Origin: Thioclava sediminum
GTDB taxonomy: Bacteria; Pseudomonadota; Alphaproteobacteria; Rhodobacterales; Rhodobacteraceae
Length of the DNA: 64,000 nt
Assembly: GCF_002020355.1 (NCBI RefSeq)
Contig: NZ_MPZV01000002.1
Span: 1 to 64,000, forward strand
Direction of reading: 5' to 3'
Shown: in pieces, positions 1-64,000 of the stretch
How the letters are laid out: each line of letters opens with the position of its first letter
How positions within the stretch are numbered: the first letter of the stretch is position 1
Position numbers and translations under genes: made by a program
The notes under the pieces: model-generated
What the model was told of the DNA's origin: nothing
The model's input: only the letters and a program-made list of their open reading frames with translations
Databases searched by the model: none

Positions 1-75
1 GGTCCGTTCGTCTATCGGTTAGGACGCCAGGTTTTCAACCTGGAAAGAGGGGTTCGATTCCCCTACGGACTGCCA
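1..75 (+). tRNA. tRNA-Glu (UUC)
   Basis: A full cloverleaf can be folded: a 7-bp acceptor stem closed by a G-U pair, a D arm with GGTTAGGA, an anticodon stem CCAGG/CCTGG with loop TTTTCAA (anticodon TTC), a T arm AGGGG/CCCCT with TTCGATT, discriminator G and an encoded CCA at 73-75. The gene starts at the first base of the window, so its promoter and any upstream partner are not visible. Confidence 0.95.
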
Positions 76-353
76 CTACTCCCCTGATTTCAAAACGATT
101 TCGTCACGCGCTGTTTGGTCGCGTGTGTTTGCGTTTGCCGCCATAGCGCGACTTTGCGCGCGTCGATCCCGCATGAAAAAGCGGCCCGTTTCGGGGGCCA
201 ACCCTTTGCAGTAGATGGTGCAGCGTGGGGCCGAACGCCTTGTAGGCGCGACGCCATGTCGATCAGCAGCTCCCGACAAGATCTTCGGGAGCCGTCTGCG
301 GCGGATGTCGGTTAGGCATGACAGCGCGCAACCTCGCCGCCCGGTCTTCACGG

Positions 354-878
354 TCAGCTGTCATCAGAGTGCGCAGCGATGCCAGTGCGCCGGACTGGAT
401 AATGGAGGCGTTTTTCCTTCAGGAAGTTCGTCAATGTAACGCCAGCCCTTTCGATCTTCTGCTCGCGAACCACGTCCCACCCCTGCTGCTCAAAAAGGCC
501 TCGGGCAAGATAGCTCGCGTGGGAGTGAAGGCGTGCTATCACGCCGTCTCGTGCGATTGCCTCGATCCGGGCATAGAGAGACCCACCGACGCCCTGTCGT
601 TGGTAGCCGGGCGCGACGAAAGCAAGATCTATGTAGCCATCATCGTCCAAGGTCATAAAGCCAACGGGCTGGCCTACCAAACGCGCTACCACAGTTCTCT
701 GAGCGGTCAGGCGTGATGCCCAGTTGGGTCCCGAAGGCGGCCCCGACGCCCAAGCCCGCCGCTGCTCAAAATTATAGAATTCCCTAGCTCCTTCACGCAC
801 GGCATCAAAGAATATGACTCCGAGCTGATCCGCTTCTGAGATGCGGAAATCACCAATTTCTATGGAAGAGTTCAGCAT
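354..878 (-). CDS. GNAT-family N-acetyltransferase
   Basis: A 174-residue protein with the GNAT acetyl-CoA binding motif A: the V-x-P-x-Y-Q-R-Q-G-V-G stretch at about residues 88-98 follows a predicted beta strand (YIDLAFV). The family transfers an acetyl group from acetyl-CoA to an amine, here of unknown identity. I chose the ATG at 878 because AGGA lies about 9 bases upstream and the protein then begins directly with the fold; a longer reading frame to 965 adds an unlikely Arg-rich leader. It stands alone between the tRNA and the sugar cluster, and its substrate cannot be predicted. Confidence 0.8.
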   Translation of the reverse strand: MLNSSIEIGDFRISEADQLGVIFFDAVREGAREFYNFEQRRAWASGPPSGPNWASRLTAQRTVVARLVGQPVGFMTLDDDGYIDLAFVAPGYQRQGVGGSLYARIEAIARDGVIARLHSHASYLARGLFEQQGWDVVREQKIERAGVTLTNFLKEKRLHYPVRRTGIAAHSDDS

Positions 879-1081
879 TGCGGCGGTCCTGCGGTGGCAT
901 CTGAAATGAGCGCGATCGAAGCCCAACAGCGCCAAAGCTGACCTTCCCGCGTAACGTCGTATCATGCAAGTTCGGGCTCGAAGCGACCATTGCGCTTCGA
1001 GCCTTCACGTTTCTCACGCGCACCATTTACTGAGAAGGCCTGTCCTCTCGGCGCCGCTTTCTCGATGCTCTGTCAGAGGCC

Positions 1082-3442
1082 TCACGCGCCGTAGGCCACC
1101 CAGATGTTTTTCACCTGCGTCGCGCGGTCGAGGAACAGGCGCCCTTGCCCCGCACGGGCACCCCAGTCGCGTGCGTCATCGGCTTCGACCCAGGTCTGCT
1201 TGAGGTTCCCGGCGCTTTGCGCCTCGACCATCTGGCAGCCCTCGGCATTCCCGAAATACCACATCGCATCGACGCCATCATGGGCGGCCAGCGTCTTCGC
1301 CAACTCGTCGCGCGGGCCCGTGACGATGTTGACCACGCCGCCCGGCACGTCGGAGGTGTCGAGCACCTGATAGAGGTCGGTCGCGGCCAGCGGATGCGTC
1401 TGGCTCGGGACCAGCACCACGCGGTTGCCCATCGCAATCGCGGGGAGCACCAGCGAGATCGCCCCCAGAAGTGGTTGCGCGGTCGGGGCCACCAGCCCCA
1501 TCACCCCGATCGGCTCGTTCATCGCCAGCGTCACGAAGTCCGACTTGGTCGCATGGACCGCGCCGTCGAACTTGTCGGCCTGGGCTGCATACCAGAAGCA
1601 GCGCGCGACCGCCGTCTCGACCTCGGCCTCGGCGGCCTTGCGCGAGGCGCCGAAGCTTTCGAGACGGGCGGCGAATTCCGCGCCGCGCACCGAGAGGTTC
1701 TCGCCGATGTAATAGAGCACCTGCGCCCGGTTATGGCCCGTGGCCTTGCCCCAGCCCTTGGCCTTATGCGCCGCCTCGACCGCGTTGCGGATATCCTTGC
1801 GGTTGCCGAGCCCTGCGAGCCCCACGACCGCTTTGCCGCCCTTCACCTGATAGCTGTAGCCGCTATCGGGCCGCGCCTGCCTGCCGCCGACATAGAGCTT
1901 CGCGGTGCGGTCGATCTCGCCGCCCTTGATCGTATCTGCGGGGCCGGTCTCCAGCTCGGCGGGCGTCGTGCCCTTACCCTTGCCGGTTGCCGCCGCCGGG
2001 TTGCGCAGATAGGCACGCATGCCTTCGCGCCCGCCCTCGCGGCCGAAGCCGCTCTCGCGATAGCCGCCAAAGCCCGCGCCCGCGTCGAAGATGTTCGTGG
2101 AGTTGATCCAGACGATCCCGGCTTTCACCTGCCCCGCGATGTCGAGGCACAGGTTCACGTTCTCCGACCAGATGCTGGCCGCCAGCCCGTAGCGCGTGTT
2201 GTTGGCCAGCGCGACCGCATCGGACGGCGTGCGGAAGGTGGTGAGCGTGACCACGGGGCCGAAGATTTCCTCGGTCGCGAGAACGCTTGCGGGTTCGACA
2301 TCCGTCACCAGCGTCGGCGGGAAGAAGCACCCCTGAGGCGCGGAGCCTTGGGTCAGCGTCGCGCCCTCGCTTGCGCCCTTCTCGACCAGTTCGCGAATAC
2401 GCGCGAGCTGCGAGGGATGCACGATCGCGCCGATATCGGTGCTCTTGTCCATCGGATCGCCGGTGCGCAGCGTCTTCATCCGGGCACGCAGCAGCGTCTC
2501 GAACCGCTCGGCCACGGCCTCGGCGACGAGGATGCGCGAGCCTGCGCAGCAGACCTGTCCCTGATTGAACCAGATCGCATCCACCACGCCTTCGACGGCG
2601 GCGTCCAGATCGGCATCCTCGAAGACGACGAAGGGGGATTTGCCGCCCAGTTCCAGCGTCAGCGCTTTGCCGGACCCTGCGGTGCGCTCGCGCAGAATGC
2701 GGCCCACATCGGTCGAGCCGGTGAAGGCCAGTTTGTCGATCCCCTCATGGCCGACGATGGCAGCGCCGGTCTCGCCGTCGCCGGTGACGATGTTGATCAC
2801 GCCTTTCGGGATGCCGCATTCCTGTGCGATCTCGGCGAAGGCCAGCGCGGTCAGCGACGTGTATTCGGCGGGCTTCAGCACCACCGTATTGCCCGCCGCC
2901 AGCGCGGGCGCGACCTTCCACGACAGCATCAAAAGCGGGAAATTCCATGGGATGATCTGGCCGCAAACGCCCTGCGCGGTGTGACCCGGCAGCTCGTCCT
3001 CCAAGATCTCCGCCCAGCCCGCATGGTGATAGAAGTGGCGCGCGACCAGCGGGATGTCGATGTCGCGGCTCTCGCGGATCGGCTTGCCGCTGTCGAGGGT
3101 CTCCAGCACCGCCAGAAGGCGCGAGTGCTGCTGGATGTGGCGAGCCAAAGCGTAAAGATGCTTCGCACGCTGATGGCCCGACAGCTTCGCCCAACCGCTT
3201 TGCGCCTTGCGCGCGGCGGAGACGGCGGCATCCACGTCCGACGCTGTGCCTTGCGTGACGCGCGCCAGCACCGTGTCGCTTGCCGGATCGCGGACCTCGA
3301 ACAGATCGCCCGGCTTGGTCATCGCGCCGTCGATGAAATGGCCGAAGCCGCCCTCATGCTTGGCGAGCCATTTGCGCGCCTGGCTGTCGTCTTCGGGGGC
3401 CACGCCGTACTCCATGGTTTCGAGGATGTTCTGAATGCTCAT
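1082..3442 (-). CDS. Two-domain aldehyde dehydrogenase (ALDH16-type)
   Basis: A 786-residue NAD(P)-dependent aldehyde dehydrogenase, much longer than the usual 480-500. Residues about 40-490 form a complete catalytic unit: PWNFP with Asn167, the LELGG general base Glu264, and catalytic Cys298 in GQVCCAG. From about 510 to the end a second, partial ALDH-like domain repeats the coenzyme-binding half but shows no active-site Cys. This layout is that of family ALDH16, known from Rhodobacteraceae relatives. A strong AGGAG site precedes the ATG at 3442, 11 bases after deoC. As the last gene after deoC it most likely oxidises the acetaldehyde released by the aldolase. Whether the product is acetate or something else is not visible. 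Confidence 0.9.
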   Translation of the reverse strand: MSIQNILETMEYGVAPEDDSQARKWLAKHEGGFGHFIDGAMTKPGDLFEVRDPASDTVLARVTQGTASDVDAAVSAARKAQSGWAKLSGHQRAKHLYALARHIQQHSRLLAVLETLDSGKPIRESRDIDIPLVARHFYHHAGWAEILEDELPGHTAQGVCGQIIPWNFPLLMLSWKVAPALAAGNTVVLKPAEYTSLTALAFAEIAQECGIPKGVINIVTGDGETGAAIVGHEGIDKLAFTGSTDVGRILRERTAGSGKALTLELGGKSPFVVFEDADLDAAVEGVVDAIWFNQGQVCCAGSRILVAEAVAERFETLLRARMKTLRTGDPMDKSTDIGAIVHPSQLARIRELVEKGASEGATLTQGSAPQGCFFPPTLVTDVEPASVLATEEIFGPVVTLTTFRTPSDAVALANNTRYGLAASIWSENVNLCLDIAGQVKAGIVWINSTNIFDAGAGFGGYRESGFGREGGREGMRAYLRNPAAATGKGKGTTPAELETGPADTIKGGEIDRTAKLYVGGRQARPDSGYSYQVKGGKAVVGLAGLGNRKDIRNAVEAAHKAKGWGKATGHNRAQVLYYIGENLSVRGAEFAARLESFGASRKAAEAEVETAVARCFWYAAQADKFDGAVHATKSDFVTLAMNEPIGVMGLVAPTAQPLLGAISLVLPAIAMGNRVVLVPSQTHPLAATDLYQVLDTSDVPGGVVNIVTGPRDELAKTLAAHDGVDAMWYFGNAEGCQMVEAQSAGNLKQTWVEADDARDWGARAGQGRLFLDRATQVKNIWVAYGA

Positions 3443-3453
3443 TTTGTCTCTCC

Positions 3454-4473
3454 TCAGGCCAGCGCGTGACGGCTGCTATCGGCGTAACGGCCGGTGACGT
3501 AGTGCTCCAGCTGGCGCTCGATATCGCCCAGCATCGAGCTTGCACCGAAGCGGAACAGGTCGGGGTTGAGCCAGTCGCGGCCCAGCTCTTCTTTCATAAG
3601 GATCTGCCAGGCCAGCGCCTCTTTCGCCTGCTTCATCCCGCCCGCGGGTTTGAAGCCGATGCGGTGGCCGGTCGCCATCCCGTAATCGCGCAGCGCGCGC
3701 AGCATGGTCAGGCTGACGGGCAGCGTGGCGTTGACGCTTTCCTTGCCGGTCGAGGTCTTGATGAAATCGGCCCCCGCCTGCATCGCCACCATCGAGGCGG
3801 AATAGACGTTGTTGAGCGTCTCCAGCTCGCCAGTCGCCAGGATCGCCTTCATATGGGCGTCGCCGCAGGCCTCGCGCATCGCCGCGATCTCGTCATGCAG
3901 GCCCTGCCAGTTCCGGGTCAGCGCCAGTTCGCGGTTGATCACGATGTCGATCTCGGCCGCGCCCTGCGCCACCGCCCAGCGGATTTCCTCGAGCCGCAGA
4001 TGCAGCGGCATCAGACCTGCCGGAAAGCCTGTCGCGACCGAGGCCACGGGGATATTCGACCCTTCCAACGCCTTGACGGCATGGGGCACCATCGTCGGAT
4101 AGACGCAGACCGCGCCCACGGTCAGCTCGCCCGCGCTCAGGCCCAGCCCCGCCTCGATATGCGAGGCCAAGGGCTTGCGCGCCTTCGCGCAAAGCCGTTT
4201 CACCCGGCCCTCGGTATCGTCGCCCGCAAGCGTCGTCAGATCGACGCAGCGCACCGCGTTGACCAGCCACGCCGCCTGATGCGCCTTCTTCACGCTGCGC
4301 CGGGTGGTGAGCGTCGCGCAGCGGCGCTCGGCGGCGGCGCGGTTGACGCGGTGGCCCTCGAACATCCCCACATCGAGCGCCATGCCGGGGTTGCGCGCAT
4401 GCTCCCCTGCGGCCGCGGCGGTGGGCACCAAAGCCCCTTCCGCACGCGTCTCGGTTTTCATTTCGGTCTTCAT
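3454..4473 (-). CDS. deoC: Deoxyribose-phosphate aldolase DeoC
   Basis: A 339-residue class I aldolase that cleaves 2-deoxyribose-5-phosphate to glyceraldehyde-3-phosphate and acetaldehyde. The Schiff-base lysine is K239 in FIKTSTGK; the second lysine is K275 in GFKPAGG and the acidic residue is D176 in EIDIVIN. It belongs to the long DeoC type with an N-terminal extension of about 70 residues rather than the 220-260-residue short type. The start at 4473 has AGGAG 7 bases upstream. It lies 92 bases after the ribokinase-family gene and directly before the aldehyde dehydrogenase, so both aldolase products are catered for. Confidence 0.95.
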   Translation of the reverse strand: MKTEMKTETRAEGALVPTAAAAGEHARNPGMALDVGMFEGHRVNRAAAERRCATLTTRRSVKKAHQAAWLVNAVRCVDLTTLAGDDTEGRVKRLCAKARKPLASHIEAGLGLSAGELTVGAVCVYPTMVPHAVKALEGSNIPVASVATGFPAGLMPLHLRLEEIRWAVAQGAAEIDIVINRELALTRNWQGLHDEIAAMREACGDAHMKAILATGELETLNNVYSASMVAMQAGADFIKTSTGKESVNATLPVSLTMLRALRDYGMATGHRIGFKPAGGMKQAKEALAWQILMKEELGRDWLNPDLFRFGASSMLGDIERQLEHYVTGRYADSSRHALA

Positions 4474-4565
4474 TGCGTGTCTCCTAAATCGGGACTCGTC
4501 ACAGCCTCGCCGCCACGTCCGGAGTAATTCCCGGGCGTGCGCGATCGGGACAAGATCAGCATAAG

Positions 4566-5498
4566 TCAGCCGAGCCCATGCTCGGAAAGAAAGTCGTCGA
4601 ATTCGGCGGGCGTCGCGTAGCTTGTTTGCGTGCCGCGACGGGTGATCGACAATGCGGCATAGCGCGCGGCACGGGTCAGCGCCGCGGTGGGCTCCACCCC
4701 TTGGCCAAGGAAATGCGCGAAACTGCCGATGAAAGCGTCGCCCGCGCCGGTGGTATCGACCGGGCTGACCGAGACCGGGGCGATCTCTTCGACGGTGTCC
4801 GCGGTGATCCGGCGCGCGCCGCGCCCGCCAAGCGTCACCACGACGTTGTGGATGCCGCGTTCGATCAGGCTGCGCGCGGCGGCGATCACCTCGTCATCAG
4901 TGCCGGTGGGCAGCCCCGAAAGCATCGCCAGTTCGCTCTCGTTCGGGCAGAACCAGTCGAGCCCATCGAGCCGCGCGATATCCAGATCGGGATGCGCAGG
5001 CGCGGGGTTCAGGATCGTCGTCACCCCTTCGCGCGCCCCGAAGGCCACAGTGTGATAGACGGTTTCCAGATCGACCTCGAGCTGCATCAGGATCGCAGAG
5101 GCTGCGCGCAACGTCTCGGCCGCCGCATCGACATCGGCCGGTGCCAGCGCCGCATTGGCCCCTTTCACGATCAGGATCGCGTTCTCGCCATCACGCTCGA
5201 CGAAGATCGGCGCCACGCCCGAGGCCGAGCCTTCGACGGTGCGCACATGGGTCGTGTCGATCCCGTTTTTCTCCAGATTGGCGCGGACCTGCGGGCCGAA
5301 CCCGTCATCGCCCACGCAGGTGACCATCGCCACATCCGAGCCCAGACGCGCCGCGGCAACCGCCTGGTTCGCGCCCTTGCCCCCGAACCCCATCGCGAAA
5401 TCGGGGGCTTCGAGCGTCTCGCCGCGTCCCGGCATCCGGTCGATATAGGTCACCAGATCCATCATGTTCGAGCCGACGACGGCTATCTTCTCAGGCAT
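4566..5498 (-). CDS. PfkB/ribokinase-family sugar kinase
   Basis: A 310-residue kinase of the ribokinase family. It has the N-terminal sugar-binding signature GGKGANQAVAAARLG (about residues 39-53) and the C-terminal DTTGAGDAF signature carrying the anion hole and catalytic Asp. Known members phosphorylate ribose, deoxyribose or fructose. Next to deoC and a DeoR-type repressor, a deoxyribokinase role (sugar to deoxyribose-5-phosphate) is the best guess, but ribokinase cannot be excluded. The ATG at 5498 overlaps the end of the DUF4432 gene by 8 bases, which indicates translational coupling. Confidence 0.88.
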   Translation of the reverse strand: MPEKIAVVGSNMMDLVTYIDRMPGRGETLEAPDFAMGFGGKGANQAVAAARLGSDVAMVTCVGDDGFGPQVRANLEKNGIDTTHVRTVEGSASGVAPIFVERDGENAILIVKGANAALAPADVDAAAETLRAASAILMQLEVDLETVYHTVAFGAREGVTTILNPAPAHPDLDIARLDGLDWFCPNESELAMLSGLPTGTDDEVIAAARSLIERGIHNVVVTLGGRGARRITADTVEEIAPVSVSPVDTTGAGDAFIGSFAHFLGQGVEPTAALTRAARYAALSITRRGTQTSYATPAEFDDFLSEHGLG

Positions 5499-6585
5499 TC
5501 TCTTTCTCCGTCAGGTCGGAAATCGTCTTGGCGAGCGCGGTAGTCTCGGCCTTGTCAGTATAGCCGAAGCGGGTCGCGAAATGCGCGGTCTCTCCGGCTG
5601 GGAGGCTGCGGAGATTGCCCTTCGCCTTCTCCGCCGTGTAACCCTCGGGCTCGCAGGTGGACGGCAGCGCGAAGGCCGCGACCGAGGCATCCTCGCCGTT
5701 CAGGATCCAGCGCGCGAGGTGGTCGAACTGATCGGGCCGCCAGCTCATCGAGAACCCGTCGCCCGCGGGCCGCTCCAGAAGCGCGTGGCTCTCGCCCGAC
5801 GCATCGGCTGCGGGCCGCTCGATATAGAGAACCTGTTCGGGGTTCCACTTCTCGGGCGCGTCCAGCGTGGCGCTGTCTTCGGGCGCTTCCGCCAGCCGTT
5901 CAATGAAATCGGTATAGGCCCGCGTCGGCTGAACATGGGCGGGCACGTCGCGGCGGACGCGGGTACGCTCGGGCGTGAAGGGGGCCGCCTGATGGATGCG
6001 CCCGTCTTTGACGAAGGCGAAGTTCACATGGCACATATACATCAGGTCCATCGGCAGGGCGGAGCGGTTCTCGACCGCCATCGCCATCTCGATCTGAGTG
6101 GTTTCCCGCACCGTGATCGAGGGCATCGCGCGGTAATGCGGGCCGAAGCCACGGATGTAATCGACATGACCGCCAAGGCGCACGAACGCCCCCTGCCCGT
6201 CTTCGCCGATCTCCAGATGGGCGGCGTCCATCGTGGCACAGGCCATCTCGCCATGCAGCGGATGGTCATCCTGCGGACCGGGGCAACCGTTGCGCAGCAA
6301 GCCAGAGTGATAGGCGAGACAGCCATAGGTTTCGACGATCACCTGCGCCGGGCGCGGCTCGGCAAAGGCGCTGTCCATCGTCAGGCGCACGCCGTCGAAC
6401 ATCGCGTCCCAGAGCATCTGGCCCATGTAGGGCAGCATCTCGACCCGGCCGCGCGGGGTCTCCACGCCCACCATCTCGATGCCAAGCGCGGTGCGCCAGC
6501 CGGTGACGGTGAAACTGTCGGTCTTGGCGAGCACGCTCGGGGCCAGCCCGAACCGCTCACGCGGGAGAGGAATGATCACGCTCAT
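5491..6585 (-). CDS. DUF4432 aldose-1-epimerase-like protein
   Basis: A 364-residue protein resembling the DUF4432 group, which has the galactose-mutarotase-like beta-sandwich fold. His/Glu/Asp-rich stretches such as DDHPLHGEMA (about 120-130) and MCHVNFAF (about 220) are consistent with a carbohydrate-binding cleft. It has no signal peptide, so it should act in the cytoplasm. It begins one base after the stop of the permease and overlaps the kinase gene. I infer that it interconverts anomers of the imported sugar before phosphorylation, as deoxyribose mutarotases do in some enterobacteria; this is context, not proof. Confidence 0.75.
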   Translation of the reverse strand: MSVIIPLPRERFGLAPSVLAKTDSFTVTGWRTALGIEMVGVETPRGRVEMLPYMGQMLWDAMFDGVRLTMDSAFAEPRPAQVIVETYGCLAYHSGLLRNGCPGPQDDHPLHGEMACATMDAAHLEIGEDGQGAFVRLGGHVDYIRGFGPHYRAMPSITVRETTQIEMAMAVENRSALPMDLMYMCHVNFAFVKDGRIHQAAPFTPERTRVRRDVPAHVQPTRAYTDFIERLAEAPEDSATLDAPEKWNPEQVLYIERPAADASGESHALLERPAGDGFSMSWRPDQFDHLARWILNGEDASVAAFALPSTCEPEGYTAEKAKGNLRSLPAGETAHFATRFGYTDKAETTALAKTISDLTEKENA

Positions 6586-6586
6586 C

Positions 6587-7609
6587 TTACGCTCCTTTCC
6601 GGCGACGCCAGGAATTGAGGGCGATCACCCCGATCAGGAAGGCGCCCCAGACGAAATCGATCAGGTGGTTCGAGACCCGCATCATCTGGAAGCCCGAGGA
6701 CAACAGCGTCAGCGAGATCAGCGCAAGGGCCACGCCCAGCACATTGCCGCGACCGCCTGCCGGGTTGGTCCCCCCCAGCACCGCGATCAGCACCGCCTGC
6801 AGCAGGTAAGACGCGCCGTAATCCGACTTCGCCGCGTTGGTCCGCGCCGACAGCAGGATACCCGCCATCGCGGCCAGCATCCCCGTCAGCATGTAGGAAT
6901 AGAGGATCATCTGGCCGCGCTTCACCCCCGCATAGACCGCCGCTTTCGGGTTGGTCCCGATCAGCTTGAGCCGCAGCCCGAAGGAGGTCCGCGCGAGCAG
7001 CAGCGACAGTGCGATGCAGACCAGCACGAAGATCACCAGCGGCACCGGGATGCCCACCAGTTTGCCGTTGCCGATCGCGTTCCACCCCGGCGGGAAGCCG
7101 ACGATCGCAGGCCCTCCCGTCAGCACGAGGCACATCCCGATGAAGACCTGGCCGGTACCCAGCGTCGCAAGGATCGGCGTAATCTTCAGCACCGAAATCA
7201 GGAAGCCGTTCAGCAGCCCCGCCAGCAGCCCCACGATCAGGGCCGCGCTCACGCCCAGCGTCACCGGGCCGAGGCCCAATGCGCCCGAGCCGCCATCGCC
7301 CGCCATCGCCCCGAAGAGCGTGCCGGCCGTGATGCCCGCAAGGTTCGCGACGCCCACGATGGACAGGTCGATCCCCCCGGTCAGCATCGCGATCATCATC
7401 GCGATCGACAGGATGCCGAGTTCCGGCATGAAGAAGGCCATCGACTCGAAGTTGTAAGACGACAGGAACATCGAAGGCCGCAGCGCCGTCATCGCGATCA
7501 GCACCAGCACACAGGATACGGCCAGCATGACGTTGGTCTGTGCCGCCTCGCCCTTGAGCCAGCCGCGCAGGCCGGGCCGGGAGGTGGCGTTGGTCTTGGT
7601 CTCGCTCAT
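6587..7609 (-). CDS. Sugar ABC transporter permease (second)
   Basis: An integral membrane protein of about 340 residues in the RbsC/RhaP-type permease family (BPD_transp_2), with about ten hydrophobic segments and the family signature region LTGGIDLSIVG followed by a glycine-rich loop. Three ATG codons stand in tandem (7615, 7612, 7609); I chose 7609 because the GGGGAG site then lies 6 bases upstream. It probably pairs with the preceding permease as a heterodimer under the fused ATPase. It is followed one base later by the DUF4432 gene. Confidence 0.9.
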   Translation of the reverse strand: MSETKTNATSRPGLRGWLKGEAAQTNVMLAVSCVLVLIAMTALRPSMFLSSYNFESMAFFMPELGILSIAMMIAMLTGGIDLSIVGVANLAGITAGTLFGAMAGDGGSGALGLGPVTLGVSAALIVGLLAGLLNGFLISVLKITPILATLGTGQVFIGMCLVLTGGPAIVGFPPGWNAIGNGKLVGIPVPLVIFVLVCIALSLLLARTSFGLRLKLIGTNPKAAVYAGVKRGQMILYSYMLTGMLAAMAGILLSARTNAAKSDYGASYLLQAVLIAVLGGTNPAGGRGNVLGVALALISLTLLSSGFQMMRVSNHLIDFVWGAFLIGVIALNSWRRRKGA

Positions 7610-7625
7610 CATCATCTCCCCTGCC

Positions 7626-8603
7626 TCACACCAAAGCCCTGCGGTCGCGCAGCGCCGTCACGGTCACAGCCGCAACCAGCATCGCGCCCACGACGACCCG
7701 CTGCCATGTCGTGTCGATCCCCATCAGGATCAGCGAATTCTGGATCATCACGAGGATGAACACGCCCAGCACCGTGCCAAGCACCGTGCCGCGCCCGCCG
7801 AAGATCGACGCGCCGCCCAGCACCACCGCCGCGATCACGTCGAGCTCCAGCCCCACGAAGTCGCGCGGATTGGCGAGCCAGATCATCGAGCTGTGCAATA
7901 GCCCCGCAAAACCCGCCAGCGCGCCCGCCGTGACATAGACGAAGATCATCGTGCGGCCGGTCGAGAAGCCCACGCGCTTCGCCGCCTCCGGGTCCGCGCC
8001 ATAGGCATAAACCGAGCGCCCGATCATCGTGTGTTTCAGCACCAGATGCAGCGCGACGGCGAGACCCAGATAGATCACGATCATCGCGGTCAGCCCGTAG
8101 GTCGAGCCGTTCGCGCGTTCGAGCACGAATAGATCTGTCTTGCCGAAATTCACCAGCGCCTCGGGCATCTTGTTGATGTTCACGTTCGAGGTGCCGACGA
8201 GGCCCAACACCAGCCCGCGCACGACCGAGGCCGTGCCGAGTGTCACGATCAGCGGGATCATCTTGAACTTGTGGATGATGCCCGCATTCATCAGGCCCAG
8301 AAGCCCGCCGATTATGATTGTTGAGGCGAAGGGCAGCACCAGCCCGTTATAGTCGAGCGCCACCATCGAGCGGACCACGAGATACATCCCCGCGACCGCG
8401 AAGGCGGTGAAAGACACGTCGATCCCGCCCGAGATCATCACCAGCAGCACGCCCAAGGCCATGATGCCGATGACGACGTTTTCCTTGAGCAGGCTGAACA
8501 GGTTGGACATTTGCCAGAAGGCCGGGTTCACCAACCCGATGAAGATCATCGCGACCGCAAGGATCGCCAGAATGATCGCGTCGGAGCTGCGCAGGAATCT
8601 CAT
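7626..8603 (-). CDS. Sugar ABC transporter permease (first)
   Basis: A 325-residue permease of the same RbsC/RhaQ-type family, with about ten membrane segments and the signature [15 protein letters not shown] around residues 57-71. Its ATG overlaps the stop codon of the ATPase gene (ATGA), so translation is coupled. Two different permeases with one double-domain ATPase match the rhamnose and autoinducer-2 type importers rather than the single-permease ribose type. Confidence 0.9.
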
Positions 8604-10114
8604 GCGGGCTCTCCTTGTTTTTCATTGGACAGCGCCGCGTCGAGCGCCTCTTCGGTCAGCGCGTCGCCCGCGAGTTCTCCGGTGATGCGGCCCTCGGTCA
8701 TGCACAGCACGCGGTTGCAGTTCGCGGCCAGCTCCGGCAAGTCGTCCGAGATCATCAGAACCGCCAGATCGTTGTTGCGGGTCAGGTCCTGAATGATGCC
8801 GTGGATCTGCTCTTTCGAGCCGACATCGACGCCCACGGTCGGGCCGTTCAGGATCAGCACGCGCGCATCGGTCATCAGCCAGCGCCCGATCATCACGCGT
8901 TGCGCGTTCCCGCCCGAGAGCGTGCCCACCGGCACGTCGATCCCCGGCGCGGAAATCGCCATCTCGCCGAACATCTTATGGGTCTCCTCCCCCGCCTTCT
9001 CGGCATCGAGCCACAGATGCGGCGCGAAGCGGCTCAGCGAGGAGACGATCGCATTGTCGCGGATCGAGCGGGTCAGGAACAACCCTTCCGACAGGCGATC
9101 CTCGGGCACATAGGCGATGCCAGCCGCGATCGCTTCGGGGACGTTCTTCGGCATCACGGGCTTGCCGTCGACCAGCATCTCGCCGCTCATATCGCTGCGC
9201 AGACCGAAGATCGCCTGTGCGATGGCCTTGCGGCCTGCACCTATCAGGCCGGACATGCCGACGATCTCGCCCGGCATCAGCGTCAGGTTGATGCCCTGCG
9301 CCTTGTCGCCGACGGTCACGTTGCGCAGCTCCAGCCGCGGTTCGCGCCCGCTGACATCGGGGGCAATGAAATGCCCCTGATGCAGGTCGCGCCCGGTCAT
9401 CGCGCGGGTGATCGAGCGTTCGTCATAATCCGAGATCGGGCCTTCGGTGACCTTCTTGCCATTGCGGAAGACGGTGAGACGCTCGGAGATTTCCAGCATC
9501 TCGCGCATCTTGTGACTGACGAACAGCGTGGCGATGCCGTCGGCCTGCAAATCCCGCACGATGCGGAAGAGGCGTTCGACTTCGCGCCCCGTGAGCGTCG
9601 TCGTGGGTTCGTCCATGATAATGAGCCGCGCATCGGCGAGCATCGCGCGGGCAATCGCCACGATCTGGCGGCCGGCGGCGGGAAGGGTCTCGACGGTCGC
9701 ATCGAGATCGAGCGTCACATCGAGCCGCGCCAGCACGTCGCGCGCCATCTTGCGGGCCCGGGTCCAGTCGATCCGGGTCTTGCCTTCGCGCAGGAAAGTA
9801 TTGAGCGCGAGGTTCTCGACCACGGTCAGTGTCGGGAACAGTGAGAAATCCTGGTAGATGACCTGCACGCCATGGGCGATCGAGGTCGCGGGGTCGAGCT
9901 TGCCGACCGGTTTGCCGTCGATCAGGATCTCGCCCTCGTCGGGCTGATAGACGCCCGAGACGATCTTGATGAGGGTGGATTTGCCCGAGCCGTTCTCGCC
10001 GGCGAGGCAGTGGATGCGGGCGGCGTCGAGCGTCAGCGACACGTCATCGAGCGCGCGCACGCCGCCGAAGCGCTTCGAGATGTTGCGCAGCTCGATCAGG
10101 GGAGCGGTGGCCAT
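8600..10114 (-). CDS. Sugar ABC transporter ATP-binding protein (two ABC domains)
   Basis: A 504-residue fused ATPase of the RbsA/RhaT/MglA type. The N-terminal domain has an intact Walker A (GENGSGKST, about residues 39-47) and Walker B with DEPTTTLTG. The C-terminal domain has a degenerate Walker A (GLIGAGRKA) but a good signature LSGGNAQ, as usual in this family, where only one site is fully active. It powers uptake through the two permeases downstream. A strong intercistronic hairpin separates it from the upstream binding-protein gene. Confidence 0.93.
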
Positions 10115-10142
10115 GGGGGTCTCCTCGCAGGCAGGTCGGCAA

Positions 10143-10170
10143 CGGGTGGCGCGATCGCGCGCGCCACCCG
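10143..10170 (-). other. Intercistronic stem-loop after the sugar-binding-protein gene
   Basis: A perfect 11-bp inverted repeat (CGGGTGGCGCG / CGCGCCACCCG) with a 6-base loop lies between the binding-protein stop (10191) and the ATPase start (10114). No U tract follows it, so it is more likely a partial terminator or a 3'-end stabiliser than a full stop. Such hairpins commonly raise binding-protein output relative to the membrane parts. Confidence 0.7.
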
Positions 10171-10190
10171 AGCTTGAGAACCGTCAGGGA

Positions 10191-11246
10191 TCAGAAGTCG
10201 TATTGATCCATGTTGTCCTTGGTCACGCCGACCCAGCCGGCCCCGTAGAGCACTTTCGCGTCCGCGCTATCGGCTTCCTTGAGATCGGTATAGCCTTCGA
10301 GACCGAGGTTAGTGCCCGCCTTGATATCGGCATGGTCCTTGCCCGCATCACGTGCTTTCAGCTCGGCCAGTGCGATCATGTTCATCGCGTAGCCAGCAAC
10401 CGCCGGATCCCAGAACTGGATGTAGCTGATATCGCCCTGCGAGATGTACTGACCCGCGACCGACGGAAGACCGGTGCCCGCGAAGTGCAGCTTGCCCTGC
10501 AGACCGCCTTCCGCGATCAGACGACCGGCGCCTGCCGAGGTCGGCATCGGACCACCCACGACACCGGTGATGTCGGGATGCGCGGTCAGCGCCTCTTTCA
10601 GCTTGTTGTAGTCGGTGTTCGCGTCGTCATAGGTCTCCAGACGATCCGTCGCGAGCGACATGTCCGGATAGGCTTCCTTCTGACGCTCGATCGCGCCGTC
10701 GATCCACTCGTTTTGCGACTTCGAGGTCAGCGAGCCGACGGTGGCGACATATTTGCCCTTCTCACCCATCTGCTTGGCGAGGTGGTCCATCAGCTCCGCG
10801 CCATAGGCTTTGTTGTCGAAGGCTTCGATGTCGTAATCGACATTCTTGATGTTCGAGGCTTCGTGGCTCACCACGACGATGCCGCGATCACGAGCCTTCT
10901 TGAGCACCGGCTCGACCGCTTCCACCGAGAACGGCACGACGGCGATGGCGTCCACGCCCTGCGCGATCAGGTTCTCGATCAGCTGCACCTGCGCTGCCGC
11001 ATCCGCCTGCGAGGGGCCGACCATCCAGGTGTCGCTGCCGGTGTCGTCGCCGAACTGCTTCACGCCGTCACGCATCCGGTCGAACCACGCGATGCCGTCG
11101 ACCTTCACAACGGTCGCGATGTGGTAGGTCTTGTCGGAGCTGAGCATTTCCTTGTCGACATTGCTCGTGTCGACGACCTGCTGCGCCAGTGCCGGGGTGG
11201 CCATGGCGACCGCGAATGCAGCGGCCGGAATGAATCCGAGCTTCAT
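10191..11246 (-). CDS. Periplasmic sugar-binding protein (RhaS/LsrB-like)
   Basis: A 351-residue type I periplasmic binding protein (Peripla_BP_4 family). Residues 1-21 form a Sec signal peptide ending in ALAQ, and the mature part begins QVVDTSN. The sequence pattern (HIATVVKVDGIAWF, AVVPFSVEAVEPVL) resembles rhamnose and autoinducer-2 binding proteins rather than ribose RbsB. It is the first gene of the transport operon, with GGGAG 8 bases before the ATG and a promoter and DeoR-type operator just upstream. The ligand is inferred from its neighbours to be deoxyribose or a deoxyriboside. Confidence 0.9.
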   Translation of the reverse strand: MKLGFIPAAAFAVAMATPALAQQVVDTSNVDKEMLSSDKTYHIATVVKVDGIAWFDRMRDGVKQFGDDTGSDTWMVGPSQADAAAQVQLIENLIAQGVDAIAVVPFSVEAVEPVLKKARDRGIVVVSHEASNIKNVDYDIEAFDNKAYGAELMDHLAKQMGEKGKYVATVGSLTSKSQNEWIDGAIERQKEAYPDMSLATDRLETYDDANTDYNKLKEALTAHPDITGVVGGPMPTSAGAGRLIAEGGLQGKLHFAGTGLPSVAGQYISQGDISYIQFWDPAVAGYAMNMIALAELKARDAGKDHADIKAGTNLGLEGYTDLKEADSADAKVLYGAGWVGVTKDNMDQYDF

Positions 11247-11324
11247 GATAATTCTCCCTTCAAGCGGACCTCCTCGTCCGCGTTTCCCGGTTCAGGCGCA
11301 TGCCGAAACCGGCCCTCCAAGTAA

Positions 11325-11340
11325 TGTTACGATCGCAACA
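11325..11340. promoter_or_regulatory. Candidate DeoR operator
   Basis: TGTTACGATCGCAACA is a 16-bp near-palindrome, with one mismatched pair, within a longer near-palindrome at 11324-11341. The E. coli DeoR operator is TGTTAGAATTCTAACA, so the outer half-sites TGTTA and (T/C)AACA agree. It lies just downstream of a TTGACA promoter and upstream of the binding-protein gene, where a bound repressor would block transcription. Confidence 0.72.
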
Positions 11341-11351
11341 TAACTCGGGAC

Positions 11352-11378
11352 CATCTAGGGGATGAAGGGAAGTGTCAA
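11352..11378 (-). promoter_or_regulatory. Promoter of the sugar transport/catabolic operon
   Basis: On the minus strand a perfect TTGACA -35 box (11378-11373) is followed after 15 bases by TAGATG (11357-11352); a 17-base spacing would give a weaker -10. The predicted start falls near 11345, immediately before the palindromic operator at 11325-11340. The -35 box abuts the deoR stop codon. Confidence 0.55.
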
Positions 11379-12113
11379 CTACATCTTAAGCTGCGCTGCA
11401 GCGAGAAGTCCGGCCTCGGTGACGACGCCCGAAACCTCGTCGAGAGACGCGAAAACGACCGGCTTGCGCTGGCCGATCTTGCTGGCATCCATGACGACAA
11501 AACACTGTTTTGAAAGCTCTATCGCCGCACGTTTCAAGGGGACTTCGTACTCGTGCGAACAGCTCAGCGCCCCATCGGAATCGAGCCCGCCCGCGGACAG
11601 GAACGCTACATCGATGTTCAAAGGCGCCAATCGGTCGTGCGGATTTCCCGCATGACACGAGCGCGTACTCGACTTGATTTCGCCGCCCAGAAACTCGACC
11701 GGGACGCTGCTGCGCCCCTGCAGGATCTCCGCCGTGGTCAGACAATGGGTGATGATTCGCCGCGCTTTGCCCTGCGCCAGAAGCCGCGCGAGATGGGGCA
11801 GCGTGGTGCCGGTATCGAGGAACACGACCGCGCCCTCGGGGACGAGTTCAAGCGCATGACCCGCCGCCGCGCGCTTGGCGTCGATGGCGCGGTTCATCTG
11901 CGCGTCGAAGTCGTAATGCTCGGTCGTACGTGTGGTGACGATATAGCCGCCCCGGCAGGCAAACCCCGCTTCGGGCTGCGCCGCGTCGCGCCGCAGGGTC
12001 ATCTCGGTCACGCCCATCTGCTCGGACAGGTCGCGCAAACGCAGGGCGGGCGAGACATCGAGCAAGGCGGTTATCTGGTCGATCCGCTCTTGTTGGCGGC
12101 TGGGTCTGGTCAC
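11379..12113 (-). CDS. deoR: DeoR-type transcriptional repressor
   Basis: A 244-residue repressor with an N-terminal winged helix (about residues 5-55) and a C-terminal sugar-phosphate sensor domain containing FLDTGTTLPHLARLL. The wing reads TLRRD-AAQPEAG-FACRGGYIV, one residue shorter than the usual DeoR-family RRDLxxLExxG...HGG pattern. This is not damage: E. coli DeoR itself has MTIRRD...LLGGYIV here and also shares the following H-Y and K-R-A-A pattern. This suggests a genuine orthologue that responds to deoxyribose-5-phosphate, not a generic family member. It lies between the kinase and the transport operon, on the same strand. Confidence 0.88.
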   Translation of the reverse strand: MTRPSRQQERIDQITALLDVSPALRLRDLSEQMGVTEMTLRRDAAQPEAGFACRGGYIVTTRTTEHYDFDAQMNRAIDAKRAAAGHALELVPEGAVVFLDTGTTLPHLARLLAQGKARRIITHCLTTAEILQGRSSVPVEFLGGEIKSSTRSCHAGNPHDRLAPLNIDVAFLSAGGLDSDGALSCSHEYEVPLKRAAIELSKQCFVVMDASKIGQRKPVVFASLDEVSGVVTEAGLLAAAQLKM

Positions 12114-12247
12114 GATTTGGCTTTCAAGATTTGGGTTTCGAAACGCATTCTATAATCCGCAGAGTGTCCGAAACCGGACCTGCGAAAGCAAGCGCTGCGT
12201 TCCAATCCGCACTGCGCCGCAGCGTCACACCTTGTCAGCGAGCCCCG

Positions 12248-13876
12248 TCACTCGGCCGCCTTGGCCATGCTCTCGCGCACCGAACGCGCAGTCGATTGCA
12301 GCGTCAGGAACGCCTCGAACCGCGCCGCGTGCAAACGCTCCACCGCGCCGCCTGCGGGTGCAAACCGGGTCGCGACCTGCGACATCGCGCCCATCGCGGC
12401 CTGCAGGTCGTCGAACCCCTCCGCCGCGACCGCGCCGAGCATCGCAGCCCCCAGCAGCACCGGTTCCTCGCAGCGCGTGACCACGACGTCGCGCCCGGTC
12501 GCATCCGCGATGATCTGACGGGTGACGGGATGCGCCCCCGCCCCGCCCGAGATCGAAATCTCCGAAATCGGCGCACCATGTTCGGCCTGCACCTCGATGA
12601 TCTGGCGCAGCCCATAGGCCAGCCCGCACACCCCCGCGACATAAAGCGCCACGAGCGAGTCCAGCCCGGTTTCCATCCCCTGCCCCACGATCACCGCGCG
12701 CGCATCGGGATCGGCGAAGGGCGCGCGGTTGCCCAAGAACTCCGGCACGACGTGAAGCCCATCGGCAAGCGTCGCGACTTCAGAAGGTGAACCCGCCGTC
12801 TCGAGCGCGAGATCGGCGAGGAATTCCGGCACGGATTTGCCGGCGGCCTTAGCCCGTTCGCGCGCCTCCGCTGCTGCCGGATGCAATTGCACGAGCTGCG
12901 CGATCGCCGCCCCGGCGCCCGATTGGCCACCCTCATTGAGCCACATCCCCGGGATCATCGCCGAGAAATACGGCCCCCAGACACCGGGCACGAAGGCAGG
13001 TTCGCGCGTCGAAGTCATTGTGCAAGACGAGGTACCGAACACATAGCCCAGACAGTGCGCCGGATCGCCCGACCCGCCCTGCGCCGCCACGGTGCCGATC
13101 CCGCCAGCATGGGCGTCGATCAGCCCGGCGGCGACCGGCGTTCCGGGCGTCAGGCCCATCTGCGCGGCGGCTGCCTCGGTCAGCCCTGCCCCAAGCGGCG
13201 TGCCCGGATCGACGATACGCGCGCCGATCCGCGCGAAACCGTCCTCCGCCAGATCGCCAAGGCCGATCGCGTGGAAATAGTCCGGATCCCAGCGGCCCTC
13301 ATGGGCGAGATAGGTCCATTTGCAGGTGACCGTGCAGGCGGAGCGCTCCAGCGCGCCGCTCGCCTTCCATGTCAGGAAATCGGCGAGATCGAAGAATTGC
13401 ACGGCCTGCGCGTAGATGTAGGGGCGCTCCTCGCGCAGCCACATCAGTTTCGGCGTCTGCATCTCCGGCGAAATCCGGCCGCCCACATAGCGCAGCACAT
13501 CATGATCGCCCGCATTGATCCGCGCTGCCTGATCGCGGGCGCGGTGATCCATCCAGACGATGACGTCGCGCTCGGGCGCATCAGGATCGCCCACGGGCAG
13601 CCCGCCCTCCGGGCCGATCACGGCGAGCGAACAGGTCGCGTCGAACCCGATCCCCGCGACATCGAGCGGGTCGGCCCCCGAGGCCGCCAACGCCCCTTTC
13701 ACCGCATCGCAAACCGCCTGCCAGATCTGGGCGCTCGACTGCTCGACATGGCCATGATCGTCCTGCCACATCTCCAACGGGTGCTTGCCGACGCCGAGAA
13801 GCGTGCCCTCCCGATCGAAAATCCCGGCGCGCGCCGAACCGGTTCCGACATCGACACCGACGAATAACTTGCTCAC
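12248..13876 (-). CDS. FGGY-family carbohydrate kinase (ribulokinase-like)
   Basis: A 542-residue kinase with the FGGY N-terminal phosphate-binding motif VGVDVGTGSARAGIFD, the substrate-loop WMDHRA, and the C-terminal SISGGAGAHPV motif. It resembles ribulokinase-type FGGY enzymes. I chose a GTG start at 13876 because GGGGAGGA stands 6 bases upstream; an in-frame ATG at 13921 lacks a clear site. It is separated from deoR by 134 bases and may have its own promoter. Its role alongside the ribokinase-family enzyme is unclear: it may phosphorylate a keto-pentose or a different pentose that shares the transporter. Confidence 0.88.
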   Translation of the reverse strand: MSKLFVGVDVGTGSARAGIFDREGTLLGVGKHPLEMWQDDHGHVEQSSAQIWQAVCDAVKGALAASGADPLDVAGIGFDATCSLAVIGPEGGLPVGDPDAPERDVIVWMDHRARDQAARINAGDHDVLRYVGGRISPEMQTPKLMWLREERPYIYAQAVQFFDLADFLTWKASGALERSACTVTCKWTYLAHEGRWDPDYFHAIGLGDLAEDGFARIGARIVDPGTPLGAGLTEAAAAQMGLTPGTPVAAGLIDAHAGGIGTVAAQGGSGDPAHCLGYVFGTSSCTMTSTREPAFVPGVWGPYFSAMIPGMWLNEGGQSGAGAAIAQLVQLHPAAAEARERAKAAGKSVPEFLADLALETAGSPSEVATLADGLHVVPEFLGNRAPFADPDARAVIVGQGMETGLDSLVALYVAGVCGLAYGLRQIIEVQAEHGAPISEISISGGAGAHPVTRQIIADATGRDVVVTRCEEPVLLGAAMLGAVAAEGFDDLQAAMGAMSQVATRFAPAGGAVERLHAARFEAFLTLQSTARSVRESMAKAAE

Positions 13877-14226
13877 GTTGATCCTCCCCAGACGCGCATC
13901 TTGCCCAATCCTTAACGACATCGGGCGGGGACTGCCAACCCGGGGGCGCGGCAGGCGATTCTCGCAACACAGAGCAGCCGCGCCGCCGGAACCCCGATAT
14001 CGAGGCCGAAAGACGTGCCGCTGCGAATAAAAACGCGGTCGCGCCCTTCAGCACCGCGACAGACCGCGCGTCCAACCTGCCCTCCGGAACGGGACGCAAA
14101 TCTCGCGAACCACGCCGATACCGGAATATTTTCCTTCCGCGCAATAGAAGCAGTGAACCGCTTAAGCTTGCCATCGCAAAAATCCTGAACAATTTGGGAC
14201 AAAATCCCTAACCAGCGAGGTTTCCC
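13877..14226. other. 350-base intergenic region between divergent genes
   Basis: No credible gene is seen here. The region holds the ribosome-binding site of the FGGY kinase at its left end and, at its right end, the AT-richer promoter area of the rhodanese gene. A small inverted repeat GGGA-CAAAA-TCCC lies at 14196-14208, about 20 bases before the rhodanese start, and could be an operator. I could not place confident -35/-10 boxes. Confidence 0.5.
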
Positions 14227-15168
14227 ATGACCCGTCTCGCACGTATTTCCGCAGCCGCCGCGACCGGCGCTGCTCTCTTCGCCGCCAGTGCCGCGATGGC
14301 CAGCGACCTCGGCCCGCTCGTCACCCCGAGCGAACTGAACGCCGAGATCGACACGGTCGATCCGGTGCTGCTCGACATCCGCACCGGCAGCTATGAAAAA
14401 GGCCATATCGACGGAGCCGTCTATGCGCCCTATTCGCTGTTCCGCGGCCCGGATAACAATCCCGGCCAAGTGCCGCCGATCACGAAGCTGCAGGCGTCCT
14501 TCGAGCAGATCGGCCTCGAGCCCGACCGCCCCATCGTGATCATCGCGCAGGGCGATACCGATACTGACTTCGGCGCCGCCGCGCGCGTCTATTGGACGCT
14601 GAAAAGCACCGGCTTCACCGAGCTGTCGATCCTCAATGGTGGCACGACCGCCTGGGCCAACGCTGGCCTGCCGATGTCGGACGTGACCGAGAACCTGATG
14701 CCCACCGATCTCGATCTGACGTGGAACGACCGCTGGACGGCGGAGACGCCCGCAGTGAGCGATCTCGTCAACGGCAAGGGCAAAGCCGTGCTCGTCGATG
14801 CGCGTCCGCCCGCCTTCTATGAGGGCAAGAAAGCGCACTCCGCCGCTTCGCGTCCCGGCACCCTGCCCGGCGCCGAGAACCTGCCCTACACCAAGTTCTT
14901 CCGCTCCGGCGCGACGGTCATCGACGCGAAAACCGATGCGGCCGCTCTGAAAGAGCAGCTGGGCATCAAGGACGGCGAAGAGGTCGTGTCCTTCTGCAAT
15001 ACCGGGCACTGGGCGGCGACCGACTGGTTCGCCATGTCCGAGCTCGCAGGCATCGAGAACGTGAAGCTCTACCCCGGTTCGATGGTGGAATATTCCAAGA
15101 CCGACGGTGAGATGGCGAACACGCCCGGCCTGTTGCGCAACCTGCTCAACCAGCTCACCGGAGGCTGA
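14227..15168 (+). CDS. Periplasmic two-domain rhodanese (sulfurtransferase)
   Basis: A 313-residue protein with a Sec signal peptide (about residues 1-25, ending AAMA) and two rhodanese domains. The C-terminal domain has the active-site loop with Cys257 in SFCNTGHWA. The N-terminal domain has IAQGDTD at the matching place, so it lacks the persulfide Cys and is probably structural, as in classical tandem rhodaneses. The family moves sulfane sulfur, for example from thiosulfate. It has GAGG 6 bases before the ATG, and it heads an operon with a YeeE/YedE transporter, which points to periplasmic sulfur handling coupled to import. Confidence 0.92.
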   Translation: MTRLARISAAAATGAALFAASAAMASDLGPLVTPSELNAEIDTVDPVLLDIRTGSYEKGHIDGAVYAPYSLFRGPDNNPGQVPPITKLQASFEQIGLEPDRPIVIIAQGDTDTDFGAAARVYWTLKSTGFTELSILNGGTTAWANAGLPMSDVTENLMPTDLDLTWNDRWTAETPAVSDLVNGKGKAVLVDARPPAFYEGKKAHSAASRPGTLPGAENLPYTKFFRSGATVIDAKTDAAALKEQLGIKDGEEVVSFCNTGHWAATDWFAMSELAGIENVKLYPGSMVEYSKTDGEMANTPGLLRNLLNQLTGG

Positions 15169-15170
15169 TG

Positions 15171-16301
15171 ATGAACACTGCCATTCTTGAACGGCAGGCA
15201 GCGTCGGGCGGAATCGCCCGGCGCAGTGCTTTGATCCTCGCAGCCCTTGCAGCGGTCGCGGCCCTCGCGCTGTTCGGCGGCGCGCGCTACGGCTTCATGC
15301 TGGCGATCGGGCTGGGCTTCGGTATCGCGCTGGAAGGGCTGCGCTTCGGCTTTGCGGGCCCTTGGCGCGCGATGATCGTGCGGCGTGAGCCTGCGGGCAT
15401 CCTCGCGCAGCTTCTGGCGATCGCGCTGGTGTCCATCGTCGCGATCCCGGCGATCTCGAGCCATCCGGGCGAGCTGACCGGCGCGCAGGCCCCGATCGGC
15501 TTCGCGATGGTCGGCGGCGCGTTTGTCTTCGGTGCGGCGATGCAGGTCGTGATGGGCTGCGGCTCGGGCACGCTTGTGAACGCAGGCTCGGGCAACCCGA
15601 TCGGGCTGCTCGCGCTGCCGTTCTTCGCCATCGGCAGCTTCTTCGGCGCTTACGGGCTGATCTGGTGGACCAATCTCGGCGCGCTGCCGATCCTGACCCT
15701 GCGTGGCACGAGCGGACTTGCCGTGACGCTGGTTCTTCTCGGGCTGGTCGCGGCCACGGTCTTCTTCCTCGGCAAGCGCGGCTCGCGAAGCCTGCCGCGG
15801 CGCTACATCATCGCGGCCCTCGTCCTCGCAGCGCTCGCCATCGCGAACCTGCTGGTCGCAGGGCAGCCTTGGGGCGTGGTCTACGGGCTGGGCCTCTGGG
15901 TCGCCAAGGGCGTGAACGGAATGGGCTTCGACCTGACGCAATCGGCCTTCTACGCAGCCCCCGGCTCGATCACCCGTGTGAAGGAGAGCCTGCTGACCGA
16001 CTACACCTCGCTCACCGATATCGGCCTGATCGCGGGCGCGTTCGGGGTCGCCGCTTGGCGTCAGGGCGGGCTGTCGCAGAAATTGCCGAGCTATCCGGCC
16101 CGCGCCTGGGCCGCGACGATCATTGCAGGCTTCCTGCTGGGCTATTCCTCGCGACTGGCCTTCGGCTGCAACGTGGGCGCGTTCTTCTCGGGGATCTCGA
16201 CCGGCAGCCTTCATGGCTGGGTATGGTTCGCGGCAGCCTTCGCGGGCGCCTATCTGGGCATCTGGCTACGGCCCCGCCTTGGACTGGAGGCACGCGCATG
16301 A
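15171..16301 (+). CDS. YeeE/YedE-family sulfur transporter
   Basis: A membrane protein of about 376 residues with some nine hydrophobic segments and the family's two conserved cysteine loops: GCGSGTLVNAGSGN in the first half and FGCNVGAFFSGISTGSLHGW near the C-terminus. Relatives (TsuA/YeeE) import thiosulfate by relay through such cysteines. Two ATGs follow the rhodanese stop; I chose 15171 since GGAGG is then 6 bases away, while 15168 overlaps the TGA. With the upstream rhodanese it likely brings thiosulfate or another sulfane-sulfur compound into the cell. Confidence 0.9.
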   Translation: MNTAILERQAASGGIARRSALILAALAAVAALALFGGARYGFMLAIGLGFGIALEGLRFGFAGPWRAMIVRREPAGILAQLLAIALVSIVAIPAISSHPGELTGAQAPIGFAMVGGAFVFGAAMQVVMGCGSGTLVNAGSGNPIGLLALPFFAIGSFFGAYGLIWWTNLGALPILTLRGTSGLAVTLVLLGLVAATVFFLGKRGSRSLPRRYIIAALVLAALAIANLLVAGQPWGVVYGLGLWVAKGVNGMGFDLTQSAFYAAPGSITRVKESLLTDYTSLTDIGLIAGAFGVAAWRQGGLSQKLPSYPARAWAATIIAGFLLGYSSRLAFGCNVGAFFSGISTGSLHGWVWFAAAFAGAYLGIWLRPRLGLEARA

Positions 16302-16462
16302 CCCGGAAAGCGACTGCCTTCACCGCCCTCGCGGCCCTGCTTCTTCTGATCGGCGCCGATCTAATCGGAGCGCCGCTCAATCCCTACCAAGCCCCTCCGG
16401 CCTTCGCCTTCGGATCCGGTCAGGTCGCAAGCGGCGGGTTCTGCGGAGCCTTGCCGAACTGA
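16298..16462 (+). CDS. Small secreted protein coupled to the sulfur transporter
   Basis: A 54-residue protein whose ATG overlaps the transporter stop (ATGA). Residues about 6-25 are a hydrophobic signal or anchor segment (LAALLLLIGADLIGAP). The tail ends with a Gly-rich stretch GSGQVASGGFCGALPN containing a single cysteine. I do not recognise a family. The coupling, the export signal and the lone Cys suggest a small accessory factor of the rhodanese/YedE system. It is followed by a clear terminator, so it closes the operon. Confidence 0.65.
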   Translation: MTRKATAFTALAALLLLIGADLIGAPLNPYQAPPAFAFGSGQVASGGFCGALPN

Positions 16463-16487
16463 TCTCCCAAAATCCTTGCGATCTGGG

Positions 16488-16516
16488 ACACCGGCCCGCT
16501 TCCCTCGGGCCGGTGT
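16488..16516 (+). terminator. Terminator of the rhodanese-YedE operon
   Basis: A perfect 11-bp stem ACACCGGCCCG / CGGGCCGGTGT with a 7-base loop, followed by TCTCTT, starts 25 bases after the small gene's stop codon. Confidence 0.8.
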
Positions 16517-16541
16517 TCTCTTGCCCGGCCTTGGAACCGCG

Positions 16542-16582
16542 CGCGCGGACCGCTAGAGATCGCCAGACGCGCGGTCCGCGCG
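16542..16582 (+). promoter_or_regulatory. Perfect 12-bp inverted repeat before the DMT transporter
   Basis: CGCGCGGACCGC and GCGGTCCGCGCG are perfectly complementary, 17 bases apart, and end 3 bases before the GGGAG ribosome-binding site of the transporter gene. It could be a 5'-leader hairpin or an operator, or a remnant of a terminator; there is no U tract after it. Confidence 0.6.
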
Positions 16583-16596
16583 AAGGGAGCCCCATC

Positions 16597-17508
16597 ATGA
16601 CCAGACATCCGATGTTCGGGATATTCCTCGCGCTGTTCGGCGCGCTGGCGATTTCGCCCGACACGCTACTGATGCGCTGGTCCGAGATGAGCGGCGCGCA
16701 GATGGTGATTTGGCGCGGCTTGCTGATGGGCGGCGCGATGTGGCTGACCTCCATCACCCTGCGCAGACGCCACCTGAAGCGCGACCTGCAGGCGCTCGCC
16801 AGCAGCGCGGGGCTCGTGCTGGTCGCCTGCCATTTCTCGAACATGACGCTGTTTGCCGTGGGGATCGCCGCCGCCCCGGTGTCGGTCGTGCTGTTCAGCG
16901 TCTCGACCGTGCCGGTCTTCGCGGCGCTGCTGTCCCGCCTGCTCCTGCGTGAAAACACCCACTGGTCCACATGGCTCGCCATCGCCGCCGTTCTCAGCGG
17001 GATCGGGCTGGCCGTCTTCGGCCCTGCCCCGGCGAGCGTGGGCGGCAATCCGATCTACGGCGCGCTTGCGGGACTTGGGGTCGCGTTGAGCCTGTCGACG
17101 ACTTTCGTCACGATCCGACGCAATCCGCATCTGCCGATCCTGCTCGCCGTCGGCTCCGGGGCCGGGCTGGCCGGACTTTCAGCATTGCTCTGGACGGGAG
17201 GCGCGGCAGTGACGGGCGGTCAAATCTGGGCAATCGCGCTGGCGGGCGGTGTGGTGCTGCCGATCTCCTTCATGTCGCTGTCGTTTGCGTCGCGCTACAC
17301 CTCGGCCTCGAATGTCAGCCTGCTGATGCTGCTCGAGACGATCCTCGGGCCGATCTGGGTCTGGTGGGGAACGGGCGAGGCTCCGAGCCGCGCGATGCTG
17401 ATCGGCGGAGCGATCGTGATCGGGAGCTTGGCGCTCTATCTCTGGCACGCGGGCCATCGGCAAAGCGTTCTCCGGCGCAGCCAATCCGCCGCGCCGGAGC
17501 ATCTCTAG
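16597..17508 (+). CDS. DMT-superfamily (EamA) transporter
   Basis: A 303-residue inner-membrane protein with about ten hydrophobic segments in two EamA halves, for example ALFGALAISPDTLLMRW at the N-terminus and LMLLETILGPIWVW in the second half. Family members export or import metabolites such as amino acids or purines; the substrate is unknown here. The ATG at 16597 has GGGAG 8 bases upstream. It is transcribed convergently with minE, whose stop lies only 6 bases away. Confidence 0.85.
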   Translation: MTRHPMFGIFLALFGALAISPDTLLMRWSEMSGAQMVIWRGLLMGGAMWLTSITLRRRHLKRDLQALASSAGLVLVACHFSNMTLFAVGIAAAPVSVVLFSVSTVPVFAALLSRLLLRENTHWSTWLAIAAVLSGIGLAVFGPAPASVGGNPIYGALAGLGVALSLSTTFVTIRRNPHLPILLAVGSGAGLAGLSALLWTGGAAVTGGQIWAIALAGGVVLPISFMSLSFASRYTSASNVSLLMLLETILGPIWVWWGTGEAPSRAMLIGGAIVIGSLALYLWHAGHRQSVLRRSQSAAPEHL

Positions 17509-17514
17509 TAACGC

Positions 17515-17835
17515 TTACTTCCGGGCAGCCGACTTGGCGGCCGGTTTCGCGGACTTCGCGGATTTGGCGGCTTTCTCCGAATCCGAGGGCATCTCGATAT
17601 TGATCTCGAGGCTCGAGATATCGTCGTTGCGCTCCATCCGGATATCGACGCCATCCTCTTCGATCTGCATGTATTTGCGGATCACCGCGAGGATGTCGCG
17701 TTGCAGATCGGGAAGGTAGTCGGCCTGCGCCGACCCGCTTCCGCGTTCATGCGCGAGAAGGATCTGCAGACGGTCCTTGGCCGTCTGCGCCGATTTCGCG
17801 CGGCGGGGTTTGAGCGAGAAACCGAACAGGCTCAT
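17515..17835 (-). CDS. minE: Cell-division topological specificity factor MinE
   Basis: A 106-residue MinE. The N-terminal MinD-binding region includes AKDRLQILLAHERG (about 19-32), and the dimerisation domain includes LPDLQRDILAVIRKYM. It stimulates MinD ATPase to drive pole-to-pole oscillation. The last 25 or so residues are a Lys/Ala/Ser-rich repeat tail (AKSAKSAKPAAKSA) beyond the usual 80-90-residue core. Its ATG overlaps the minD stop (ATGA). Confidence 0.95.
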   Translation of the reverse strand: MSLFGFSLKPRRAKSAQTAKDRLQILLAHERGSGSAQADYLPDLQRDILAVIRKYMQIEEDGVDIRMERNDDISSLEINIEMPSDSEKAAKSAKSAKPAAKSAARK

Positions 17836-18674
17836 GCGGACCGCCCGAAGAGACGACCGATGAAGCCGGGGCGCTTCTCGCCCGGAATGCGCATCGGAAT
17901 ATCCTCGCCCAGAAGGCGCGAGACCGCGTCGTCATAGGCGGCCGACGCGCTGGACGGCTCGTCGAGTACGACCGGCATGCCGGTGTTCGATGCGCGCAGG
18001 ACGGCGGTGCTTTCGGGCACGATACCGATCAGCGGGACCGCCAGAAGCTCCAGCACATCCTCGACCGTCATCATCTCGCCCTTGTCGATGCGCGACTGGT
18101 CGTGACGGGTCAGAAGCACCTGCGCCTTGACCGGCTCGCCGTCGCTTTCGGCCCGGCGGGTCTTGGACGACAGAAGGCCCAGCACCCGGTCGCTGTCGCG
18201 CACCGAGGAGACTTCGGGGTTGGTCACGACGACCGCCTCATCGGCGAAGAACATCGCGAGCTGCGCGCCACGCTCGATCCCGGCAGGGCTGTCGCAGATG
18301 ATGTAGTCGAATTCCTGACGCAGTTCGTCGAGCACCTTCTCGACGCCCTCTTGCGTCAGCGCATCCTTGTCGCGCGTCTGCGAGGTCGGCAGGATCGAGA
18401 GCGTCTCGACTCGCTTGTCCTTGATCAGCGCCTGCTTGAGCCGTGCATCGCCCTGAATGACGTTGATGAAGTCGAACACCACGCGACGCTCGCAGCCCAT
18501 GATCATGTCGAGGTTGCGCAGGCCCACGTCGAAATCGATCACGACGGTCTTATGGCCGCGCTTGGCGAGACCGGCAGAGATTGCGGCGGCGGAAGTGGTC
18601 TTGCCCACGCCCCCCTTGCCCGAGGTGATCACGATCACCTTGCCGAGCGGCGAATCGTCCTTGAGTTGCGTCAT
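17832..18674 (-). CDS. minD: Septum-site determining ATPase MinD
   Basis: A 280-residue deviant-Walker ATPase: SGKGGVGKTTSA lies at about residues 14-25, with the signature lysine before GGVGKT, and CDSPAGIERGAQ marks the switch region. The C-terminal GFIGRLFGRSA is the short amphipathic membrane-targeting helix. It recruits MinC and MinE to the membrane. The ATG overlaps the minC stop, so minCDE is one tightly coupled operon. Confidence 0.97.
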   Translation of the reverse strand: MTQLKDDSPLGKVIVITSGKGGVGKTTSAAAISAGLAKRGHKTVVIDFDVGLRNLDMIMGCERRVVFDFINVIQGDARLKQALIKDKRVETLSILPTSQTRDKDALTQEGVEKVLDELRQEFDYIICDSPAGIERGAQLAMFFADEAVVVTNPEVSSVRDSDRVLGLLSSKTRRAESDGEPVKAQVLLTRHDQSRIDKGEMMTVEDVLELLAVPLIGIVPESTAVLRASNTGMPVVLDEPSSASAAYDDAVSRLLGEDIPMRIPGEKRPGFIGRLFGRSA

Positions 18675-19435
18675 TCGAACGCCTCCACACAGAGTTTGTC
18701 ATCGTCGAGGAAAACCTGCACGGGCTTGCGACGAAGCTCCGCGGGGATGGTTTCGCTCGTTTTGTAAAGGCCCGCGATCGCGAGCAATTCGGCGTCGAGC
18801 TGGCGGCAGAAGATACGCGCGCTCTCATCGCCATGTGCGCCTGCCATCGCCCGTCCACGCAGCGTGCCGTAGACATGGATGTTGCCCGCCGCGACCAGTT
18901 CCGCGCCCGAGGCGACCGATCCGACCACCGTCAGATCGCCATGCTCGGCCACGATCATCTGGCCCGAACGCACCGGCGTCTGCACGACCTTGTTGCGCGG
19001 GACCGGCGGGGCCGCCCGCTTCGCCGCAGGCTGCGGCTTTTGCGGCTTTTGCGGCTTCGGCTCGGGCATCGCGGTCTCGCGGCCCACCTTGATCGGAATA
19101 ATTCCGTAGCCTTTTACTGCGCTTAGCTGCGCCTCGGTGGCGTTTTGCGCCCCGAAGATCTGCAGATCGCGCGCGAAAAGGTTGTCGATCATGTCGCGCA
19201 CATCGGCCGGTTTCGAGAACTCCGGCACCTGCGCGAAATCGAGCACCATCGGCGCTCCGGCCAACAGATGGGGCGTCTTCGCAAGCTGCGCATCGAGCGC
19301 GGCATAGAACACGTCATCAGGCGCGTCTGTCTCGAGCCGTAGCGCGATGGCGGTCAGGAACAGACCGCGGAACTGGAAAGGTTGAACCGAGACCGGCGCA
19401 GGCTTCTGCCCGGTCGGAGATAGGGTATCTGACAC
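18671..19435 (-). CDS. minC: Septum-site inhibitor MinC
   Basis: MinC inhibits FtsZ polymerisation away from mid-cell. The N-terminal domain (FQFRGLFLTAIALRL onwards) is followed by a Pro/Lys-rich linker and the C-terminal beta-helix domain (SGQMIVAEHGDLTVVGSV to IFCRQLDAELLAIAG), which binds MinD. I prefer the GTG at 19435 (protein VSDTLSPTG...), giving 254 residues. A GTG at 19483 would add 16 residues, and neither has a strong ribosome-binding site. Confidence 0.93.
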   Translation of the reverse strand: MSDTLSPTGQKPAPVSVQPFQFRGLFLTAIALRLETDAPDDVFYAALDAQLAKTPHLLAGAPMVLDFAQVPEFSKPADVRDMIDNLFARDLQIFGAQNATEAQLSAVKGYGIIPIKVGRETAMPEPKPQKPQKPQPAAKRAAPPVPRNKVVQTPVRSGQMIVAEHGDLTVVGSVASGAELVAAGNIHVYGTLRGRAMAGAHGDESARIFCRQLDAELLAIAGLYKTSETIPAELRRKPVQVFLDDDKLCVEAFE

Positions 19436-19545
19436 GAGGGTAGCTCGCTTCTGCTCAGGAGTCGGGGCGCATCGTGCACCCACGTTGTTTTTCTTTGTTG
19501 TGTCGGATCACGCACTGCAAACGCCAGCACAAAATCGCGATGGCC

Positions 19546-19573
19546 TCTCTACTCGGCTAAATCCTGCCGTCAA
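19546..19573 (-). promoter_or_regulatory. Candidate minCDE promoter
   Basis: On the minus strand TTGACG (19573-19568) and TAGAGA (19551-19546) are separated by 16 bases, about 110 bases before the minC start. Confidence 0.4.
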
Positions 19574-19665
19574 CCGGAAGTAGACGAAGTTTTCGTGTTC
19601 AGGCGCAGAGGCGGGCCCGGATCGCAGGTTGACCCAGCGTCGTCAGCCGGTATCGCCGCGCCGGA

Positions 19666-20475
19666 TCACTCGAGCATCGCCGTCGCGAGCTGGCTGTCGA
19701 GAAGCTCTTCGGGCAGCAGGATGTAGATGTCTTCCGGCGGCGTCGTCAGAGAATAGATCATCACGCCGGGATCGACGCCCATGTCGATCAGATATTCCAT
19801 CGTCCGCCCCTGCCCGCGCTGGATTTCCTCGACCGCGAAATAGGCGGGCATGTAGAGGTTCTCGTCGTAATAGTGCTGGTGCATCCCGATATATCCGTCG
19901 GGCGAGACACGACGTTCCTGACCGGCCGCGAGGACATAGGGACAGGCCGACATGCAGGCCATGCCGGGCAGGATCACGGTGCTCTTCTCGGCCTCGCGCA
20001 GCACGCGGCCAATCGCCAGCGCCTCACTCACTTCGCCGCCGGGGCTGCTGAGTGCGATCGTCGCCGGGGCCTCCTCGGGCGCGTCGCCTTCGGTGAGCCC
20101 CGCGAGATAGGTCTCCAGCCGATCCGCATCGCCCGGCGCGATGGCCCCGTTCAGCAGCAGCACCGTGCCGATCCCCTCGACCTCTTCGCGCGCAAAGGTC
20201 AGCCGGTCGGGATAGTTCGACGGCAGCTCGATCCCCGGCGGCAGCGCAGGCGCATCGCGGCGCGGCGTCGGACGTGCGGGATCGAAGCGGCGGCGCTGAT
20301 CGCCCGGCGCGACCGGGGTGGTCATTTCCGGCACGGCGGAGGGCGGCTGCGGGCGATAGCGCCCCAGCCAGTCGCCCGCAATCATCACCACGGCGATGCC
20401 GACCTGCACCAGCAACACGACGTGCAGCCAGCGGCGCACGTCGAACCGGTCGAAGCGCGGGAGCGACAGGCGCAT
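19666..20475 (-). CDS. Membrane-anchored ClpP-like serine protease
   Basis: A 269-residue protein with an N-terminal membrane segment (about residues 17-34), a Pro-rich linker, and a ClpP-fold domain from about 95. The crotonase/ClpP oxyanion loop is SSPGG (143-147). The likely nucleophile is Ser176 in GMACMSACPY and the histidine is in IGMHQHYY (199 or 201). The two Cys flanking the Ser suggest an oxidising, periplasmic setting. It resembles COG3904-type predicted periplasmic proteases. It begins 3 bases after the upstream membrane-protein gene, so the two are co-expressed. The substrate is unknown. Confidence 0.75.
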   Translation of the reverse strand: MRLSLPRFDRFDVRRWLHVVLLVQVGIAVVMIAGDWLGRYRPQPPSAVPEMTTPVAPGDQRRRFDPARPTPRRDAPALPPGIELPSNYPDRLTFAREEVEGIGTVLLLNGAIAPGDADRLETYLAGLTEGDAPEEAPATIALSSPGGEVSEALAIGRVLREAEKSTVILPGMACMSACPYVLAAGQERRVSPDGYIGMHQHYYDENLYMPAYFAVEEIQRGQGRTMEYLIDMGVDPGVMIYSLTTPPEDIYILLPEELLDSQLATAMLE

Positions 20476-20478
20476 CGC

Positions 20479-21795
20479 TCAGCTCTCCGCAGGGCGCGGC
20501 GGCGCGTCCGCGGGCGCAGGCGGGTCGACCTTCTCGGACACCCGCTTGAGCATCTCGGCATCGGCGCCCCCCATTGTCTGCTCGACATCGCGCATCGCGT
20601 TCAGCGCGGCTTTCAGATCGGCCAGCGTCAGCGTCTCCTCGATCGGCAGCCCGTCGCGGCCCGAACGGATCGCGGCCTGCGTCACCGCCAGCACGAAAAC
20701 CAGCACGGCGGGCAGCAGGTCGATCGCAATCGCCCCGGCCCAGGAAGGCACGAAACTGCCCGCGTAACGGATTACGGCCTCGGCGCTAGTGATCGGGTTA
20801 TAGGCGGTCTGAATCGGCGGATCGCGGGCCAGAACCTCATCGGCGGCGCGCTCGAGCGTACGGCCCCGCTGATCGAGCGCTTCCAGAACGGAATCGATGG
20901 TCGAAGACTGCGCATCGCGGACATTGGTGGTGCGCCCGTCCAGTTCCGGCAGTACCACCGACGCCGGCAGATCCTGCGCTGCCCGCGCCACCAGCGGCGC
21001 GACAGACAGCTGATCAAGCCGCGCGATCACGCCCGCCAGCCGCACGCTTTGCTCGGCAAATTCGACCGAGCGTTTCTCCACCGGGCCGGGCGCCACGATC
21101 AGCGCGCGCATCCGCCCGAGGATCTGGTTGCCGGTCTCGAAGGAGTCGTCGATCAGCGGCTGCTGCGCGCGGATCTGCTCTTCGAGATTGGCCAGTTCCT
21201 CGGTCTTCTGGGTCAGCACGCGGAACACCGCGCCCCGCCCTGCCGTGCCCGAAAGCTGGCCCGATTGTTCCTGATCCGCCAGTGCCTCGAAGGCGGCACG
21301 CGCGCGTTCGACCTCGCGGCCCAGCGCCTGCGCCGAGAGCGCAATGTCATGGGCCTGCTCCAGCGCGGACTGGTAATCGCGCACGGTGGTGTCCAGATGC
21401 TGCTCCACCGCCGCCGACCCCGCCAGCGCCGCCGCATTGAGCCAACTCGACATCGCGACAATGGCCAGAGAGCCCACGATGGTCGAGACCGTCAGCCCCA
21501 GAAAGCCGCTCGCCGTGCGCATCGCGGGCAAAAGCCGCAGCATGTAGCTCCAGAAGACGAAAATCCCGACCGAGACGGCGATGGAATAGGCCAGTGCCGC
21601 GAAGAAGCTCATCGCGCCGTTATCCTCGAGGATCGAGGACACGCCGAGATAGGTATAGATCCCCGAGGCGATCGCCAGCACGCCCAGCGCCGCCGGCGTG
21701 ATCGTGTCGAGCCAGGCCAGATGGCCCTCCAACTCCTTCGCGGTGCGCAGACCCTTGGTCTCGGCCGCGCTCAGTCTCTTGGTGGGTTCGGTCAT
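20479..21795 (-). CDS. Uncharacterised membrane protein with coiled-coil domain
   Basis: A 438-residue protein I cannot name. There are three N-terminal membrane segments (about 32-53, 63-86, 95-117) and one near 350-372. Between them is a large Ala/Glu/Gln-rich helical region (about 130-330), probably coiled coil and probably periplasmic. The tail is Pro/Ala-rich. It lies directly upstream of the ClpP-like protease with a 3-base gap, which suggests a protease/adaptor or protease/substrate-presenting pair. Confidence 0.65.
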   Translation of the reverse strand: MTEPTKRLSAAETKGLRTAKELEGHLAWLDTITPAALGVLAIASGIYTYLGVSSILEDNGAMSFFAALAYSIAVSVGIFVFWSYMLRLLPAMRTASGFLGLTVSTIVGSLAIVAMSSWLNAAALAGSAAVEQHLDTTVRDYQSALEQAHDIALSAQALGREVERARAAFEALADQEQSGQLSGTAGRGAVFRVLTQKTEELANLEEQIRAQQPLIDDSFETGNQILGRMRALIVAPGPVEKRSVEFAEQSVRLAGVIARLDQLSVAPLVARAAQDLPASVVLPELDGRTTNVRDAQSSTIDSVLEALDQRGRTLERAADEVLARDPPIQTAYNPITSAEAVIRYAGSFVPSWAGAIAIDLLPAVLVFVLAVTQAAIRSGRDGLPIEETLTLADLKAALNAMRDVEQTMGGADAEMLKRVSEKVDPPAPADAPPRPAES

Positions 21796-21952
21796 CTGGG
21801 GCTCGCCCTTCTCGAAATTGGGATCGGGAATTGATCACAATTGGGGCACGGCACGGTGAATTTTAAGGGTTTGGAAAGAATAGTTTACTTCAGCCTGCGC
21901 CTGCGCGCGCCCGGTTGCGGCGGTTTCGCGCGTGATCTGCACCCGAATTGGT

Positions 21953-21982
21953 GAGGCCACCCGGGGGACTCCGGGTGGCCTC
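21953..21982 (-). terminator. Terminator of the DUF4394 gene
   Basis: A perfect 12-bp stem GAGGCCACCCGG / CCGGGTGGCCTC with a 6-base loop lies about 35 bases beyond the DUF4394 stop. There is no long U tract on the minus strand. Confidence 0.65.
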
Positions 21983-22015
21983 GTCTTGACGAACCGGCCA
22001 CAACCGGCGCCCCAC

Positions 22016-22795
22016 TTACATCGCCGGCAGGATCGTCAAGTCACGGATGTCGCCGCCGGCTCCTTCGACCATGCCCTTGCCCATCGCCTCACCACTCTCG
22101 AGGTCGACGGTGTAGAGCATGTTCCCGGTGGCGAGCCACGCCGTGTTTTTCATGTCTTCGGTGGTCTGGATGTCGAACGCATAGCCCTCGCCCGGCATGT
22201 CGATGCCGAACTTGCCGATGGCGGCGAGCGTGCCGTCATTGGGCGAGGTCTGCTGGATCAGCGCGACGATGGTGGAATCCACGTCATACATCGCGGTACT
22301 GTCGGGCATCCCGTAGCTGTTGGCATAGGCAGCGGCAGCGATCGCCGGGGCCTCGCCTGCATGCATGTCCTTTTCCTCATAAGCGAGGCTGCCATCGACG
22401 GTCACATCGCCGGTTTCTACGTTCACGCGGTGATTGGTGGTGCCCGACATGAAGCGCAGCTTGTCGGCCTTCGGGTTGAAATCGACGATCACCGGCCCGT
22501 CCACGGGCAGCATCTTGTCCATCTGCGAGATTTTCGTCGCAGCGCCGCTTTCCATATCGATCGTATAGAGCGCCTGATCGGCATCCACCGCGACCAGCGT
22601 CTTGTTCGACGGGCGCAGGTCGATCCCGTGCAGTTTCGCGGTGCCGGTGACATCCATCGTGCCGGTGACTTCGAGCGTCTCGGTATCGAACATCACGAGC
22701 GTCTTGTCGCCCACGAGGCCGATGGCCGAGGCCGCCAAGGCGCCGCTTGCGCCCATTGCGGTGACGAGAGCGGTCGAGAGGGTCAGTTTCAGCAT
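22016..22795 (-). CDS. Secreted DUF4394 beta-propeller-like protein
   Basis: A 259-residue protein with a Sec signal peptide (about residues 1-21, ending GALA). The mature part repeats short beta-rich units such as IGLVGDKTLVMFDTETLEV and ALYTIDMESGAATKI, typical of DUF4394. The function is unknown; the fold suggests a scaffold or ligand-binding propeller in the periplasm. AAAGGA lies 6 bases before the ATG. It stands alone, with its own terminator. Confidence 0.75.
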   Translation of the reverse strand: MLKLTLSTALVTAMGASGALAASAIGLVGDKTLVMFDTETLEVTGTMDVTGTAKLHGIDLRPSNKTLVAVDADQALYTIDMESGAATKISQMDKMLPVDGPVIVDFNPKADKLRFMSGTTNHRVNVETGDVTVDGSLAYEEKDMHAGEAPAIAAAAYANSYGMPDSTAMYDVDSTIVALIQQTSPNDGTLAAIGKFGIDMPGEGYAFDIQTTEDMKNTAWLATGNMLYTVDLESGEAMGKGMVEGAGGDIRDLTILPAM

Positions 22796-22938
22796 GGTTA
22801 TTCCTTTCGTTTCCCTGTTCGCGGCAAGCGCCTTTCGCGCCGTCCATGCCCCCTAGACCCGGCCAGATGCGGATCGGATGCAGGAAATCAAAATTTTTTC
22901 TGCGAAGTGGTGCGATGCCCCCTGCGACAGCAGGCGAG

Positions 22939-22968
22939 ACACCGGCCCCGCAACAACGGGGCCGGTGT
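22939..22968 (-). terminator. Terminator of the VOC-protein gene
   Basis: A perfect 12-bp stem ACACCGGCCCCG / CGGGGCCGGTGT with a 6-base loop lies 7 bases past the VOC stop codon on the minus strand. It lacks a U tract. Confidence 0.7.
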
Positions 22969-22974
22969 GAGAAA

Positions 22975-23472
22975 TCAGACGTAAGCGCCTGCCGAATAGG
23001 TCAGATCATAGCTGTGGCTGTAGATCTCGAAGACGATGCCGAACGGGTCTTCGACATAGACCATGCGGTAAGGCTTGGTGCCGGGGAAGTATTCCCGGAT
23101 CGGCATCCGCTGCTGCCCGCCAGCCTCAACGATGCGCTGGGTCAGCCCTTCCACATCCGGGTCCTGCACGGCGAAATGGAAGGTGCCGTGGCGCTTGTGT
23201 TCGAGCTTGTCCTCTGGCGCGTAATTGCCGGGGAATTCGAAGATCTCGATACCGATCCCATCCGCGGTCGACAGATGCGCGATCCGCAGCGAGCCCCATC
23301 CGGGCCCGAACACATCGGTGCACATCACGCCGATGGCGCTGTCATCCTCGACGGCCTCGGAGGGCTCCATCACGACGTAGAACCCGAGAACCTCGGAATA
23401 GAACGTCACGGCGGCCTCGAGGTCGGGGACCGACAGGCCGATATGGGAGAAGGTGCGCGGGGTGGTTGCCAT
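22975..23472 (-). CDS. VOC-superfamily (glyoxalase/dioxygenase-like) protein
   Basis: A 165-residue two-module VOC protein. Probable metal ligands are His10 (FSHIGLSV), a Glu in GIEIFEFPG, His in HGTFHFAV and Glu in GIVFEIYSH, which is the paired betaalphabetabetabeta pattern. Such proteins are metal-dependent lyases, dioxygenases or isomerases; nothing fixes the substrate. AAAGGAG lies 7 bases before the ATG. It is divergent from a LysR regulator, which probably controls it. Confidence 0.85.
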   Translation of the reverse strand: MATTPRTFSHIGLSVPDLEAAVTFYSEVLGFYVVMEPSEAVEDDSAIGVMCTDVFGPGWGSLRIAHLSTADGIGIEIFEFPGNYAPEDKLEHKRHGTFHFAVQDPDVEGLTQRIVEAGGQQRMPIREYFPGTKPYRMVYVEDPFGIVFEIYSHSYDLTYSAGAYV

Positions 23473-23529
23473 CTCAAGGCTCCTTTCTGGTTGCGATGAC
23501 AGCGATATGGATTGTCATACCCCTCATGT

Positions 23530-23545
23530 GAAATTATCATATTTC
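23530..23545. promoter_or_regulatory. Candidate LysR-type operator
   Basis: GAAAT-TATCAT-ATTTC is an inverted repeat in the AT-rich 102-base gap between the divergent VOC and LysR genes. Its position suits autoregulation plus control of the neighbour. It is weak evidence without a second site. Confidence 0.4.
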
Positions 23546-23574
23546 ATCTGAACAATAACAATCTGTTATCCCTC

Positions 23575-24462
23575 ATGCTGAACGCAACCTGGCTCGAAAC
23601 CTTCACCGCGCTTTGCGAGGTGGGGCATTTCACCCGCGCCGCGGAGCGGTTGCACATGACACAGCCGGGCGTGAGCCAGCACCTCAAGAAGCTAGAAGCT
23701 CAGGTCGGACAAAAGCTGATCACGTGGCAGGGCAAGAGCTTTTCGCTCACTCCTGCGGGCGAGGCGGTTTTCGCGCTCGGCCTGTCGCGGCGGGCCGAGG
23801 AGAAACGCCTGCGCGACGCGATCGAGACCGATGACCGGGATGCGGGCCCGGTGCAGATTGCCTGCTCAGGCAGTTTCGCGATGCTGCTCTACCCGATCTT
23901 GCTGGAATGGATGCAAAGTGCGCCCGCGCTGAGCGTCCATCTGCAGGCCGCACCACAGGCGGATATACTGGCGGGACTGCTGGAGGGGCGGTTCGACCTC
24001 GGTGTGCTCGGCACGGACCCGGATCACGCGCGACTCGAGGCGCAGCATATCGGGCGCGAAGAGCTGTGCCTCCTGCTGCCTGCCGGGGCCGTGCCGCCCG
24101 AGACCTTCGCCGATCTCGACGCGCACGGCTTCATCGCCCATCCCGACGGCTACGCCTATGCCGACGACCTGCTGAAGCTGAACTTCCCCGAGGACTATCC
24201 CGGAGCTGACCGGCTGCGCCTGCGCGGTTCGGTCAACCAGATCGGGCAGATCCCTGCCCCGGTGGCCAATGGGATCGGCTACACTCTCCTGCCGCGCAGT
24301 GGGGTCGAGGCCTTTGCGGACAAGGCGCAGCTCTCTGTCGTCCCTCTACCGAAGCGTCGCTGGCACGAGCTGTGGCTGGCCTCCCGGCGCGGGCGCAGCG
24401 CCCCGGCGCGGGTGCTCCATACGCAAGAGATGATCGTCCAAGCCGCGCGGCAATTGCGCTGA
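23575..24462 (+). CDS. LysR-family transcriptional regulator
   Basis: A 295-residue regulator: the N-terminal winged helix includes HFTRAAERLHMTQPGVSQHLKKLE (about 16-40), followed by an effector-binding domain of the periplasmic-binding type. I start it at the ATG at 23575 (MLNATWLETF), which places the helix-turn-helix where LysR proteins have it; an upstream extension to 23512 is AT-rich promoter sequence. It most likely controls the divergent VOC gene. Confidence 0.9.
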   Translation: MLNATWLETFTALCEVGHFTRAAERLHMTQPGVSQHLKKLEAQVGQKLITWQGKSFSLTPAGEAVFALGLSRRAEEKRLRDAIETDDRDAGPVQIACSGSFAMLLYPILLEWMQSAPALSVHLQAAPQADILAGLLEGRFDLGVLGTDPDHARLEAQHIGREELCLLLPAGAVPPETFADLDAHGFIAHPDGYAYADDLLKLNFPEDYPGADRLRLRGSVNQIGQIPAPVANGIGYTLLPRSGVEAFADKAQLSVVPLPKRRWHELWLASRRGRSAPARVLHTQEMIVQAARQLR

Positions 24463-24605
24463 GCGCCACGCTTTTCGACCGAAATCCGAGATTATTTTCA
24501 TCCAATCGAGCGTTTCGCGGGTCTAGAGCTTGGAAACGGGAGAAAATCGTGAAGAACTTGGTCCGGGAGAGACCGCCGCGCGGCAGGCGGAACATGGGAG
24601 CGTTT

Positions 24606-25160
24606 ATGACGAAAGCGGAAAGCTGCCCCGTTGCGCAGGCGCTGCACGATTGTGCCGAGGGCGATGCGGGCGCGCTTGAGCGGCTGGTGGCGTTGGAAGG
24701 CGGGCGCATGCTGGGCGTGGCCAAGCGCATCCTGGGCCGCACCGATCTGGCCGAGGAGGCCTTGCAGGAGGCGCTGGTGCGCATCTGGCGCAAGGCCGGG
24801 CAATTCAGCGGCAATCCCGGCTCGGCCAAGGGCTGGGTCTATACCGTCCTGCGCAGTCGCTGCCTGAACATTCTGCGCGACGGCAAACGGCTGAGCCTGC
24901 TCTCGCCCGAGGAATTGGGGGCGTTGCAGGATGCACGCGAGCAAAGCGTGCCCGAAGAGGGCTGGCAGATGCTCGCAGGCTCCAGCCGCCTGCGCGATTG
25001 CCTGGAGGCGCTCGACCCCGCCAGCCGCCATTCGATCCTGCTCGCCCATGTCGGCGGGTTCAGCCATGGCGAGATCGCCGCGCGCCAGTCGGTGCCGCTG
25101 GGGACGGCGAAAAGCTGGATCCGGCGCGGATTGGCCAGCCTGAGGGAGTGCCTGTCATGA
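24606..25160 (+). CDS. ECF RNA-polymerase sigma factor
   Basis: A 184-residue group IV sigma factor. Region 2 contains LGRTDLAEEALQEALVRIW (about 39-57), and region 4 contains FSHGEIAARQSVPLGTAKSW followed by a basic helix. The ATG at 24606 has GGGAG 5 bases upstream; an ATG at 24594 is possible. Its stop overlaps the anti-sigma start (ATGA). The arrangement suggests the SigK/RskA-like pairs that respond to oxidative or envelope stress. I could not identify its target promoter upstream. Confidence 0.92.
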   Translation: MTKAESCPVAQALHDCAEGDAGALERLVALEGGRMLGVAKRILGRTDLAEEALQEALVRIWRKAGQFSGNPGSAKGWVYTVLRSRCLNILRDGKRLSLLSPEELGALQDAREQSVPEEGWQMLAGSSRLRDCLEALDPASRHSILLAHVGGFSHGEIAARQSVPLGTAKSWIRRGLASLRECLS

Positions 25161-25888
25161 GCCTGAACCGGACCGACCTCAATGCCATCGCAGATGATTA
25201 CGTCCTTGGCCTGCTCGGGGAGACCGAGGCCGAGTTGTTCGAGGAACTGCTGGCGCGCGACCCTGCGCTGGAGGCCCGCGTGGCGGCGCTGCGCGACGGG
25301 TTGCTCCCGCTCGACCTCTCCGCGCCCAAGGTCGACCTGCCGGATGATTTCATGGATCGCCTGCGCGAACGCATCGCGGCGGAACCTGCACGCGAAGACG
25401 CGGCCCCACGGGGGGTGACGATCACGCCGGTCCCGCCGCAAGCCGACAACCTGCCGCAAGCCCCGCGCGCGAAGCGGCGCTGGTTGATCGCGGCGGGGAT
25501 CATCGGCCTCGCGGTAGGGCTGGGCACCGGCTCGCTGCGCCCGACGCCAGAGCCGCGCGTGGTCGCCGTTCTGATGAACGCGTCCGGCGAGCCGCAGGCC
25601 GTGATCGAGGATTACGGCAATCGCGATGCCAAGATCCGCTTCGTAGCCGATGTGACGCTGCCCTCGGACAAAACGATCCAGGCCTGGACCCTTCCCTCGC
25701 CTGAGACGGGCCCGGTGTCGCTCGGCACGCTCGACCGGGTGGCGCCTGCAGTGTTGACCGGGCCCGACCTGCCCGCTCCCGCACCGCAGCAGCTCTACGA
25801 GATCACGCTGGAACCCGCGGGCGGCTCGCCCACAGGGCGCCCGACCGGCCCGATCCTCGGCAAGGGCTTCGCCCATATCCAGAGCTGA
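25157..25888 (+). CDS. RskA-like anti-sigma factor
   Basis: A 243-residue membrane protein. The N-terminal cytoplasmic domain (about 1-70) has the non-zinc RskA-type pattern (YVLGLLGETEAELFEELLARD) with no HxxxCxxC motif. One membrane helix spans about 107-127. The C-terminal RskA-type beta domain is periplasmic. It should hold the ECF factor inactive at the membrane. It is coupled to the sigma gene by ATGA overlap, and a strong terminator follows. Confidence 0.88.
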   Translation: MSLNRTDLNAIADDYVLGLLGETEAELFEELLARDPALEARVAALRDGLLPLDLSAPKVDLPDDFMDRLRERIAAEPAREDAAPRGVTITPVPPQADNLPQAPRAKRRWLIAAGIIGLAVGLGTGSLRPTPEPRVVAVLMNASGEPQAVIEDYGNRDAKIRFVADVTLPSDKTIQAWTLPSPETGPVSLGTLDRVAPAVLTGPDLPAPAPQQLYEITLEPAGGSPTGRPTGPILGKGFAHIQS

Positions 25889-25897
25889 TCGGGCCCT

Positions 25898-25926
25898 GCC
25901 CGTGCGGGAGGGTCTCCCGCACGGGC
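25898..25926 (+). terminator. Terminator of the sigma/anti-sigma operon
   Basis: A perfect 13-bp stem GCCCGTGCGGGAG / CTCCCGCACGGGC with a 3-base loop begins 10 bases past the anti-sigma stop; TTGACCTTG follows. Confidence 0.8.
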
Positions 25927-26018
25927 TTGACCTTGCCTATATTCGGCTGAAATGAACAGGGCGCGGCGCACGCGCCCCATTCGCCCGACCCAGACAGGCC
26001 CGAGAGAGGACCCCCCTG

Positions 26019-28313
26019 ATGAAATTTCGCTTCCCGATTGTCATCATCGACGAGGATTTTCGCTCCGAGAATACCTCCGGTCTCGGCATCCGGGCACTCG
26101 CGCAAGCCATCGAGGCCGACGGGTTCGAAGTGCTCGGCGTCACCAGCTACGGCGACCTGTCGCAATTCGCGCAACAGCAAAGCCGCGCCTCGGCCTTCGT
26201 GCTGGCGATCGACGACGAGGAATTCTCCTCCGGTCCCGAACTGGACCCGGCAGTCGAGAAGCTGCGCGCCTTCATAGAGGAAGTGCGCTGGAAAAACGCC
26301 GATGTGCCGATCTTCCTGCATGGCGAGACCAAGACCTCGCGCCACCTGCCCAACGACATCCTGCGCGAGCTGCACGGCTTCATCCACATGTTCGAGGATA
26401 CGCCGGAATTCGTCGCCAAGCACATCATCCGCGAGGCGAAAAGCTATCTCGAGAGCATCCAGCCGCCCTTCTTCAAGCAGCTTCTCGACTATGCCGAGGA
26501 CGGCTCCTACTCGTGGCACTGCCCGGGCCATTCGGGCGGCGTCGCCTTCCTGAAATCGCCGATCGGCCAGATGTATCACCAGTTCTACGGTGAAAACATG
26601 CTGCGCGCCGATGTCTGCAACGCGGTGGAGGAGCTGGGCCAGCTGCTCGATCATAACGGCGCGATCGGCGCCTCCGAGCGCAATGCCGCGCGGATCTTCA
26701 ATTCCGATCACTGCTTCTTCGTGACCAACGGCACCTCGACCTCGAACAAGATGGTCTGGCACCACACGGTCGCGCCGGGCGATGTGGTCGTCGTGGACCG
26801 CAACTGCCACAAGTCGATTCTGCACGCGATCATCATGACCGGCGCGATCCCGGTCTTCCTCAAGCCCACGCGCAACCACTGGGGCATCATCGGCCCCATC
26901 CAGCGCTCGGAATTCGAGCCCGAGGCGATCCGCGCCAAGATGAAGGCGAACCCGCTACTGGCCGATTACGACACCGACAATGTCCAGCCCCGGATCATGA
27001 CACTGACGCAGTCGACCTATGACGGCGTGCTCTATAATACCGAAGTCATCAAGGGGATGCTCGACGGCTGGGTCGACAACCTGCATTTCGACGAGGCGTG
27101 GATCCCCCATGCCGCCTTCCACCCGTTCTACGGCCAGTATCACGCGATGGGCCGCAAGCGCGAGCGCACCGCCAAGTCGATCACCTATGCGACGCAGTCG
27201 GTGCACAAACTGCTCGCCGGGATTTCGCAGGCGAGCCATGTGCTGGTGCAGGACAGCAAGGAAGAAAGGCTCGACCGGCATCTCTTCAACGAGAGCTACC
27301 TGATGCACACCTCCACGAGCCCGCAATATTCGATCATCGCAAGCTGCGATGTGGCGGCGGCGATGATGGAGCCGCCGGGCGGCACGGCACTTGTGGAGGA
27401 AAGCATCGTCGAAGCGCTCGATTTCCGCCGCGCGATGGTGAAGGTCGAAGAGGAATACGGCCCCGAGGACTGGTGGTTCCAGGTCTGGGGCCCGACCGAT
27501 TTCCGCGCCGATGGCGACGGGATGGCCGCGACCCGCGACTGGGTTCTCAAGAAGACCGATGCCGAGGGCGTCGAGACGACCGGCTCGGATAGCTGGCACG
27601 GCTTTGGCGACATGGCGCCGGGCTTCAACATGCTCGACCCGATCAAGGCCACGATCATCACCCCCGGCCTCGATATCGAGGGGCGTTTCGACGACAGCGG
27701 CATCCCCGCCTCGATCGTGTCGAAATACCTCGCCGAGCATGGCGTCGTGGTCGAGAAGACCGGGCTTTACAGCTTCTTCATCCTGTTCACGATCGGCATC
27801 ACCAAGGGTCGCTGGAACACGCTGCTGGCCGCGCTGCAGCAGTTCAAGGACCATTACGACAAGAACCAGCCGCTGTGGCGCGTGATGCCGGAATTCTCGG
27901 CGAAGTTCCCGCGCTACGAGCGCATGGGGCTGAAGGATCTCAGCCAGCACGTCCATTCGCTTTACGCGAAATACGACGTGGCGCGGCTCTCGACCGAGAT
28001 CTACCTGACCGACCATCACCCCGAAATGACCCCGTCGGAGGCGTTTTCGCATATCGCGCGGCGCAAGACCGAGCGCGTCTCCATCGACGAGCTGGAGGGC
28101 CGGATCACGACGAGCCTCGTGACCCCCTACCCGCCGGGCATTCCGCTGCTGATCCCGGGTGAGGTCTTCAACGCGAAGATCGTGGATTACTTGCGCTTCA
28201 ACCGGGAATTCGCCCGCGAATGCCCCGGCTTCGAGACCGATATCCACGGGCTCGTGACGGAGACCAGCGAGGACGGCCAGACGTATTACTTCGCGGATTG
28301 CGTGGCGCGCTGA
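26019..28313 (+). CDS. Large PLP-dependent Arg/Lys/Orn decarboxylase
   Basis: A 764-residue group III basic-amino-acid decarboxylase. An N-terminal response-regulator-like wing domain (about 1-130) starts PIVIIDEDFRSENT. The PLP core has DRNCHKSILHA, the HFDEAW Asp that holds the pyridine nitrogen, and the Schiff-base Lys397 in QSVHKLLAG. A C-terminal domain ends with YPPGIPLLIPGE. Its length is closest to arginine decarboxylase AdiA (about 755), but lysine or ornithine cannot be excluded. It is a single gene with its own terminator and no adjacent antiporter, so a polyamine role is as likely as acid resistance. Confidence 0.9.
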   Translation: MKFRFPIVIIDEDFRSENTSGLGIRALAQAIEADGFEVLGVTSYGDLSQFAQQQSRASAFVLAIDDEEFSSGPELDPAVEKLRAFIEEVRWKNADVPIFLHGETKTSRHLPNDILRELHGFIHMFEDTPEFVAKHIIREAKSYLESIQPPFFKQLLDYAEDGSYSWHCPGHSGGVAFLKSPIGQMYHQFYGENMLRADVCNAVEELGQLLDHNGAIGASERNAARIFNSDHCFFVTNGTSTSNKMVWHHTVAPGDVVVVDRNCHKSILHAIIMTGAIPVFLKPTRNHWGIIGPIQRSEFEPEAIRAKMKANPLLADYDTDNVQPRIMTLTQSTYDGVLYNTEVIKGMLDGWVDNLHFDEAWIPHAAFHPFYGQYHAMGRKRERTAKSITYATQSVHKLLAGISQASHVLVQDSKEERLDRHLFNESYLMHTSTSPQYSIIASCDVAAAMMEPPGGTALVEESIVEALDFRRAMVKVEEEYGPEDWWFQVWGPTDFRADGDGMAATRDWVLKKTDAEGVETTGSDSWHGFGDMAPGFNMLDPIKATIITPGLDIEGRFDDSGIPASIVSKYLAEHGVVVEKTGLYSFFILFTIGITKGRWNTLLAALQQFKDHYDKNQPLWRVMPEFSAKFPRYERMGLKDLSQHVHSLYAKYDVARLSTEIYLTDHHPEMTPSEAFSHIARRKTERVSIDELEGRITTSLVTPYPPGIPLLIPGEVFNAKIVDYLRFNREFARECPGFETDIHGLVTETSEDGQTYYFADCVAR

Positions 28314-28345
28314 GCCTGCGCGCCCCGTGTTCGGCTATCACTCTC

Positions 28346-28378
28346 AGGGCGCGGCTCGGTTTATCCCGACCGCGCCCT
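28346..28378 (+). terminator. Terminator of the decarboxylase gene
   Basis: A stem AGGGCGCGG / CCGCGCCCT with a further inner CGG/CCG pairing and an AT-rich loop lies 33 bases past the stop codon; AATTCATT follows. Confidence 0.7.
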
Positions 28379-28419
28379 AATTCATTCCTCAGACGGATCG
28401 GTTGCGAGAGGAAAGCAGC

Positions 28420-29496
28420 ATGAGCGACAGGCCCAAAGGCACGATGATGGCCGTGGTCACGACCGGAACGGGCGGCTACGAGCGGCTCGACTACCGCGAG
28501 GTCGCGATGCCCGAACCGGAGCCCGGCGAGGTGCTGCTGCAGGTGCTCGCGGCGGGCATCAACAATACCGACATCAACACCCGGCTGGGCTGGTACTCTT
28601 CTGACGTCAAATCCGGCACGCAGGAGTCGCGCGAAGACGCCGAGCATGCCGATGGCGGCTGGAGCGGGGCCACGCCCTTCCCTCTGATCCAAGGCACCGA
28701 TTGCTGCGGCCGGGTCGTCGCGGTGGGCGACGGCGGCGACGAGACCCTGATCGGCACCCGCGGCCTGGTGCGCTCCTGCATGCGCGAGCGCGATTTCTCC
28801 TCGATGGACACGGTTTGGCTCGGCTCGAATTTCGACGGGGCCTTCGCGCAATATGTCAAAGTCCCCGCTGGCGAGGTCTTCGCCGTCGAAAGCGACTGGA
28901 GCGACGCCGAACTCGCCACCCTGCCCTGCGCCTATGGCACCGCCGAGAACATGATCCACCGAGCAGGCGTCACCGCGCGCGAGCGCGTGCTGGTGCCCGG
29001 CGCCTCGGGCGGCGTGGGCTCGGCGTTGATCCAGCTCCTCAAACGGCGCGGCGCGGAAGTCGTTGCCATCACCAGCGCCGCCAAGCGCGAGATGGTGCTG
29101 GAGATCGGCGCGGACCAAGTGCTCTGTCGCGAGGACGATCCCGTAGCGGCGATCGGCGAGAACAGCGTGGATGTGGTGATCGACAACGTCGCCGGGCCGG
29201 GTTTCGGCACGATGCTGAAACTGCTCCGACGCGGCGGGCGCTATGCCTCATCGGGCGCGATTGCCGGACCGGTCGTGGAGCTCGACATGCGCGACCTGTA
29301 TCTCAAGGACATCACCCTGATCGGCTGCACCGCATGGGGCGAGCCCATCTTCGGCAACCTGATCTCCTATGTCGAGAAGGGCGAAATCCGGCCCCTGCTG
29401 GCCGCCACCTACCCGCTCGATCAGATCGTCGAGGCGCAAAAAGTGTTTCAGGAAAAACACCACGCCGGGAAGATCGTGCTGATCCCGGCGTCCTGA
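28420..29496 (+). CDS. Medium-chain dehydrogenase/quinone oxidoreductase
   Basis: A 358-residue MDR-superfamily enzyme. The N-terminal GroES-like domain has GINNTDINTRLG and GTDCCGRVVAVG, and the Rossmann domain has VPGASGGVGSALIQL. The zinc-type catalytic Cys/His set is not clearly complete, so a zinc-free quinone-reductase or crotonyl-type activity is possible. I chose ATG 28420 because GAGAGGA stands 7 bases upstream. It follows the decarboxylase after a terminator, so it is probably separately transcribed. Confidence 0.85.
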   Translation: MSDRPKGTMMAVVTTGTGGYERLDYREVAMPEPEPGEVLLQVLAAGINNTDINTRLGWYSSDVKSGTQESREDAEHADGGWSGATPFPLIQGTDCCGRVVAVGDGGDETLIGTRGLVRSCMRERDFSSMDTVWLGSNFDGAFAQYVKVPAGEVFAVESDWSDAELATLPCAYGTAENMIHRAGVTARERVLVPGASGGVGSALIQLLKRRGAEVVAITSAAKREMVLEIGADQVLCREDDPVAAIGENSVDVVIDNVAGPGFGTMLKLLRRGGRYASSGAIAGPVVELDMRDLYLKDITLIGCTAWGEPIFGNLISYVEKGEIRPLLAATYPLDQIVEAQKVFQEKHHAGKIVLIPAS

Positions 29497-29571
29497 GGCG
29501 TTGGATCCGGATATCCGGGTGGGAGCGCAAGCCCCACGCTGATGGCGCTCCCGCTCCGCCCGGCCCGGGGC

Positions 29572-29877
29572 CTACTTGTCCTTCTTATCGCCTTCGTCAG
29601 GCTCCTCGACACGCTCGATTTCCACCTTCACGCGGGTAGCCAATCCGGCGATCACGCCGAGGACGGCCAGCCAAGGCGCGGCGAGCACCACGACCCCGCT
29701 GACGACGAGGCTGAGATTGAGGGGCGCCTCGACGAAAGGATCCCCGCCGGCGGAGCTGATACGCAGCTGGCGCACGCTCCCCTCCTGCGCCAATTCCTTG
29801 ACGCGATCGACGAGTTGGTTGCCTGCGACCTCGATTTCTTCCCAAACGGTGCGCTCGGGTTTCTTGTCGTCTTGCAT
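29572..29877 (-). CDS. DUF4342-like small membrane protein
   Basis: A 101-residue protein with a conserved N-terminal half (TVWEEIEVAGNQLVDRVKELAQEG, then RQLRIS) and one hydrophobic hairpin at about 55-85 (LSLVVSGVVVLAAPWLAVLGVIAGLA). A charged tail rich in Glu, Asp and Lys follows. I start it at ATG 29877, with GAGAGGA about 9 bases upstream; a longer frame to 30066 has no support. Function unknown. Confidence 0.72.
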   Translation of the reverse strand: MQDDKKPERTVWEEIEVAGNQLVDRVKELAQEGSVRQLRISSAGGDPFVEAPLNLSLVVSGVVVLAAPWLAVLGVIAGLATRVKVEIERVEEPDEGDKKDK

Positions 29878-30108
29878 CGAACTGTTCCTCTCGATTTGGG
29901 GGGTAAACACGGAGGTAATTACGGCAGCGCCCATCGGGCACGTCGCTTTGCCACGGCGCGCTGCGCAGAGGGAAAGGAACATGATTCCACAGCCCGCGCC
30001 TTGATCTTCGTCAGGCGCGGGCAAAAGGGCCGCTGCGGCGCGCGCTCGGGCAAAAGCCGAGTTCACGCCGCAACGGCCAAGTGATGCTGTGACGCCGATT
30101 AGCCCCGA

Positions 30109-31647
30109 TCAGACCGCAGGTTTGCGGTGCAGCGTGCCCTGCTCGTAGGCATAGGCGCATTGGATCAAGGCGTGTTCGCTCCACTGCTGGCCGAGGAAGA
30201 TCAGCTCGAACGGCGCGCCGGAGGCGTAGTAGCCCGCGGGCACGGTGACGCCCGGAATGCCCGCGATATTCAGCTCCCCGACGGTTGTCTCGAGGATCGC
30301 GTCGCCCGAATGCAGGCCCGGCAATTCGCAGAGCATCTGCGGATAGACGAGCGCGTCGAGTTGATGGCGCGCGAAGACTTCCTCCATCAGCAGCAGATAG
30401 GTCCGCTTCAGGGCCGTGAACGCAGGCAGCGCGGGCGGCGTGGTCGGGGATTTCACCGCCTCGACGAAATCGGGCAGCTCGTTGAGGAAGCCGAGGATCG
30501 CCCCCTTCGCGAGCACGTTTTCCTCCTTCGTCGCCTCGACGAACTCCTCCCAAGTCTTGATCGCCGCATTCGGGCCCAGCCGTTCGAGATATTTCGTCAT
30601 GTCATAGGGGATGGATTCCAGCCCGCGCCCGTCGAAGAAGGGCGTGCCCGGCGTGATCTCCCGGTAGCTTGCGAAATCGGTGCCTGCGAATGGGTCCTCG
30701 ACGAGAACCGCGCCAAGGTCTTCGAGCTCGCTCTTCGCGCGGTCATAGAGATCCGACGCCTCGTGCGAGAGTTCGTTCTTCCGCCAGCCCGGCCCGTACA
30801 GCCCGAGCCGCTTGCCCTTCAGGCCGTCCTTCGACAGGCCCGAGGCGTAGCCGCCTTCGGGGATCTTGTCGACGCAAGCCAGCGTCTTGGGATCTTCGGT
30901 GGTGAACCCCGCCAGGACATCGAGGCCGAGGGCGGCATCCGTGACAGTGCGGGCAATCGGCCCGACCACGTCGCGATTGCCCGAGAGCGGCACGACCCCG
31001 GCATTCGGCACCAGCCCGATCGTCGGCTTGATGCCCACCAGCCCCTGCGCCGAGGCCGGGTTCTGGATCGAGCCGCCGGTTTCCTCGGCCAGCCCCATGA
31101 CGCACATATGGGTGGCGACCGCCGCCGCCGTGCCTGCGCTCGATCCGCCCGGCGCACGATCCTCGATCGCGGGGTTGATCGTGGGACCGGCCCAGCTGTC
31201 ATTGGCATGCGTTCCGGTCCAGCTGAGGATCGGGACGTTGGTCTTGCCGAGGATCACCGCATCGGCGGCGCGCATCCGGGCCACCACCGGGCTGTCGCGT
31301 TCGGGCATCAGATCGACGCCGCCCGTCCCGGAATAGAGAAGCCGCCAACCGGCCGTGGTGGGGATGCCCGCCATGTCCATCGGATCCTTCACGACGATCG
31401 GCACCCCGGCCAGCGGCCCGAGCGCCTCGCCCGCGGCGCGCCGCCGGTCGATGTCGCGGGCGGTCTCGAGGGCTGCGTCATTCTCGAAGATTATCGCGTT
31501 GTATTTGCCGTTCAGCGCCTTGACCTGAGCCATGCAGGCTTCGGTCAGCGCCTCTGCAGTGAACGCCCCCGAAGCCAGCCCCTCCTGAACGGCGGCGACG
31601 GTGAGCGTTCCGAGGTCGGGCAGATCGGGTTTCGTTTGAGCGGACAT
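30109..31647 (-). CDS. Amidase-signature-family amidase
   Basis: A 512-residue serine amidase hydrolysing an amide to acid and ammonia. The Ser-cisSer-Lys triad is visible: Lys87 in VVKDPMD, Ser169/170 in APGGSSAGT and nucleophile Ser193 in TGGSIQNPAS. The ATG at 31647 has AAAGGAG 8 bases upstream; a longer frame to 31800 is not supported. It is the last gene of the amide operon, 228 bases beyond the formamidase-type gene, so it may also be expressed on its own. The substrate range (aliphatic versus aryl amides) is not evident. Confidence 0.92.
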   Translation of the reverse strand: MSAQTKPDLPDLGTLTVAAVQEGLASGAFTAEALTEACMAQVKALNGKYNAIIFENDAALETARDIDRRRAAGEALGPLAGVPIVVKDPMDMAGIPTTAGWRLLYSGTGGVDLMPERDSPVVARMRAADAVILGKTNVPILSWTGTHANDSWAGPTINPAIEDRAPGGSSAGTAAAVATHMCVMGLAEETGGSIQNPASAQGLVGIKPTIGLVPNAGVVPLSGNRDVVGPIARTVTDAALGLDVLAGFTTEDPKTLACVDKIPEGGYASGLSKDGLKGKRLGLYGPGWRKNELSHEASDLYDRAKSELEDLGAVLVEDPFAGTDFASYREITPGTPFFDGRGLESIPYDMTKYLERLGPNAAIKTWEEFVEATKEENVLAKGAILGFLNELPDFVEAVKSPTTPPALPAFTALKRTYLLLMEEVFARHQLDALVYPQMLCELPGLHSGDAILETTVGELNIAGIPGVTVPAGYYASGAPFELIFLGQQWSEHALIQCAYAYEQGTLHRKPAV

Positions 31648-31875
31648 GAGAGACTCCTTTTCCGTTTGGCGGGCATGGTGCCGCCATCGCCCGAGCCGGA
31701 GCCGGGCGGGGTGGATCGAAAGTGACAAAGCTCGACCCGTGGCGCGAACCGCTGAGGCCGCAGGGACGGTCGAAGCCGGGAAGAAAAAGGTCGCCCTCAC
31801 CCAAGAAGCTGCCCTCCAAGGCAGAGGCGACAGGTTAAAGACCGCGCAACAAGGGATAGGGGCGCGGCCCTAAGC

Positions 31876-32874
31876 TCATTCAGCGATGCCGACGATCGAC
31901 TTCAGGACCGAGGCCCCGACCGTGTATTTCGGGTCGACCATGTTGCCGAGGCGCACGCGCCCGCATTGGGTCAGCAGCATGTAGGCGTCGATCTCGTCGA
32001 AGCCGAAATCGGCGGCCATCCAGCGGATCAGCTCGCGGTAAGCGCCGCGCGCGGCGTCTTCCATCGGGCGTGCCGAGCCGACGGTCATGTAGAACTCTTC
32101 GTTCTCCAGACGCGGCGTGCGGATCGTCCAGTTCTTGATCAGGTCGATGCGTACGGTAGTCACGGTCGGGTGCTCGACCGCAACGCCGCAAAGCTCACCG
32201 TCACCCTGGGCTGCGTGGCAATCCCCGAGGAACAGATAGCCGCCCTCGGTCTGTACGGGCAAATAGACGACCGCGCCCGGTGCGACATCGGGAAGGTCCA
32301 TGTTGCCGCCGTAATAATCCGGCACCAGCGAGGAGATCGCTTCGGCAATCGGCGCCGTGCCGATCGTGCCGATGAAGGGCTCGTAAGGCAGGCTGATCTT
32401 GTCGTTCCACTTCGTGCCCTCCTCGACGGTGATGTCGAGCTTGCGCACCACCTCGGGCAGCGGCGCGGTCAAGAGCGCCGTCTCGAAGGTGGGAACCAGA
32501 CCGCCGAATTCGGGCATGATCACCGTGGTCCCCCGCGGCTGCGGGCCGCGCGGCACGATGCTTTCGATATAGACCGCGATCGTGTCGCCCTTCTCGGCGC
32601 CGTTGACGTAGATCGGGCCGTTTTGCGGGTTCAGGAACGGGAAGTTCAGGATCTCGGTCGGCTTGTCGGTCTCCGACTTGATCGCACCTTCGAACGCGTC
32701 ATGGGTCTCGGCGCTGACGACGGTGCCCGGATCGACGGTCAGGACCGGCTCGATCCCGGCGGTGTAGATGTAGGGATAGCTTCCCTGCTCTTCCTCGGTG
32801 ATCGTGCGCTTCTCGAGGGTCTGACCTTTCGCCACGCCCTTGCGCGCCATGATGGATTCTTCAAACCAGCTCAT
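31876..32874 (-). CDS. Acetamidase/formamidase (FmdA/AmdA family)
   Basis: A 332-residue metal-dependent amidase that releases ammonia from formamide or acetamide. Family features include the LGDCHAAQGDGELCG metal-site region (about 216-230) and EHPTVTTVRIDLIK after it. AAAGGAG lies 7 bases before the ATG at 32874. Placed directly after the transporter ATPases, it supplies the intracellular hydrolysis step for the imported amide. Confidence 0.92.
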   Translation of the reverse strand: MSWFEESIMARKGVAKGQTLEKRTITEEEQGSYPYIYTAGIEPVLTVDPGTVVSAETHDAFEGAIKSETDKPTEILNFPFLNPQNGPIYVNGAEKGDTIAVYIESIVPRGPQPRGTTVIMPEFGGLVPTFETALLTAPLPEVVRKLDITVEEGTKWNDKISLPYEPFIGTIGTAPIAEAISSLVPDYYGGNMDLPDVAPGAVVYLPVQTEGGYLFLGDCHAAQGDGELCGVAVEHPTVTTVRIDLIKNWTIRTPRLENEEFYMTVGSARPMEDAARGAYRELIRWMAADFGFDEIDAYMLLTQCGRVRLGNMVDPKYTVGASVLKSIVGIAE

Positions 32875-32919
32875 AAGTTGCTCCTTTTACTTGCAAATTC
32901 CATGATTGTTCCGGGGAGA

Positions 32920-33633
32920 TCAGACCGACAGGTATCGTCGGATCGTGTCGCGGTCCTGCAGCATCTCGCGGTCGAGCTCGGCGACGATCCGGCCCTTGTC
33001 CATGACGTAGCAGCGCTGCGCCATCGCCCGGATCATGTCGACATTCTGCTCCACGAAGACGACGGTCACGCCGGTCTCGCGGTTCAGCTCGACCATGATG
33101 CGCGCGATGTCCTGCACGATGTTCGGCTGGATCCCCTCGGAGGGCTCATCGAGCAGGATCATCGACGGATCGCCCATCAGCACGCGCCCGATGGCGAGCT
33201 GCTGCTGCTGACCGCCCGACATCGTGCCCGCCCGCTGATCGGCGCGCTCCTTGAGGATCGGGAAATAGCGGTAGATCTCATCGACCTTGCCGGGGGTGGA
33301 CTTGCCCGCGATGCTTTCACCAACGAGCAGGTTTTCGAGCACGGTCATGCGCGGGAAGACATCGCGGCCCTGCGGCACATAGCCGATGCCCTTGCGCGCC
33401 CGTTTATGCGCCGAGAGCAGGTCGATCGACGCGCCGTCGAGGTTGATCGACCCCTTGTCGGTCGACAACAGCCCAATCAGCGTTTTCATCAGGGTCGATT
33501 TGCCGACCCCGTTGCGCCCGATCACGGCGACGATCTCGCCCTCGCGGACCTGAAAATCGACGCCCTGCAGCACCGGCTTGCCGCCGTAGCCCGCATTGAG
33601 TTCGATCACGTCGAGAAGGACATCCTTACGCAT
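32920..33633 (-). CDS. Amide/urea ABC transporter ATPase, UrtE-like
   Basis: A 237-residue ABC ATPase with Walker A GRNGVGKST, signature MSGGQQQQLAIGR and Walker B MILLDEPSEG. SGGQQQQLAI is typical of UrtE-type subunits. The ATG at 33633 overlaps the end of the UrtD-like gene by 8 bases. Given amiC, amiR and two amidases in the operon, the transported substrate is more likely a short-chain amide (as in FmdDEF systems) than urea. Confidence 0.9.
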   Translation of the reverse strand: MRKDVLLDVIELNAGYGGKPVLQGVDFQVREGEIVAVIGRNGVGKSTLMKTLIGLLSTDKGSINLDGASIDLLSAHKRARKGIGYVPQGRDVFPRMTVLENLLVGESIAGKSTPGKVDEIYRYFPILKERADQRAGTMSGGQQQQLAIGRVLMGDPSMILLDEPSEGIQPNIVQDIARIMVELNRETGVTVVFVEQNVDMIRAMAQRCYVMDKGRIVAELDREMLQDRDTIRRYLSV

Positions 33634-34342
33634 CGACTTCTCCCAGATAGATGGCGGCGACACGTTCATCGGCGGTGATCTCGTCGATGGTGCCCTGCGC
33701 GAAAATCTTGCCGAAATGGAGCACCGTGACCTGGTGGGCGATCTGGCGCACAAATGCCATGTCATGCTCGACGGCGAGCAAGGTCATGCCCTCGCGGTTG
33801 AGTTCCTGAAGCATCTCGCCGGTGGCGAAGGTCTCGTCGGGCGTCATCCCTGCGGTCGGCTCGTCCAGCAGCAGCAGACGCGGTTTCAGCGCCACCGCCA
33901 TACCGATCTCGAGCCACTGTTTCTGCCCGTGGCTGAGATTGCCGGCGAGCTGCTTGCGGTCCTGCGAGAGTTTGAGGAACGCCAGCAGCCGGTCGATCTC
34001 TTCTTGCAGGATCTCGGGCGCGACATGGTGCTGAAGCGCGATCGTCAGGTTCTGCTGGACGCTCAGTTCCTTGAAGATGCCGGGCACCTGAAACTTCACG
34101 CTGATCCCCTTGCGGATGCGCTCGAACGGCTTCGCACGGGTGATCTCCTCGCCGTCATAGAGGATCGCGCCGCTATCGGGCAGATGCTCGCCGAGGATCA
34201 GCTTGAAGAAGGTGCTCTTGCCCGCCCCGTTGGGACCGATCAGGCAGTGCATCTCTCCGGGCTGAAGCGCGAAATCGACATTGCCCGTGACGTGGAGCCC
34301 GCCGAAATGCTTGTTGAGCTGGCGTGTTTCGAGAATGGCCAT
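33626..34342 (-). CDS. Amide/urea ABC transporter ATPase, UrtD-like
   Basis: A 238-residue ABC ATPase with Walker A GPNGAGKST, the unusual signature LSHGQKQWLEIGM that marks UrtD-type subunits, and Walker B LLLLDEPTAGM. I chose ATG 34342 (TGATG overlap with the permease stop, AGGAG 7 bases upstream) over the GTG one codon earlier. It forms a heterodimer with the UrtE-like protein. Confidence 0.9.
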   Translation of the reverse strand: MAILETRQLNKHFGGLHVTGNVDFALQPGEMHCLIGPNGAGKSTFFKLILGEHLPDSGAILYDGEEITRAKPFERIRKGISVKFQVPGIFKELSVQQNLTIALQHHVAPEILQEEIDRLLAFLKLSQDRKQLAGNLSHGQKQWLEIGMAVALKPRLLLLDEPTAGMTPDETFATGEMLQELNREGMTLLAVEHDMAFVRQIAHQVTVLHFGKIFAQGTIDEITADERVAAIYLGEVDA

Positions 34343-35412
34343 CACCGCTCTCCTTCCAGTTTGGATTTCCGGCGCATGAAGGGCGAGATCAGCGCGATGA
34401 CGATGCCACGCGGGGCGATCAGCACGGTGATCACCAAGAGCGTCCCCATCACGATCAGCGCGTATTGGCTGCCGTAGATCGTGAGCGACTGGAACACCAT
34501 CAGCACCGCGAGCGTGCCGATGATCGTGGTCGTGAGGTCCGTGCGTCCGCCGACCGCGACCCAGACGATGGGCAGTGAGGCCGCCGTCATCCCCATCGAG
34601 GCGGGCGTGATGTAGTTGCCCCAGGAGGTGTAGAGCACTCCCGACAGCCCGGCGAGCGCGGAGCCGATCACGAAGGTCGCCAGCTGATACTTGCGCACGT
34701 CATAGCCCAGCATCTCGGCGCGCATCGGGTTCTCGCGGATCGCCACGATGACATTGCCAAAGCGCGAATTCACGAGGATGCGCAGGCCGAGATAGCAGAC
34801 CAGCAGCAGCGCCAGCGTGACGTAGTAGAGGGTCACATCCGGATAGAGCACGATATTGCCGCCCGGCCACGGGATCGTCAGCGAGGGCATCGCGCCCATA
34901 CCGTTGAACCCGTTCAGACGCGCCTTGCCGATCGCCCATTCGGGCCCCGCCGTCTGCGCCATGAAGCGCTCGAGCACCAGCGTCACCGAAAGCGTCACGA
35001 TGCCGAGGAACACGCCGCTGATGCGCCCGAAGAACAGGAAGTAGCCAAGGATCGCCGCGAAAAGTGCGCTCAGGCCAACCGCCAGCACCAGCGAGAGCAG
35101 CGTCAGGCCGTAGGCGTCGCCGAGGTTGATCGTCAGGACCCCGTAGGCGTAGCCCGCGACCCCGAAGAAGGCGGTCTGGCCGAAGCTCAGCGCCCCGCCA
35201 TAGCCCCAGATCAGGCTCAGCCCCATCGCCATGAAGAGCCAGTTGAAGAAGTAGACGTTATTGCCGACGTCGTAGCTGTCCGCGAAGGCCGGATAGGCGC
35301 AGGCGGCCAGCAGGACGACGCTGAAGCCCGACCAGAATTTCGGTCCCTTGCCGAGGGTTTGCGGCCCCTCGATGAGCTTCAGAATGGAAGTGAAACGGGA
35401 TGCGCTGCTCAC
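34342..35412 (-). CDS. Amide/urea ABC transporter permease, UrtC-like
   Basis: A 356-residue branched-chain/urea-type permease with about ten membrane segments and the signature WGYGGALSFGQTAFFGVAGY (about 68-87). It ends in a basic tail (RRKSKLEGER). It follows the UrtB-like gene by one base and overlaps the UrtD-like gene. Confidence 0.9.
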   Translation of the reverse strand: MSSASRFTSILKLIEGPQTLGKGPKFWSGFSVVLLAACAYPAFADSYDVGNNVYFFNWLFMAMGLSLIWGYGGALSFGQTAFFGVAGYAYGVLTINLGDAYGLTLLSLVLAVGLSALFAAILGYFLFFGRISGVFLGIVTLSVTLVLERFMAQTAGPEWAIGKARLNGFNGMGAMPSLTIPWPGGNIVLYPDVTLYYVTLALLLVCYLGLRILVNSRFGNVIVAIRENPMRAEMLGYDVRKYQLATFVIGSALAGLSGVLYTSWGNYITPASMGMTAASLPIVWVAVGGRTDLTTTIIGTLAVLMVFQSLTIYGSQYALIVMGTLLVITVLIAPRGIVIALISPFMRRKSKLEGER

Positions 35413-35413
35413 G

Positions 35414-36286
35414 TCAGGCCCTTTCTTTCAGGATCTTGCCGCTGATGCCGCGCGGCAGGATGCGGATCACGATGATGACGGCGATGAGCATGCCGATCTG
35501 ACCGGCAAGCTGGCCCTGCCAGGAGGTCAGCGACGCTTTGATGAAGCCAAGCACGACCGCGGCAGGCGCCGTCCCGAGGAAGATGTCTGCGCCGCCCACG
35601 ACGACGGTCACGAAAGCCTCGACCATGAAGGCGGCCCCCATCGTCGGCACGAGCGTCATCGTCGGCGCGTAAAGCCCACCGGCAAGCCCCGCGAGCGCTG
35701 CGCCCAGACCGAAGGTCAGGCTGTAGATGAGGTTGGTGTTGACCCCGAGCGCCTCGGCCACATGCGGCACCTGGATCGTGGCGCGGGCAAGGATGCCGAA
35801 TCGCGTCTTGGTGAACATCAGCCACAAGGCGGCCAGCGTCGCGAGCGCCATCACCACGAGCACGATGCGGTAGATCGAATAGGAATAGTCGCCGACGGTG
35901 AAGCTGCCGAAGGGCGTGCCGCTGCCCGCCATCGTCGTGCCCAACACGATCAGCGTGCCTTGGGTGACGATCATCGAGATCCCCCAAGTGGCCACGATCG
36001 TATCGAGGGGACGTTTGTAGAGCGGGCGGATCACCACGACCTCGACGATCATCCCGGCGATACCGGCGGCCAGAGAGCCCAGCGCGATCGCGATCGGAAG
36101 GGGCACGCCCATATGGGTGGCGCTCGTCGAGACATAGGCGCCGCAGAGGATGAACTCGCCATGCGCGAGGTTGATCACGCCCATCATGCCGAAGATCACC
36201 GCGAGGCCGCAGGCGCTGAGCACGAGGAAGGCGAACGCGTCTCCGAACTGATAGAAGAAGCTGAAAAGAGAGTAGAGGAACTCCAT
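35414..36286 (-). CDS. Amide/urea ABC transporter permease, UrtB-like
   Basis: A 290-residue permease with the LivH/UrtB signature FGMMGVINLAHGEFILCGAY (about 32-51). The ATG at 36286 with AGGGA upstream is preferred; the extension to 36376 reads through the intercistronic hairpin. True UrtB proteins often carry a long N-terminal periplasmic domain; that is absent here, as in amide-type systems. Confidence 0.9.
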   Translation of the reverse strand: MEFLYSLFSFFYQFGDAFAFLVLSACGLAVIFGMMGVINLAHGEFILCGAYVSTSATHMGVPLPIAIALGSLAAGIAGMIVEVVVIRPLYKRPLDTIVATWGISMIVTQGTLIVLGTTMAGSGTPFGSFTVGDYSYSIYRIVLVVMALATLAALWLMFTKTRFGILARATIQVPHVAEALGVNTNLIYSLTFGLGAALAGLAGGLYAPTMTLVPTMGAAFMVEAFVTVVVGGADIFLGTAPAAVVLGFIKASLTSWQGQLAGQIGMLIAVIIVIRILPRGISGKILKERA

Positions 36287-36349
36287 AGACCGTCCCTTTC
36301 TTGGTGGCCGTCGTTCAGGGAAATCCGGGCAGGAAAATCCGGGAGGGGA

Positions 36350-36379
36350 CGGATGCGGAGCCAAGGGGCTCCGCATCCG
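36350..36379 (-). other. Intercistronic stem-loop after the amide-binding-protein gene
   Basis: A perfect 13-bp stem CGGATGCGGAGCC / GGCTCCGCATCCG with a 4-base loop lies 12 bases past the binding-protein stop and before the permease gene. No U tract follows. Just beyond it AAATCCGGG is repeated directly (36321-36329 and 36335-36343). Expected effect: partial termination or mRNA protection favouring the binding protein. Confidence 0.75.
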
Positions 36380-36391
36380 CGATGTGTCGGA

Positions 36392-37627
36392 TTACTCCGT
36401 CGGCAGGTGCGACGGGGTGTACTGGTCGCTCGGATCGTTCTGGGTCAGATCGCAGCCGACATCGCCCAGCCAGTAGGGCTTGATGTCATCCCATTTCTTC
36501 GGGAACTCGATCGAGTGATCTTCGAGCACATGGGCCAGATAGATCGTGTGCGAGGTGTGCTGGCTCTTCGGATCGATGCACATCTCGCCCTCGGGCGCGT
36601 CGTAGCACAGGTTGCCATCGGCGAGCGTGGCGCGCACATCTTCCAGAGCGGTAGAGCCGCCGGCTTTCTCGACCATCTCCTTGTAGAGATAGACCGCCGC
36701 GTAGGAGTTCTCGGCTTCCTGGTTGATGTAGGGCTCGTCGGGGAACATCGCGTGGAACTTCTCGACGAAGGCCTTGCTTTCCGGCGTGTCGATTTCCTCG
36801 ACATAGTTCACCGTCGCATACATGTCCTTCAGGCTCGGGGGCGTGAAGCGCTTATGCTCGTAGCCCTGACCCACGTTCACCGAGGACGCCATCGGCAGGT
36901 CGACATTCGCCGAACCGGCCTGCTCGTAATAGGACGACTGCGCCGTGCCCACCAGCAGCGTCACCACGAAGTCGGGCTTGGCCGCCTGGATGTTCTGGAT
37001 GGTCTGCGAGAACTGCGACACGCCGAGCGGGATGAACTCTTCGCCCACCATCTCGCCGCCATTGTCCTTGACGATGTTGCGCACCCATTCGGCCGAGATC
37101 TGACCGAAGTTGTAGTCGGCGGCGATGGTGTAGACGTTCTTGCCGTACTTCTCCATCATGTAGGGGATCAGCGTCGAGAACTGCTGCTCCGGCACCGCGC
37201 CGGTGACGATCATGTTCGCGTCGCAGACGCCGCCTTCATACTGGTTGTTGTAGAAGGCCAGACCGTCGAACTGGTTGACGATCGGGCGATAGGCTTCACG
37301 CGAGGCCGAGGAGAAGCCCGCGAAGACCACGTCCACCTTGTCGCGCTGCAGCACGCGGCGCATGAATTCCTGATAGCGCGTGTTGTCCGACTGGGTGTCG
37401 TAGGTCACCAGCTCGATCGGACGACCGGCGATACCGCCCGCGTCGTTGATTTCCTTGGTGGCCAGCTGGATGCCATGCACCTTGCCGATGGTCGCGAGGG
37501 CGAAATCCCCCGACTGGTCTTCGAGCACACCGATCTTGATCGGCTCGGCGTCCTGAGCCATCACGGGCCCTGCAAAAGACAATAGGGTAGCGAGCACCGA
37601 AGCGGTGCTGATCAGTTTCCTGGTCAT
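36392..37627 (-). CDS. Periplasmic amide/urea-binding protein (UrtA/FmdD-like)
   Basis: A 411-residue type I binding protein. The signal peptide covers about residues 1-25 (LLSFAGPVMAQ), and the mature part begins with DAEPIKIGVLEDQSGDF. The pattern DFVVTLLVGTAQSSYYEQAG resembles amide/urea binders such as FmdD and UrtA, and more distantly AmiC. The start at 37627 has AAGGAG 6 bases upstream. It is the first transporter gene of the operon, 41 bases after amiR. Confidence 0.9.
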   Translation of the reverse strand: MTRKLISTASVLATLLSFAGPVMAQDAEPIKIGVLEDQSGDFALATIGKVHGIQLATKEINDAGGIAGRPIELVTYDTQSDNTRYQEFMRRVLQRDKVDVVFAGFSSASREAYRPIVNQFDGLAFYNNQYEGGVCDANMIVTGAVPEQQFSTLIPYMMEKYGKNVYTIAADYNFGQISAEWVRNIVKDNGGEMVGEEFIPLGVSQFSQTIQNIQAAKPDFVVTLLVGTAQSSYYEQAGSANVDLPMASSVNVGQGYEHKRFTPPSLKDMYATVNYVEEIDTPESKAFVEKFHAMFPDEPYINQEAENSYAAVYLYKEMVEKAGGSTALEDVRATLADGNLCYDAPEGEMCIDPKSQHTSHTIYLAHVLEDHSIEFPKKWDDIKPYWLGDVGCDLTQNDPSDQYTPSHLPTE

Positions 37628-37668
37628 TTTCAACTCCTTGTTGAGGTTTTTCCGGGTGCCTTGCTGGG

Positions 37669-38325
37669 CTAGCGCGCCTGACACCTCTTTTTCGTTTCAC
37701 CGCGATCGAGATCGCTGTCCGGGTTTGCCAGCATCAGGGACTCGCAGTGGTCCTCGACGCTGACGCGCGCGCGCATGCTCTCCTTTCGCAGAAGGTCATA
37801 TGCGGCATCTTCGTTAAGCCCGCGCTGGCGCATGAGCGCCGCGACAGCCTTGATGACGTAAATACGTTTGCGGCGGCGTTCGCCCATATCGTCGAGGCTC
37901 GCCTTGAGGCCGTCGATTTGCTCGAACGCGTTCACGCCCAGATAGAGAGCGGAATAGACGGCGCCGCTATGGATCGGTTTTTGCAGGAAGGACGCGGCCC
38001 CGAGTTGGAGCATCGCCTTGAGACGGCTCGGCGCTTCCGTTCCGACCAGCCCGACCGTCGGACACGGCGCATGCTGGGGCGACAGGTTGAAACTCTCGGG
38101 CCAAGCCTGCGGCAGGTTTAGGTCGCCGTCGATGATGACGAGGTCGGCCTCTGGGCTCAGGTCTTCGGGCAGTTCGAAAACCTGGCGCGGCGAGACGGGA
38201 CGGGTATCCGGCTCCAGCCCCAGCCGACGCAATGTCGTTTCGAGAATGCCCAGCGAACGGCCCTCGGTGGTGAAGATGACGGCCCTGCGGCCGCGGAAGT
38301 TTTGCGCGATCCGGGGTGTCTTCAT
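37669..38325 (-). CDS. amiR: ANTAR-domain antiterminator AmiR
   Basis: A 218-residue RNA-binding antiterminator. A receiver-like N-terminal domain (about 10-125) lacks a convincing phosphorylation site, as in Pseudomonas AmiR. A coiled coil links it to the C-terminal ANTAR domain (KAVAALMRQRGLNEDAAYDLLRK, about 158-180). AmiR binds leader RNA hairpins and prevents transcription termination unless held by AmiC. The ATG overlaps the amiC stop (ATGA), ensuring balanced production. The leader upstream of amiC contains a matching terminator. Confidence 0.92.
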   Translation of the reverse strand: MKTPRIAQNFRGRRAVIFTTEGRSLGILETTLRRLGLEPDTRPVSPRQVFELPEDLSPEADLVIIDGDLNLPQAWPESFNLSPQHAPCPTVGLVGTEAPSRLKAMLQLGAASFLQKPIHSGAVYSALYLGVNAFEQIDGLKASLDDMGERRRKRIYVIKAVAALMRQRGLNEDAAYDLLRKESMRARVSVEDHCESLMLANPDSDLDRGETKKRCQAR

Positions 38326-39482
38326 TGAACCACCCTCACGTTCCTGCGCCGCTCCGCCGGCTCGAAGGTCGTCGTCGAGGAGACAAGATACGGGTCGGCC
38401 GCGATGGGTTCGGGCGCTTCGAGCAGGATGTCGAACTCGAAATCCGCGCGCGACAGCCCGATCCGGGGCGTGAGCGAGGCATGGTAGGTTTCGGGATCGA
38501 TCGTGACCCGGCCTTGCGGCGCGTCGAACACCTGACCCGCAGCCGCTTCGAGAACCGCCCCCACCGACGCGGTACCCGCATCGGCGATGGATTTCGCGAG
38601 CATATGAATGGCGACATAAGCGGCTTCGGCTTCGGCGGAAACGACAGGTCCCTCGGGGAAGGCTTTGCCATAGGCCTCGACGAAGCGCTTGTTGCGCTCA
38701 CCCGCGAGGGACGAGAAATAGACGCTGGAACTGATCTGCCCATCCGCCCCTACCGGGCCGATCGCGCGAAGCTCGGGCTCCGAGAGGTTACAGCTCGCGA
38801 TCGGGAAGCGCGTGGTCTGCTCGATGCCGCGCGCCTCACAGGTCTCCCGGAACGCCCGGAAGAACGCGTAAGAGGACTCGCCGATCAGCGCGTTGAACAC
38901 GAAATCAGGCTTGGTCTCGAGGATCTCCTCGATGATGGCGTCCATATCGGTCTCGCCGACCGGCAGATACCGCTCCGCCACCACTTCGCCGCGGCGCCGC
39001 TGAAGTTCCTCGCGCATCACCCGGTTGCTTTCCCAGCCCCAGATATAGTTCGAGCCGATGCAATAGGCGCGGCGGCCGAAGCGGGCGCAGAGAAAATCGA
39101 TGAGCGGCGACATGTGATGGTTCGGCGCCGCGCCCGTGTAGATGACGTTGGTCGAGCTCTCGAAGCCTTCGTAATGCGTCGGATACCACAGCAGCGCGTC
39201 ATGCTTCTCGAAGAGCGGGATCACTTCCTTGCGGCTCGACGAGGTGTAGCAGCCGCAGATATGGCGGATGCCTTGGTCGAACATGCTCTGCACCGCCGGC
39301 GCGTATTTGTGCAGATCGCTCTCGGGATCGACATGGATGGGGTCGAAGATAACCGCCGCGCTCGGGTCCGCGTTGATCTCATCACAGGCAAGCTGCGCGC
39401 CGTTGAGCTGCGTATGCGCCACTCTACCGTATGCGCCGGTGGTCGAGAAAAGCAGGCCGATCTGTAGGTCGAGACGTGTCAT
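38322..39482 (-). CDS. amiC: Amide-sensing negative regulator AmiC
   Basis: A 386-residue cytoplasmic protein with the periplasmic-binding fold but no signal peptide: it begins MTRLDLQIGLLFSTTGAYG. Stretches match Pseudomonas AmiC well, including GCYTSSSRKEVIPLFEKHDA, YPTHYEGFE and AEAAY. AmiC binds a small amide and then releases AmiR. I start it at ATG 39482, because the longer frame runs back through the leader terminator. It is the first gene of the amide operon. Confidence 0.92.
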   Translation of the reverse strand: MTRLDLQIGLLFSTTGAYGRVAHTQLNGAQLACDEINADPSAAVIFDPIHVDPESDLHKYAPAVQSMFDQGIRHICGCYTSSSRKEVIPLFEKHDALLWYPTHYEGFESSTNVIYTGAAPNHHMSPLIDFLCARFGRRAYCIGSNYIWGWESNRVMREELQRRRGEVVAERYLPVGETDMDAIIEEILETKPDFVFNALIGESSYAFFRAFRETCEARGIEQTTRFPIASCNLSEPELRAIGPVGADGQISSSVYFSSLAGERNKRFVEAYGKAFPEGPVVSAEAEAAYVAIHMLAKSIADAGTASVGAVLEAAAGQVFDAPQGRVTIDPETYHASLTPRIGLSRADFEFDILLEAPEPIAADPYLVSSTTTFEPAERRRNVRVVQ

Positions 39483-39500
39483 TTTCGATCTTCCAACGAC

Positions 39501-39533
39501 AAAAACCCCCAGAAGCAGAAACTGCTTTGGAGG
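39501..39533 (-). terminator. Leader terminator (attenuator) before amiC
   Basis: On the minus strand a 12-bp stem (5' arm CCTCCA-AAGCAG, loop TTT, 3' arm CTGCTT-C-TGGGGG, with one bulged C and one G-U pair) is followed at once by TTTTTG. It ends 18 bases before the amiC start codon. A textbook intrinsic terminator between promoter and first gene is the expected target of AmiR antitermination. Confidence 0.85.
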
Positions 39534-39592
39534 CGGAATTGCCGACATATCTGAGGGTTCAACGCGCCATGACGAGCACATTTGCTCGGCGC
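39532..39592 (-). promoter_or_regulatory. Candidate AmiR-binding leader hairpins
   Basis: Two hairpins precede the leader terminator. The first (39564-39592) pairs GCGCC/GGCGC around an inner GAGC/GCTC stem closing loop AAATGT. The second (39532-39543) pairs GGC/GCC around loop AATTCC and uses bases that also form the foot of the terminator stem, so the two are mutually exclusive. Both have six-base loops starting with A; the ANTAR consensus also wants G at loop position 4, which neither shows. Confidence 0.45.
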
Positions 39593-39599
39593 TTACCTC

Positions 39600-39629
39600 A
39601 AGCTAGGGAATCGATCACGAAGGTGTCAA
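39600..39629 (-). promoter_or_regulatory. Amide-operon promoter
   Basis: On the minus strand a perfect TTGACA (39629-39624) is followed after 18 bases by TAGCTT (39605-39600). The start would fall near 39593, right at the first leader hairpin. Confidence 0.6.
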
Positions 39630-39850
39630 TAGACATGTTGCTTCGCTGTGGCCGCCCCCCTCTCATGCCCACACATGCACGTTATTGAAGCTGTTCCGAA
39701 AGCAGACTGCCCGCAAATTGAGCGCAACCCGGATGCAAAAGGGGCTCGCCTTCCCTGAAGCTGTGATATCCGGAGAATGGGCCGTCCCCCTTAGGGCGGA
39801 GGCTTTGCCGACGTGCGACGGGATCGCTCTTGGGCATGGAAGCGATGCGC
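39630..39850. other. Intergenic region between amide operon and tRNA-Ser
   Basis: About 220 bases with no credible gene. Short frames here have no ribosome-binding sites and no recognisable protein features. The left end is upstream sequence of the amide-operon promoter; the right end is downstream of tRNA-Ser. I see no clear terminator for the tRNA. Confidence 0.5.
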
Positions 39851-39940
39851 TGGCGGAGGAGGTGGGATTCGAACCCACGGTAGGCTTTCACCTACGTCGG
39901 TTTTCAAGACCGGTGCATTAAACCACTCTGCCACTCCTCC
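39851..39940 (-). tRNA. tRNA-Ser (UGA)
   Basis: A class II tRNA read on the minus strand: acceptor GGAGGAG/CTCCTCC, anticodon stem CCGGT with loop CTTGAAA (anticodon TGA), long variable arm (TAGGTGAAAGCCTA), T arm GTGGG/CCCAC with TTCGAAT, discriminator G and encoded CCA at 39853-39851. Confidence 0.96.
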
Positions 39941-40122
39941 GACCGGCTTCGCTTAGACCGCTTCACGCGATTCTGAAAGTCTTGCGCGCCGTTTTCCGCG
40001 CGTGGGCGTTGGGGCAGCTTTTCACGGGCTCTGCAAATCGCTAGGATCGCGCGTAACGCATGGCGCAAGCGGTGCAGACGCGCAGGCAAGAGGCGGGCAA
40101 ACCGCGCGAAAAGGGGCACAGG

Positions 40123-41088
40123 ATGACTGAGCAGGATAAGATGACGCGCAAGCGGGTGACGGGCTTTGCCCTGATGCTGGGCGCGGGGATCGCGCTGGCA
40201 GGCTGTCAGGAGAGCGGCGGCTCCCCGTTCGGGATGTTCAAGAAGAAGCCCGCGGACGAGACCGCGAGCCCCGGCGACGCCGAAACCGTCACCGAAAACG
40301 GCCAGAAGATGATCGAGCGCGACGTCGAAGCGCCGCAGGTCTTCTCTGTCGATGAAAAGGGCCTGTGGGACGGGCGCCCCTCGCTGGGCGGCGTCTGGGT
40401 CGCGCATCCGAACGTGAAAGACCCCGAGCGGGTGATCATCCGCAACCCGTCGAACGGCAAATTCGTGATCGGGGCGCTGTTCAAGCGCGAGACCGACAAT
40501 CCCGGCCCGAAACTGCAGGTCAGCTCGGACGCGGCCGATGCGCTGGGGCTGCTGGCGGGCGCGCCGACCGAGCTTTCCGTCGTGGCGCTGCGCCGCGAGA
40601 CGGTTCCGGTCAAGGAAGACAAGCCCGCGCCGCTCGTCGACAAGCCGGTGATCGCGGCCCCTGAAGAGGTGGAGCAGAAGTCGCTCGACGAGGTAACCTC
40701 GACCGCAGCGGCTGGGATCGCGAAGGCCCAAGGCACGCCGAAGCCCGCAGCGAAACCCGCCAAGCCCGCAATCGGTGCGGCCCCTGCCCCGGCGCCCGCC
40801 CCCGCAGCCCCGGTAGCTGCGGCGGCTCCGCAGCCGAGCACGCCGAAAATGAGCACCGGCGCAGGCTATATCCAGATCGGCATCTTCTCCGTCGAGGCGA
40901 ATGCGAAACGCGCCCAGAGCCAGATGGCCAAGGCGGGCGTGATCGCCGAGATCAAGAAGGAACAGAGCCACTCCAAGACCTTCTGGCGCGTGATCGCGGG
41001 CCCTGCGCCCACGAAATCCGACCTCGACGCGCTCAAGACCAAAATTCACGGGCTGGGCTATCCCGACGCCTACCCCGTCTCGAAATAG
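40123..41088 (+). CDS. SPOR-domain lipoprotein
   Basis: A 321-residue lipoprotein with lipobox LAGC (Cys28), a conserved central region (EKGLWDGRPSLGGVWVAHP), an Ala/Pro/Lys-rich linker and a C-terminal SPOR domain (GAGYIQIGIFSVEANAKRA to the end, about 247-321). SPOR domains bind denuded septal peptidoglycan. I prefer ATG 40123 because AAGGGG is 7 bases upstream; an ATG at 40060 has no site. It is followed closely by the D,D-carboxypeptidase gene, consistent with a joint role in cell-wall remodelling at division. Confidence 0.88.
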   Translation: MTEQDKMTRKRVTGFALMLGAGIALAGCQESGGSPFGMFKKKPADETASPGDAETVTENGQKMIERDVEAPQVFSVDEKGLWDGRPSLGGVWVAHPNVKDPERVIIRNPSNGKFVIGALFKRETDNPGPKLQVSSDAADALGLLAGAPTELSVVALRRETVPVKEDKPAPLVDKPVIAAPEEVEQKSLDEVTSTAAAGIAKAQGTPKPAAKPAKPAIGAAPAPAPAPAAPVAAAAPQPSTPKMSTGAGYIQIGIFSVEANAKRAQSQMAKAGVIAEIKKEQSHSKTFWRVIAGPAPTKSDLDALKTKIHGLGYPDAYPVSK

Positions 41089-41103
41089 GACTACGCAGAA
41101 GAT

Positions 41104-42279
41104 ATGACCTTCATTCGCCTGATCGCCGCCACGCTTGCAGCCTGCCTGTTCGCCCTGCCCGCCGCCGCCTTCGACACCAAGGCCCATGCGGCTTGGGTCT
41201 ATGACCTGTCGACCAAGACCGTCCTGATGGCGAAGAACGCGGACATCCCGCTGCCCCCGGCGTCCATGTCGAAGCTGATGACGCTCGATCTGCTGTTCGA
41301 GGCGCTGGAAGATGGCCGGGTCACGATGGATACAACCTTCCCGGTGTCCGAGCATGCGCAGTCGATGGGCGGTTCGACGATGTTCCTCAACACGACCGAC
41401 CGGCCTACCGTGCGGGATCTGATCCAGGGCATCATCATCAACTCGGGCAACGACGCCTGCGTCGTGGTGGCCGAGGGGCTGGCGGGCTCGGAGTCCTCCT
41501 TCGCCGACCTGATGACCGAGCGCGCGCATGAGCTGGGCATGAAGAACTCGATGTTCGCCAACTCGAACGGCTGGCCCGACCCCGGCCAGCGCATGTCGGT
41601 CCATGATCTCGGCATCGTCGCGAGCCGGATCATCACCCATTTCCCGCAATATTATCACTTCTTCAGCGAGACCCATTTCAACTATAAGGATCGCGCCCCG
41701 GCCAATGCCGAGAACCGCAATCCTCTGCTGGACATCCGCGCCGCCGACTGGAAGGCCGATGGCATGAAGACCGGCCACACGCAGGAAGCGGGCTACGGCC
41801 TCGTGGGCTCCGCGGTGATGGGCGAGCGCCGCATCGTCTTCGTGCTGGCAGGCATGCCCTCCGAGCAGTCGCGCCGGTCGGAAGGCGAAGCGGTCGCGAA
41901 CTGGGCCTTCCGTCAGTTCGTGATGAAGGACGTGGCGAAGGCGGGCACCCAGCTTGCCGAGGCGCCGGTCTGGCTGGGCGGCAAATCGACCGTCGGCCTT
42001 GCGCCGAAAACCGATCTGTCGCTGCTGGTTCCCGCGGGTTCGAAAGACAAGGTGACTGCCGAGGCCGTGTTCAAAGGACCGCTGCAGGCCCCGATCAAGC
42101 AAGGTCAGGAAGTCGGCAAGCTGGTGATCACCGTGCCGGGCCTCGACAACGCCAACGAAGTGCCGCTCGTCGCCACCGAGGACGTCAAGAAAGGCGGCTT
42201 TGTCGTGCGCGTGAAAGCGGCGCTGGCGCGGCTGTCGGGCAAGGCGTTCGAGGCCGCGATGGAACGGGTGAACAGCTAA
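41104..42279 (+). CDS. D-alanyl-D-alanine carboxypeptidase (PBP5/6 family)
   Basis: A 391-residue low-molecular-weight penicillin-binding protein. A signal peptide covers about 1-22 (ALPAAA). The active-site motifs are SMSK (Ser54-Lys57), SGN (114-116) and KTG in DGMKTGHT. A C-terminal beta domain and a terminal amphipathic helix (FEAAMERV) tether it to the membrane. It trims the terminal D-Ala from peptidoglycan stem peptides. It starts 16 bases after the SPOR gene and 6 bases before tmk, so one operon is likely. Confidence 0.95.
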   Translation: MTFIRLIAATLAACLFALPAAAFDTKAHAAWVYDLSTKTVLMAKNADIPLPPASMSKLMTLDLLFEALEDGRVTMDTTFPVSEHAQSMGGSTMFLNTTDRPTVRDLIQGIIINSGNDACVVVAEGLAGSESSFADLMTERAHELGMKNSMFANSNGWPDPGQRMSVHDLGIVASRIITHFPQYYHFFSETHFNYKDRAPANAENRNPLLDIRAADWKADGMKTGHTQEAGYGLVGSAVMGERRIVFVLAGMPSEQSRRSEGEAVANWAFRQFVMKDVAKAGTQLAEAPVWLGGKSTVGLAPKTDLSLLVPAGSKDKVTAEAVFKGPLQAPIKQGQEVGKLVITVPGLDNANEVPLVATEDVKKGGFVVRVKAALARLSGKAFEAAMERVNS

Positions 42280-42285
42280 GCGCGC

Positions 42286-42900
42286 ATGTTCATCAGCTTC
42301 GAGGGGATCGACGGATCGGGTAAATCCACACAGGCGCGGATGCTGGCCGAAACCCTGCGGGACGCGGGGCGCGAGGTTGTTCTGACGCGCGAACCCGGCG
42401 GCTCTCCGGGGGCCGAGGAAATCCGGCGGCTGGTGCTTGAGGGCGATCCCGACCGCTGGTCGGCCGAGACCGAGATCCTTCTGTTCACCGCCGCGCGCCG
42501 CGACCATCTGGAGCGCGTGATCGAACCAGCGCTCGCCGCAGGCAAGGTCGTGATCTGCGATCGTTTCGCGGATTCGACCCGGATGTATCAGGGCCTCTCG
42601 CGCGGCGATCTGCGCGCGGTGGTCGATCAGTTGCACGCCCTGATGATCGGGCGCGAGCCGGACCTGACCGTCCTGATCGACATCGACCCCGCTGTGGGGC
42701 TATCGCGCGCAAAGGGGCGGCAAGGCACCGAGGAGCGGTTCGAGGATTTCGGCGTCGGCCTGCAGGAAAAGATGCGCGCGGGTTTCCTGTCGCTGGCCGA
42801 GGAATTCGCGCCCCGCTTCCGGGTAATCGACGGCGCGCGCGAGGCCGATGCGATTGCCGCCGATGTGCTGCGTGCCGTGCAGGCGGAACTGCAGAGCTAA
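42286..42900 (+). CDS. tmk: Thymidylate kinase
   Basis: A 204-residue dTMP kinase (dTMP to dTDP). The P-loop is EGIDGSGKSTQ (5-15), the DR(F/Y) motif is in CDRFADSTRMYQG, and the LID region is SRAKGRQGTEERFED. The start follows the carboxypeptidase stop by only 6 bases, with no strong separate ribosome site, so translation is probably coupled. Confidence 0.95.
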   Translation: MFISFEGIDGSGKSTQARMLAETLRDAGREVVLTREPGGSPGAEEIRRLVLEGDPDRWSAETEILLFTAARRDHLERVIEPALAAGKVVICDRFADSTRMYQGLSRGDLRAVVDQLHALMIGREPDLTVLIDIDPAVGLSRAKGRQGTEERFEDFGVGLQEKMRAGFLSLAEEFAPRFRVIDGAREADAIAADVLRAVQAELQS

Positions 42901-43115
42901 GGGCAGCGCCAGACCCTCGGGTGGGCGCTTCGCAACGTTGGTGGCTTGGCGTTTTATCTCGAAAGCCCAGGAAAACCCGCGTGCCCGCGATGTCATCGCC
43001 AATGCGCCCTCCCGGTGGGAGGGTCGGGCGCGGCCCGGGGCTGGTCGCCCCGCGCCGACAGCATTCCGCAAAAACCCCGCTGGAAACCGCCCGCGCGCGC
43101 AACTAGAGTGCCGCC
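42901..43115. repeat. Hairpin-rich intergenic region, possible interspersed repeat
   Basis: The 215 bases between tmk and holB carry no gene. A hairpin with GCGCC/GGCGC ends (42906-42928) follows the tmk stop, then TTCGCAACGTTGGTGGCTTG, and a second GC-rich hairpin lies near 43026-43057. The first part recalls a stretch in the inverted-repeat element at 50090-50226, so both may belong to one family of intergenic repeats. Confidence 0.4.
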
Positions 43116-44240
43116 ATGAGCCTCGCCGACCTTCCCGATCCAACCCTTGCGCCCGGTGCGCGACACCCGCGCGACACGCTGCGTCTGGTCGGTCAGACGC
43201 GGGCCGAGGAGGACTTCCTCGACGCCTTCAACATGGGGCGGCTGCATCACGGCTGGCTGCTGACCGGACCGCGCGGCGTGGGCAAAGCGACGCTCGCATG
43301 GCGGATCACCCGCTTCTTGATGACCCAGCCCGAGGACAATGGGCCGGGCCTGTTCGGCGAGCCGGAACAGCCCACCAGCCTCGATCCCGATCCGAACCAC
43401 CCGGCGCTCAGCCGTATCCACGCCGGATCGGAGCCGGGCATCTTCGTGCTCAAGCGTGGCGCGAACGCCACCGAATCCGCGCTGTCGCAGGACATTCGCG
43501 TCGATGAGGTGCGCAAGCTGCGCTCCTTCCTGCATCTGTCGGCTGCCGAGGGCGGACGGCGGGTGGTGATCATCGACGCCGCCGACGAGATGAACACCCA
43601 GGCCGCCAACGCGGTGCTGAAACTGCTCGAAGAGCCGCCGCCGCGCGTCACCTTCCTTTTGATCGCGCATCAGCCCGCGCGGCTCTTGCCGACGATCCGC
43701 TCGCGCTGTCGGGAATTGCGGCTGGGCACGCTCACGCCAGATCAGATGGAAGCTGCCATCGCCGCCGCCGAAGAGGAGGGCGAGCCGCCGGATCTCGACC
43801 ACCACGCGCTGGCCGCGCTGTCGGGTGGCTCCGTCGGTGCCGCGATCCGGCTGATCAATCAGGACGGCATGACGACCTATGCCAAGCTCGTCGATCTGAT
43901 GGGCACCCTGCCCCGGCTCGACCGTCTGGGCGCGCTGGCGCTGGCCGAAAGCTGTGTCGGCAAGGCGAACGAGAACCGCTTCATCCTCGTCCTGAACCTG
44001 ATCGACCTCTTTCTCTCGCGCACTGCGCGCGCGGGCGTGATGGGCCCGGCGCATCCCGAAGCGTCGCCCGGCGAGGCGCAGCTCCTCGCACGATTGTCGC
44101 CTGACGATCAGGCAGCGATGAAATGGGCTGCCCTCCATCAGAGCATGGGGGCACGCGCCGCCCACGGTCGGGCGGTCAACCTTGACCCTGCCGCGCTCGT
44201 GATGGATATCGTCTTGGAGATCACAGCCGCCGCTTCCTGA
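43116..44240 (+). CDS. holB: DNA polymerase III delta' subunit
   Basis: A 374-residue clamp-loader subunit. The Walker A-like motif is TGPRGVGKATLAWRI (about 47-61), the Asp box region is VVIIDAADEMNTQAANAVLK, and sensor 1 follows with LIAHQPARLLPTIRSRC. It helps load the sliding clamp at the replication fork. Its place after tmk and before tatD is the usual bacterial order. Confidence 0.93.
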   Translation: MSLADLPDPTLAPGARHPRDTLRLVGQTRAEEDFLDAFNMGRLHHGWLLTGPRGVGKATLAWRITRFLMTQPEDNGPGLFGEPEQPTSLDPDPNHPALSRIHAGSEPGIFVLKRGANATESALSQDIRVDEVRKLRSFLHLSAAEGGRRVVIIDAADEMNTQAANAVLKLLEEPPPRVTFLLIAHQPARLLPTIRSRCRELRLGTLTPDQMEAAIAAAEEEGEPPDLDHHALAALSGGSVGAAIRLINQDGMTTYAKLVDLMGTLPRLDRLGALALAESCVGKANENRFILVLNLIDLFLSRTARAGVMGPAHPEASPGEAQLLARLSPDDQAAMKWAALHQSMGARAAHGRAVNLDPAALVMDIVLEITAAAS

Positions 44241-44262
44241 TGCGGCGCGAAAGGAGCCGATT

Positions 44263-45081
44263 TTGACCCTCCCGCCCGAGATCACAGACAGCCATTGCCA
44301 TCTCGATTTCCCCGATTTCGACGGTGAGCGCGACGATATCATCAGCCGCGCGAACGCCGCCGGAGTGACGCGGATGGTGACGATCTGCACCAAGCTGAAG
44401 AACGAGCCCTCCGTGCGCGCCATCGCCGAGGCGCATCGCGGCGTCTTCTACGCCGCAGGCACCCATCCGATGAGCGTCGCCGAAGAGCCGATGGCCACGG
44501 TGGACGAACTGGTGGCACTGGCCAAACACCCGAAATTCGTGGGCATCGGAGAGACCGGGCTCGATTATCACTACACCGCCGAGAGCGCCGAGGTTCAGAA
44601 GCAATCCCTGCGCCTGCATATCGAGGCCGCGCAGGAAACCGGTCTGCCGCTGATCATCCATTCGCGCGATGCCGACGAGGACATGGAAGCGATCCTGACC
44701 GAGGGGATGAAGGCCAAGCCCTACTCCTGCGTCATGCATTGCTATTCGTCGGGGCCGCGTCTCGCGCAGGTCTCGGTCGATCTGGGCTTTTACCTGTCGA
44801 TGTCCGGCATCGCGACCTTCCCGAAAAGCCAGGAGGTGCGCGACATCTTCGCGAGCGCACCGCTCGAGCGGATCCTCGTGGAGACCGACAGCCCCTATCT
44901 CGCGCCGCCACCCTATCGCGGCAAGCGCAACGAGCCCGCCTACACGGCGCACACCGCCAAGGTCGGCGCCGAAGTCTTCGGCCTGCCGCTGGAGGAATTC
45001 GCCGCCGCGACGCAGGCCAATTTCGACCGCCTGTTCTGGAAAGCCGCCGAGCATGGCGAGCGGGGGAGCATCGCTGCATGA
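44263..45081 (+). CDS. tatD: TatD-family metal-dependent hydrolase
   Basis: A 272-residue TIM-barrel hydrolase/DNase. Metal ligands are visible in order: DSHCHLDFPDF, GETGLDYHY, IIHSRDAD, MHCYSSG and VETDSPYL. Only a TTG start (44263) is compatible with the conserved N-terminus and the AAGGAG site 7 bases upstream. Its end overlaps the MBL hydrolase gene by ATGA. Confidence 0.93.
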   Translation: MTLPPEITDSHCHLDFPDFDGERDDIISRANAAGVTRMVTICTKLKNEPSVRAIAEAHRGVFYAAGTHPMSVAEEPMATVDELVALAKHPKFVGIGETGLDYHYTAESAEVQKQSLRLHIEAAQETGLPLIIHSRDADEDMEAILTEGMKAKPYSCVMHCYSSGPRLAQVSVDLGFYLSMSGIATFPKSQEVRDIFASAPLERILVETDSPYLAPPPYRGKRNEPAYTAHTAKVGAEVFGLPLEEFAAATQANFDRLFWKAAEHGERGSIAA

Positions 45082-45881
45082 GTCGGATGCGCTTCACGAT
45101 CCTCGGCTGCGGCTCCTCGGGGGGCGTGCCGCGCATCGGCAACAATTGGGGCGACTGCGACCCGGCAAATCCGAAGAACCACCGGCTGCGCTGTTCGATG
45201 CTGGTCGAGCGGGTCTCACAATCGGGCACCACGCGGGTCCTGATCGACACCACGCCCGACATGCGCCAGCAACTGCTGACCGCGGGCGTGGGCGAGCTGG
45301 ATGCGGTGGTCTACACCCACAGCCATGCCGATCACGTCCACGGGCTCGACGATCTGCGCCAGATCGTCTTCAACATGCGCACCCGCCTGCCCGTCTGGGC
45401 CGATGCCGATACCGAGGCCGCGCTTCTGGACCGCTTCGCCTATGCCTTCGTCCAGCCCTCGGACAGCAATTACAAACCGATCTGCGAGCTGAAATCGATC
45501 CATCGCGAGCGGCCCTTCCAGATCACCGGCGCGGGCGGCTCGATCGAGTTTCAGCCCTTCCGCGTCGAGCACGGCAATATCGACGCGCTCGGCTTTCGGA
45601 TCGGCGGGCTGGCCTATCTGCCGGACGTCTCGGACATTCCCGAAGAGGCATGGGCCTATCTCGAAGGCCTCGATTGCTGGGTACTCGACGCGCTGCGCCG
45701 CACGCCGCACCCCACCCACGCGCATCTGGCCCGCGCGCTGGAATGGATCGAGCGTGCGCAGCCCGCGAGCGCGGTGCTGACCAACATGCATATCGACCTC
45801 GACCACGACACCGTCGCCGAGGAAACGCCGGATCACATTCGCCCTGCCCATGACGGGATGGTTCTGGACTTCGGCCTCTGA
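45078..45881 (+). CDS. MBL-fold metal-dependent hydrolase (PhnP-like)
   Basis: A 267-residue metallo-beta-lactamase-fold enzyme beginning FTILGCGSSGGVPRIGNNWG. The two-metal site includes THSHADHVHG, with later ligands in the VEH and D(V)SD stretches. The family holds cyclic phosphodiesterases such as PhnP; the substrate is unknown. Its start overlaps the tatD stop, and its own stop overlaps the next start (TGATG). Confidence 0.88.
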   Translation: MSRMRFTILGCGSSGGVPRIGNNWGDCDPANPKNHRLRCSMLVERVSQSGTTRVLIDTTPDMRQQLLTAGVGELDAVVYTHSHADHVHGLDDLRQIVFNMRTRLPVWADADTEAALLDRFAYAFVQPSDSNYKPICELKSIHRERPFQITGAGGSIEFQPFRVEHGNIDALGFRIGGLAYLPDVSDIPEEAWAYLEGLDCWVLDALRRTPHPTHAHLARALEWIERAQPASAVLTNMHIDLDHDTVAEETPDHIRPAHDGMVLDFGL

Positions 45882-46828
45882 TGAGCGTTCTGATCGACGT
45901 CATCCTGCCGGTCTTCCTCGTCATCGGCTTCGGCTATGTCGTGGCCTGGCGCGGGCTGTTCTCCGAAGGCGCGGTCGACGGGCTGATGCGCTTTGCGCAG
46001 AACTTCGCAGTGCCGGTGCTGCTGGCACGCTCGATCGCCAATCTCGACCTGACGCAGAGCTATAACTGGGCGATGATGGCCGCGTTCTATTCAGGCGCAC
46101 TGATCTCTTTCGCCATCGGCATCACCGGTGCGCGCATGATAGGCCGCAACGGTCCGGAGAGCGTCGCCATCGGCTTCGCCTGCCTGTTCTCGAATTCGCT
46201 GCTGCTGGGCGTGCCGATCACCGAGCGCGCTTACGGCACCGATGCGCTGTCGGGCAATTTCGCGATCATCTCGGTGCACTCGCCCTTCCTCTACACGATC
46301 GGCATTCTCGCGATGGAGATGGTGCGCTCGTCGGGCACCGGCACGTCGCTGGGGCGCGTCGGGCTCAACGCACTGATCGGCGTGCTGCGGACCCCGCTGG
46401 TGATCGGCATCCTGACCGGCTTCGCGATCAAGATCCTCACCACGCTGACCGGCCAGCCCCTGCCCCATCCGATCCGCGAGGGGATGGATATGATGGCGCG
46501 CGCAGCACTGCCTGCGGCGCTGTTCGGGCTGGGTGGCGTGCTCTATCGCTATCGTCCCGAAGGCGATGCGAAGGCGATCGCGATGGTCACGGGCCTGTCG
46601 CTGATGCTGCATCCGGCGATCACCTATGGGCTCGCGCATTTCGCCTTCAAGGTGGACACGTCCGCGCTGCGTTCCGCCACGCTGACGGCGGCGATGGCGC
46701 CGGGGGTCAACGCCTATCTCTTCGCGAATATCTACGGGGTGGCGCGCAGGGTCGCGGCCTCGGCCGTGCTGATCGCGACGGCGTTGTCGATTCTGACGAT
46801 CTGGGGCTGGCTTGCGATATTGCCGTGA
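45881..46828 (+). CDS. AEC-family (auxin efflux carrier-type) transporter
   Basis: A 315-residue inner-membrane transporter with about ten hydrophobic segments. It starts VILPVFLVIGFGYVVAWRG and contains the family's central pattern FSNSLLLGVPI. Bacterial members move malate or other organic acids. It is coupled to the MBL gene by TGATG and ends the tmk-holB-tatD run. Confidence 0.88.
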   Translation: MSVLIDVILPVFLVIGFGYVVAWRGLFSEGAVDGLMRFAQNFAVPVLLARSIANLDLTQSYNWAMMAAFYSGALISFAIGITGARMIGRNGPESVAIGFACLFSNSLLLGVPITERAYGTDALSGNFAIISVHSPFLYTIGILAMEMVRSSGTGTSLGRVGLNALIGVLRTPLVIGILTGFAIKILTTLTGQPLPHPIREGMDMMARAALPAALFGLGGVLYRYRPEGDAKAIAMVTGLSLMLHPAITYGLAHFAFKVDTSALRSATLTAAMAPGVNAYLFANIYGVARRVAASAVLIATALSILTIWGWLAILP

Positions 46829-46833
46829 GGTTT

Positions 46834-46880
46834 AGGGGCTCTGCCCCTTTGGCCTGCGGCCATTCACCCCGGGATATTTA
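46834..46880. repeat. Rhodobacterales-type intergenic repeat
   Basis: A small hairpin AGGGGC-TCT-GCCCCT (46834-46848) is followed by GGCCTGCGGCC and then CACCCCGGGATATTTA. The combination of a GGGGC...GCCCC hairpin with a CCCCGGGATATTT tail is one I recall from many Rhodobacteraceae intergenic regions. It lies between the convergent AEC and irr genes. Confidence 0.5.
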
Positions 46881-46902
46881 GGGCAATTGGAAGAAGGGCA
46901 GC

Positions 46903-47328
46903 TTACGCCTTACGGACACGGATCACCACGTCGACGCGGGTGATCTCGGCGCCCTCGGGAGCCTGCGGGATCGAGGCGAGTTTCAACTCCTCGGCCGGGG
47001 CATCCGACAGACGGTTGTCGTCTTCCCAGAAGAAATGCGGGTGATCGTCCATACGCGTGTCGAAATAGCTGCGCGCGCCGTCCACCGTTATCTCATGCAT
47101 CAGCCCCGCGTCGCAAAACGCCTTGAGTGTGTTGTACACGGTGGCGAGCGAGACCTTCTCGCCCGCATCGCAGGCGGCCGCGTAGAGGCTTTCGGCCGTG
47201 ACATGACGATTTTCCCCATCGCCAACGAGCAATGTGGCCAGCGCCAGTCGCTGACGGGTCGGGCGCAGCCCGCCACGGCTCAGCCAGTCCTGCCCGCGGC
47301 GCTGTTCGGTCGAATTCGTCACAGCCAT
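46903..47328 (-). CDS. irr: Fur-family iron response regulator Irr
   Basis: A 141-residue Fur-superfamily regulator. A winged helix includes RGGLRPTRQRLALATLL and SLATVYNTLKAF, and the sensing region is YFDTRMDDHPHFFWEDDNRL. The DHPHFFW...NRL pattern is that of alphaproteobacterial Irr rather than Fur or Zur. The Cys-Pro heme motif of rhizobial Irr is absent. Irr represses or activates iron and heme genes under iron limitation. It is divergent from fabA. Confidence 0.88.
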   Translation of the reverse strand: MAVTNSTEQRRGQDWLSRGGLRPTRQRLALATLLVGDGENRHVTAESLYAAACDAGEKVSLATVYNTLKAFCDAGLMHEITVDGARSYFDTRMDDHPHFFWEDDNRLSDAPAEELKLASIPQAPEGAEITRVDVVIRVRKA

Positions 47329-47347
47329 GTCATGTCTCCTCGGTACC

Positions 47348-47376
47348 TATATGAGACTTTTCCACTCAGGTTTCAA
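47348..47376 (-). promoter_or_regulatory. irr promoter
   Basis: On the minus strand TTGAAA (47376-47371) and CATATA (47353-47348) have an ideal 17-base spacing, placing the start about 15 bases before the irr ATG. Confidence 0.55.
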
Positions 47377-47479
47377 TGCAACCGCGCAGGGGCGCGGCCT
47401 GTCACCGTCGCCCTTGCGCCACGCGGCCACGCGGTGATAGAGGGATGCAAAAGCACGCCAAAACCGGGAAGGAGCGCCG

Positions 47480-47989
47480 ATGGCTGGGTTTCCGACGAGC
47501 TTCGGGAAAGAAGATCTTCTGAAATGTGCACGCGGGGAGCTGTTTGGCCCCGGCAATGCACAGCTTCCGGCGCCGCCGATGCTGATGATGGACCGCATCA
47601 CCGACATCTCGGGCGATGGCGGCAAGCACGGCAAGGGCCATGTGGTCGCCGAGTTCGACATCACCCCCGACCTGTGGTTCTTCGAATGCCATTTCCCCGG
47701 CAATCCGATCATGCCGGGCTGCCTCGGCCTCGACGGGTTGTGGCAGCTGACCGGCTTCAACCTCGGGTGGCGCGGCTGGCAGGGTCGCGGCTATGCGCTT
47801 GGCGTGGGCGAGGTTAAGCTCACAGGCATGGTCCGCCCGGATCGCAAAATGCTGACCTACAAGGTCGATTTCACCAAGGCCGTTCAGACGCGTCGCCTGA
47901 CCATGGGTGTCGCCGACGGGATCGTCGAGGCCGACGGTGACGTGATCTACGAGGTCAAGGACATGAAGGTCGCGCTCTCCGAGAGCTGA
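47480..47989 (+). CDS. fabA: 3-hydroxydecanoyl-ACP dehydratase/isomerase FabA
   Basis: A 169-residue hot-dog enzyme that dehydrates 3-hydroxydecanoyl-ACP and isomerises the double bond, starting unsaturated fatty-acid synthesis. The catalytic pair is His71 in [14 protein letters not shown] and Asp85 in [16 protein letters not shown] lies upstream of the ATG. It heads the fabA-fabB-fabI run. Confidence 0.97.
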
Positions 47990-48020
47990 CCCCCATAGAC
48001 AGACAAGACAGGAGGCCCGC

Positions 48021-49250
48021 ATGCGCCGCGTCGTCATCACCGGTTTGGGCATCGTCTCGCCCATCGGCAACAATGCCGAAGAAGTCACCGCCAGCCTGAA
48101 GGCCGGCAAATCCGGCATCGTATTCGCCGAGGATTACGCCGAGCGCGGCTTCCGCAGCCAGGTCAAAGGCCAGCCGAAGATCACGCTCGAGGACCATATC
48201 GACAAGCGCAACCTGCGCTTCATGGGTCCGGGCGCGGCCTATAACTTCATCGCGATGGAGCAGGCTCTGGCCGATAGCGGTCTCGAAGAGAGCGACATCT
48301 CGAACCCGCGCAGCGGCCTGATCATGGGCTCGGGCGGTCCGTCGACCTCGAACTTCTTCGAGGCGCATCGCATCGTCATGGAGAAGGGCTCGCCCAAGCG
48401 GATGGGGCCGTTCATGGTCACCCGCTGCATGAGTTCGACGAACTCGGCCTGTCTGGCCACGCCGTTCAAGATCAAGGGCGTGAACTACTCGATCACCTCG
48501 GCCTGCTCGACCTCGGCGCATTGCATCGGCAACGGCACCGAGCTGATCCAGATGGGCAAGCAGGACATCGTTTTCGCCGGCGGCGGCGAGGAACTGGACT
48601 GGACGCTGAGCTGCCTGTTCGACGCGATGGGCGCGATGTCGTCGAAATATAACGACACGCCCGAGCTGGCCTCGCGCGCCTTCGACGCGACCCGCGACGG
48701 GTTCGTCATCGCAGGCGGCGGCGGTGTCGTCGTGCTGGAGGAACTCGAGCACGCGAAGGCGCGCGGCGCGAAGATCTACGCGGAAGTCACCGGCTACGGC
48801 GCGACCTCGGACGGCCACGACATGGTGGCGCCGTCGGGCGAAGGCGGCGAGCGCTCGATGAAGCTCGCGGTCGGCACCCTGCCCGAAGGCCGCAAGATTT
48901 CCTACATCAATGCGCATGGCACCTCGACGCCCGCAGGCGACGTGACCGAAGTGCAGGCCGTGCGCCGCGTCTTCGGCGAGGAAAACGTGCCGAAGATCTC
49001 CTCGACCAAATCGCTCACCGGGCACTCGCTCGGCGCGACCGGCGTGCATGAGGCGATCTATTCGCTGCTGATGATGGAAAACAACTTCATCACGGCCTCG
49101 GCCAACATCACCGAGCTCGACCCGGAGATCAAACCGGAAGAGATCGCGATGGAGCGGATCGACAATGTCGAGTTCGACTCGGTCCTGTCGAACAGCTTCG
49201 GCTTCGGCGGCACCAACGCGTCGCTCGTGATGAGCAAGTATAAAGACTAA
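48021..49250 (+). CDS. fabB: 3-oxoacyl-ACP synthase I FabB
   Basis: A 409-residue condensing enzyme that elongates cis-3-decenoyl-ACP with malonyl-ACP. The active-site Cys162 lies in [12 protein letters not shown]; the two histidines are in [11 protein letters not shown] and [16 protein letters not shown] stands 6 bases before the ATG, 31 bases after fabA. Confidence 0.97.
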
Positions 49251-49280
49251 CGGCAAGAACAAACGGCGGCAGGGACGGGA

Positions 49281-50069
49281 ATGGCGGAACTGATGAAGGG
49301 TAAGCGCGGCCTCGTGATGGGGGTCGCCAACGAGCGCTCAATCGCTTGGGGGATCGCGAAGGCACTGGCCGAGCAAGGCGCGGAACTGGCGTTCTCCTAT
49401 CAGGGCGAAGCCTTCGGCAAGCGGGTCGAACCGCTGGCCGAGAGCGTGGGCTCGAAATTCCTGCTGGATGTGGACGTGAATGACGACGCCTCGATGGACG
49501 CCGCCTTCGCCAAGCTGAAAGAGGAATGGGGCTCGATCGACTTCGTCGTGCACGCCATCGCCTATTCCGACAAGTCCGAGCTTGCGGGCCGGTTCATCAA
49601 CACCACCCGCGAGAACTTCAAGAACTCGCTGACGATCTCCTGCTACAGCTTCATCGACGTGGCCAAGCGCGCCTCGGAACTGATGAACGAAGGCGGCTCG
49701 ATGATCACGCTGACCTATATGGGCTCGCAGCGCGTGACGCCCTATTACAACGTGATGGGCGTGGCGAAAGCGGCGCTGGAATCGGCGGTGCGCTATCTGG
49801 CGGCCGATCTGGGCCCCGACGGCATCCGCGTGAACGCGATCTCGCCCGGCCCGATGAAGACGCTGGCCGGCGCTGCGATCGGCGGCGCGCGCAAGACCTT
49901 CCGCCACACCGAGCACAATTCGCCCCTGCGCCATAACGCGACGCTGGAAGCGATTGGCGGCACGGCCGTCTATCTGCTCTCGAACTATGGCGCCTGCACC
50001 TCCGGCGAGATCATCTCGGTCGATAGCGGCTATCACGTCATGGGCATGCCCGCGGCGGAGAACCTGTAA
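49281..50069 (+). CDS. fabI: Enoyl-ACP reductase FabI
   Basis: A 262-residue NADH-dependent short-chain reductase that completes each elongation cycle. The nucleotide loop is MGVANERSIAWGIA (13-26), and the catalytic Tyr156 and Lys163 lie in TPYYNVMGVAKAALE. It follows fabB by 30 bases. It is the triclosan-target type by sequence pattern. Confidence 0.96.
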   Translation: MAELMKGKRGLVMGVANERSIAWGIAKALAEQGAELAFSYQGEAFGKRVEPLAESVGSKFLLDVDVNDDASMDAAFAKLKEEWGSIDFVVHAIAYSDKSELAGRFINTTRENFKNSLTISCYSFIDVAKRASELMNEGGSMITLTYMGSQRVTPYYNVMGVAKAALESAVRYLAADLGPDGIRVNAISPGPMKTLAGAAIGGARKTFRHTEHNSPLRHNATLEAIGGTAVYLLSNYGACTSGEIISVDSGYHVMGMPAAENL

Positions 50070-50089
50070 GCTCAGCCAATCACAAGCAG

Positions 50090-50226
50090 GGCGCGCGCCG
50101 GCCCGTGGGGTGGCGCGGTCCTCGCTCTGTGCGGCAGCGCTTTATCCACGCCACATACCTCGAACATGGCTGCGTTTCGCGTGGTTGGCCAAGGCGCCAG
50201 CCCGCGGGGACGGGCCGGCGCGCGCC
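50090..50226. repeat. Long-armed inverted-repeat element downstream of fabI
   Basis: A 17-bp perfect terminal repeat GGCGCGCGCCGGCCCGT (50090-50106) returns inverted at 50210-50226. A second pair inside it (TGGCGC at 50111-50116 and GCGCCA at 50194-50199) extends the pairing. The roughly 75-base centre has no gene. It may be a miniature mobile element or an interspersed intergenic repeat; no flanking target duplication is evident. Confidence 0.55.
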
Positions 50227-50299
50227 ATGCTACCCATTCCCTCCCTTCCCCCATCCCCTGCCCCGCGTTAGGCTTTCGCGAACACGCAGGGAGGCGCGC

Positions 50300-51079
50300 A
50301 TGGCACTCGATTTCTCCATCGGCATCATCGGCTCAGGAATGCTCGGCGCAGCGATTGCCGAGGCGCTCTGGCGCGCGGAGCCCAAGTCGCTTCTGATGGC
50401 CAACCGCTCCGGCGCGCGGCCTGACATTGAGGGCTTCCCGCCGGAGAACGTGCTGACCGATCCGCAGGTGCTGGTAGAGGCTTGCGACGTGGTGATCCTC
50501 TGCGTGCCGCCCGCCGCTGCCCGAGACCTCAGGATCGACGCGAAGGACAAGCTGGTGATCTCCGTCATGGCGGGCGTGCCGCTCTCCGAGCTCACCCGCA
50601 TCAGCGCCAGCCCCCGCGTGATCCGCGCCATGTCGAGCCCGGCGGCAGCAAAGGGCCTCGCCTATAGCCCATGGTTCGCGAGCGATGCCGTGACCGAAGA
50701 CGACCGCGCCCGCACCCGGGCCCTGTTTGAGGCCTGCGGGCAGACGGACGAACTCACCGACGAGGCCCAGATCGACCTCTTCACCGCGATGACCGGCCCG
50801 GTGCCGGGATTCGTCGCGGCCTGCGCCGCCGCGATGGCGCGTCATGCCGAGGATCAGGGCGTCCCGCCCGAGATCGCCGATCGCGCCGTGCGCCAGCTAT
50901 TCCTCTCGGCCGGGCAGATGATGGGCGAGGGCCCGACGCCTCAGACCCATGTGCAGGAGATGATCGACTACGCGGGCACGACGGCCAAGGGCCTGACCAC
51001 TCTGCGCGACAATGGCTTTGCCGAGCGTCTGGCCGAAGGGCTCGCCGCCGCGACGCAAGCCTCGCGCGACATCTACTGA
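50300..51079 (+). CDS. Pyrroline-5-carboxylate reductase family protein
   Basis: A 259-residue dehydrogenase: the Rossmann loop is IGIIGSGMLGAAIAEAL, and the ProC-type pattern FTAMTGPVPGFVAACAAAM and a C-terminal dimerisation helix follow. ProC makes proline from pyrroline-5-carboxylate. The match is reasonable but not perfect, so it may be a ProC paralogue with another imine substrate. AGGGAGG lies 6 bases before the ATG at 50300; upstream extensions read into the repeat element. Confidence 0.78.
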   Translation: MALDFSIGIIGSGMLGAAIAEALWRAEPKSLLMANRSGARPDIEGFPPENVLTDPQVLVEACDVVILCVPPAAARDLRIDAKDKLVISVMAGVPLSELTRISASPRVIRAMSSPAAAKGLAYSPWFASDAVTEDDRARTRALFEACGQTDELTDEAQIDLFTAMTGPVPGFVAACAAAMARHAEDQGVPPEIADRAVRQLFLSAGQMMGEGPTPQTHVQEMIDYAGTTAKGLTTLRDNGFAERLAEGLAAATQASRDIY

Positions 51080-51130
51080 CCCTTGCACCCGGCCCCGCCA
51101 ACGCTAGGCTGTGGCTCGGGAGGAAATATC

Positions 51131-51802
51131 ATGTCCATACAGCTTTGCGTCTTCGACGCCTACGGCACGCTTTTCGACGTCGACGCCGCCGCGCGCAATC
51201 TGGCCGCCGAAGAGCCGCGCCTGACCGAGATCTGGCCGCGCCTTGCTGCCGATTGGCGGCGCAAGCAGCTCGAATATAGCTGGCTGCGCGAGGTGATGGG
51301 CGATTACGTCGATTTCTGGCAGCTGACCCGCGACGGGCTCGATTGGGCGATGGCGGCGCAGGATCTCGACGATCCCGATCTGGCCGAGCGGCTGATGGCG
51401 CTTTACCGCGAATTGCCCGCCTTCCCCGAAGTGCCCGAGATGCTCGATGCGCTGCACCATCGCGGTGTCGGACGTGCGATCCTGTCTAACGGCGCGCCCG
51501 ACATGCTGGGGGCTGCGGTTCATGCGGCGGGGGTCGGGCATCTGCTCGACGAGGTGCTCTCGATCCACGAGATCGGTCATTACAAACCCCGCGCCGCCGT
51601 CTACGACATGATCGCGCAGAAGATGGGCGTCGAACCGGAGAAGACCTGTTTCATCTCGTCTAACGGCTGGGATGCGGCGGGCGCGGCCAAGGCGGGCTTC
51701 CACGTCCTTTGGGTCAACCGCGCGGGCGCCCCGGTCGAGCGGCTGCCCTATAAACCCGCGGCGATCCTGACGGACCTGCGCGCGGTGCCCGACCACCTCT
51801 GA
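51131..51802 (+). CDS. Type II haloacid dehalogenase-like hydrolase
   Basis: A 223-residue HAD-superfamily protein. The nucleophile Asp lies in VFDAYGTLFD, followed by ILSNGAPDM, HYKPRAAVYDM and ISSNGWDAAGAAKAG. The combination SNG / YKP / SSNGWD is that of L-2-haloacid dehalogenases, which swap halogen for hydroxyl. GGAGG lies 8 bases before the ATG. Many annotated relatives act on phosphate esters, so the substrate is open. Confidence 0.85.
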   Translation: MSIQLCVFDAYGTLFDVDAAARNLAAEEPRLTEIWPRLAADWRRKQLEYSWLREVMGDYVDFWQLTRDGLDWAMAAQDLDDPDLAERLMALYRELPAFPEVPEMLDALHHRGVGRAILSNGAPDMLGAAVHAAGVGHLLDEVLSIHEIGHYKPRAAVYDMIAQKMGVEPEKTCFISSNGWDAAGAAKAGFHVLWVNRAGAPVERLPYKPAAILTDLRAVPDHL

Positions 51803-51809
51803 GAAGCGC

Positions 51810-52400
51810 TCACTCGTCCATCTCGCGCAGCGCGCGCCGCAGCCGCATCGTCTGCGCCTGAAACCCTTCCGCATCCGTGTATTCCACGAAATCGCGGTAG
51901 CGCAGATGCGGCCCCTTCACCCGATGCGCGTGCTTGATCGGGCACCAATATTGCTCGGTCCGCGCGGCGATCTCGTAGGCATAGCTCAGAAGTCCGTTGC
52001 AATAGCCGCAATAGACGCAGTTCAGCTTCTGCAACGTGTTGAGATAGGCCAGATGCTGACGGTCGACCACGATATGATCGGAGCGCTTTACCTTGGCGAT
52101 GCGGTAGATCGGAAAACAGATCGCCTGATAGAGGCTCACGAAAAGGTCGAGCAGCACGAAGGGCACGATCAGCGAATAGATCACCGGGGCGGTCAGAATG
52201 ACCATCGGGCGCGCATAGGACAGGAAGCGCAACAGCCCCACCCGCGCCTGCCGATGCGCATCGCGAACGCCCGCCTCGAACACCACCCGGTTATGGTCGA
52301 GCCGGAACGCCATCGCCTCGCGCCTGCGCTCCCATTCCGCTTCGATTTCGTCTTCGAGCGCACTCAGTCTTTCGTGTAATCTTTCCAGTGTGTCAGCCAT
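51810..52400 (-). CDS. Uncharacterised membrane protein with Cys cluster
   Basis: A 196-residue protein I cannot assign. The N-terminus is a charged helix (about 1-55), and one or two membrane segments span about 65-95 (PMVILTAPVIYSLIVPFVLLD). The C-terminal domain has highly patterned cysteines: NCVYCGYCNG (about 127-136) and QYWCPIKHA (about 150-158). These could bind a metal or form a redox site. The sequence looks conserved and under selection, not random. It is convergent with the dehalogenase gene, with only 7 bases between stops. Confidence 0.7.
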   Translation of the reverse strand: MADTLERLHERLSALEDEIEAEWERRREAMAFRLDHNRVVFEAGVRDAHRQARVGLLRFLSYARPMVILTAPVIYSLIVPFVLLDLFVSLYQAICFPIYRIAKVKRSDHIVVDRQHLAYLNTLQKLNCVYCGYCNGLLSYAYEIAARTEQYWCPIKHAHRVKGPHLRYRDFVEYTDAEGFQAQTMRLRRALREMDE

Positions 52401-52463
52401 GGCGATCTCCCTCTAACGCACTATGATCGCTGACAGGTCAGCAATCCAGAGAGGAGCGGCGTA

Positions 52464-53288
52464 ATGGAATTCTTTACCGCGGATGATGGCGCGAAGATCG
52501 CCTATCGCGACAGTGGCAGCGGCGTGCCGATTCTGGCTTTGTCCGGGCTGACGCGGAACACCCGCGATTTCGACTACGTCGCGCCGCATCTCAAGGACGT
52601 GCGTCTGATCTGCATGGACTATCGCGGCCGCGGCGAGAGCGACTGGACCGGCGAGAAAACCTATACCGTGCCGCGCGAAGCGGCGGATGCGCTGCAACTG
52701 CTCGATCATCTGGGGATCGAGAAGGCCGCAATCCTCGGCACGTCGCGCGGGGGCCTCGTGGGGATGTATCTGGCGCTGACCTCGAAAGAGCGCATGACCG
52801 GGCTCGCGCTGAACGATGTCGGGCCTGTTCTTGACGAGAAGGGGCTGAACAAGATCTTCGACTATATCGGGCGCAACCCGGCGGCGAAGAGCTATGCCGA
52901 AATGGCTGAAAAGCTGCCCGAGGCGATGATCGGTTTCGATAAGGTGCCGCCCAATCGCTGGGCGATGGAGGTCCGCCACCACTACGTGGAGACCGATGAC
53001 GGGCTGAAGATCAATTACGACCCGGCCCTGCGCGATGCCTTCCTCGGCGTCTTCAAGGGCGGCGTGGAGCCCGCCTGGCCGCTCTTCGAGGCCACCGAAG
53101 GGCTGCCGATCGTCCTGACCCACGGCGCGAATTCCGATCTGCTGAGCGACGCCACGGTGGACGAGATGCAGCGCCGCCGCCCGGACATGATCTATGCGCG
53201 CGTCGCCGACCGCGCCCATATCCCCTTCCTCGACGAACCCGAGTCGCTTGCAGCCCTCGAAGCATGGGTCGAACGGATCAAAGGGTGA
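52464..53288 (+). CDS. Alpha/beta-fold hydrolase
   Basis: A 274-residue hydrolase with the nucleophile elbow GTSRGG (Ser94), oxyanion region LSGLTRNTRDF, and a C-terminal Asp/His set ending in DRAHIPFLDEP. This is the esterase/lyase/epoxide-hydrolase fold; the substrate is unknown. AGGAG lies 7 bases before the ATG. Its stop overlaps the GTG start of the DMT transporter. Confidence 0.87.
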   Translation: MEFFTADDGAKIAYRDSGSGVPILALSGLTRNTRDFDYVAPHLKDVRLICMDYRGRGESDWTGEKTYTVPREAADALQLLDHLGIEKAAILGTSRGGLVGMYLALTSKERMTGLALNDVGPVLDEKGLNKIFDYIGRNPAAKSYAEMAEKLPEAMIGFDKVPPNRWAMEVRHHYVETDDGLKINYDPALRDAFLGVFKGGVEPAWPLFEATEGLPIVLTHGANSDLLSDATVDEMQRRRPDMIYARVADRAHIPFLDEPESLAALEAWVERIKG

Positions 53289-54175
53289 GCGAGGCCCGTG
53301 TCACCCTCATTGCCAGCGCGATCACGCTGATCACGGGCGCGCTCTGGGGGCTTTACTGGCTCCCGGTGCGCGCGCTCGACGGGCACGGCCTGGCGGGCGC
53401 TTGGGGCACGGTCGCGATCACCCTGGTCGCCTGCGTGGCCCTTGCGCCCATCGCCTGGACCAAGCGCTACGAACTCGCCACCGCCACGCCAGCCGCGCTA
53501 ATCTCGGTCGCGCTCGGCGGGGCGGCCTTTGCGCTCTATTCGATCGGCTTTCTCTACGGCCGCGTCGCGCTGGTGATCCTGCTGTGGTTTCTCACCCCGG
53601 TCTGGTCGGTGCTGATCGGACGGTTCGTGCTGGGCTGGCCGGTCTCGCGCCTGCGACTGGCCGCGATCGTCATTGGCCTCGCGGGGCTCGGCCTTATGCT
53701 GGGCGCAAGCGGCGGCCTGCCCTTGCCCAGCAGCTTGGGCGAATGGATGACGCTTGTAGGCGGCGTGATCTGGTCGGTCGCGACCACGGGGATGCGCACC
53801 AGATCGACGCTCTCGCCCGGCCCCGCCACCTTCGTCTTCGCACTCGGCGCGGCCCTTACCGCGCTCTGCCTCGCACCGTTCCTTGCGCCCCTTCCCTCGA
53901 GCGGCGTCGATTGGGCAGCGTCGGTTGGGCTGATCGGTGCCGCCGGGGTGTTCTGGTGGGGCGCAGCGACGGCCGGGCTCATGTGGGCGACCGTGCGGCT
54001 CGAACCAGCACGGATCGGAATCTTGCTTATGAGCGAGGTGCTCGTCGGCGCGGTCTCCGCCGCGCTGATCGCGGGCGAACGGCTTGCCGCGCTGGAGATC
54101 GCAGGCGGCGCGCTGGTGCTGGGCGCTGGCCTGCTGGAGGTCTGGCCTGCGCGCGCCACGCAACGCCCCGCCTGA
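53285..54175 (+). CDS. DMT-superfamily (EamA) transporter
   Basis: A 296-residue inner-membrane protein with about ten hydrophobic segments (ITLITGALWGLYWLPVRAL at the start). I chose the GTG at 53285, which overlaps the hydrolase stop (GTGA); an ATG at 53264 inside the previous gene is an alternative. Coupling suggests it exports the hydrolase product or imports its substrate. A bidirectional terminator follows. Confidence 0.83.
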   Translation: MSEARVTLIASAITLITGALWGLYWLPVRALDGHGLAGAWGTVAITLVACVALAPIAWTKRYELATATPAALISVALGGAAFALYSIGFLYGRVALVILLWFLTPVWSVLIGRFVLGWPVSRLRLAAIVIGLAGLGLMLGASGGLPLPSSLGEWMTLVGGVIWSVATTGMRTRSTLSPGPATFVFALGAALTALCLAPFLAPLPSSGVDWAASVGLIGAAGVFWWGAATAGLMWATVRLEPARIGILLMSEVLVGAVSAALIAGERLAALEIAGGALVLGAGLLEVWPARATQRPA

Positions 54176-54193
54176 CCGACCCAATCCGCAAAC

Positions 54194-54222
54194 AAAAAAG
54201 GCGCCCCGCGGGGCGCCTTTTT
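54194..54222. terminator. Bidirectional terminator between DMT transporter and efp
   Basis: AAAAAA precedes and TTTTT follows the perfect palindrome GGCGCCCCGCGGGGCGCC (54200-54217), so it works on both strands for the convergent genes. Confidence 0.93.
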
Positions 54223-54241
54223 CATAAGATCGCGGCGCGGA

Positions 54242-54811
54242 TCAGTCCTTCGCGCGCTCCACATAGGTGGTGTCTTCGGTGTTGATCACGATGCGCGTGC
54301 CCACGCCGATATGCGGCGGCACCATCACGCGGATCCCGCCGGTGCAGATCGAGGGCTTGTAGCTCGACGAGGCGGTCTGACCCTTCACGACCGGCTCGGT
54401 CTCTTCGACTTCGACGGTGACTTTCTGCGGCAGGTCGATCGCGATCGCGTTCTCCTGGAAGGTCTTGAGATGGACGCGGATGCCGTCGCGCAGGAACACC
54501 TTCGCGTCGCCGATCACGTCATCCTGCACCGCGAGCTGCTCGTAGGTCTCGGGGTCCATGAAGTGATAGCCTTCGCCATCCTCGTAGAGGAAATCGTATT
54601 CGCGCTCTTCGACATGGGCGCGCTCGACCTGCTCGGTCGTGCGCCAACGCTCCGACACCTTCGTGCCGTCCGAGATGCGGCGCATATCGACCTGCGTGAC
54701 AGGCGTGCCCTTGCCGGGATGGATGTTCTGCGCGGTGATCACGACGTAGAGCTTGTCGTCGATTTCAAGCACGTTGCCCTTGCGGACAGAGGAAGCGATG
54801 ACTTTCGCCAT
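54242..54811 (-). CDS. efp: Elongation factor P
   Basis: A 189-residue EF-P that relieves ribosome stalling at polyproline stretches. The modifiable Lys34 lies in IHPGKGTP at the tip of domain I, the site of beta-lysylation by EpmA, whose gene is divergently adjacent. The C-terminal OB domain ends with [16 protein letters not shown]. The ATG at 54811 has AAGG upstream. Confidence 0.96.
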
Positions 54812-54910
54812 GAAAGGACCCCTTTGAATTCGGATAAAACAGGCTCTGGCGCCCGGATTGCAGAGCGCCTAAACCATTTGCGCCCCGATTTCCAGCCTGA
54901 AAGGCCTGTC

Positions 54911-55951
54911 ATGCCCCCGTTCTGGACGCCCGAGCGCCACGCCGACCGCCGCCCCGCCCTTCTCGCGCGCAACCGCATTCAGGCGGCGATCCGCGGCTGG
55001 CTGGCGGCGGAGGATTTCGTCGAGGTCGATCCCTGCGCGCTGCAGGTCTCCCCCGGCAACGAGGCGCATCTGCACGCCTTCGCCACCGACATGATCGGCA
55101 ATGACGGTGAGGCGCGCCGGATGTACCTGCACACCTCGCCCGAATTCGCGATGAAGAAGCTGCTGGCGGCGGGCGAGCGGCGCATCGCCGCCTTCGCCCA
55201 TGTCTGGCGCAACCGCGAGGCGGGCAAGCGGCATTCGCCCGAATTCACCATGCTGGAATGGTATCGCGCGGGCGAAGACTATACCGCGCTGATGGCCGAT
55301 TGCGCGGCGATTCTGCGGCTGGCAGCCGAGGCTACAGGATCGTCGGCGCTGCGCTATGGCACTGCCGAATGCGACCCCTTCGCCGATCCCGAACGGCTGT
55401 CGGTCGCCGATGCCTTCCAGCGCCATGCCGGGATCGACCTGCTGGCCACCTGCGACGGGGCCGAGACCGACGCGGAGGCGCTGCGCGCGCAATGCGAAGC
55501 GATCGGCTTTGCAGTGGCGGCGGGCGACAGCTGGTCGGACATCGTCTCGAAACTGCTGGTCGCGAAGGTCGAGCCGCATCTGGGCCATGGCCGCGCGACG
55601 ATTCTGGATCGCTATCCGCTGGCCGAGGCCGCGCTGGCCCGCCCTGCCCCGGATGACGACCGCGTCGCCGAACGCTTCGAGCTTTACGCCTGCGGGGTCG
55701 AACTCGCGAACGGCTTTGGCGAGCTGACCGATCCGGCCGAACAGCGCCGCCGCTTCGAGGGCGATATGGATCTGAAGGAAGAACTCTATGGCGAGCGTTA
55801 CCCGATCGACGAAGACTTCCTCGCCGCCCTCGAGATTATGCCCGAGGCGTCCGGGATTGCGCTTGGCTTCGACCGGCTGGTGATGCTCGCCACCGGCGCG
55901 CCGAAAATCGAGGATGTGCTCTGGGTGCCGGTGGGCGGCGCGACGGACTGA
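54911..55951 (+). CDS. epmA: EF-P beta-lysine ligase EpmA
   Basis: A 346-residue class II lysyl-tRNA-synthetase paralogue lacking the anticodon-binding domain. Motif 2 is FAHVWRNREAGKRHSPEFTMLEWY-like (about 96-119), and motif 3 is ASGIALGFDRLVML near the C-terminus. EpmA attaches (R)-beta-lysine to Lys34 of EF-P. It is transcribed divergently from efp, 99 bases apart. Its partner EpmB, a lysine 2,3-aminomutase, is not in the window. Confidence 0.94.
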   Translation: MPPFWTPERHADRRPALLARNRIQAAIRGWLAAEDFVEVDPCALQVSPGNEAHLHAFATDMIGNDGEARRMYLHTSPEFAMKKLLAAGERRIAAFAHVWRNREAGKRHSPEFTMLEWYRAGEDYTALMADCAAILRLAAEATGSSALRYGTAECDPFADPERLSVADAFQRHAGIDLLATCDGAETDAEALRAQCEAIGFAVAAGDSWSDIVSKLLVAKVEPHLGHGRATILDRYPLAEAALARPAPDDDRVAERFELYACGVELANGFGELTDPAEQRRRFEGDMDLKEELYGERYPIDEDFLAALEIMPEASGIALGFDRLVMLATGAPKIEDVLWVPVGGATD

Positions 55952-55954
55952 GGC

Positions 55955-56344
55955 TCAGCCCTTCCCGCCCTTCTTCTCGGCGGCATGATCGGCCAGCATC
56001 TTGAACGGCACCACCCGCAGCGCATCGCGATGCGTCGAAGCCAGCATCACCTCGGGCGCGCAGCCCTCCTGCACCGCCTGCAAGAAACGCGAGGCGCACA
56101 GGCACCATTGGTCGCCCGGTTTCAGCCCCGGGAAATCATATTCCGGGCGCGGCGTGCTCAGATCGTTGCCGAGATATTTCGAGAAGGCGAGAAACTCCGC
56201 CGTCATCACAGCGCAGACCGTATGCGAGCCGCTATCCTCCCAGCAGGTGTTGCAGCTGCCATCGCGGAAGAACCCGGTGCGGGGCTTGAGCGAACAGGGC
56301 TGCAATGTACCCCCCAGCACGTTGATCGCCTCATACATCTGCAT
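55955..56344 (-). CDS. DUF2237-family Cys-rich protein
   Basis: A 129-residue protein with the DUF2237 pattern: NVLGGTLQPCS, TGFFRDGSCNT and then PGDQWCLCASRF. Seven or so cysteines suggest metal binding or disulfides. I start at ATG 56344 (MQMYEAINVLG), with GGAGG about 8 bases upstream. Function unknown. It is convergent with epmA (3-base gap) and lies downstream of the serine hydrolase on the same strand. Confidence 0.82.
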   Translation of the reverse strand: MQMYEAINVLGGTLQPCSLKPRTGFFRDGSCNTCWEDSGSHTVCAVMTAEFLAFSKYLGNDLSTPRPEYDFPGLKPGDQWCLCASRFLQAVQEGCAPEVMLASTHRDALRVVPFKMLADHAAEKKGGKG

Positions 56345-56360
56345 CGCGCAGCCCTCCCTG

Positions 56361-57533
56361 TCAGGAAACCTCTGCGATGCGGCGCAACATGGCAAGGTTT
56401 TCCTCCTCGACGCCCTCCTCCTTGAAGCGCCAGTCGGCGGCGTTGAGCGCGATCACCGTGTCGGTCGCGGGGCTGACATAGATGTGCTGGCCATAGATGC
56501 CGCGCGCGAAATAATCGCCGCCGTGCTCCGCCGTGTCGACGGGCACCCACCATTGGTAGCCGTATCCCTCGCCCTTCGGCGCCTGCAGCGCGGTCGATTG
56601 CGTAACCCAGTCCTCGGGCACGATCTGGCGCCCGTTCCAGAAGCCCTTTTGCAGGAACATCTGGCCGAAACGCGCATAGTCCCGCGTCCGCAGGTTCAGC
56701 CCGCCAAGGACGAAGCTGACGCCCAACCCGTCGGTCAGCATCACCGGCGCGGCCTCCAGCCCCATCGGTGCGATCAGCAACTCGCGCATCACCTCCGCCG
56801 GATCGGCCCCGGTCGCACCGGCGATCACCATGCCCAGAACATGCGTATCGATCGAGACATAGAGCATCCGCGCGCCCGGCTCCGCCTCGCGGATCTTGAG
56901 CGAGGCGGCGAAGGCGTCCATCGACCGCCCCATCGCGAGAACACGGCCCATCTTGTTGATATCCGAATGGAAATCCAGATAGTCCTCGTTGAAGGCCACA
57001 CCCGAGGACATCACCAGCGCATCGCGGATCGTCACGCCCTCATAGCCCGAGCCCTTCAGTTGCGGCGCAAAGCGGGTGAGCGGCGCGTCGAGATCGGGGA
57101 TCACGCCCTGATGGTGCAGGATGCCCAGCGTGGCCGAGAGGAAGCTCTTCGCCATCGACCAGGAGATGCGCAGATCCTCGGGCGCGGTGCCGCGGAAATA
57201 GCGTTCATGGGTGATCTGGCCGTGGCGCAGCTTCACCAGCGCGGTGACCCAGCGCCGCTCGATCCAATCTTCGACGCCCTCGGGCAGCGCCTCCTCCGCG
57301 CCGCGGGCCAAGTCCGACACCGGCCCGTCGCCACATGCGATCTCGCGCGAATGAAACAGTGCGGGCATGTTGGAGAAATTGCCGACGATCCGGTCGGGCT
57401 CGAACAGCCGGTTCACCGCGCGCAGCCGCGCGATCTCGGCGCGCTTCCACCATGCGAGCCCCGCAATCGGTAGCGCCGCCGCCATGCCCACCCGGATCGC
57501 CCCCCGCATCGCCTTTTGTCCAAGCTGTTTCAT
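56361..57533 (-). CDS. Serine hydrolase of the beta-lactamase/PBP fold
   Basis: A 390-residue class C-type serine hydrolase with an N-terminal membrane segment (about 12-29). The active site is SMAK (Ser126-Lys129). The middle motif is in RMLYVSID, and the C-terminal region has YGYQWWVP and then a GQHIYVSP strand. Such proteins act as esterases or D-amino peptidases on the periplasmic side. It precedes the DUF2237 gene by 16 bases. Confidence 0.87.
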   Translation of the reverse strand: MKQLGQKAMRGAIRVGMAAALPIAGLAWWKRAEIARLRAVNRLFEPDRIVGNFSNMPALFHSREIACGDGPVSDLARGAEEALPEGVEDWIERRWVTALVKLRHGQITHERYFRGTAPEDLRISWSMAKSFLSATLGILHHQGVIPDLDAPLTRFAPQLKGSGYEGVTIRDALVMSSGVAFNEDYLDFHSDINKMGRVLAMGRSMDAFAASLKIREAEPGARMLYVSIDTHVLGMVIAGATGADPAEVMRELLIAPMGLEAAPVMLTDGLGVSFVLGGLNLRTRDYARFGQMFLQKGFWNGRQIVPEDWVTQSTALQAPKGEGYGYQWWVPVDTAEHGGDYFARGIYGQHIYVSPATDTVIALNAADWRFKEEGVEEENLAMLRRIAEVS

Positions 57534-57636
57534 CGCGCGTCCCCTCGCCGCATATCGTCACGGCAAGGAAGCACGCCCCACGCCGATGCGGCAAGGAGAA
57601 CCGGGCGTCATCGCGCAAACGCGACCTGCGCAAGGG

Positions 57637-58146
57637 TCAGTAGATATAGCGGATCTGGTCGGTCCAGTAGCGCTCCATCCGGCGCAGCGTGTGGTTCATC
57701 TCCTCCATCGCGTCGAAGGTGATGACGCCGCGCGTCTCCATCCCGCAGGCGTGCCGCTCGAACAGGGTCGCCACGTTCTCGCGCAGCTCGCGCCCCTTCG
57801 CGGTCAGCCGCACCCGCACCGAGCGGCGATCTATCTCGCAGCGCTGATGGTGCATGTAGCCCGCCTCCACCAGCTTCTTGAGATTGTAGGAGACGTTCGA
57901 CCCCTGATAATAGCCGCGGGTCTTCAGCTCCCCTGCGGTCACCTCGTTCTCGCCCACGTTGAACAGCAAAAGCGCCTGCACCGGGTTGATCTCGAGGATG
58001 CCCAGCCGCTCGAACTCGTCCTTGATGACGTCGAGCAGCAAGCGATGCAGCCGCTCCAGCAGCGAAAGGCTGTCCAGATATCCCGCCATCAGCCCCGGCG
58101 TTGCCGGGACGGGCGTCATGTCGCTTGCAGATTTCTGCACGGTCAT
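57637..58146 (-). CDS. MarR-family regulator (LdtR-like)
   Basis: A 169-residue winged-helix regulator. The recognition region GYYQGSNVSYNLKKLVEAGYM (split helix about 83-103) and wing EIDRRSVRVRLTAKG are clear. The GSNVSYNLKKLV pattern recalls the alphaproteobacterial LdtR regulators, which control an L,D-transpeptidase and stress genes; that assignment is tentative. GGAG lies 8 bases upstream of the ATG. The target is unknown. Confidence 0.82.
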   Translation of the reverse strand: MTVQKSASDMTPVPATPGLMAGYLDSLSLLERLHRLLLDVIKDEFERLGILEINPVQALLLFNVGENEVTAGELKTRGYYQGSNVSYNLKKLVEAGYMHHQRCEIDRRSVRVRLTAKGRELRENVATLFERHACGMETRGVITFDAMEEMNHTLRRMERYWTDQIRYIY

Positions 58147-58214
58147 AGCATTCTCCGCCAGTTTCGCTGCCCCTGACGCAGGACAGTGGCGGGAAATGGC
58201 AAAGATACCGTTAA

Positions 58215-60215
<2,001 letters not shown>

Positions 60216-60242
60216 GGCGGAACGGCCGAGGGAGACTGGCGA

Positions 60243-60644
60243 ATGACTGACTTGCCCGAGTATTACTTCCGGGTGAAGGAAAACGGCGCGACGGTGTTTC
60301 GCGTCGATACCGAGAACCGTCAGCGCCGGATCGAGATGGACCCGATCGCCAATATCAACATCCGCAATGGCGAGATCAAACCGCAGGGCGACCGGGTTCT
60401 GACCGAGGAAGACCGCGCCGAGATCGAGGCGTGGATGGCGCATCGCCGCGAGGTGCTCGCCCAGCGCGATGTCGACGACATCCTGCGCGCGGTCGATCAC
60501 CTCAATCTCGTCACGCAATGGGCGCAGTCGAAGGCGACCGACGCCCAGCTCGAAGAGATCACGGATACGCTGTTGCTGACAATGCACGACCTGCGCAGCG
60601 TGCTGGTGCGCAAAAAGGCCGAGCGGCTGACCAGCGAGGGCTGA
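60243..60644 (+). CDS. Conserved hypothetical protein
   Basis: A 133-residue soluble protein starting LPEYYFRVKENGATVFRVD, with a predicted beta-rich N-terminal half and a helical C-terminal half (about 65-130). No known motif is seen. GGGAG lies 8 bases before the ATG, 27 bases after the aminotransferase, so it is probably co-transcribed with it. Confidence 0.7.
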   Translation: MTDLPEYYFRVKENGATVFRVDTENRQRRIEMDPIANINIRNGEIKPQGDRVLTEEDRAEIEAWMAHRREVLAQRDVDDILRAVDHLNLVTQWAQSKATDAQLEEITDTLLLTMHDLRSVLVRKKAERLTSEG

Positions 60645-60671
60645 GCGCCCCCGCCCGCTCCGGCCTCAGCC
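60639..60671. terminator. Possible shared terminator of convergent genes
   Basis: GGCTGAG (60639-60645) and CTCAGCC (60665-60671) can pair across a C-rich loop and overlap both stop codons; TTTC follows on the plus strand. Confidence 0.4.
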
Positions 60672-61229
60672 TTTCGAGATGAACCCGGTGATCGGATAGA
60701 CGCGGCCCAGCGCGCCGGGATTGCTCATGACGCGCACGCGGCTCCAGTCGTTCTTTTCCGAGACATCCACCACGACCATGTCGAGCGACACCTTGTTACG
60801 CTCCCAATTCGCGTGATCGACCCGGATCTGACGCGGCGAGTCGACGCCCGAGACCACCGCGATATGACCCAGCGGATTGCGACCGGTCGCCGAGAACGCC
60901 ATCACCGCACCGACCTTCGGCTGATGACCGCGCGCATACAGACCCTTCGCCTGCGACCACCACGTCTTAGCATTGCCGCGAATGTCGATGCCCGAGGCAT
61001 TGCGCGCAAACGGCACGCACCAGACACGCTGGCGCTTGGCGCGCATCTGCTTGGCAACTTCGACGGCATAGGCGCGGCGTTCGAGGTTGACGGAGCTCGC
61101 CTGATCCCGCGCGCTGGCAAAGCCCATCCGGTCGCCGGTGGTCGGGGTACAGGCCGAGACGGTCAGAGCCGCGATCAGAACAAGCGAAAGAGGGGCCGCG
61201 CGGCCCGCAAGGTCAGAGATAGAGAGCAT
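60666..61229 (-). CDS. CHAP-domain lipoprotein (cell-wall amidase/peptidase)
   Basis: A 187-residue lipoprotein: lipobox VSAC (Cys27), then a CHAP domain with the catalytic Cys71 in VWCVPFAR, His122 in LGHIAVVS and a polar residue near VDHANWE (138-141). NlpC/P60-like CHAP enzymes cut peptidoglycan peptides. No strong ribosome site precedes the ATG, but the export signal supports this start. Confidence 0.85.
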   Translation of the reverse strand: MLSISDLAGRAAPLSLVLIAALTVSACTPTTGDRMGFASARDQASSVNLERRAYAVEVAKQMRAKRQRVWCVPFARNASGIDIRGNAKTWWSQAKGLYARGHQPKVGAVMAFSATGRNPLGHIAVVSGVDSPRQIRVDHANWERNKVSLDMVVVDVSEKNDWSRVRVMSNPGALGRVYPITGFISKG

Positions 61230-61394
61230 GGGCGATCACTGTCGATGTCGAATTGTTGCGTCTTCGTTACCTCCTCCATAGCCCCGAATACCCCCTTCGC
61301 CGAAGGAGAATTTCGCCGCGCATCAGCGGGTTGGCAACAATCCGCTTACAGGAATGTAATCTTGGGAACCTTTTGCGATCTCGCGATGCGCATT

Positions 61395-61889
61395 CTACGG
61401 GTGACGGTCCGAAGGACAGCGCGCATGCAGGTAAATCTCGACCCATTCAAAGCCCGGATCGATCCCCCGCTCGGCCAGCCACGCCTCCTGCAGACGGTAG
61501 GCCTCCGGCTCGGCCGCCGCCGGACAGGGCCAGTCGCGCGCATGGAACTGAGCGCGGTGGATCAACTCATGCAACAGCGAGGAAAGCTGCATCGGATCGT
61601 CTTCGGACCACGGCCCGACGAGGAAGATTCGATCCTCCACCAGATCATAGGCCGCGCGCAGATCGGAATCGACCAGAAGATCGTGCCCCTCATAGGTGAT
61701 GACCTCCCCGCTCTGGCACATGAAGATCGCAGGCGCGCCCTGCGGCACCGTGTAGTCGCTATGCGCCTCGATCCATTCGGCGAGCGCTTCCGTCACCGCA
61801 TCGGGCACAGACATCGGCAGCGGCGCGGGACAGGCCCCGGCCGCTGCCGGACATAACAGTGCAAGCCCTATGACGATGGCTCGGATCAT
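61395..61889 (-). CDS. Secreted putative zinc metalloprotein with HExxH
   Basis: A 164-residue protein with a signal peptide (about 1-19, ending AAAGA) and the zincin motif HELIH (107-111); a third ligand may be Glu in AAEPEAYRLQEAWL. Four or so cysteines suggest disulfides in the periplasm. It is small for a peptidase. I chose ATG 61889 rather than the GTG one codon earlier; GGAGG precedes both. Substrate unknown. Confidence 0.72.
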   Translation of the reverse strand: MIRAIVIGLALLCPAAAGACPAPLPMSVPDAVTEALAEWIEAHSDYTVPQGAPAIFMCQSGEVITYEGHDLLVDSDLRAAYDLVEDRIFLVGPWSEDDPMQLSSLLHELIHRAQFHARDWPCPAAAEPEAYRLQEAWLAERGIDPGFEWVEIYLHARCPSDRHP

Positions 61890-61978
61890 CACGCCTCCTC
61901 TCCAGACAGGATAGCAGCTGCGTGCGGATCTCGGAATTGATGCCGATCATTCGGGCCGATTGTTCAAACCGCGCCTTC

Positions 61979-62452
61979 CTAGTTCGGCATCATCGGCGGC
62001 GCCATCACGATATAGGGCGTCGTCGGAGCCTCCCCCGGCGGCAAGGCCTCGGGCATCCGATCCCCCGGTTCCCCGAGCGATTTGATATACTGGTAGAGCG
62101 AGCGCAGATCGCTCTCGGGCATGGCATGCACGTTGTAGAACGGCATTGGCGGCTTAGCGTCAAAGGTCTTCGCGTATTCCACGAAACCGTCCTCATCCAT
62201 ATCCTTGATCTCAAGGCGCAAATTGACCGCGTAGGTCGTGCCCCACGGCCCCTGCCAGCCAAGCGGCACGCCTTTGAGCGCCGCCTCCGGGTCGATCTTG
62301 CCGCCGGACTCGTTGTACCCAGCCGTGTGGCAGTCGTGGCAACCCGAGGTGATCGAGACCAGTTTGCCCCGCTCCACCGAGACCTCCTGAGCAACCACAG
62401 CCGAAGAGCTGGCCAGCGCGCCAAGCGCGGCCAGAATAAGAACGCGTTTCAT
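61979..62452 (-). CDS. Periplasmic cytochrome c
   Basis: A 157-residue single-heme cytochrome c. Signal peptide about 1-21 (AVVAQ), heme attachment CHDCH (Cys38, Cys41, His42), and a distal Met probably in MPFYNVHAMPE. It resembles the small c-type cytochromes linked to periplasmic dehydrogenases, but no such enzyme is adjacent. AGGGAG lies upstream of the ATG. Confidence 0.88.
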   Translation of the reverse strand: MKRVLILAALGALASSSAVVAQEVSVERGKLVSITSGCHDCHTAGYNESGGKIDPEAALKGVPLGWQGPWGTTYAVNLRLEIKDMDEDGFVEYAKTFDAKPPMPFYNVHAMPESDLRSLYQYIKSLGEPGDRMPEALPPGEAPTTPYIVMAPPMMPN

Positions 62453-62669
62453 GGGTTTCTCCCTCCCCTAACAGACGCGCCCCTCCCGGCGCGCCTCTCC
62501 CTGAGGTCCGGCCTTACGTCCAAACAGACCTGACCTTGCGGAAAGGATGCGCCCAAAGGGGCGAGTCCGGCAATTAGATAAAAGACAGGGTCTCGCAGCC
62601 GTGTTCAGGCAACGGATAGCGATGAGGCACGAACCTCACGACGGCGCGAAGCGGGCTGCGCCATCTGCC

Positions 62670-63392
62670 TCAGACGCTGACCACCTCGCGCAAAGCCTCG
62701 CGCGTCAGGGTCTCTTTCGTCCCCTCCATCGCGACCGCGCCGCGCTTGAGCACGTAGAAGCTATCGCCCAGATCATGCGCGAAGTCGAAATACTGCTCGA
62801 CCAGCACAATCGCCATATCGCCCTTCTCGCGCAGGTAGGAGATCACCCGCCCGATCTGCTGGATGATGTTGGGCTGGATGCCCTCGGTGGGCTCGTCCAG
62901 CAACAACAGCTTCGGCTTCATCAGCATCGCGCGGGCAATGGCGAGCTGCTGTTGCTGTCCGCCCGAGAGGTCCCCGCCCCGGCGGTTCAGGAAGTCCTTC
63001 AGGATCGGGAACAACTCGTAAATCTCGTCCGGGATGACATGCTCGGATTTCGGAAGGCAGGCGAAAGCCGTCTCCATGTTCTCGCGCACGGTCAGCAGCG
63101 GGAAGATCATCCGGCCCTGCGGCACATAGCCCAGCCCCGCCTTCGCCATCGCCTGCGGCGGCACCCGGCCCATCTCCGCGCCATCGAGCGTGACAGACCC
63201 GCCCGAGCGCAGATGCGTCCCTGAGATCGCCTTCAGCAACGAGGTCTTACCCACCCCGTTGGTCCCCATGATGCAAGTCACCTCGCCCGCGCGGGCCACC
63301 ATGTCGATCCCGTGCAGGATCTGGCTGCCCCCGTAATGGAGCGTCAGCCCCTCTGTCTTCAGCATCGCGGGTTTTGTCAGATCAGCGGCCAA
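62670..63392 (-). CDS. urtE: Urea-type ABC transporter ATPase UrtE
   Basis: A 240-residue ABC ATPase with Walker A GTNGVGKTS, signature LSGGQQQQLAIARAM and Walker B LLLLDEPTEG. It starts with TTG at 63392 (GAGGT upstream, overlapping urtD by 11 bases) or ATG at 63365. It is paralogous to the UrtE-like subunit of the amide operon. The roughly 220 bases between it and the cytochrome gene hold nothing I can identify. Confidence 0.92.
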   Translation of the reverse strand: MAADLTKPAMLKTEGLTLHYGGSQILHGIDMVARAGEVTCIMGTNGVGKTSLLKAISGTHLRSGGSVTLDGAEMGRVPPQAMAKAGLGYVPQGRMIFPLLTVRENMETAFACLPKSEHVIPDEIYELFPILKDFLNRRGGDLSGGQQQQLAIARAMLMKPKLLLLDEPTEGIQPNIIQQIGRVISYLREKGDMAIVLVEQYFDFAHDLGDSFYVLKRGAVAMEGTKETLTREALREVVSV

Positions 63393-64000
63393 GATACACC
63401 TCGATCACGCGTTTGTCGGCGGTCACATGGTCGAGCGAGCCTTCCGCCAGAACCGACCCCTCATGCAGCACCGTCACCTTGCAGTTCAGACGGCGCACGA
63501 ATTCCATATCGTGCTCGACCACGACCACGGCATGATCGCGCGCCAGATCGACCAGCAGCGCGGTGGTCTGCTCGCGCTCGGCCAAGGTCATCCCGGCGGC
63601 GGGTTCGTCTACCAGCAGCAGCTTCGGCTCCTGCGCCAAGAGCATCCCGATCTCCAGCCATTGCTTCTGCCCGTGGCTCAGCTCGCCCGATTTGCGCGGC
63701 AGCTGATCGGCGAGGCCCACCTGCGCCGCGATCTCTTCGACCCGCGCGCGATCCGCATCGCCGGCCTTCCAGCCCAGCACCGCGAAGGGGCTGCGATTGG
63801 CCTTCAGCGCCATCATCAGGTTCTCGGTGACGGTCTGATCCTCGAAGACGGTGGGCTTCTGGAATTTCCGCCCGATCCCGATCCGCGCGATCTTCGCCTC
63901 GTTGAGCCGCAGCAGGTTGGTGGAGCTTTCCCCCCACAGCACAGAGCCCTCATCGGGCCGGGTCTTGCCGGTCACGATATCCATGAAGGTCGTCTTGCCC
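63382..64000 (-). CDS. urtD: Urea-type ABC transporter ATPase UrtD (partial)
   Basis: Only the C-terminal 206 or so residues are in the window; the edge cuts through Walker A (GKTTF visible). It has the UrtD signature LSHGQKQWLEIGM and Walker B LLLVDEPAAGM. Upstream genes urtC, urtB and urtA are expected just beyond 64000. The frame continues past the internal ATG at 63984, so that codon is not the start. Confidence 0.93.
   Translation of the reverse strand, partial: GKTTFMDIVTGKTRPDEGSVLWGESSTNLLRLNEAKIARIGIGRKFQKPTVFEDQTVTENLMMALKANRSPFAVLGWKAGDADRARVEEIAAQVGLADQLPRKSGELSHGQKQWLEIGMLLAQEPKLLLVDEPAAGMTLAEREQTTALLVDLARDHAVVVVEHDMEFVRRLNCKVTVLHEGSVLAEGSLDHVTADKRVIEVYLGR

Follow-up and report, generated by a model that had tools for sequence, protein, structure and literature searches.

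The leader of amiC in Thioclava sediminum is very probably an AmiR-dependent attenuator of transcription through which the operon regulates itself (we put this at roughly 84%), and it is one of a family of leaders conserved in Alphaproteobacteria. We analyzed a window of 64,000 nt from the Thioclava genome (4,128,131 bases, 8 contigs), in which the leader occupies 39629–39482 on the minus strand and the probable transcript up to the U-tract spans 39594–39501. The original prediction had interpreted this stretch as a leader for AmiR-controlled readthrough, an interpretation that our analysis supports. The switch is of a known kind, a variant whose loops break the stated rule for ANTAR targets (A in the first position of the loop and G in the fourth, hereafter A1 and G4) in an orderly, clade-wide way.

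The operon lies on the minus strand and begins with amiC (38322–39482), encoding the amide sensor, which matches the P. aeruginosa AmiC structures 1PEA/1QO0 (E 1.6e-63) and is 98% identical to AmiC of Thioclava sp. JE_KL1. This periplasmic-binding-fold sensor adjoins amiR (37669–38325), encoding an ANTAR antiterminator whose ANTAR domain (PF03861) scores 41.5 bits against a cut-off of 27.3. Its AmiR_N domain, at 24.3 bits, is under the Pfam cut-off of 27, which the paralogues on contigs C1 and C3 pass; by that score, the window protein would be classed as AmiR-like and not as a formal AmiR_N member. The genes that follow encode a urea/amide-type ABC transporter, comprising a substrate-binding protein (36392–37627, above the cut-off of NCBIfam TIGR03669), UrtB-like and UrtC-like permeases (35414–36286 and 34342–35412), and UrtD-like and UrtE-like ATPases (33626–34345 and 32920–33672), the permeases and the UrtD-like ATPase being profile matches under the NCBIfam cut-offs and the UrtE-like ATPase slightly under. 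Downstream are an acetamidase/formamidase family protein (FmdA_AmdA, 31876–32874; Pfam PF03069, far under the NCBIfam FmdA cut-off) and an amidase of the amidase signature family (30109–31656; Pfam PF01425). The structure match and domain profiles thus uphold the gene identities first proposed from the sequence: AmiC, an ANTAR-type AmiR, and a transporter.

The predicted promoter, TTGACA-N18-TAGCTT, is present on the minus strand, with the −35 element at 39629–39624 and the −10-like element at 39605–39600. TTGAC is conserved in the orthologues, standing 41–47 nt 5′ of the RGC stem of the first hairpin (P1) in 78/80 leaders (best 80 of 589 AmiC relatives) and at 43 or 44 nt in 74 of them. Because TAGCTT is a poor −10 match and a simple promoter/terminator scanner run over the window called neither this promoter nor the terminator described below, the promoter call rests on conservation. 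A tRNA gene (Rfam RF00005; 39854–39940) lies 225 bases upstream of the −35 element on the same strand.

P1 (39564–39592) is larger than predicted: the hairpin itself had been noticed, but its outer helix, GCGCC (39592–39588) paired with GGCGC (39568–39564), had been overlooked. This helix encloses the inner hairpin GAGC[AAAUGU]GCUC (39587–39574), with an internal loop, GUCAU, on the 3′ side. P1 folds at −13.2 kcal/mol (z −2.38); its hexaloop AAAUGU (39578–39583) has A1, U4 in place of G4, and G5, and when P1 is folded alone, A1 and U6 pair to leave a tetraloop. The second hairpin, P2 (39532–39543), is the candidate antiterminator, GGC[AAUUCC]GCC, with a loop (39540–39535) that has A1 and U4. 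Both P1 and P2 have at least three pairs closing a 6-nt loop. The intrinsic terminator (39505–39534), reading GCCUCCAAAGCAG-UUU-CUGCUU-C-UGGGGGU with the single C bulged, forms 12 pairs as predicted, or 13 when the G-U at its foot is counted, and folds at −16.7 kcal/mol (z −3.98; 0/200 shuffles equally good). As foreseen, the small second hairpin shares bases with the terminator: the 3′ GCC of P2 (39534–39532) is the terminator foot, making the two structures mutually exclusive. The U5 tract (39501–39505), whose first U pairs with the foot G, is followed 18 nt on by the amiC ATG at 39482, again as described originally, and we identified by eye a Shine-Dalgarno-like GGAAG at 39490–39494.

We compared this leader with those of the best 80 of 589 AmiC relatives from one scan of a species-genome collection, loci that, judging by genus name, we take to be mostly Rhodobacterales and Hyphomicrobiales. 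An AmiR match lies on the strand of amiC at all 80. The comparison across orthologous operons, suggested as a check in the original prediction, found P1/P2-type hairpins everywhere, the opposite of the missing conservation that the prediction had named as refuting it: the pair RGC[A..]GCY and RGC[N6]GCY occurs upstream of AmiC in 80/80 of these loci, against 0.56/80 expected from dinucleotide-shuffled leaders, although the pattern was written after viewing these leaders and the count is therefore not blind. The 3′ stem of P2 (at least 2 of its 3 bases) falls inside a terminator in 72 of the best 80, including one leader (L094) whose terminator folds at only −3.0 kcal/mol; 5 leaders are without a U-tract by the criterion used, and 3 more are without the P2 overlap. 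P1 and P2 are 31 nt apart in the Thioclava relative L038, whose leader is identical to that of the window there, and 28–67 nt apart in the orthologues. The separation is 57–67 nt in L068–L071 and L079–L088 (Bradyrhizobium, Ancylobacter, and others), and in many of these the gap is filled, as judged by eye, by an extra hairpin of the CCAAC...GTTGG type, which perhaps draws the distant P1 and P2 together.

For covariation, a filter on the 80 leaders dropped the Thioclava sequences (L038–L041), those with P1–P2 gaps above 40 nt, and those with no in-range U-tract; 29 passed, of which we aligned 28, omitting L094. The P1+P2 structure has 94.1% of its cells paired and 20 cells changed on both sides, and the P1+terminator structure has 92.6% paired and 40 changed on both sides. 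For both structures, paired cells, double-changed cells, and covariation score were equaled in 0/500 shuffles, which ignore relatedness, and slid controls paired in 30–48% of cells. The number of pairs with double changes was matched by 7/500 (P1+P2) and 0/500 (P1+terminator) shuffles, and that of further pair types by 89/500 and 34/500, respectively. The inner P1 stem and the P2 stem are 100% paired partly because the search pattern demanded both, and P2 is conserved in sequence with almost no covariation (one changed cell). Since these stems were preselected and P2 hardly varies, it is the outer P1 helix (double changes in 3/4 pairs, 83.9% paired) and the terminator (double changes in 6/9 pairs) that supply the real covariation support. 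A second alignment, of 28 leaders (27 distinct) with an internal loop of 3 nt in place of 5 nt, is 95.5% paired, and none of 500 shuffles reaches its covariation score; its double changes are unremarkable, with 254/500 shuffles as high for pairs and 57/500 for cells.

A covariance model built from the 28 non-Thioclava leaders, and thus trained on no Thioclava sequence, matches the window at 39594–39500 on the minus strand, a region already known beforehand, with 60.9 bits (E 3.1e-14). Across the whole genome (4.13 Mb), this leader is the sole strong match, the next scoring 16.2 bits (E 0.7). Among 256 genomes of the family, the model matches at E <1e-8 in 3, the same 3 that have a close AmiR (E 3e-62 or better), and three additional matches at E 0.005–0.01 are about what chance would give. 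Nine of the 256 genomes bear the transporter and all nine have an AmiR match, so this sample holds no amiR-free transporter as a control. Applied to 41 more distant AmiC–AmiR loci, the model scored 20.5 bits at best; it does not transfer to other AmiC–AmiR families.

On the attenuator reading, transcription would start slightly 5′ of P1. With no inducer present, AmiC would hold AmiR, the terminator would form as the RNA emerges, and most transcripts would end near 39501, leaving basal AmiC and AmiR. Binding of a short amide to AmiC, which the downstream genes suggest may be formamide or a relative, would free AmiR to grip P1 as it leaves the polymerase and then P2. By consuming the terminator foot, P2 would let the polymerase read into amiC, amiR, the transporter, and the amidase genes, raising AmiC, AmiR, and the enzymes together. 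The place of AmiC in this scheme would follow that in P. aeruginosa, where AmiC reportedly is an amide-sensitive brake, as O'Hara is said to have found in 1999. With the leader placed upstream of both regulator genes, the switch would feed back on itself. The gene order on which the original prediction based autoregulation is as it described; such autoregulation is not new in kind, since amiC and amiR of P. aeruginosa also lie downstream of the amiE leader.

Counting against the attenuator reading are the lack of G4, a stabler alternative fold, the tetraloop that P1 adopts when folded alone, its wide spacing from P2, the four EutV contact residues that AmiR lacks, the near-absence of covariation in P2, the leaders with no U-tract or P2 overlap, and the AmiR_N score under the cut-off. 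With regard to the first, passages of PMC3369931 report A1 and G4 in both loops of amiE, nasF, and eut alike; SELEX with NasR agrees with this preference (passages of PMC7496416), and mutation and structure work on EutV indicates G4 (passages of PMC3369931 and PMC8934654). Both window loops have A1 and neither has G4, U standing at position 4 in each, which bears out the original remark that they fit the rule imperfectly. Across the best 80 of 589, P1 has A at position 1 in all 80 leaders and at position 4 has G in 56, U in 18, A in 5, and C in 1; P2 has A in 57 and G in 23 at position 1, and G in 60, U in 14, and A in 6 at position 4. The 11 Rhodobacteraceae loci among these (Thioclava, Actibacterium, Celeribacter, Mangrovicoccus, and Paracoccus) have G4 in 0/22 loops and U4 in 21/22 (11 in P1, 10 in P2), and their P1 loops have G5 in 11/11, versus 1/69 elsewhere. 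In the other 69 loci, 116/138 loops have G4; base 4 varies outside the Rhodobacteraceae too, as G4 occurs in 56/69 P1 and 60/69 P2 loops there. L044, L045, and L049 (Phyllobacterium and a Hyphomicrobiales MAG) pair a G4 in P1 with U4 or A4 in P2, and their AmiR proteins are about 48–51% identical to the best query, with Ala at residue 155; they are possibly an intermediate or transferred system.

The second difficulty concerns the fold of the free RNA. The leader at 39594–39501 folds significantly (z −3.94; 0/200 shuffles as good), and its best fold, at −38.2 kcal/mol, keeps P1 and P2 and adds a possible alternative helix of 11 pairs (39503–39560, minus strand; 39560–39550 with 39513–39503) that encloses P2 and opens the terminator. 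Forcing the terminator gives −34.6 kcal/mol, 3.6 kcal/mol worse. The isolated leader of the window thus prefers P2 made and the terminator open, so a protein would be unneeded at equilibrium. The outcome varies with the ends chosen: in the leader extended to 39484, the alternative and terminator forms tie (−38.5 and −38.4 kcal/mol), the best folds of 39598–39484 and 39600–39480 contain the terminator, and a fold starting at 39590 lacks it. Of 75 orthologous leaders drawn from the best 80 of 589, 65 contain the terminator in their most stable fold. We considered the alternative helix as a conserved second antiterminator and rejected it, since the mean longest helix over 75 leaders is 6.15 pairs versus 6.08 in shuffled linkers. 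At 11 pairs in the window and in its near-identical relative L038 and 9 in L039, it is at most a Thioclava feature, shorter in other Thioclava. The free Thioclava RNA may be poised between the two forms; alternatively, the terminator, being local, may fold first and prevail.

These two departures could together mark a relic or leaky leader, one in which G4 has been lost, AmiR no longer binds, and the balance between terminator and alternative helix sets a fixed level of readthrough. The absence of G4 from all the Rhodobacteraceae loops and the greater stability of the alternative fold in the window speak for such a state; the same Rhodobacteraceae leaders, however, keep A1, the hexaloop size, the stems, the P2–terminator overlap, and the −35 spacing, U4 is near-uniform in place of decayed, and over 75 leaders the alternative helix is no longer than in shuffled linkers. 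We consider a relic unlikely.

Another explanation would keep the conserved attenuator and have it worked by a different ANTAR protein, either the paralogous AmiR of C1 or C3 or a fourth, or by cross-talk among them. The genome does hold four ANTAR domains, and the proteins at C1:1597997 and C3:52767 are each also within an AmiC–AmiR operon, but the leader accompanies an adjacent amiR in 80/80 loci (best 80 of 589) and in 3/3 of the family genomes that the model matches, and the C3 operon is preceded by a leader of its own, whose P2 loop (AUUCGC) differs, which leaves this explanation very improbable. On contig C3 (L036, about 219–5590), the second AmiC–AmiR pair of the genome is followed by two peptide-type permeases (OppC_N, BPD_transp_1) and a family-5 solute-binding protein. 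Its leader contains P2 GGC[AUUCGC]GCC, with C4, and a terminator, and would represent an ANTAR switch on a peptide-type transporter. A third AmiC–AmiR pair, on contig C1 (L035, 227–5850), lies ahead of a branched-chain/urea-type transporter; the automatic rule did not find a P2–terminator overlap in its leader.

The stretch might instead be the 5′ part of a longer amiC that starts at an in-frame ATG at 39581, with the hairpins incidental, and the frame is indeed open from 39581, with no in-frame stop between P1 and AmiC in 30/80 loci (best 80 of 589). We give this reading almost no credence, as the other 50 of these loci have such a stop, the compensatory changes track RNA pairs, and the match of AmiC to 1PEA/1QO0 starts at residue 8 counted from 39482. 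A ligand-binding riboswitch or leader-peptide attenuator that does not need AmiR would likewise account for a structured 5′ leader with an alternative fold ahead of a transporter/enzyme operon, but it has a negligible chance of being correct, given that no Rfam family matches there at E values as high as 5 and that the element has the dual-hexaloop architecture published for ANTAR targets and co-occurs with amiR.

We also asked whether the RNA-contacting surface of AmiR changes with loop base 4. An ungapped alignment to EutV, with contacts taken from passages of PMC8934654, indicates that window AmiR keeps 7/11 of them: R142, K147, E160, and Y164 as R154, K159, E172, and Y176, and R168, M172, and R175 as R180, M184, and R187. 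The remaining K143, K149, N173, and R177 are replaced by I155, V161, R185, and S189. According to the same passages of PMC8934654, EutV E160 and Y164 touch loop base 4, and K143 touches a phosphate from the other chain. We assembled 164 distinct AmiC–AmiR pairs, for 133 of which an automatic rule gave a P2 and for 31 none; some of the 133 calls are doubtful, with unusual stems (L121, L122, and L196). Some AmiR queries carry spurious N-terminal extensions, and we read the AmiR alignment over the ANTAR region only. Among these 133 leaders, Arg at residue 155 (EutV K143) goes with G at P2 base 4 in 59/73, Gln with C in 28/39 (otherwise A in 5, G in 3, and U in 3), and Ile, Ala, Pro, or Ser with U in 16/18. 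Base 4 of P2 is mostly C in the second AmiC–AmiR family, to which the C3 pair belongs.

We considered a direct code between residue 155 and base 4 but do not claim one. Their mutual information is the highest found (0.85 bits), but columns that simply mark clades reach 0.8, and there are counterexamples in several directions: R155 with C4 in L022, L123, and L173, with U4 in L058 and L059, and with A4 in 9 leaders (L068 among them is miscalled, its P2 reading GAGGGC), as well as Q155 with U4 in L178, L182, and L183, with A4 in 5 leaders, and with G4 in 3. In the second family, one residue is missing from the stretch between 155 and 176, making its residue 155 dependent on the alignment; counted back from the Tyr, it is R. 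In P. aeruginosa AmiR, the equivalent residue is, by eye, Ala, though the reported target has G4.

We further placed these changes on an AmiR tree of 141 leaders, consisting of the de-duplicated named ones and automatic matches with RGC/GCY stems. Of its 280 branches, 17 carry a change of base 4 and 12 a change of residue 155, with 4 branches carrying both. In a branch-length placement test, columns 172, 176, and 155 rank second, third, and fourth of 58 for base 4 (p 0.008, 0.011, and 0.015, uncorrected for the number of columns); column 142, which is not a known contact, ranks first, 154 ranks seventh, and 161 (EutV K149) ranks 37th. Column 172 ranks 2–6 of 58 whichever of the six loop positions is considered, which leaves only 155 and, to a lesser degree, 176 as apparently particular to base 4. 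Much of the association between residue 155 and base 4 is shared ancestry; the contact columns follow the loop in part, mainly at clade level and with the counterexamples given above, and we treat the association as a lead. It is a tentative and somewhat doubtful suggestion that base 4 is a specificity letter re-read several times by AmiR-type ANTAR proteins, with the surface equivalent to EutV E160, Y164, and R142/K143 co-changing. The letter would be G in most Hyphomicrobiales amide operons, U in Rhodobacteraceae, and C in most of the second family.

The amide system of P. aeruginosa is similar in having an AmiC homologue, an AmiR-type ANTAR protein, and a leader with small hairpins and a terminator. 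It differs in that the window leader precedes amiC and not an amidase gene, the window operon includes a urea-type ABC transporter, an FmdA-family protein, and an amidase, P. aeruginosa AmiR is a weak match (E 0.0014), and the amiE loops, as reported in passages of PMC3369931, have A1/G4 where the window has U4. The eut leaders of E. faecalis likewise carry a pair of hairpins whose loops are 6 nt long, and the second hairpin is embedded in the terminator. In the EutV model given in passages of PMC8934654, an ANTAR dimer takes P1 and then P2, which pre-empts the terminator, and antitermination was lost when the eut linker was made 20 nt longer. The window leader differs in that U replaces G at position 4 of each loop, P1 has an additional outer helix that covaries, and the spacing is wider; its sensor would be AmiC in place of a kinase. 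NasR–nasF of Klebsiella oxytoca is also an ANTAR-controlled attenuator of a nitrogen operon, with loops closed by C-G and A1 in the SELEX data; there, however, the nitrate-sensing NIT domain is in NasR itself, and SELEX preferred G4 (passages of PMC7496416). The matches described in parts of PMC3369931 include ANTAR-type motifs upstream of urea transporters, and operons like that of the window may be among them. Passages of PMC13209695 report that Klebsiella and Pseudomonas have amiC-amiR-amidase and urtABCDE-fmdA clusters, and they describe AmiR as an antiterminator; those passages do not treat leaders. Among the openly licensed papers listed in our searches, we found no title or abstract opening that describes this leader family or loops with U4 or C4.

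The A1/G4 target rule comes from a few systems and has served in genome searches; the clade-wise replacement of G4 by U4 or C4 suggests that such searches miss real ANTAR targets. This leader family is a natural series in which the reading of base 4 by ANTAR proteins can be tested, and it ties little-studied operons for amide, urea-type, and peptide transport to one control mechanism. In the Thioclava genome, the window leader has U4 versus C4 in the leader of the C3 paralogue, and re-reading of base 4, if true, would block cross-talk between paralogous AmiR switches in one cell.
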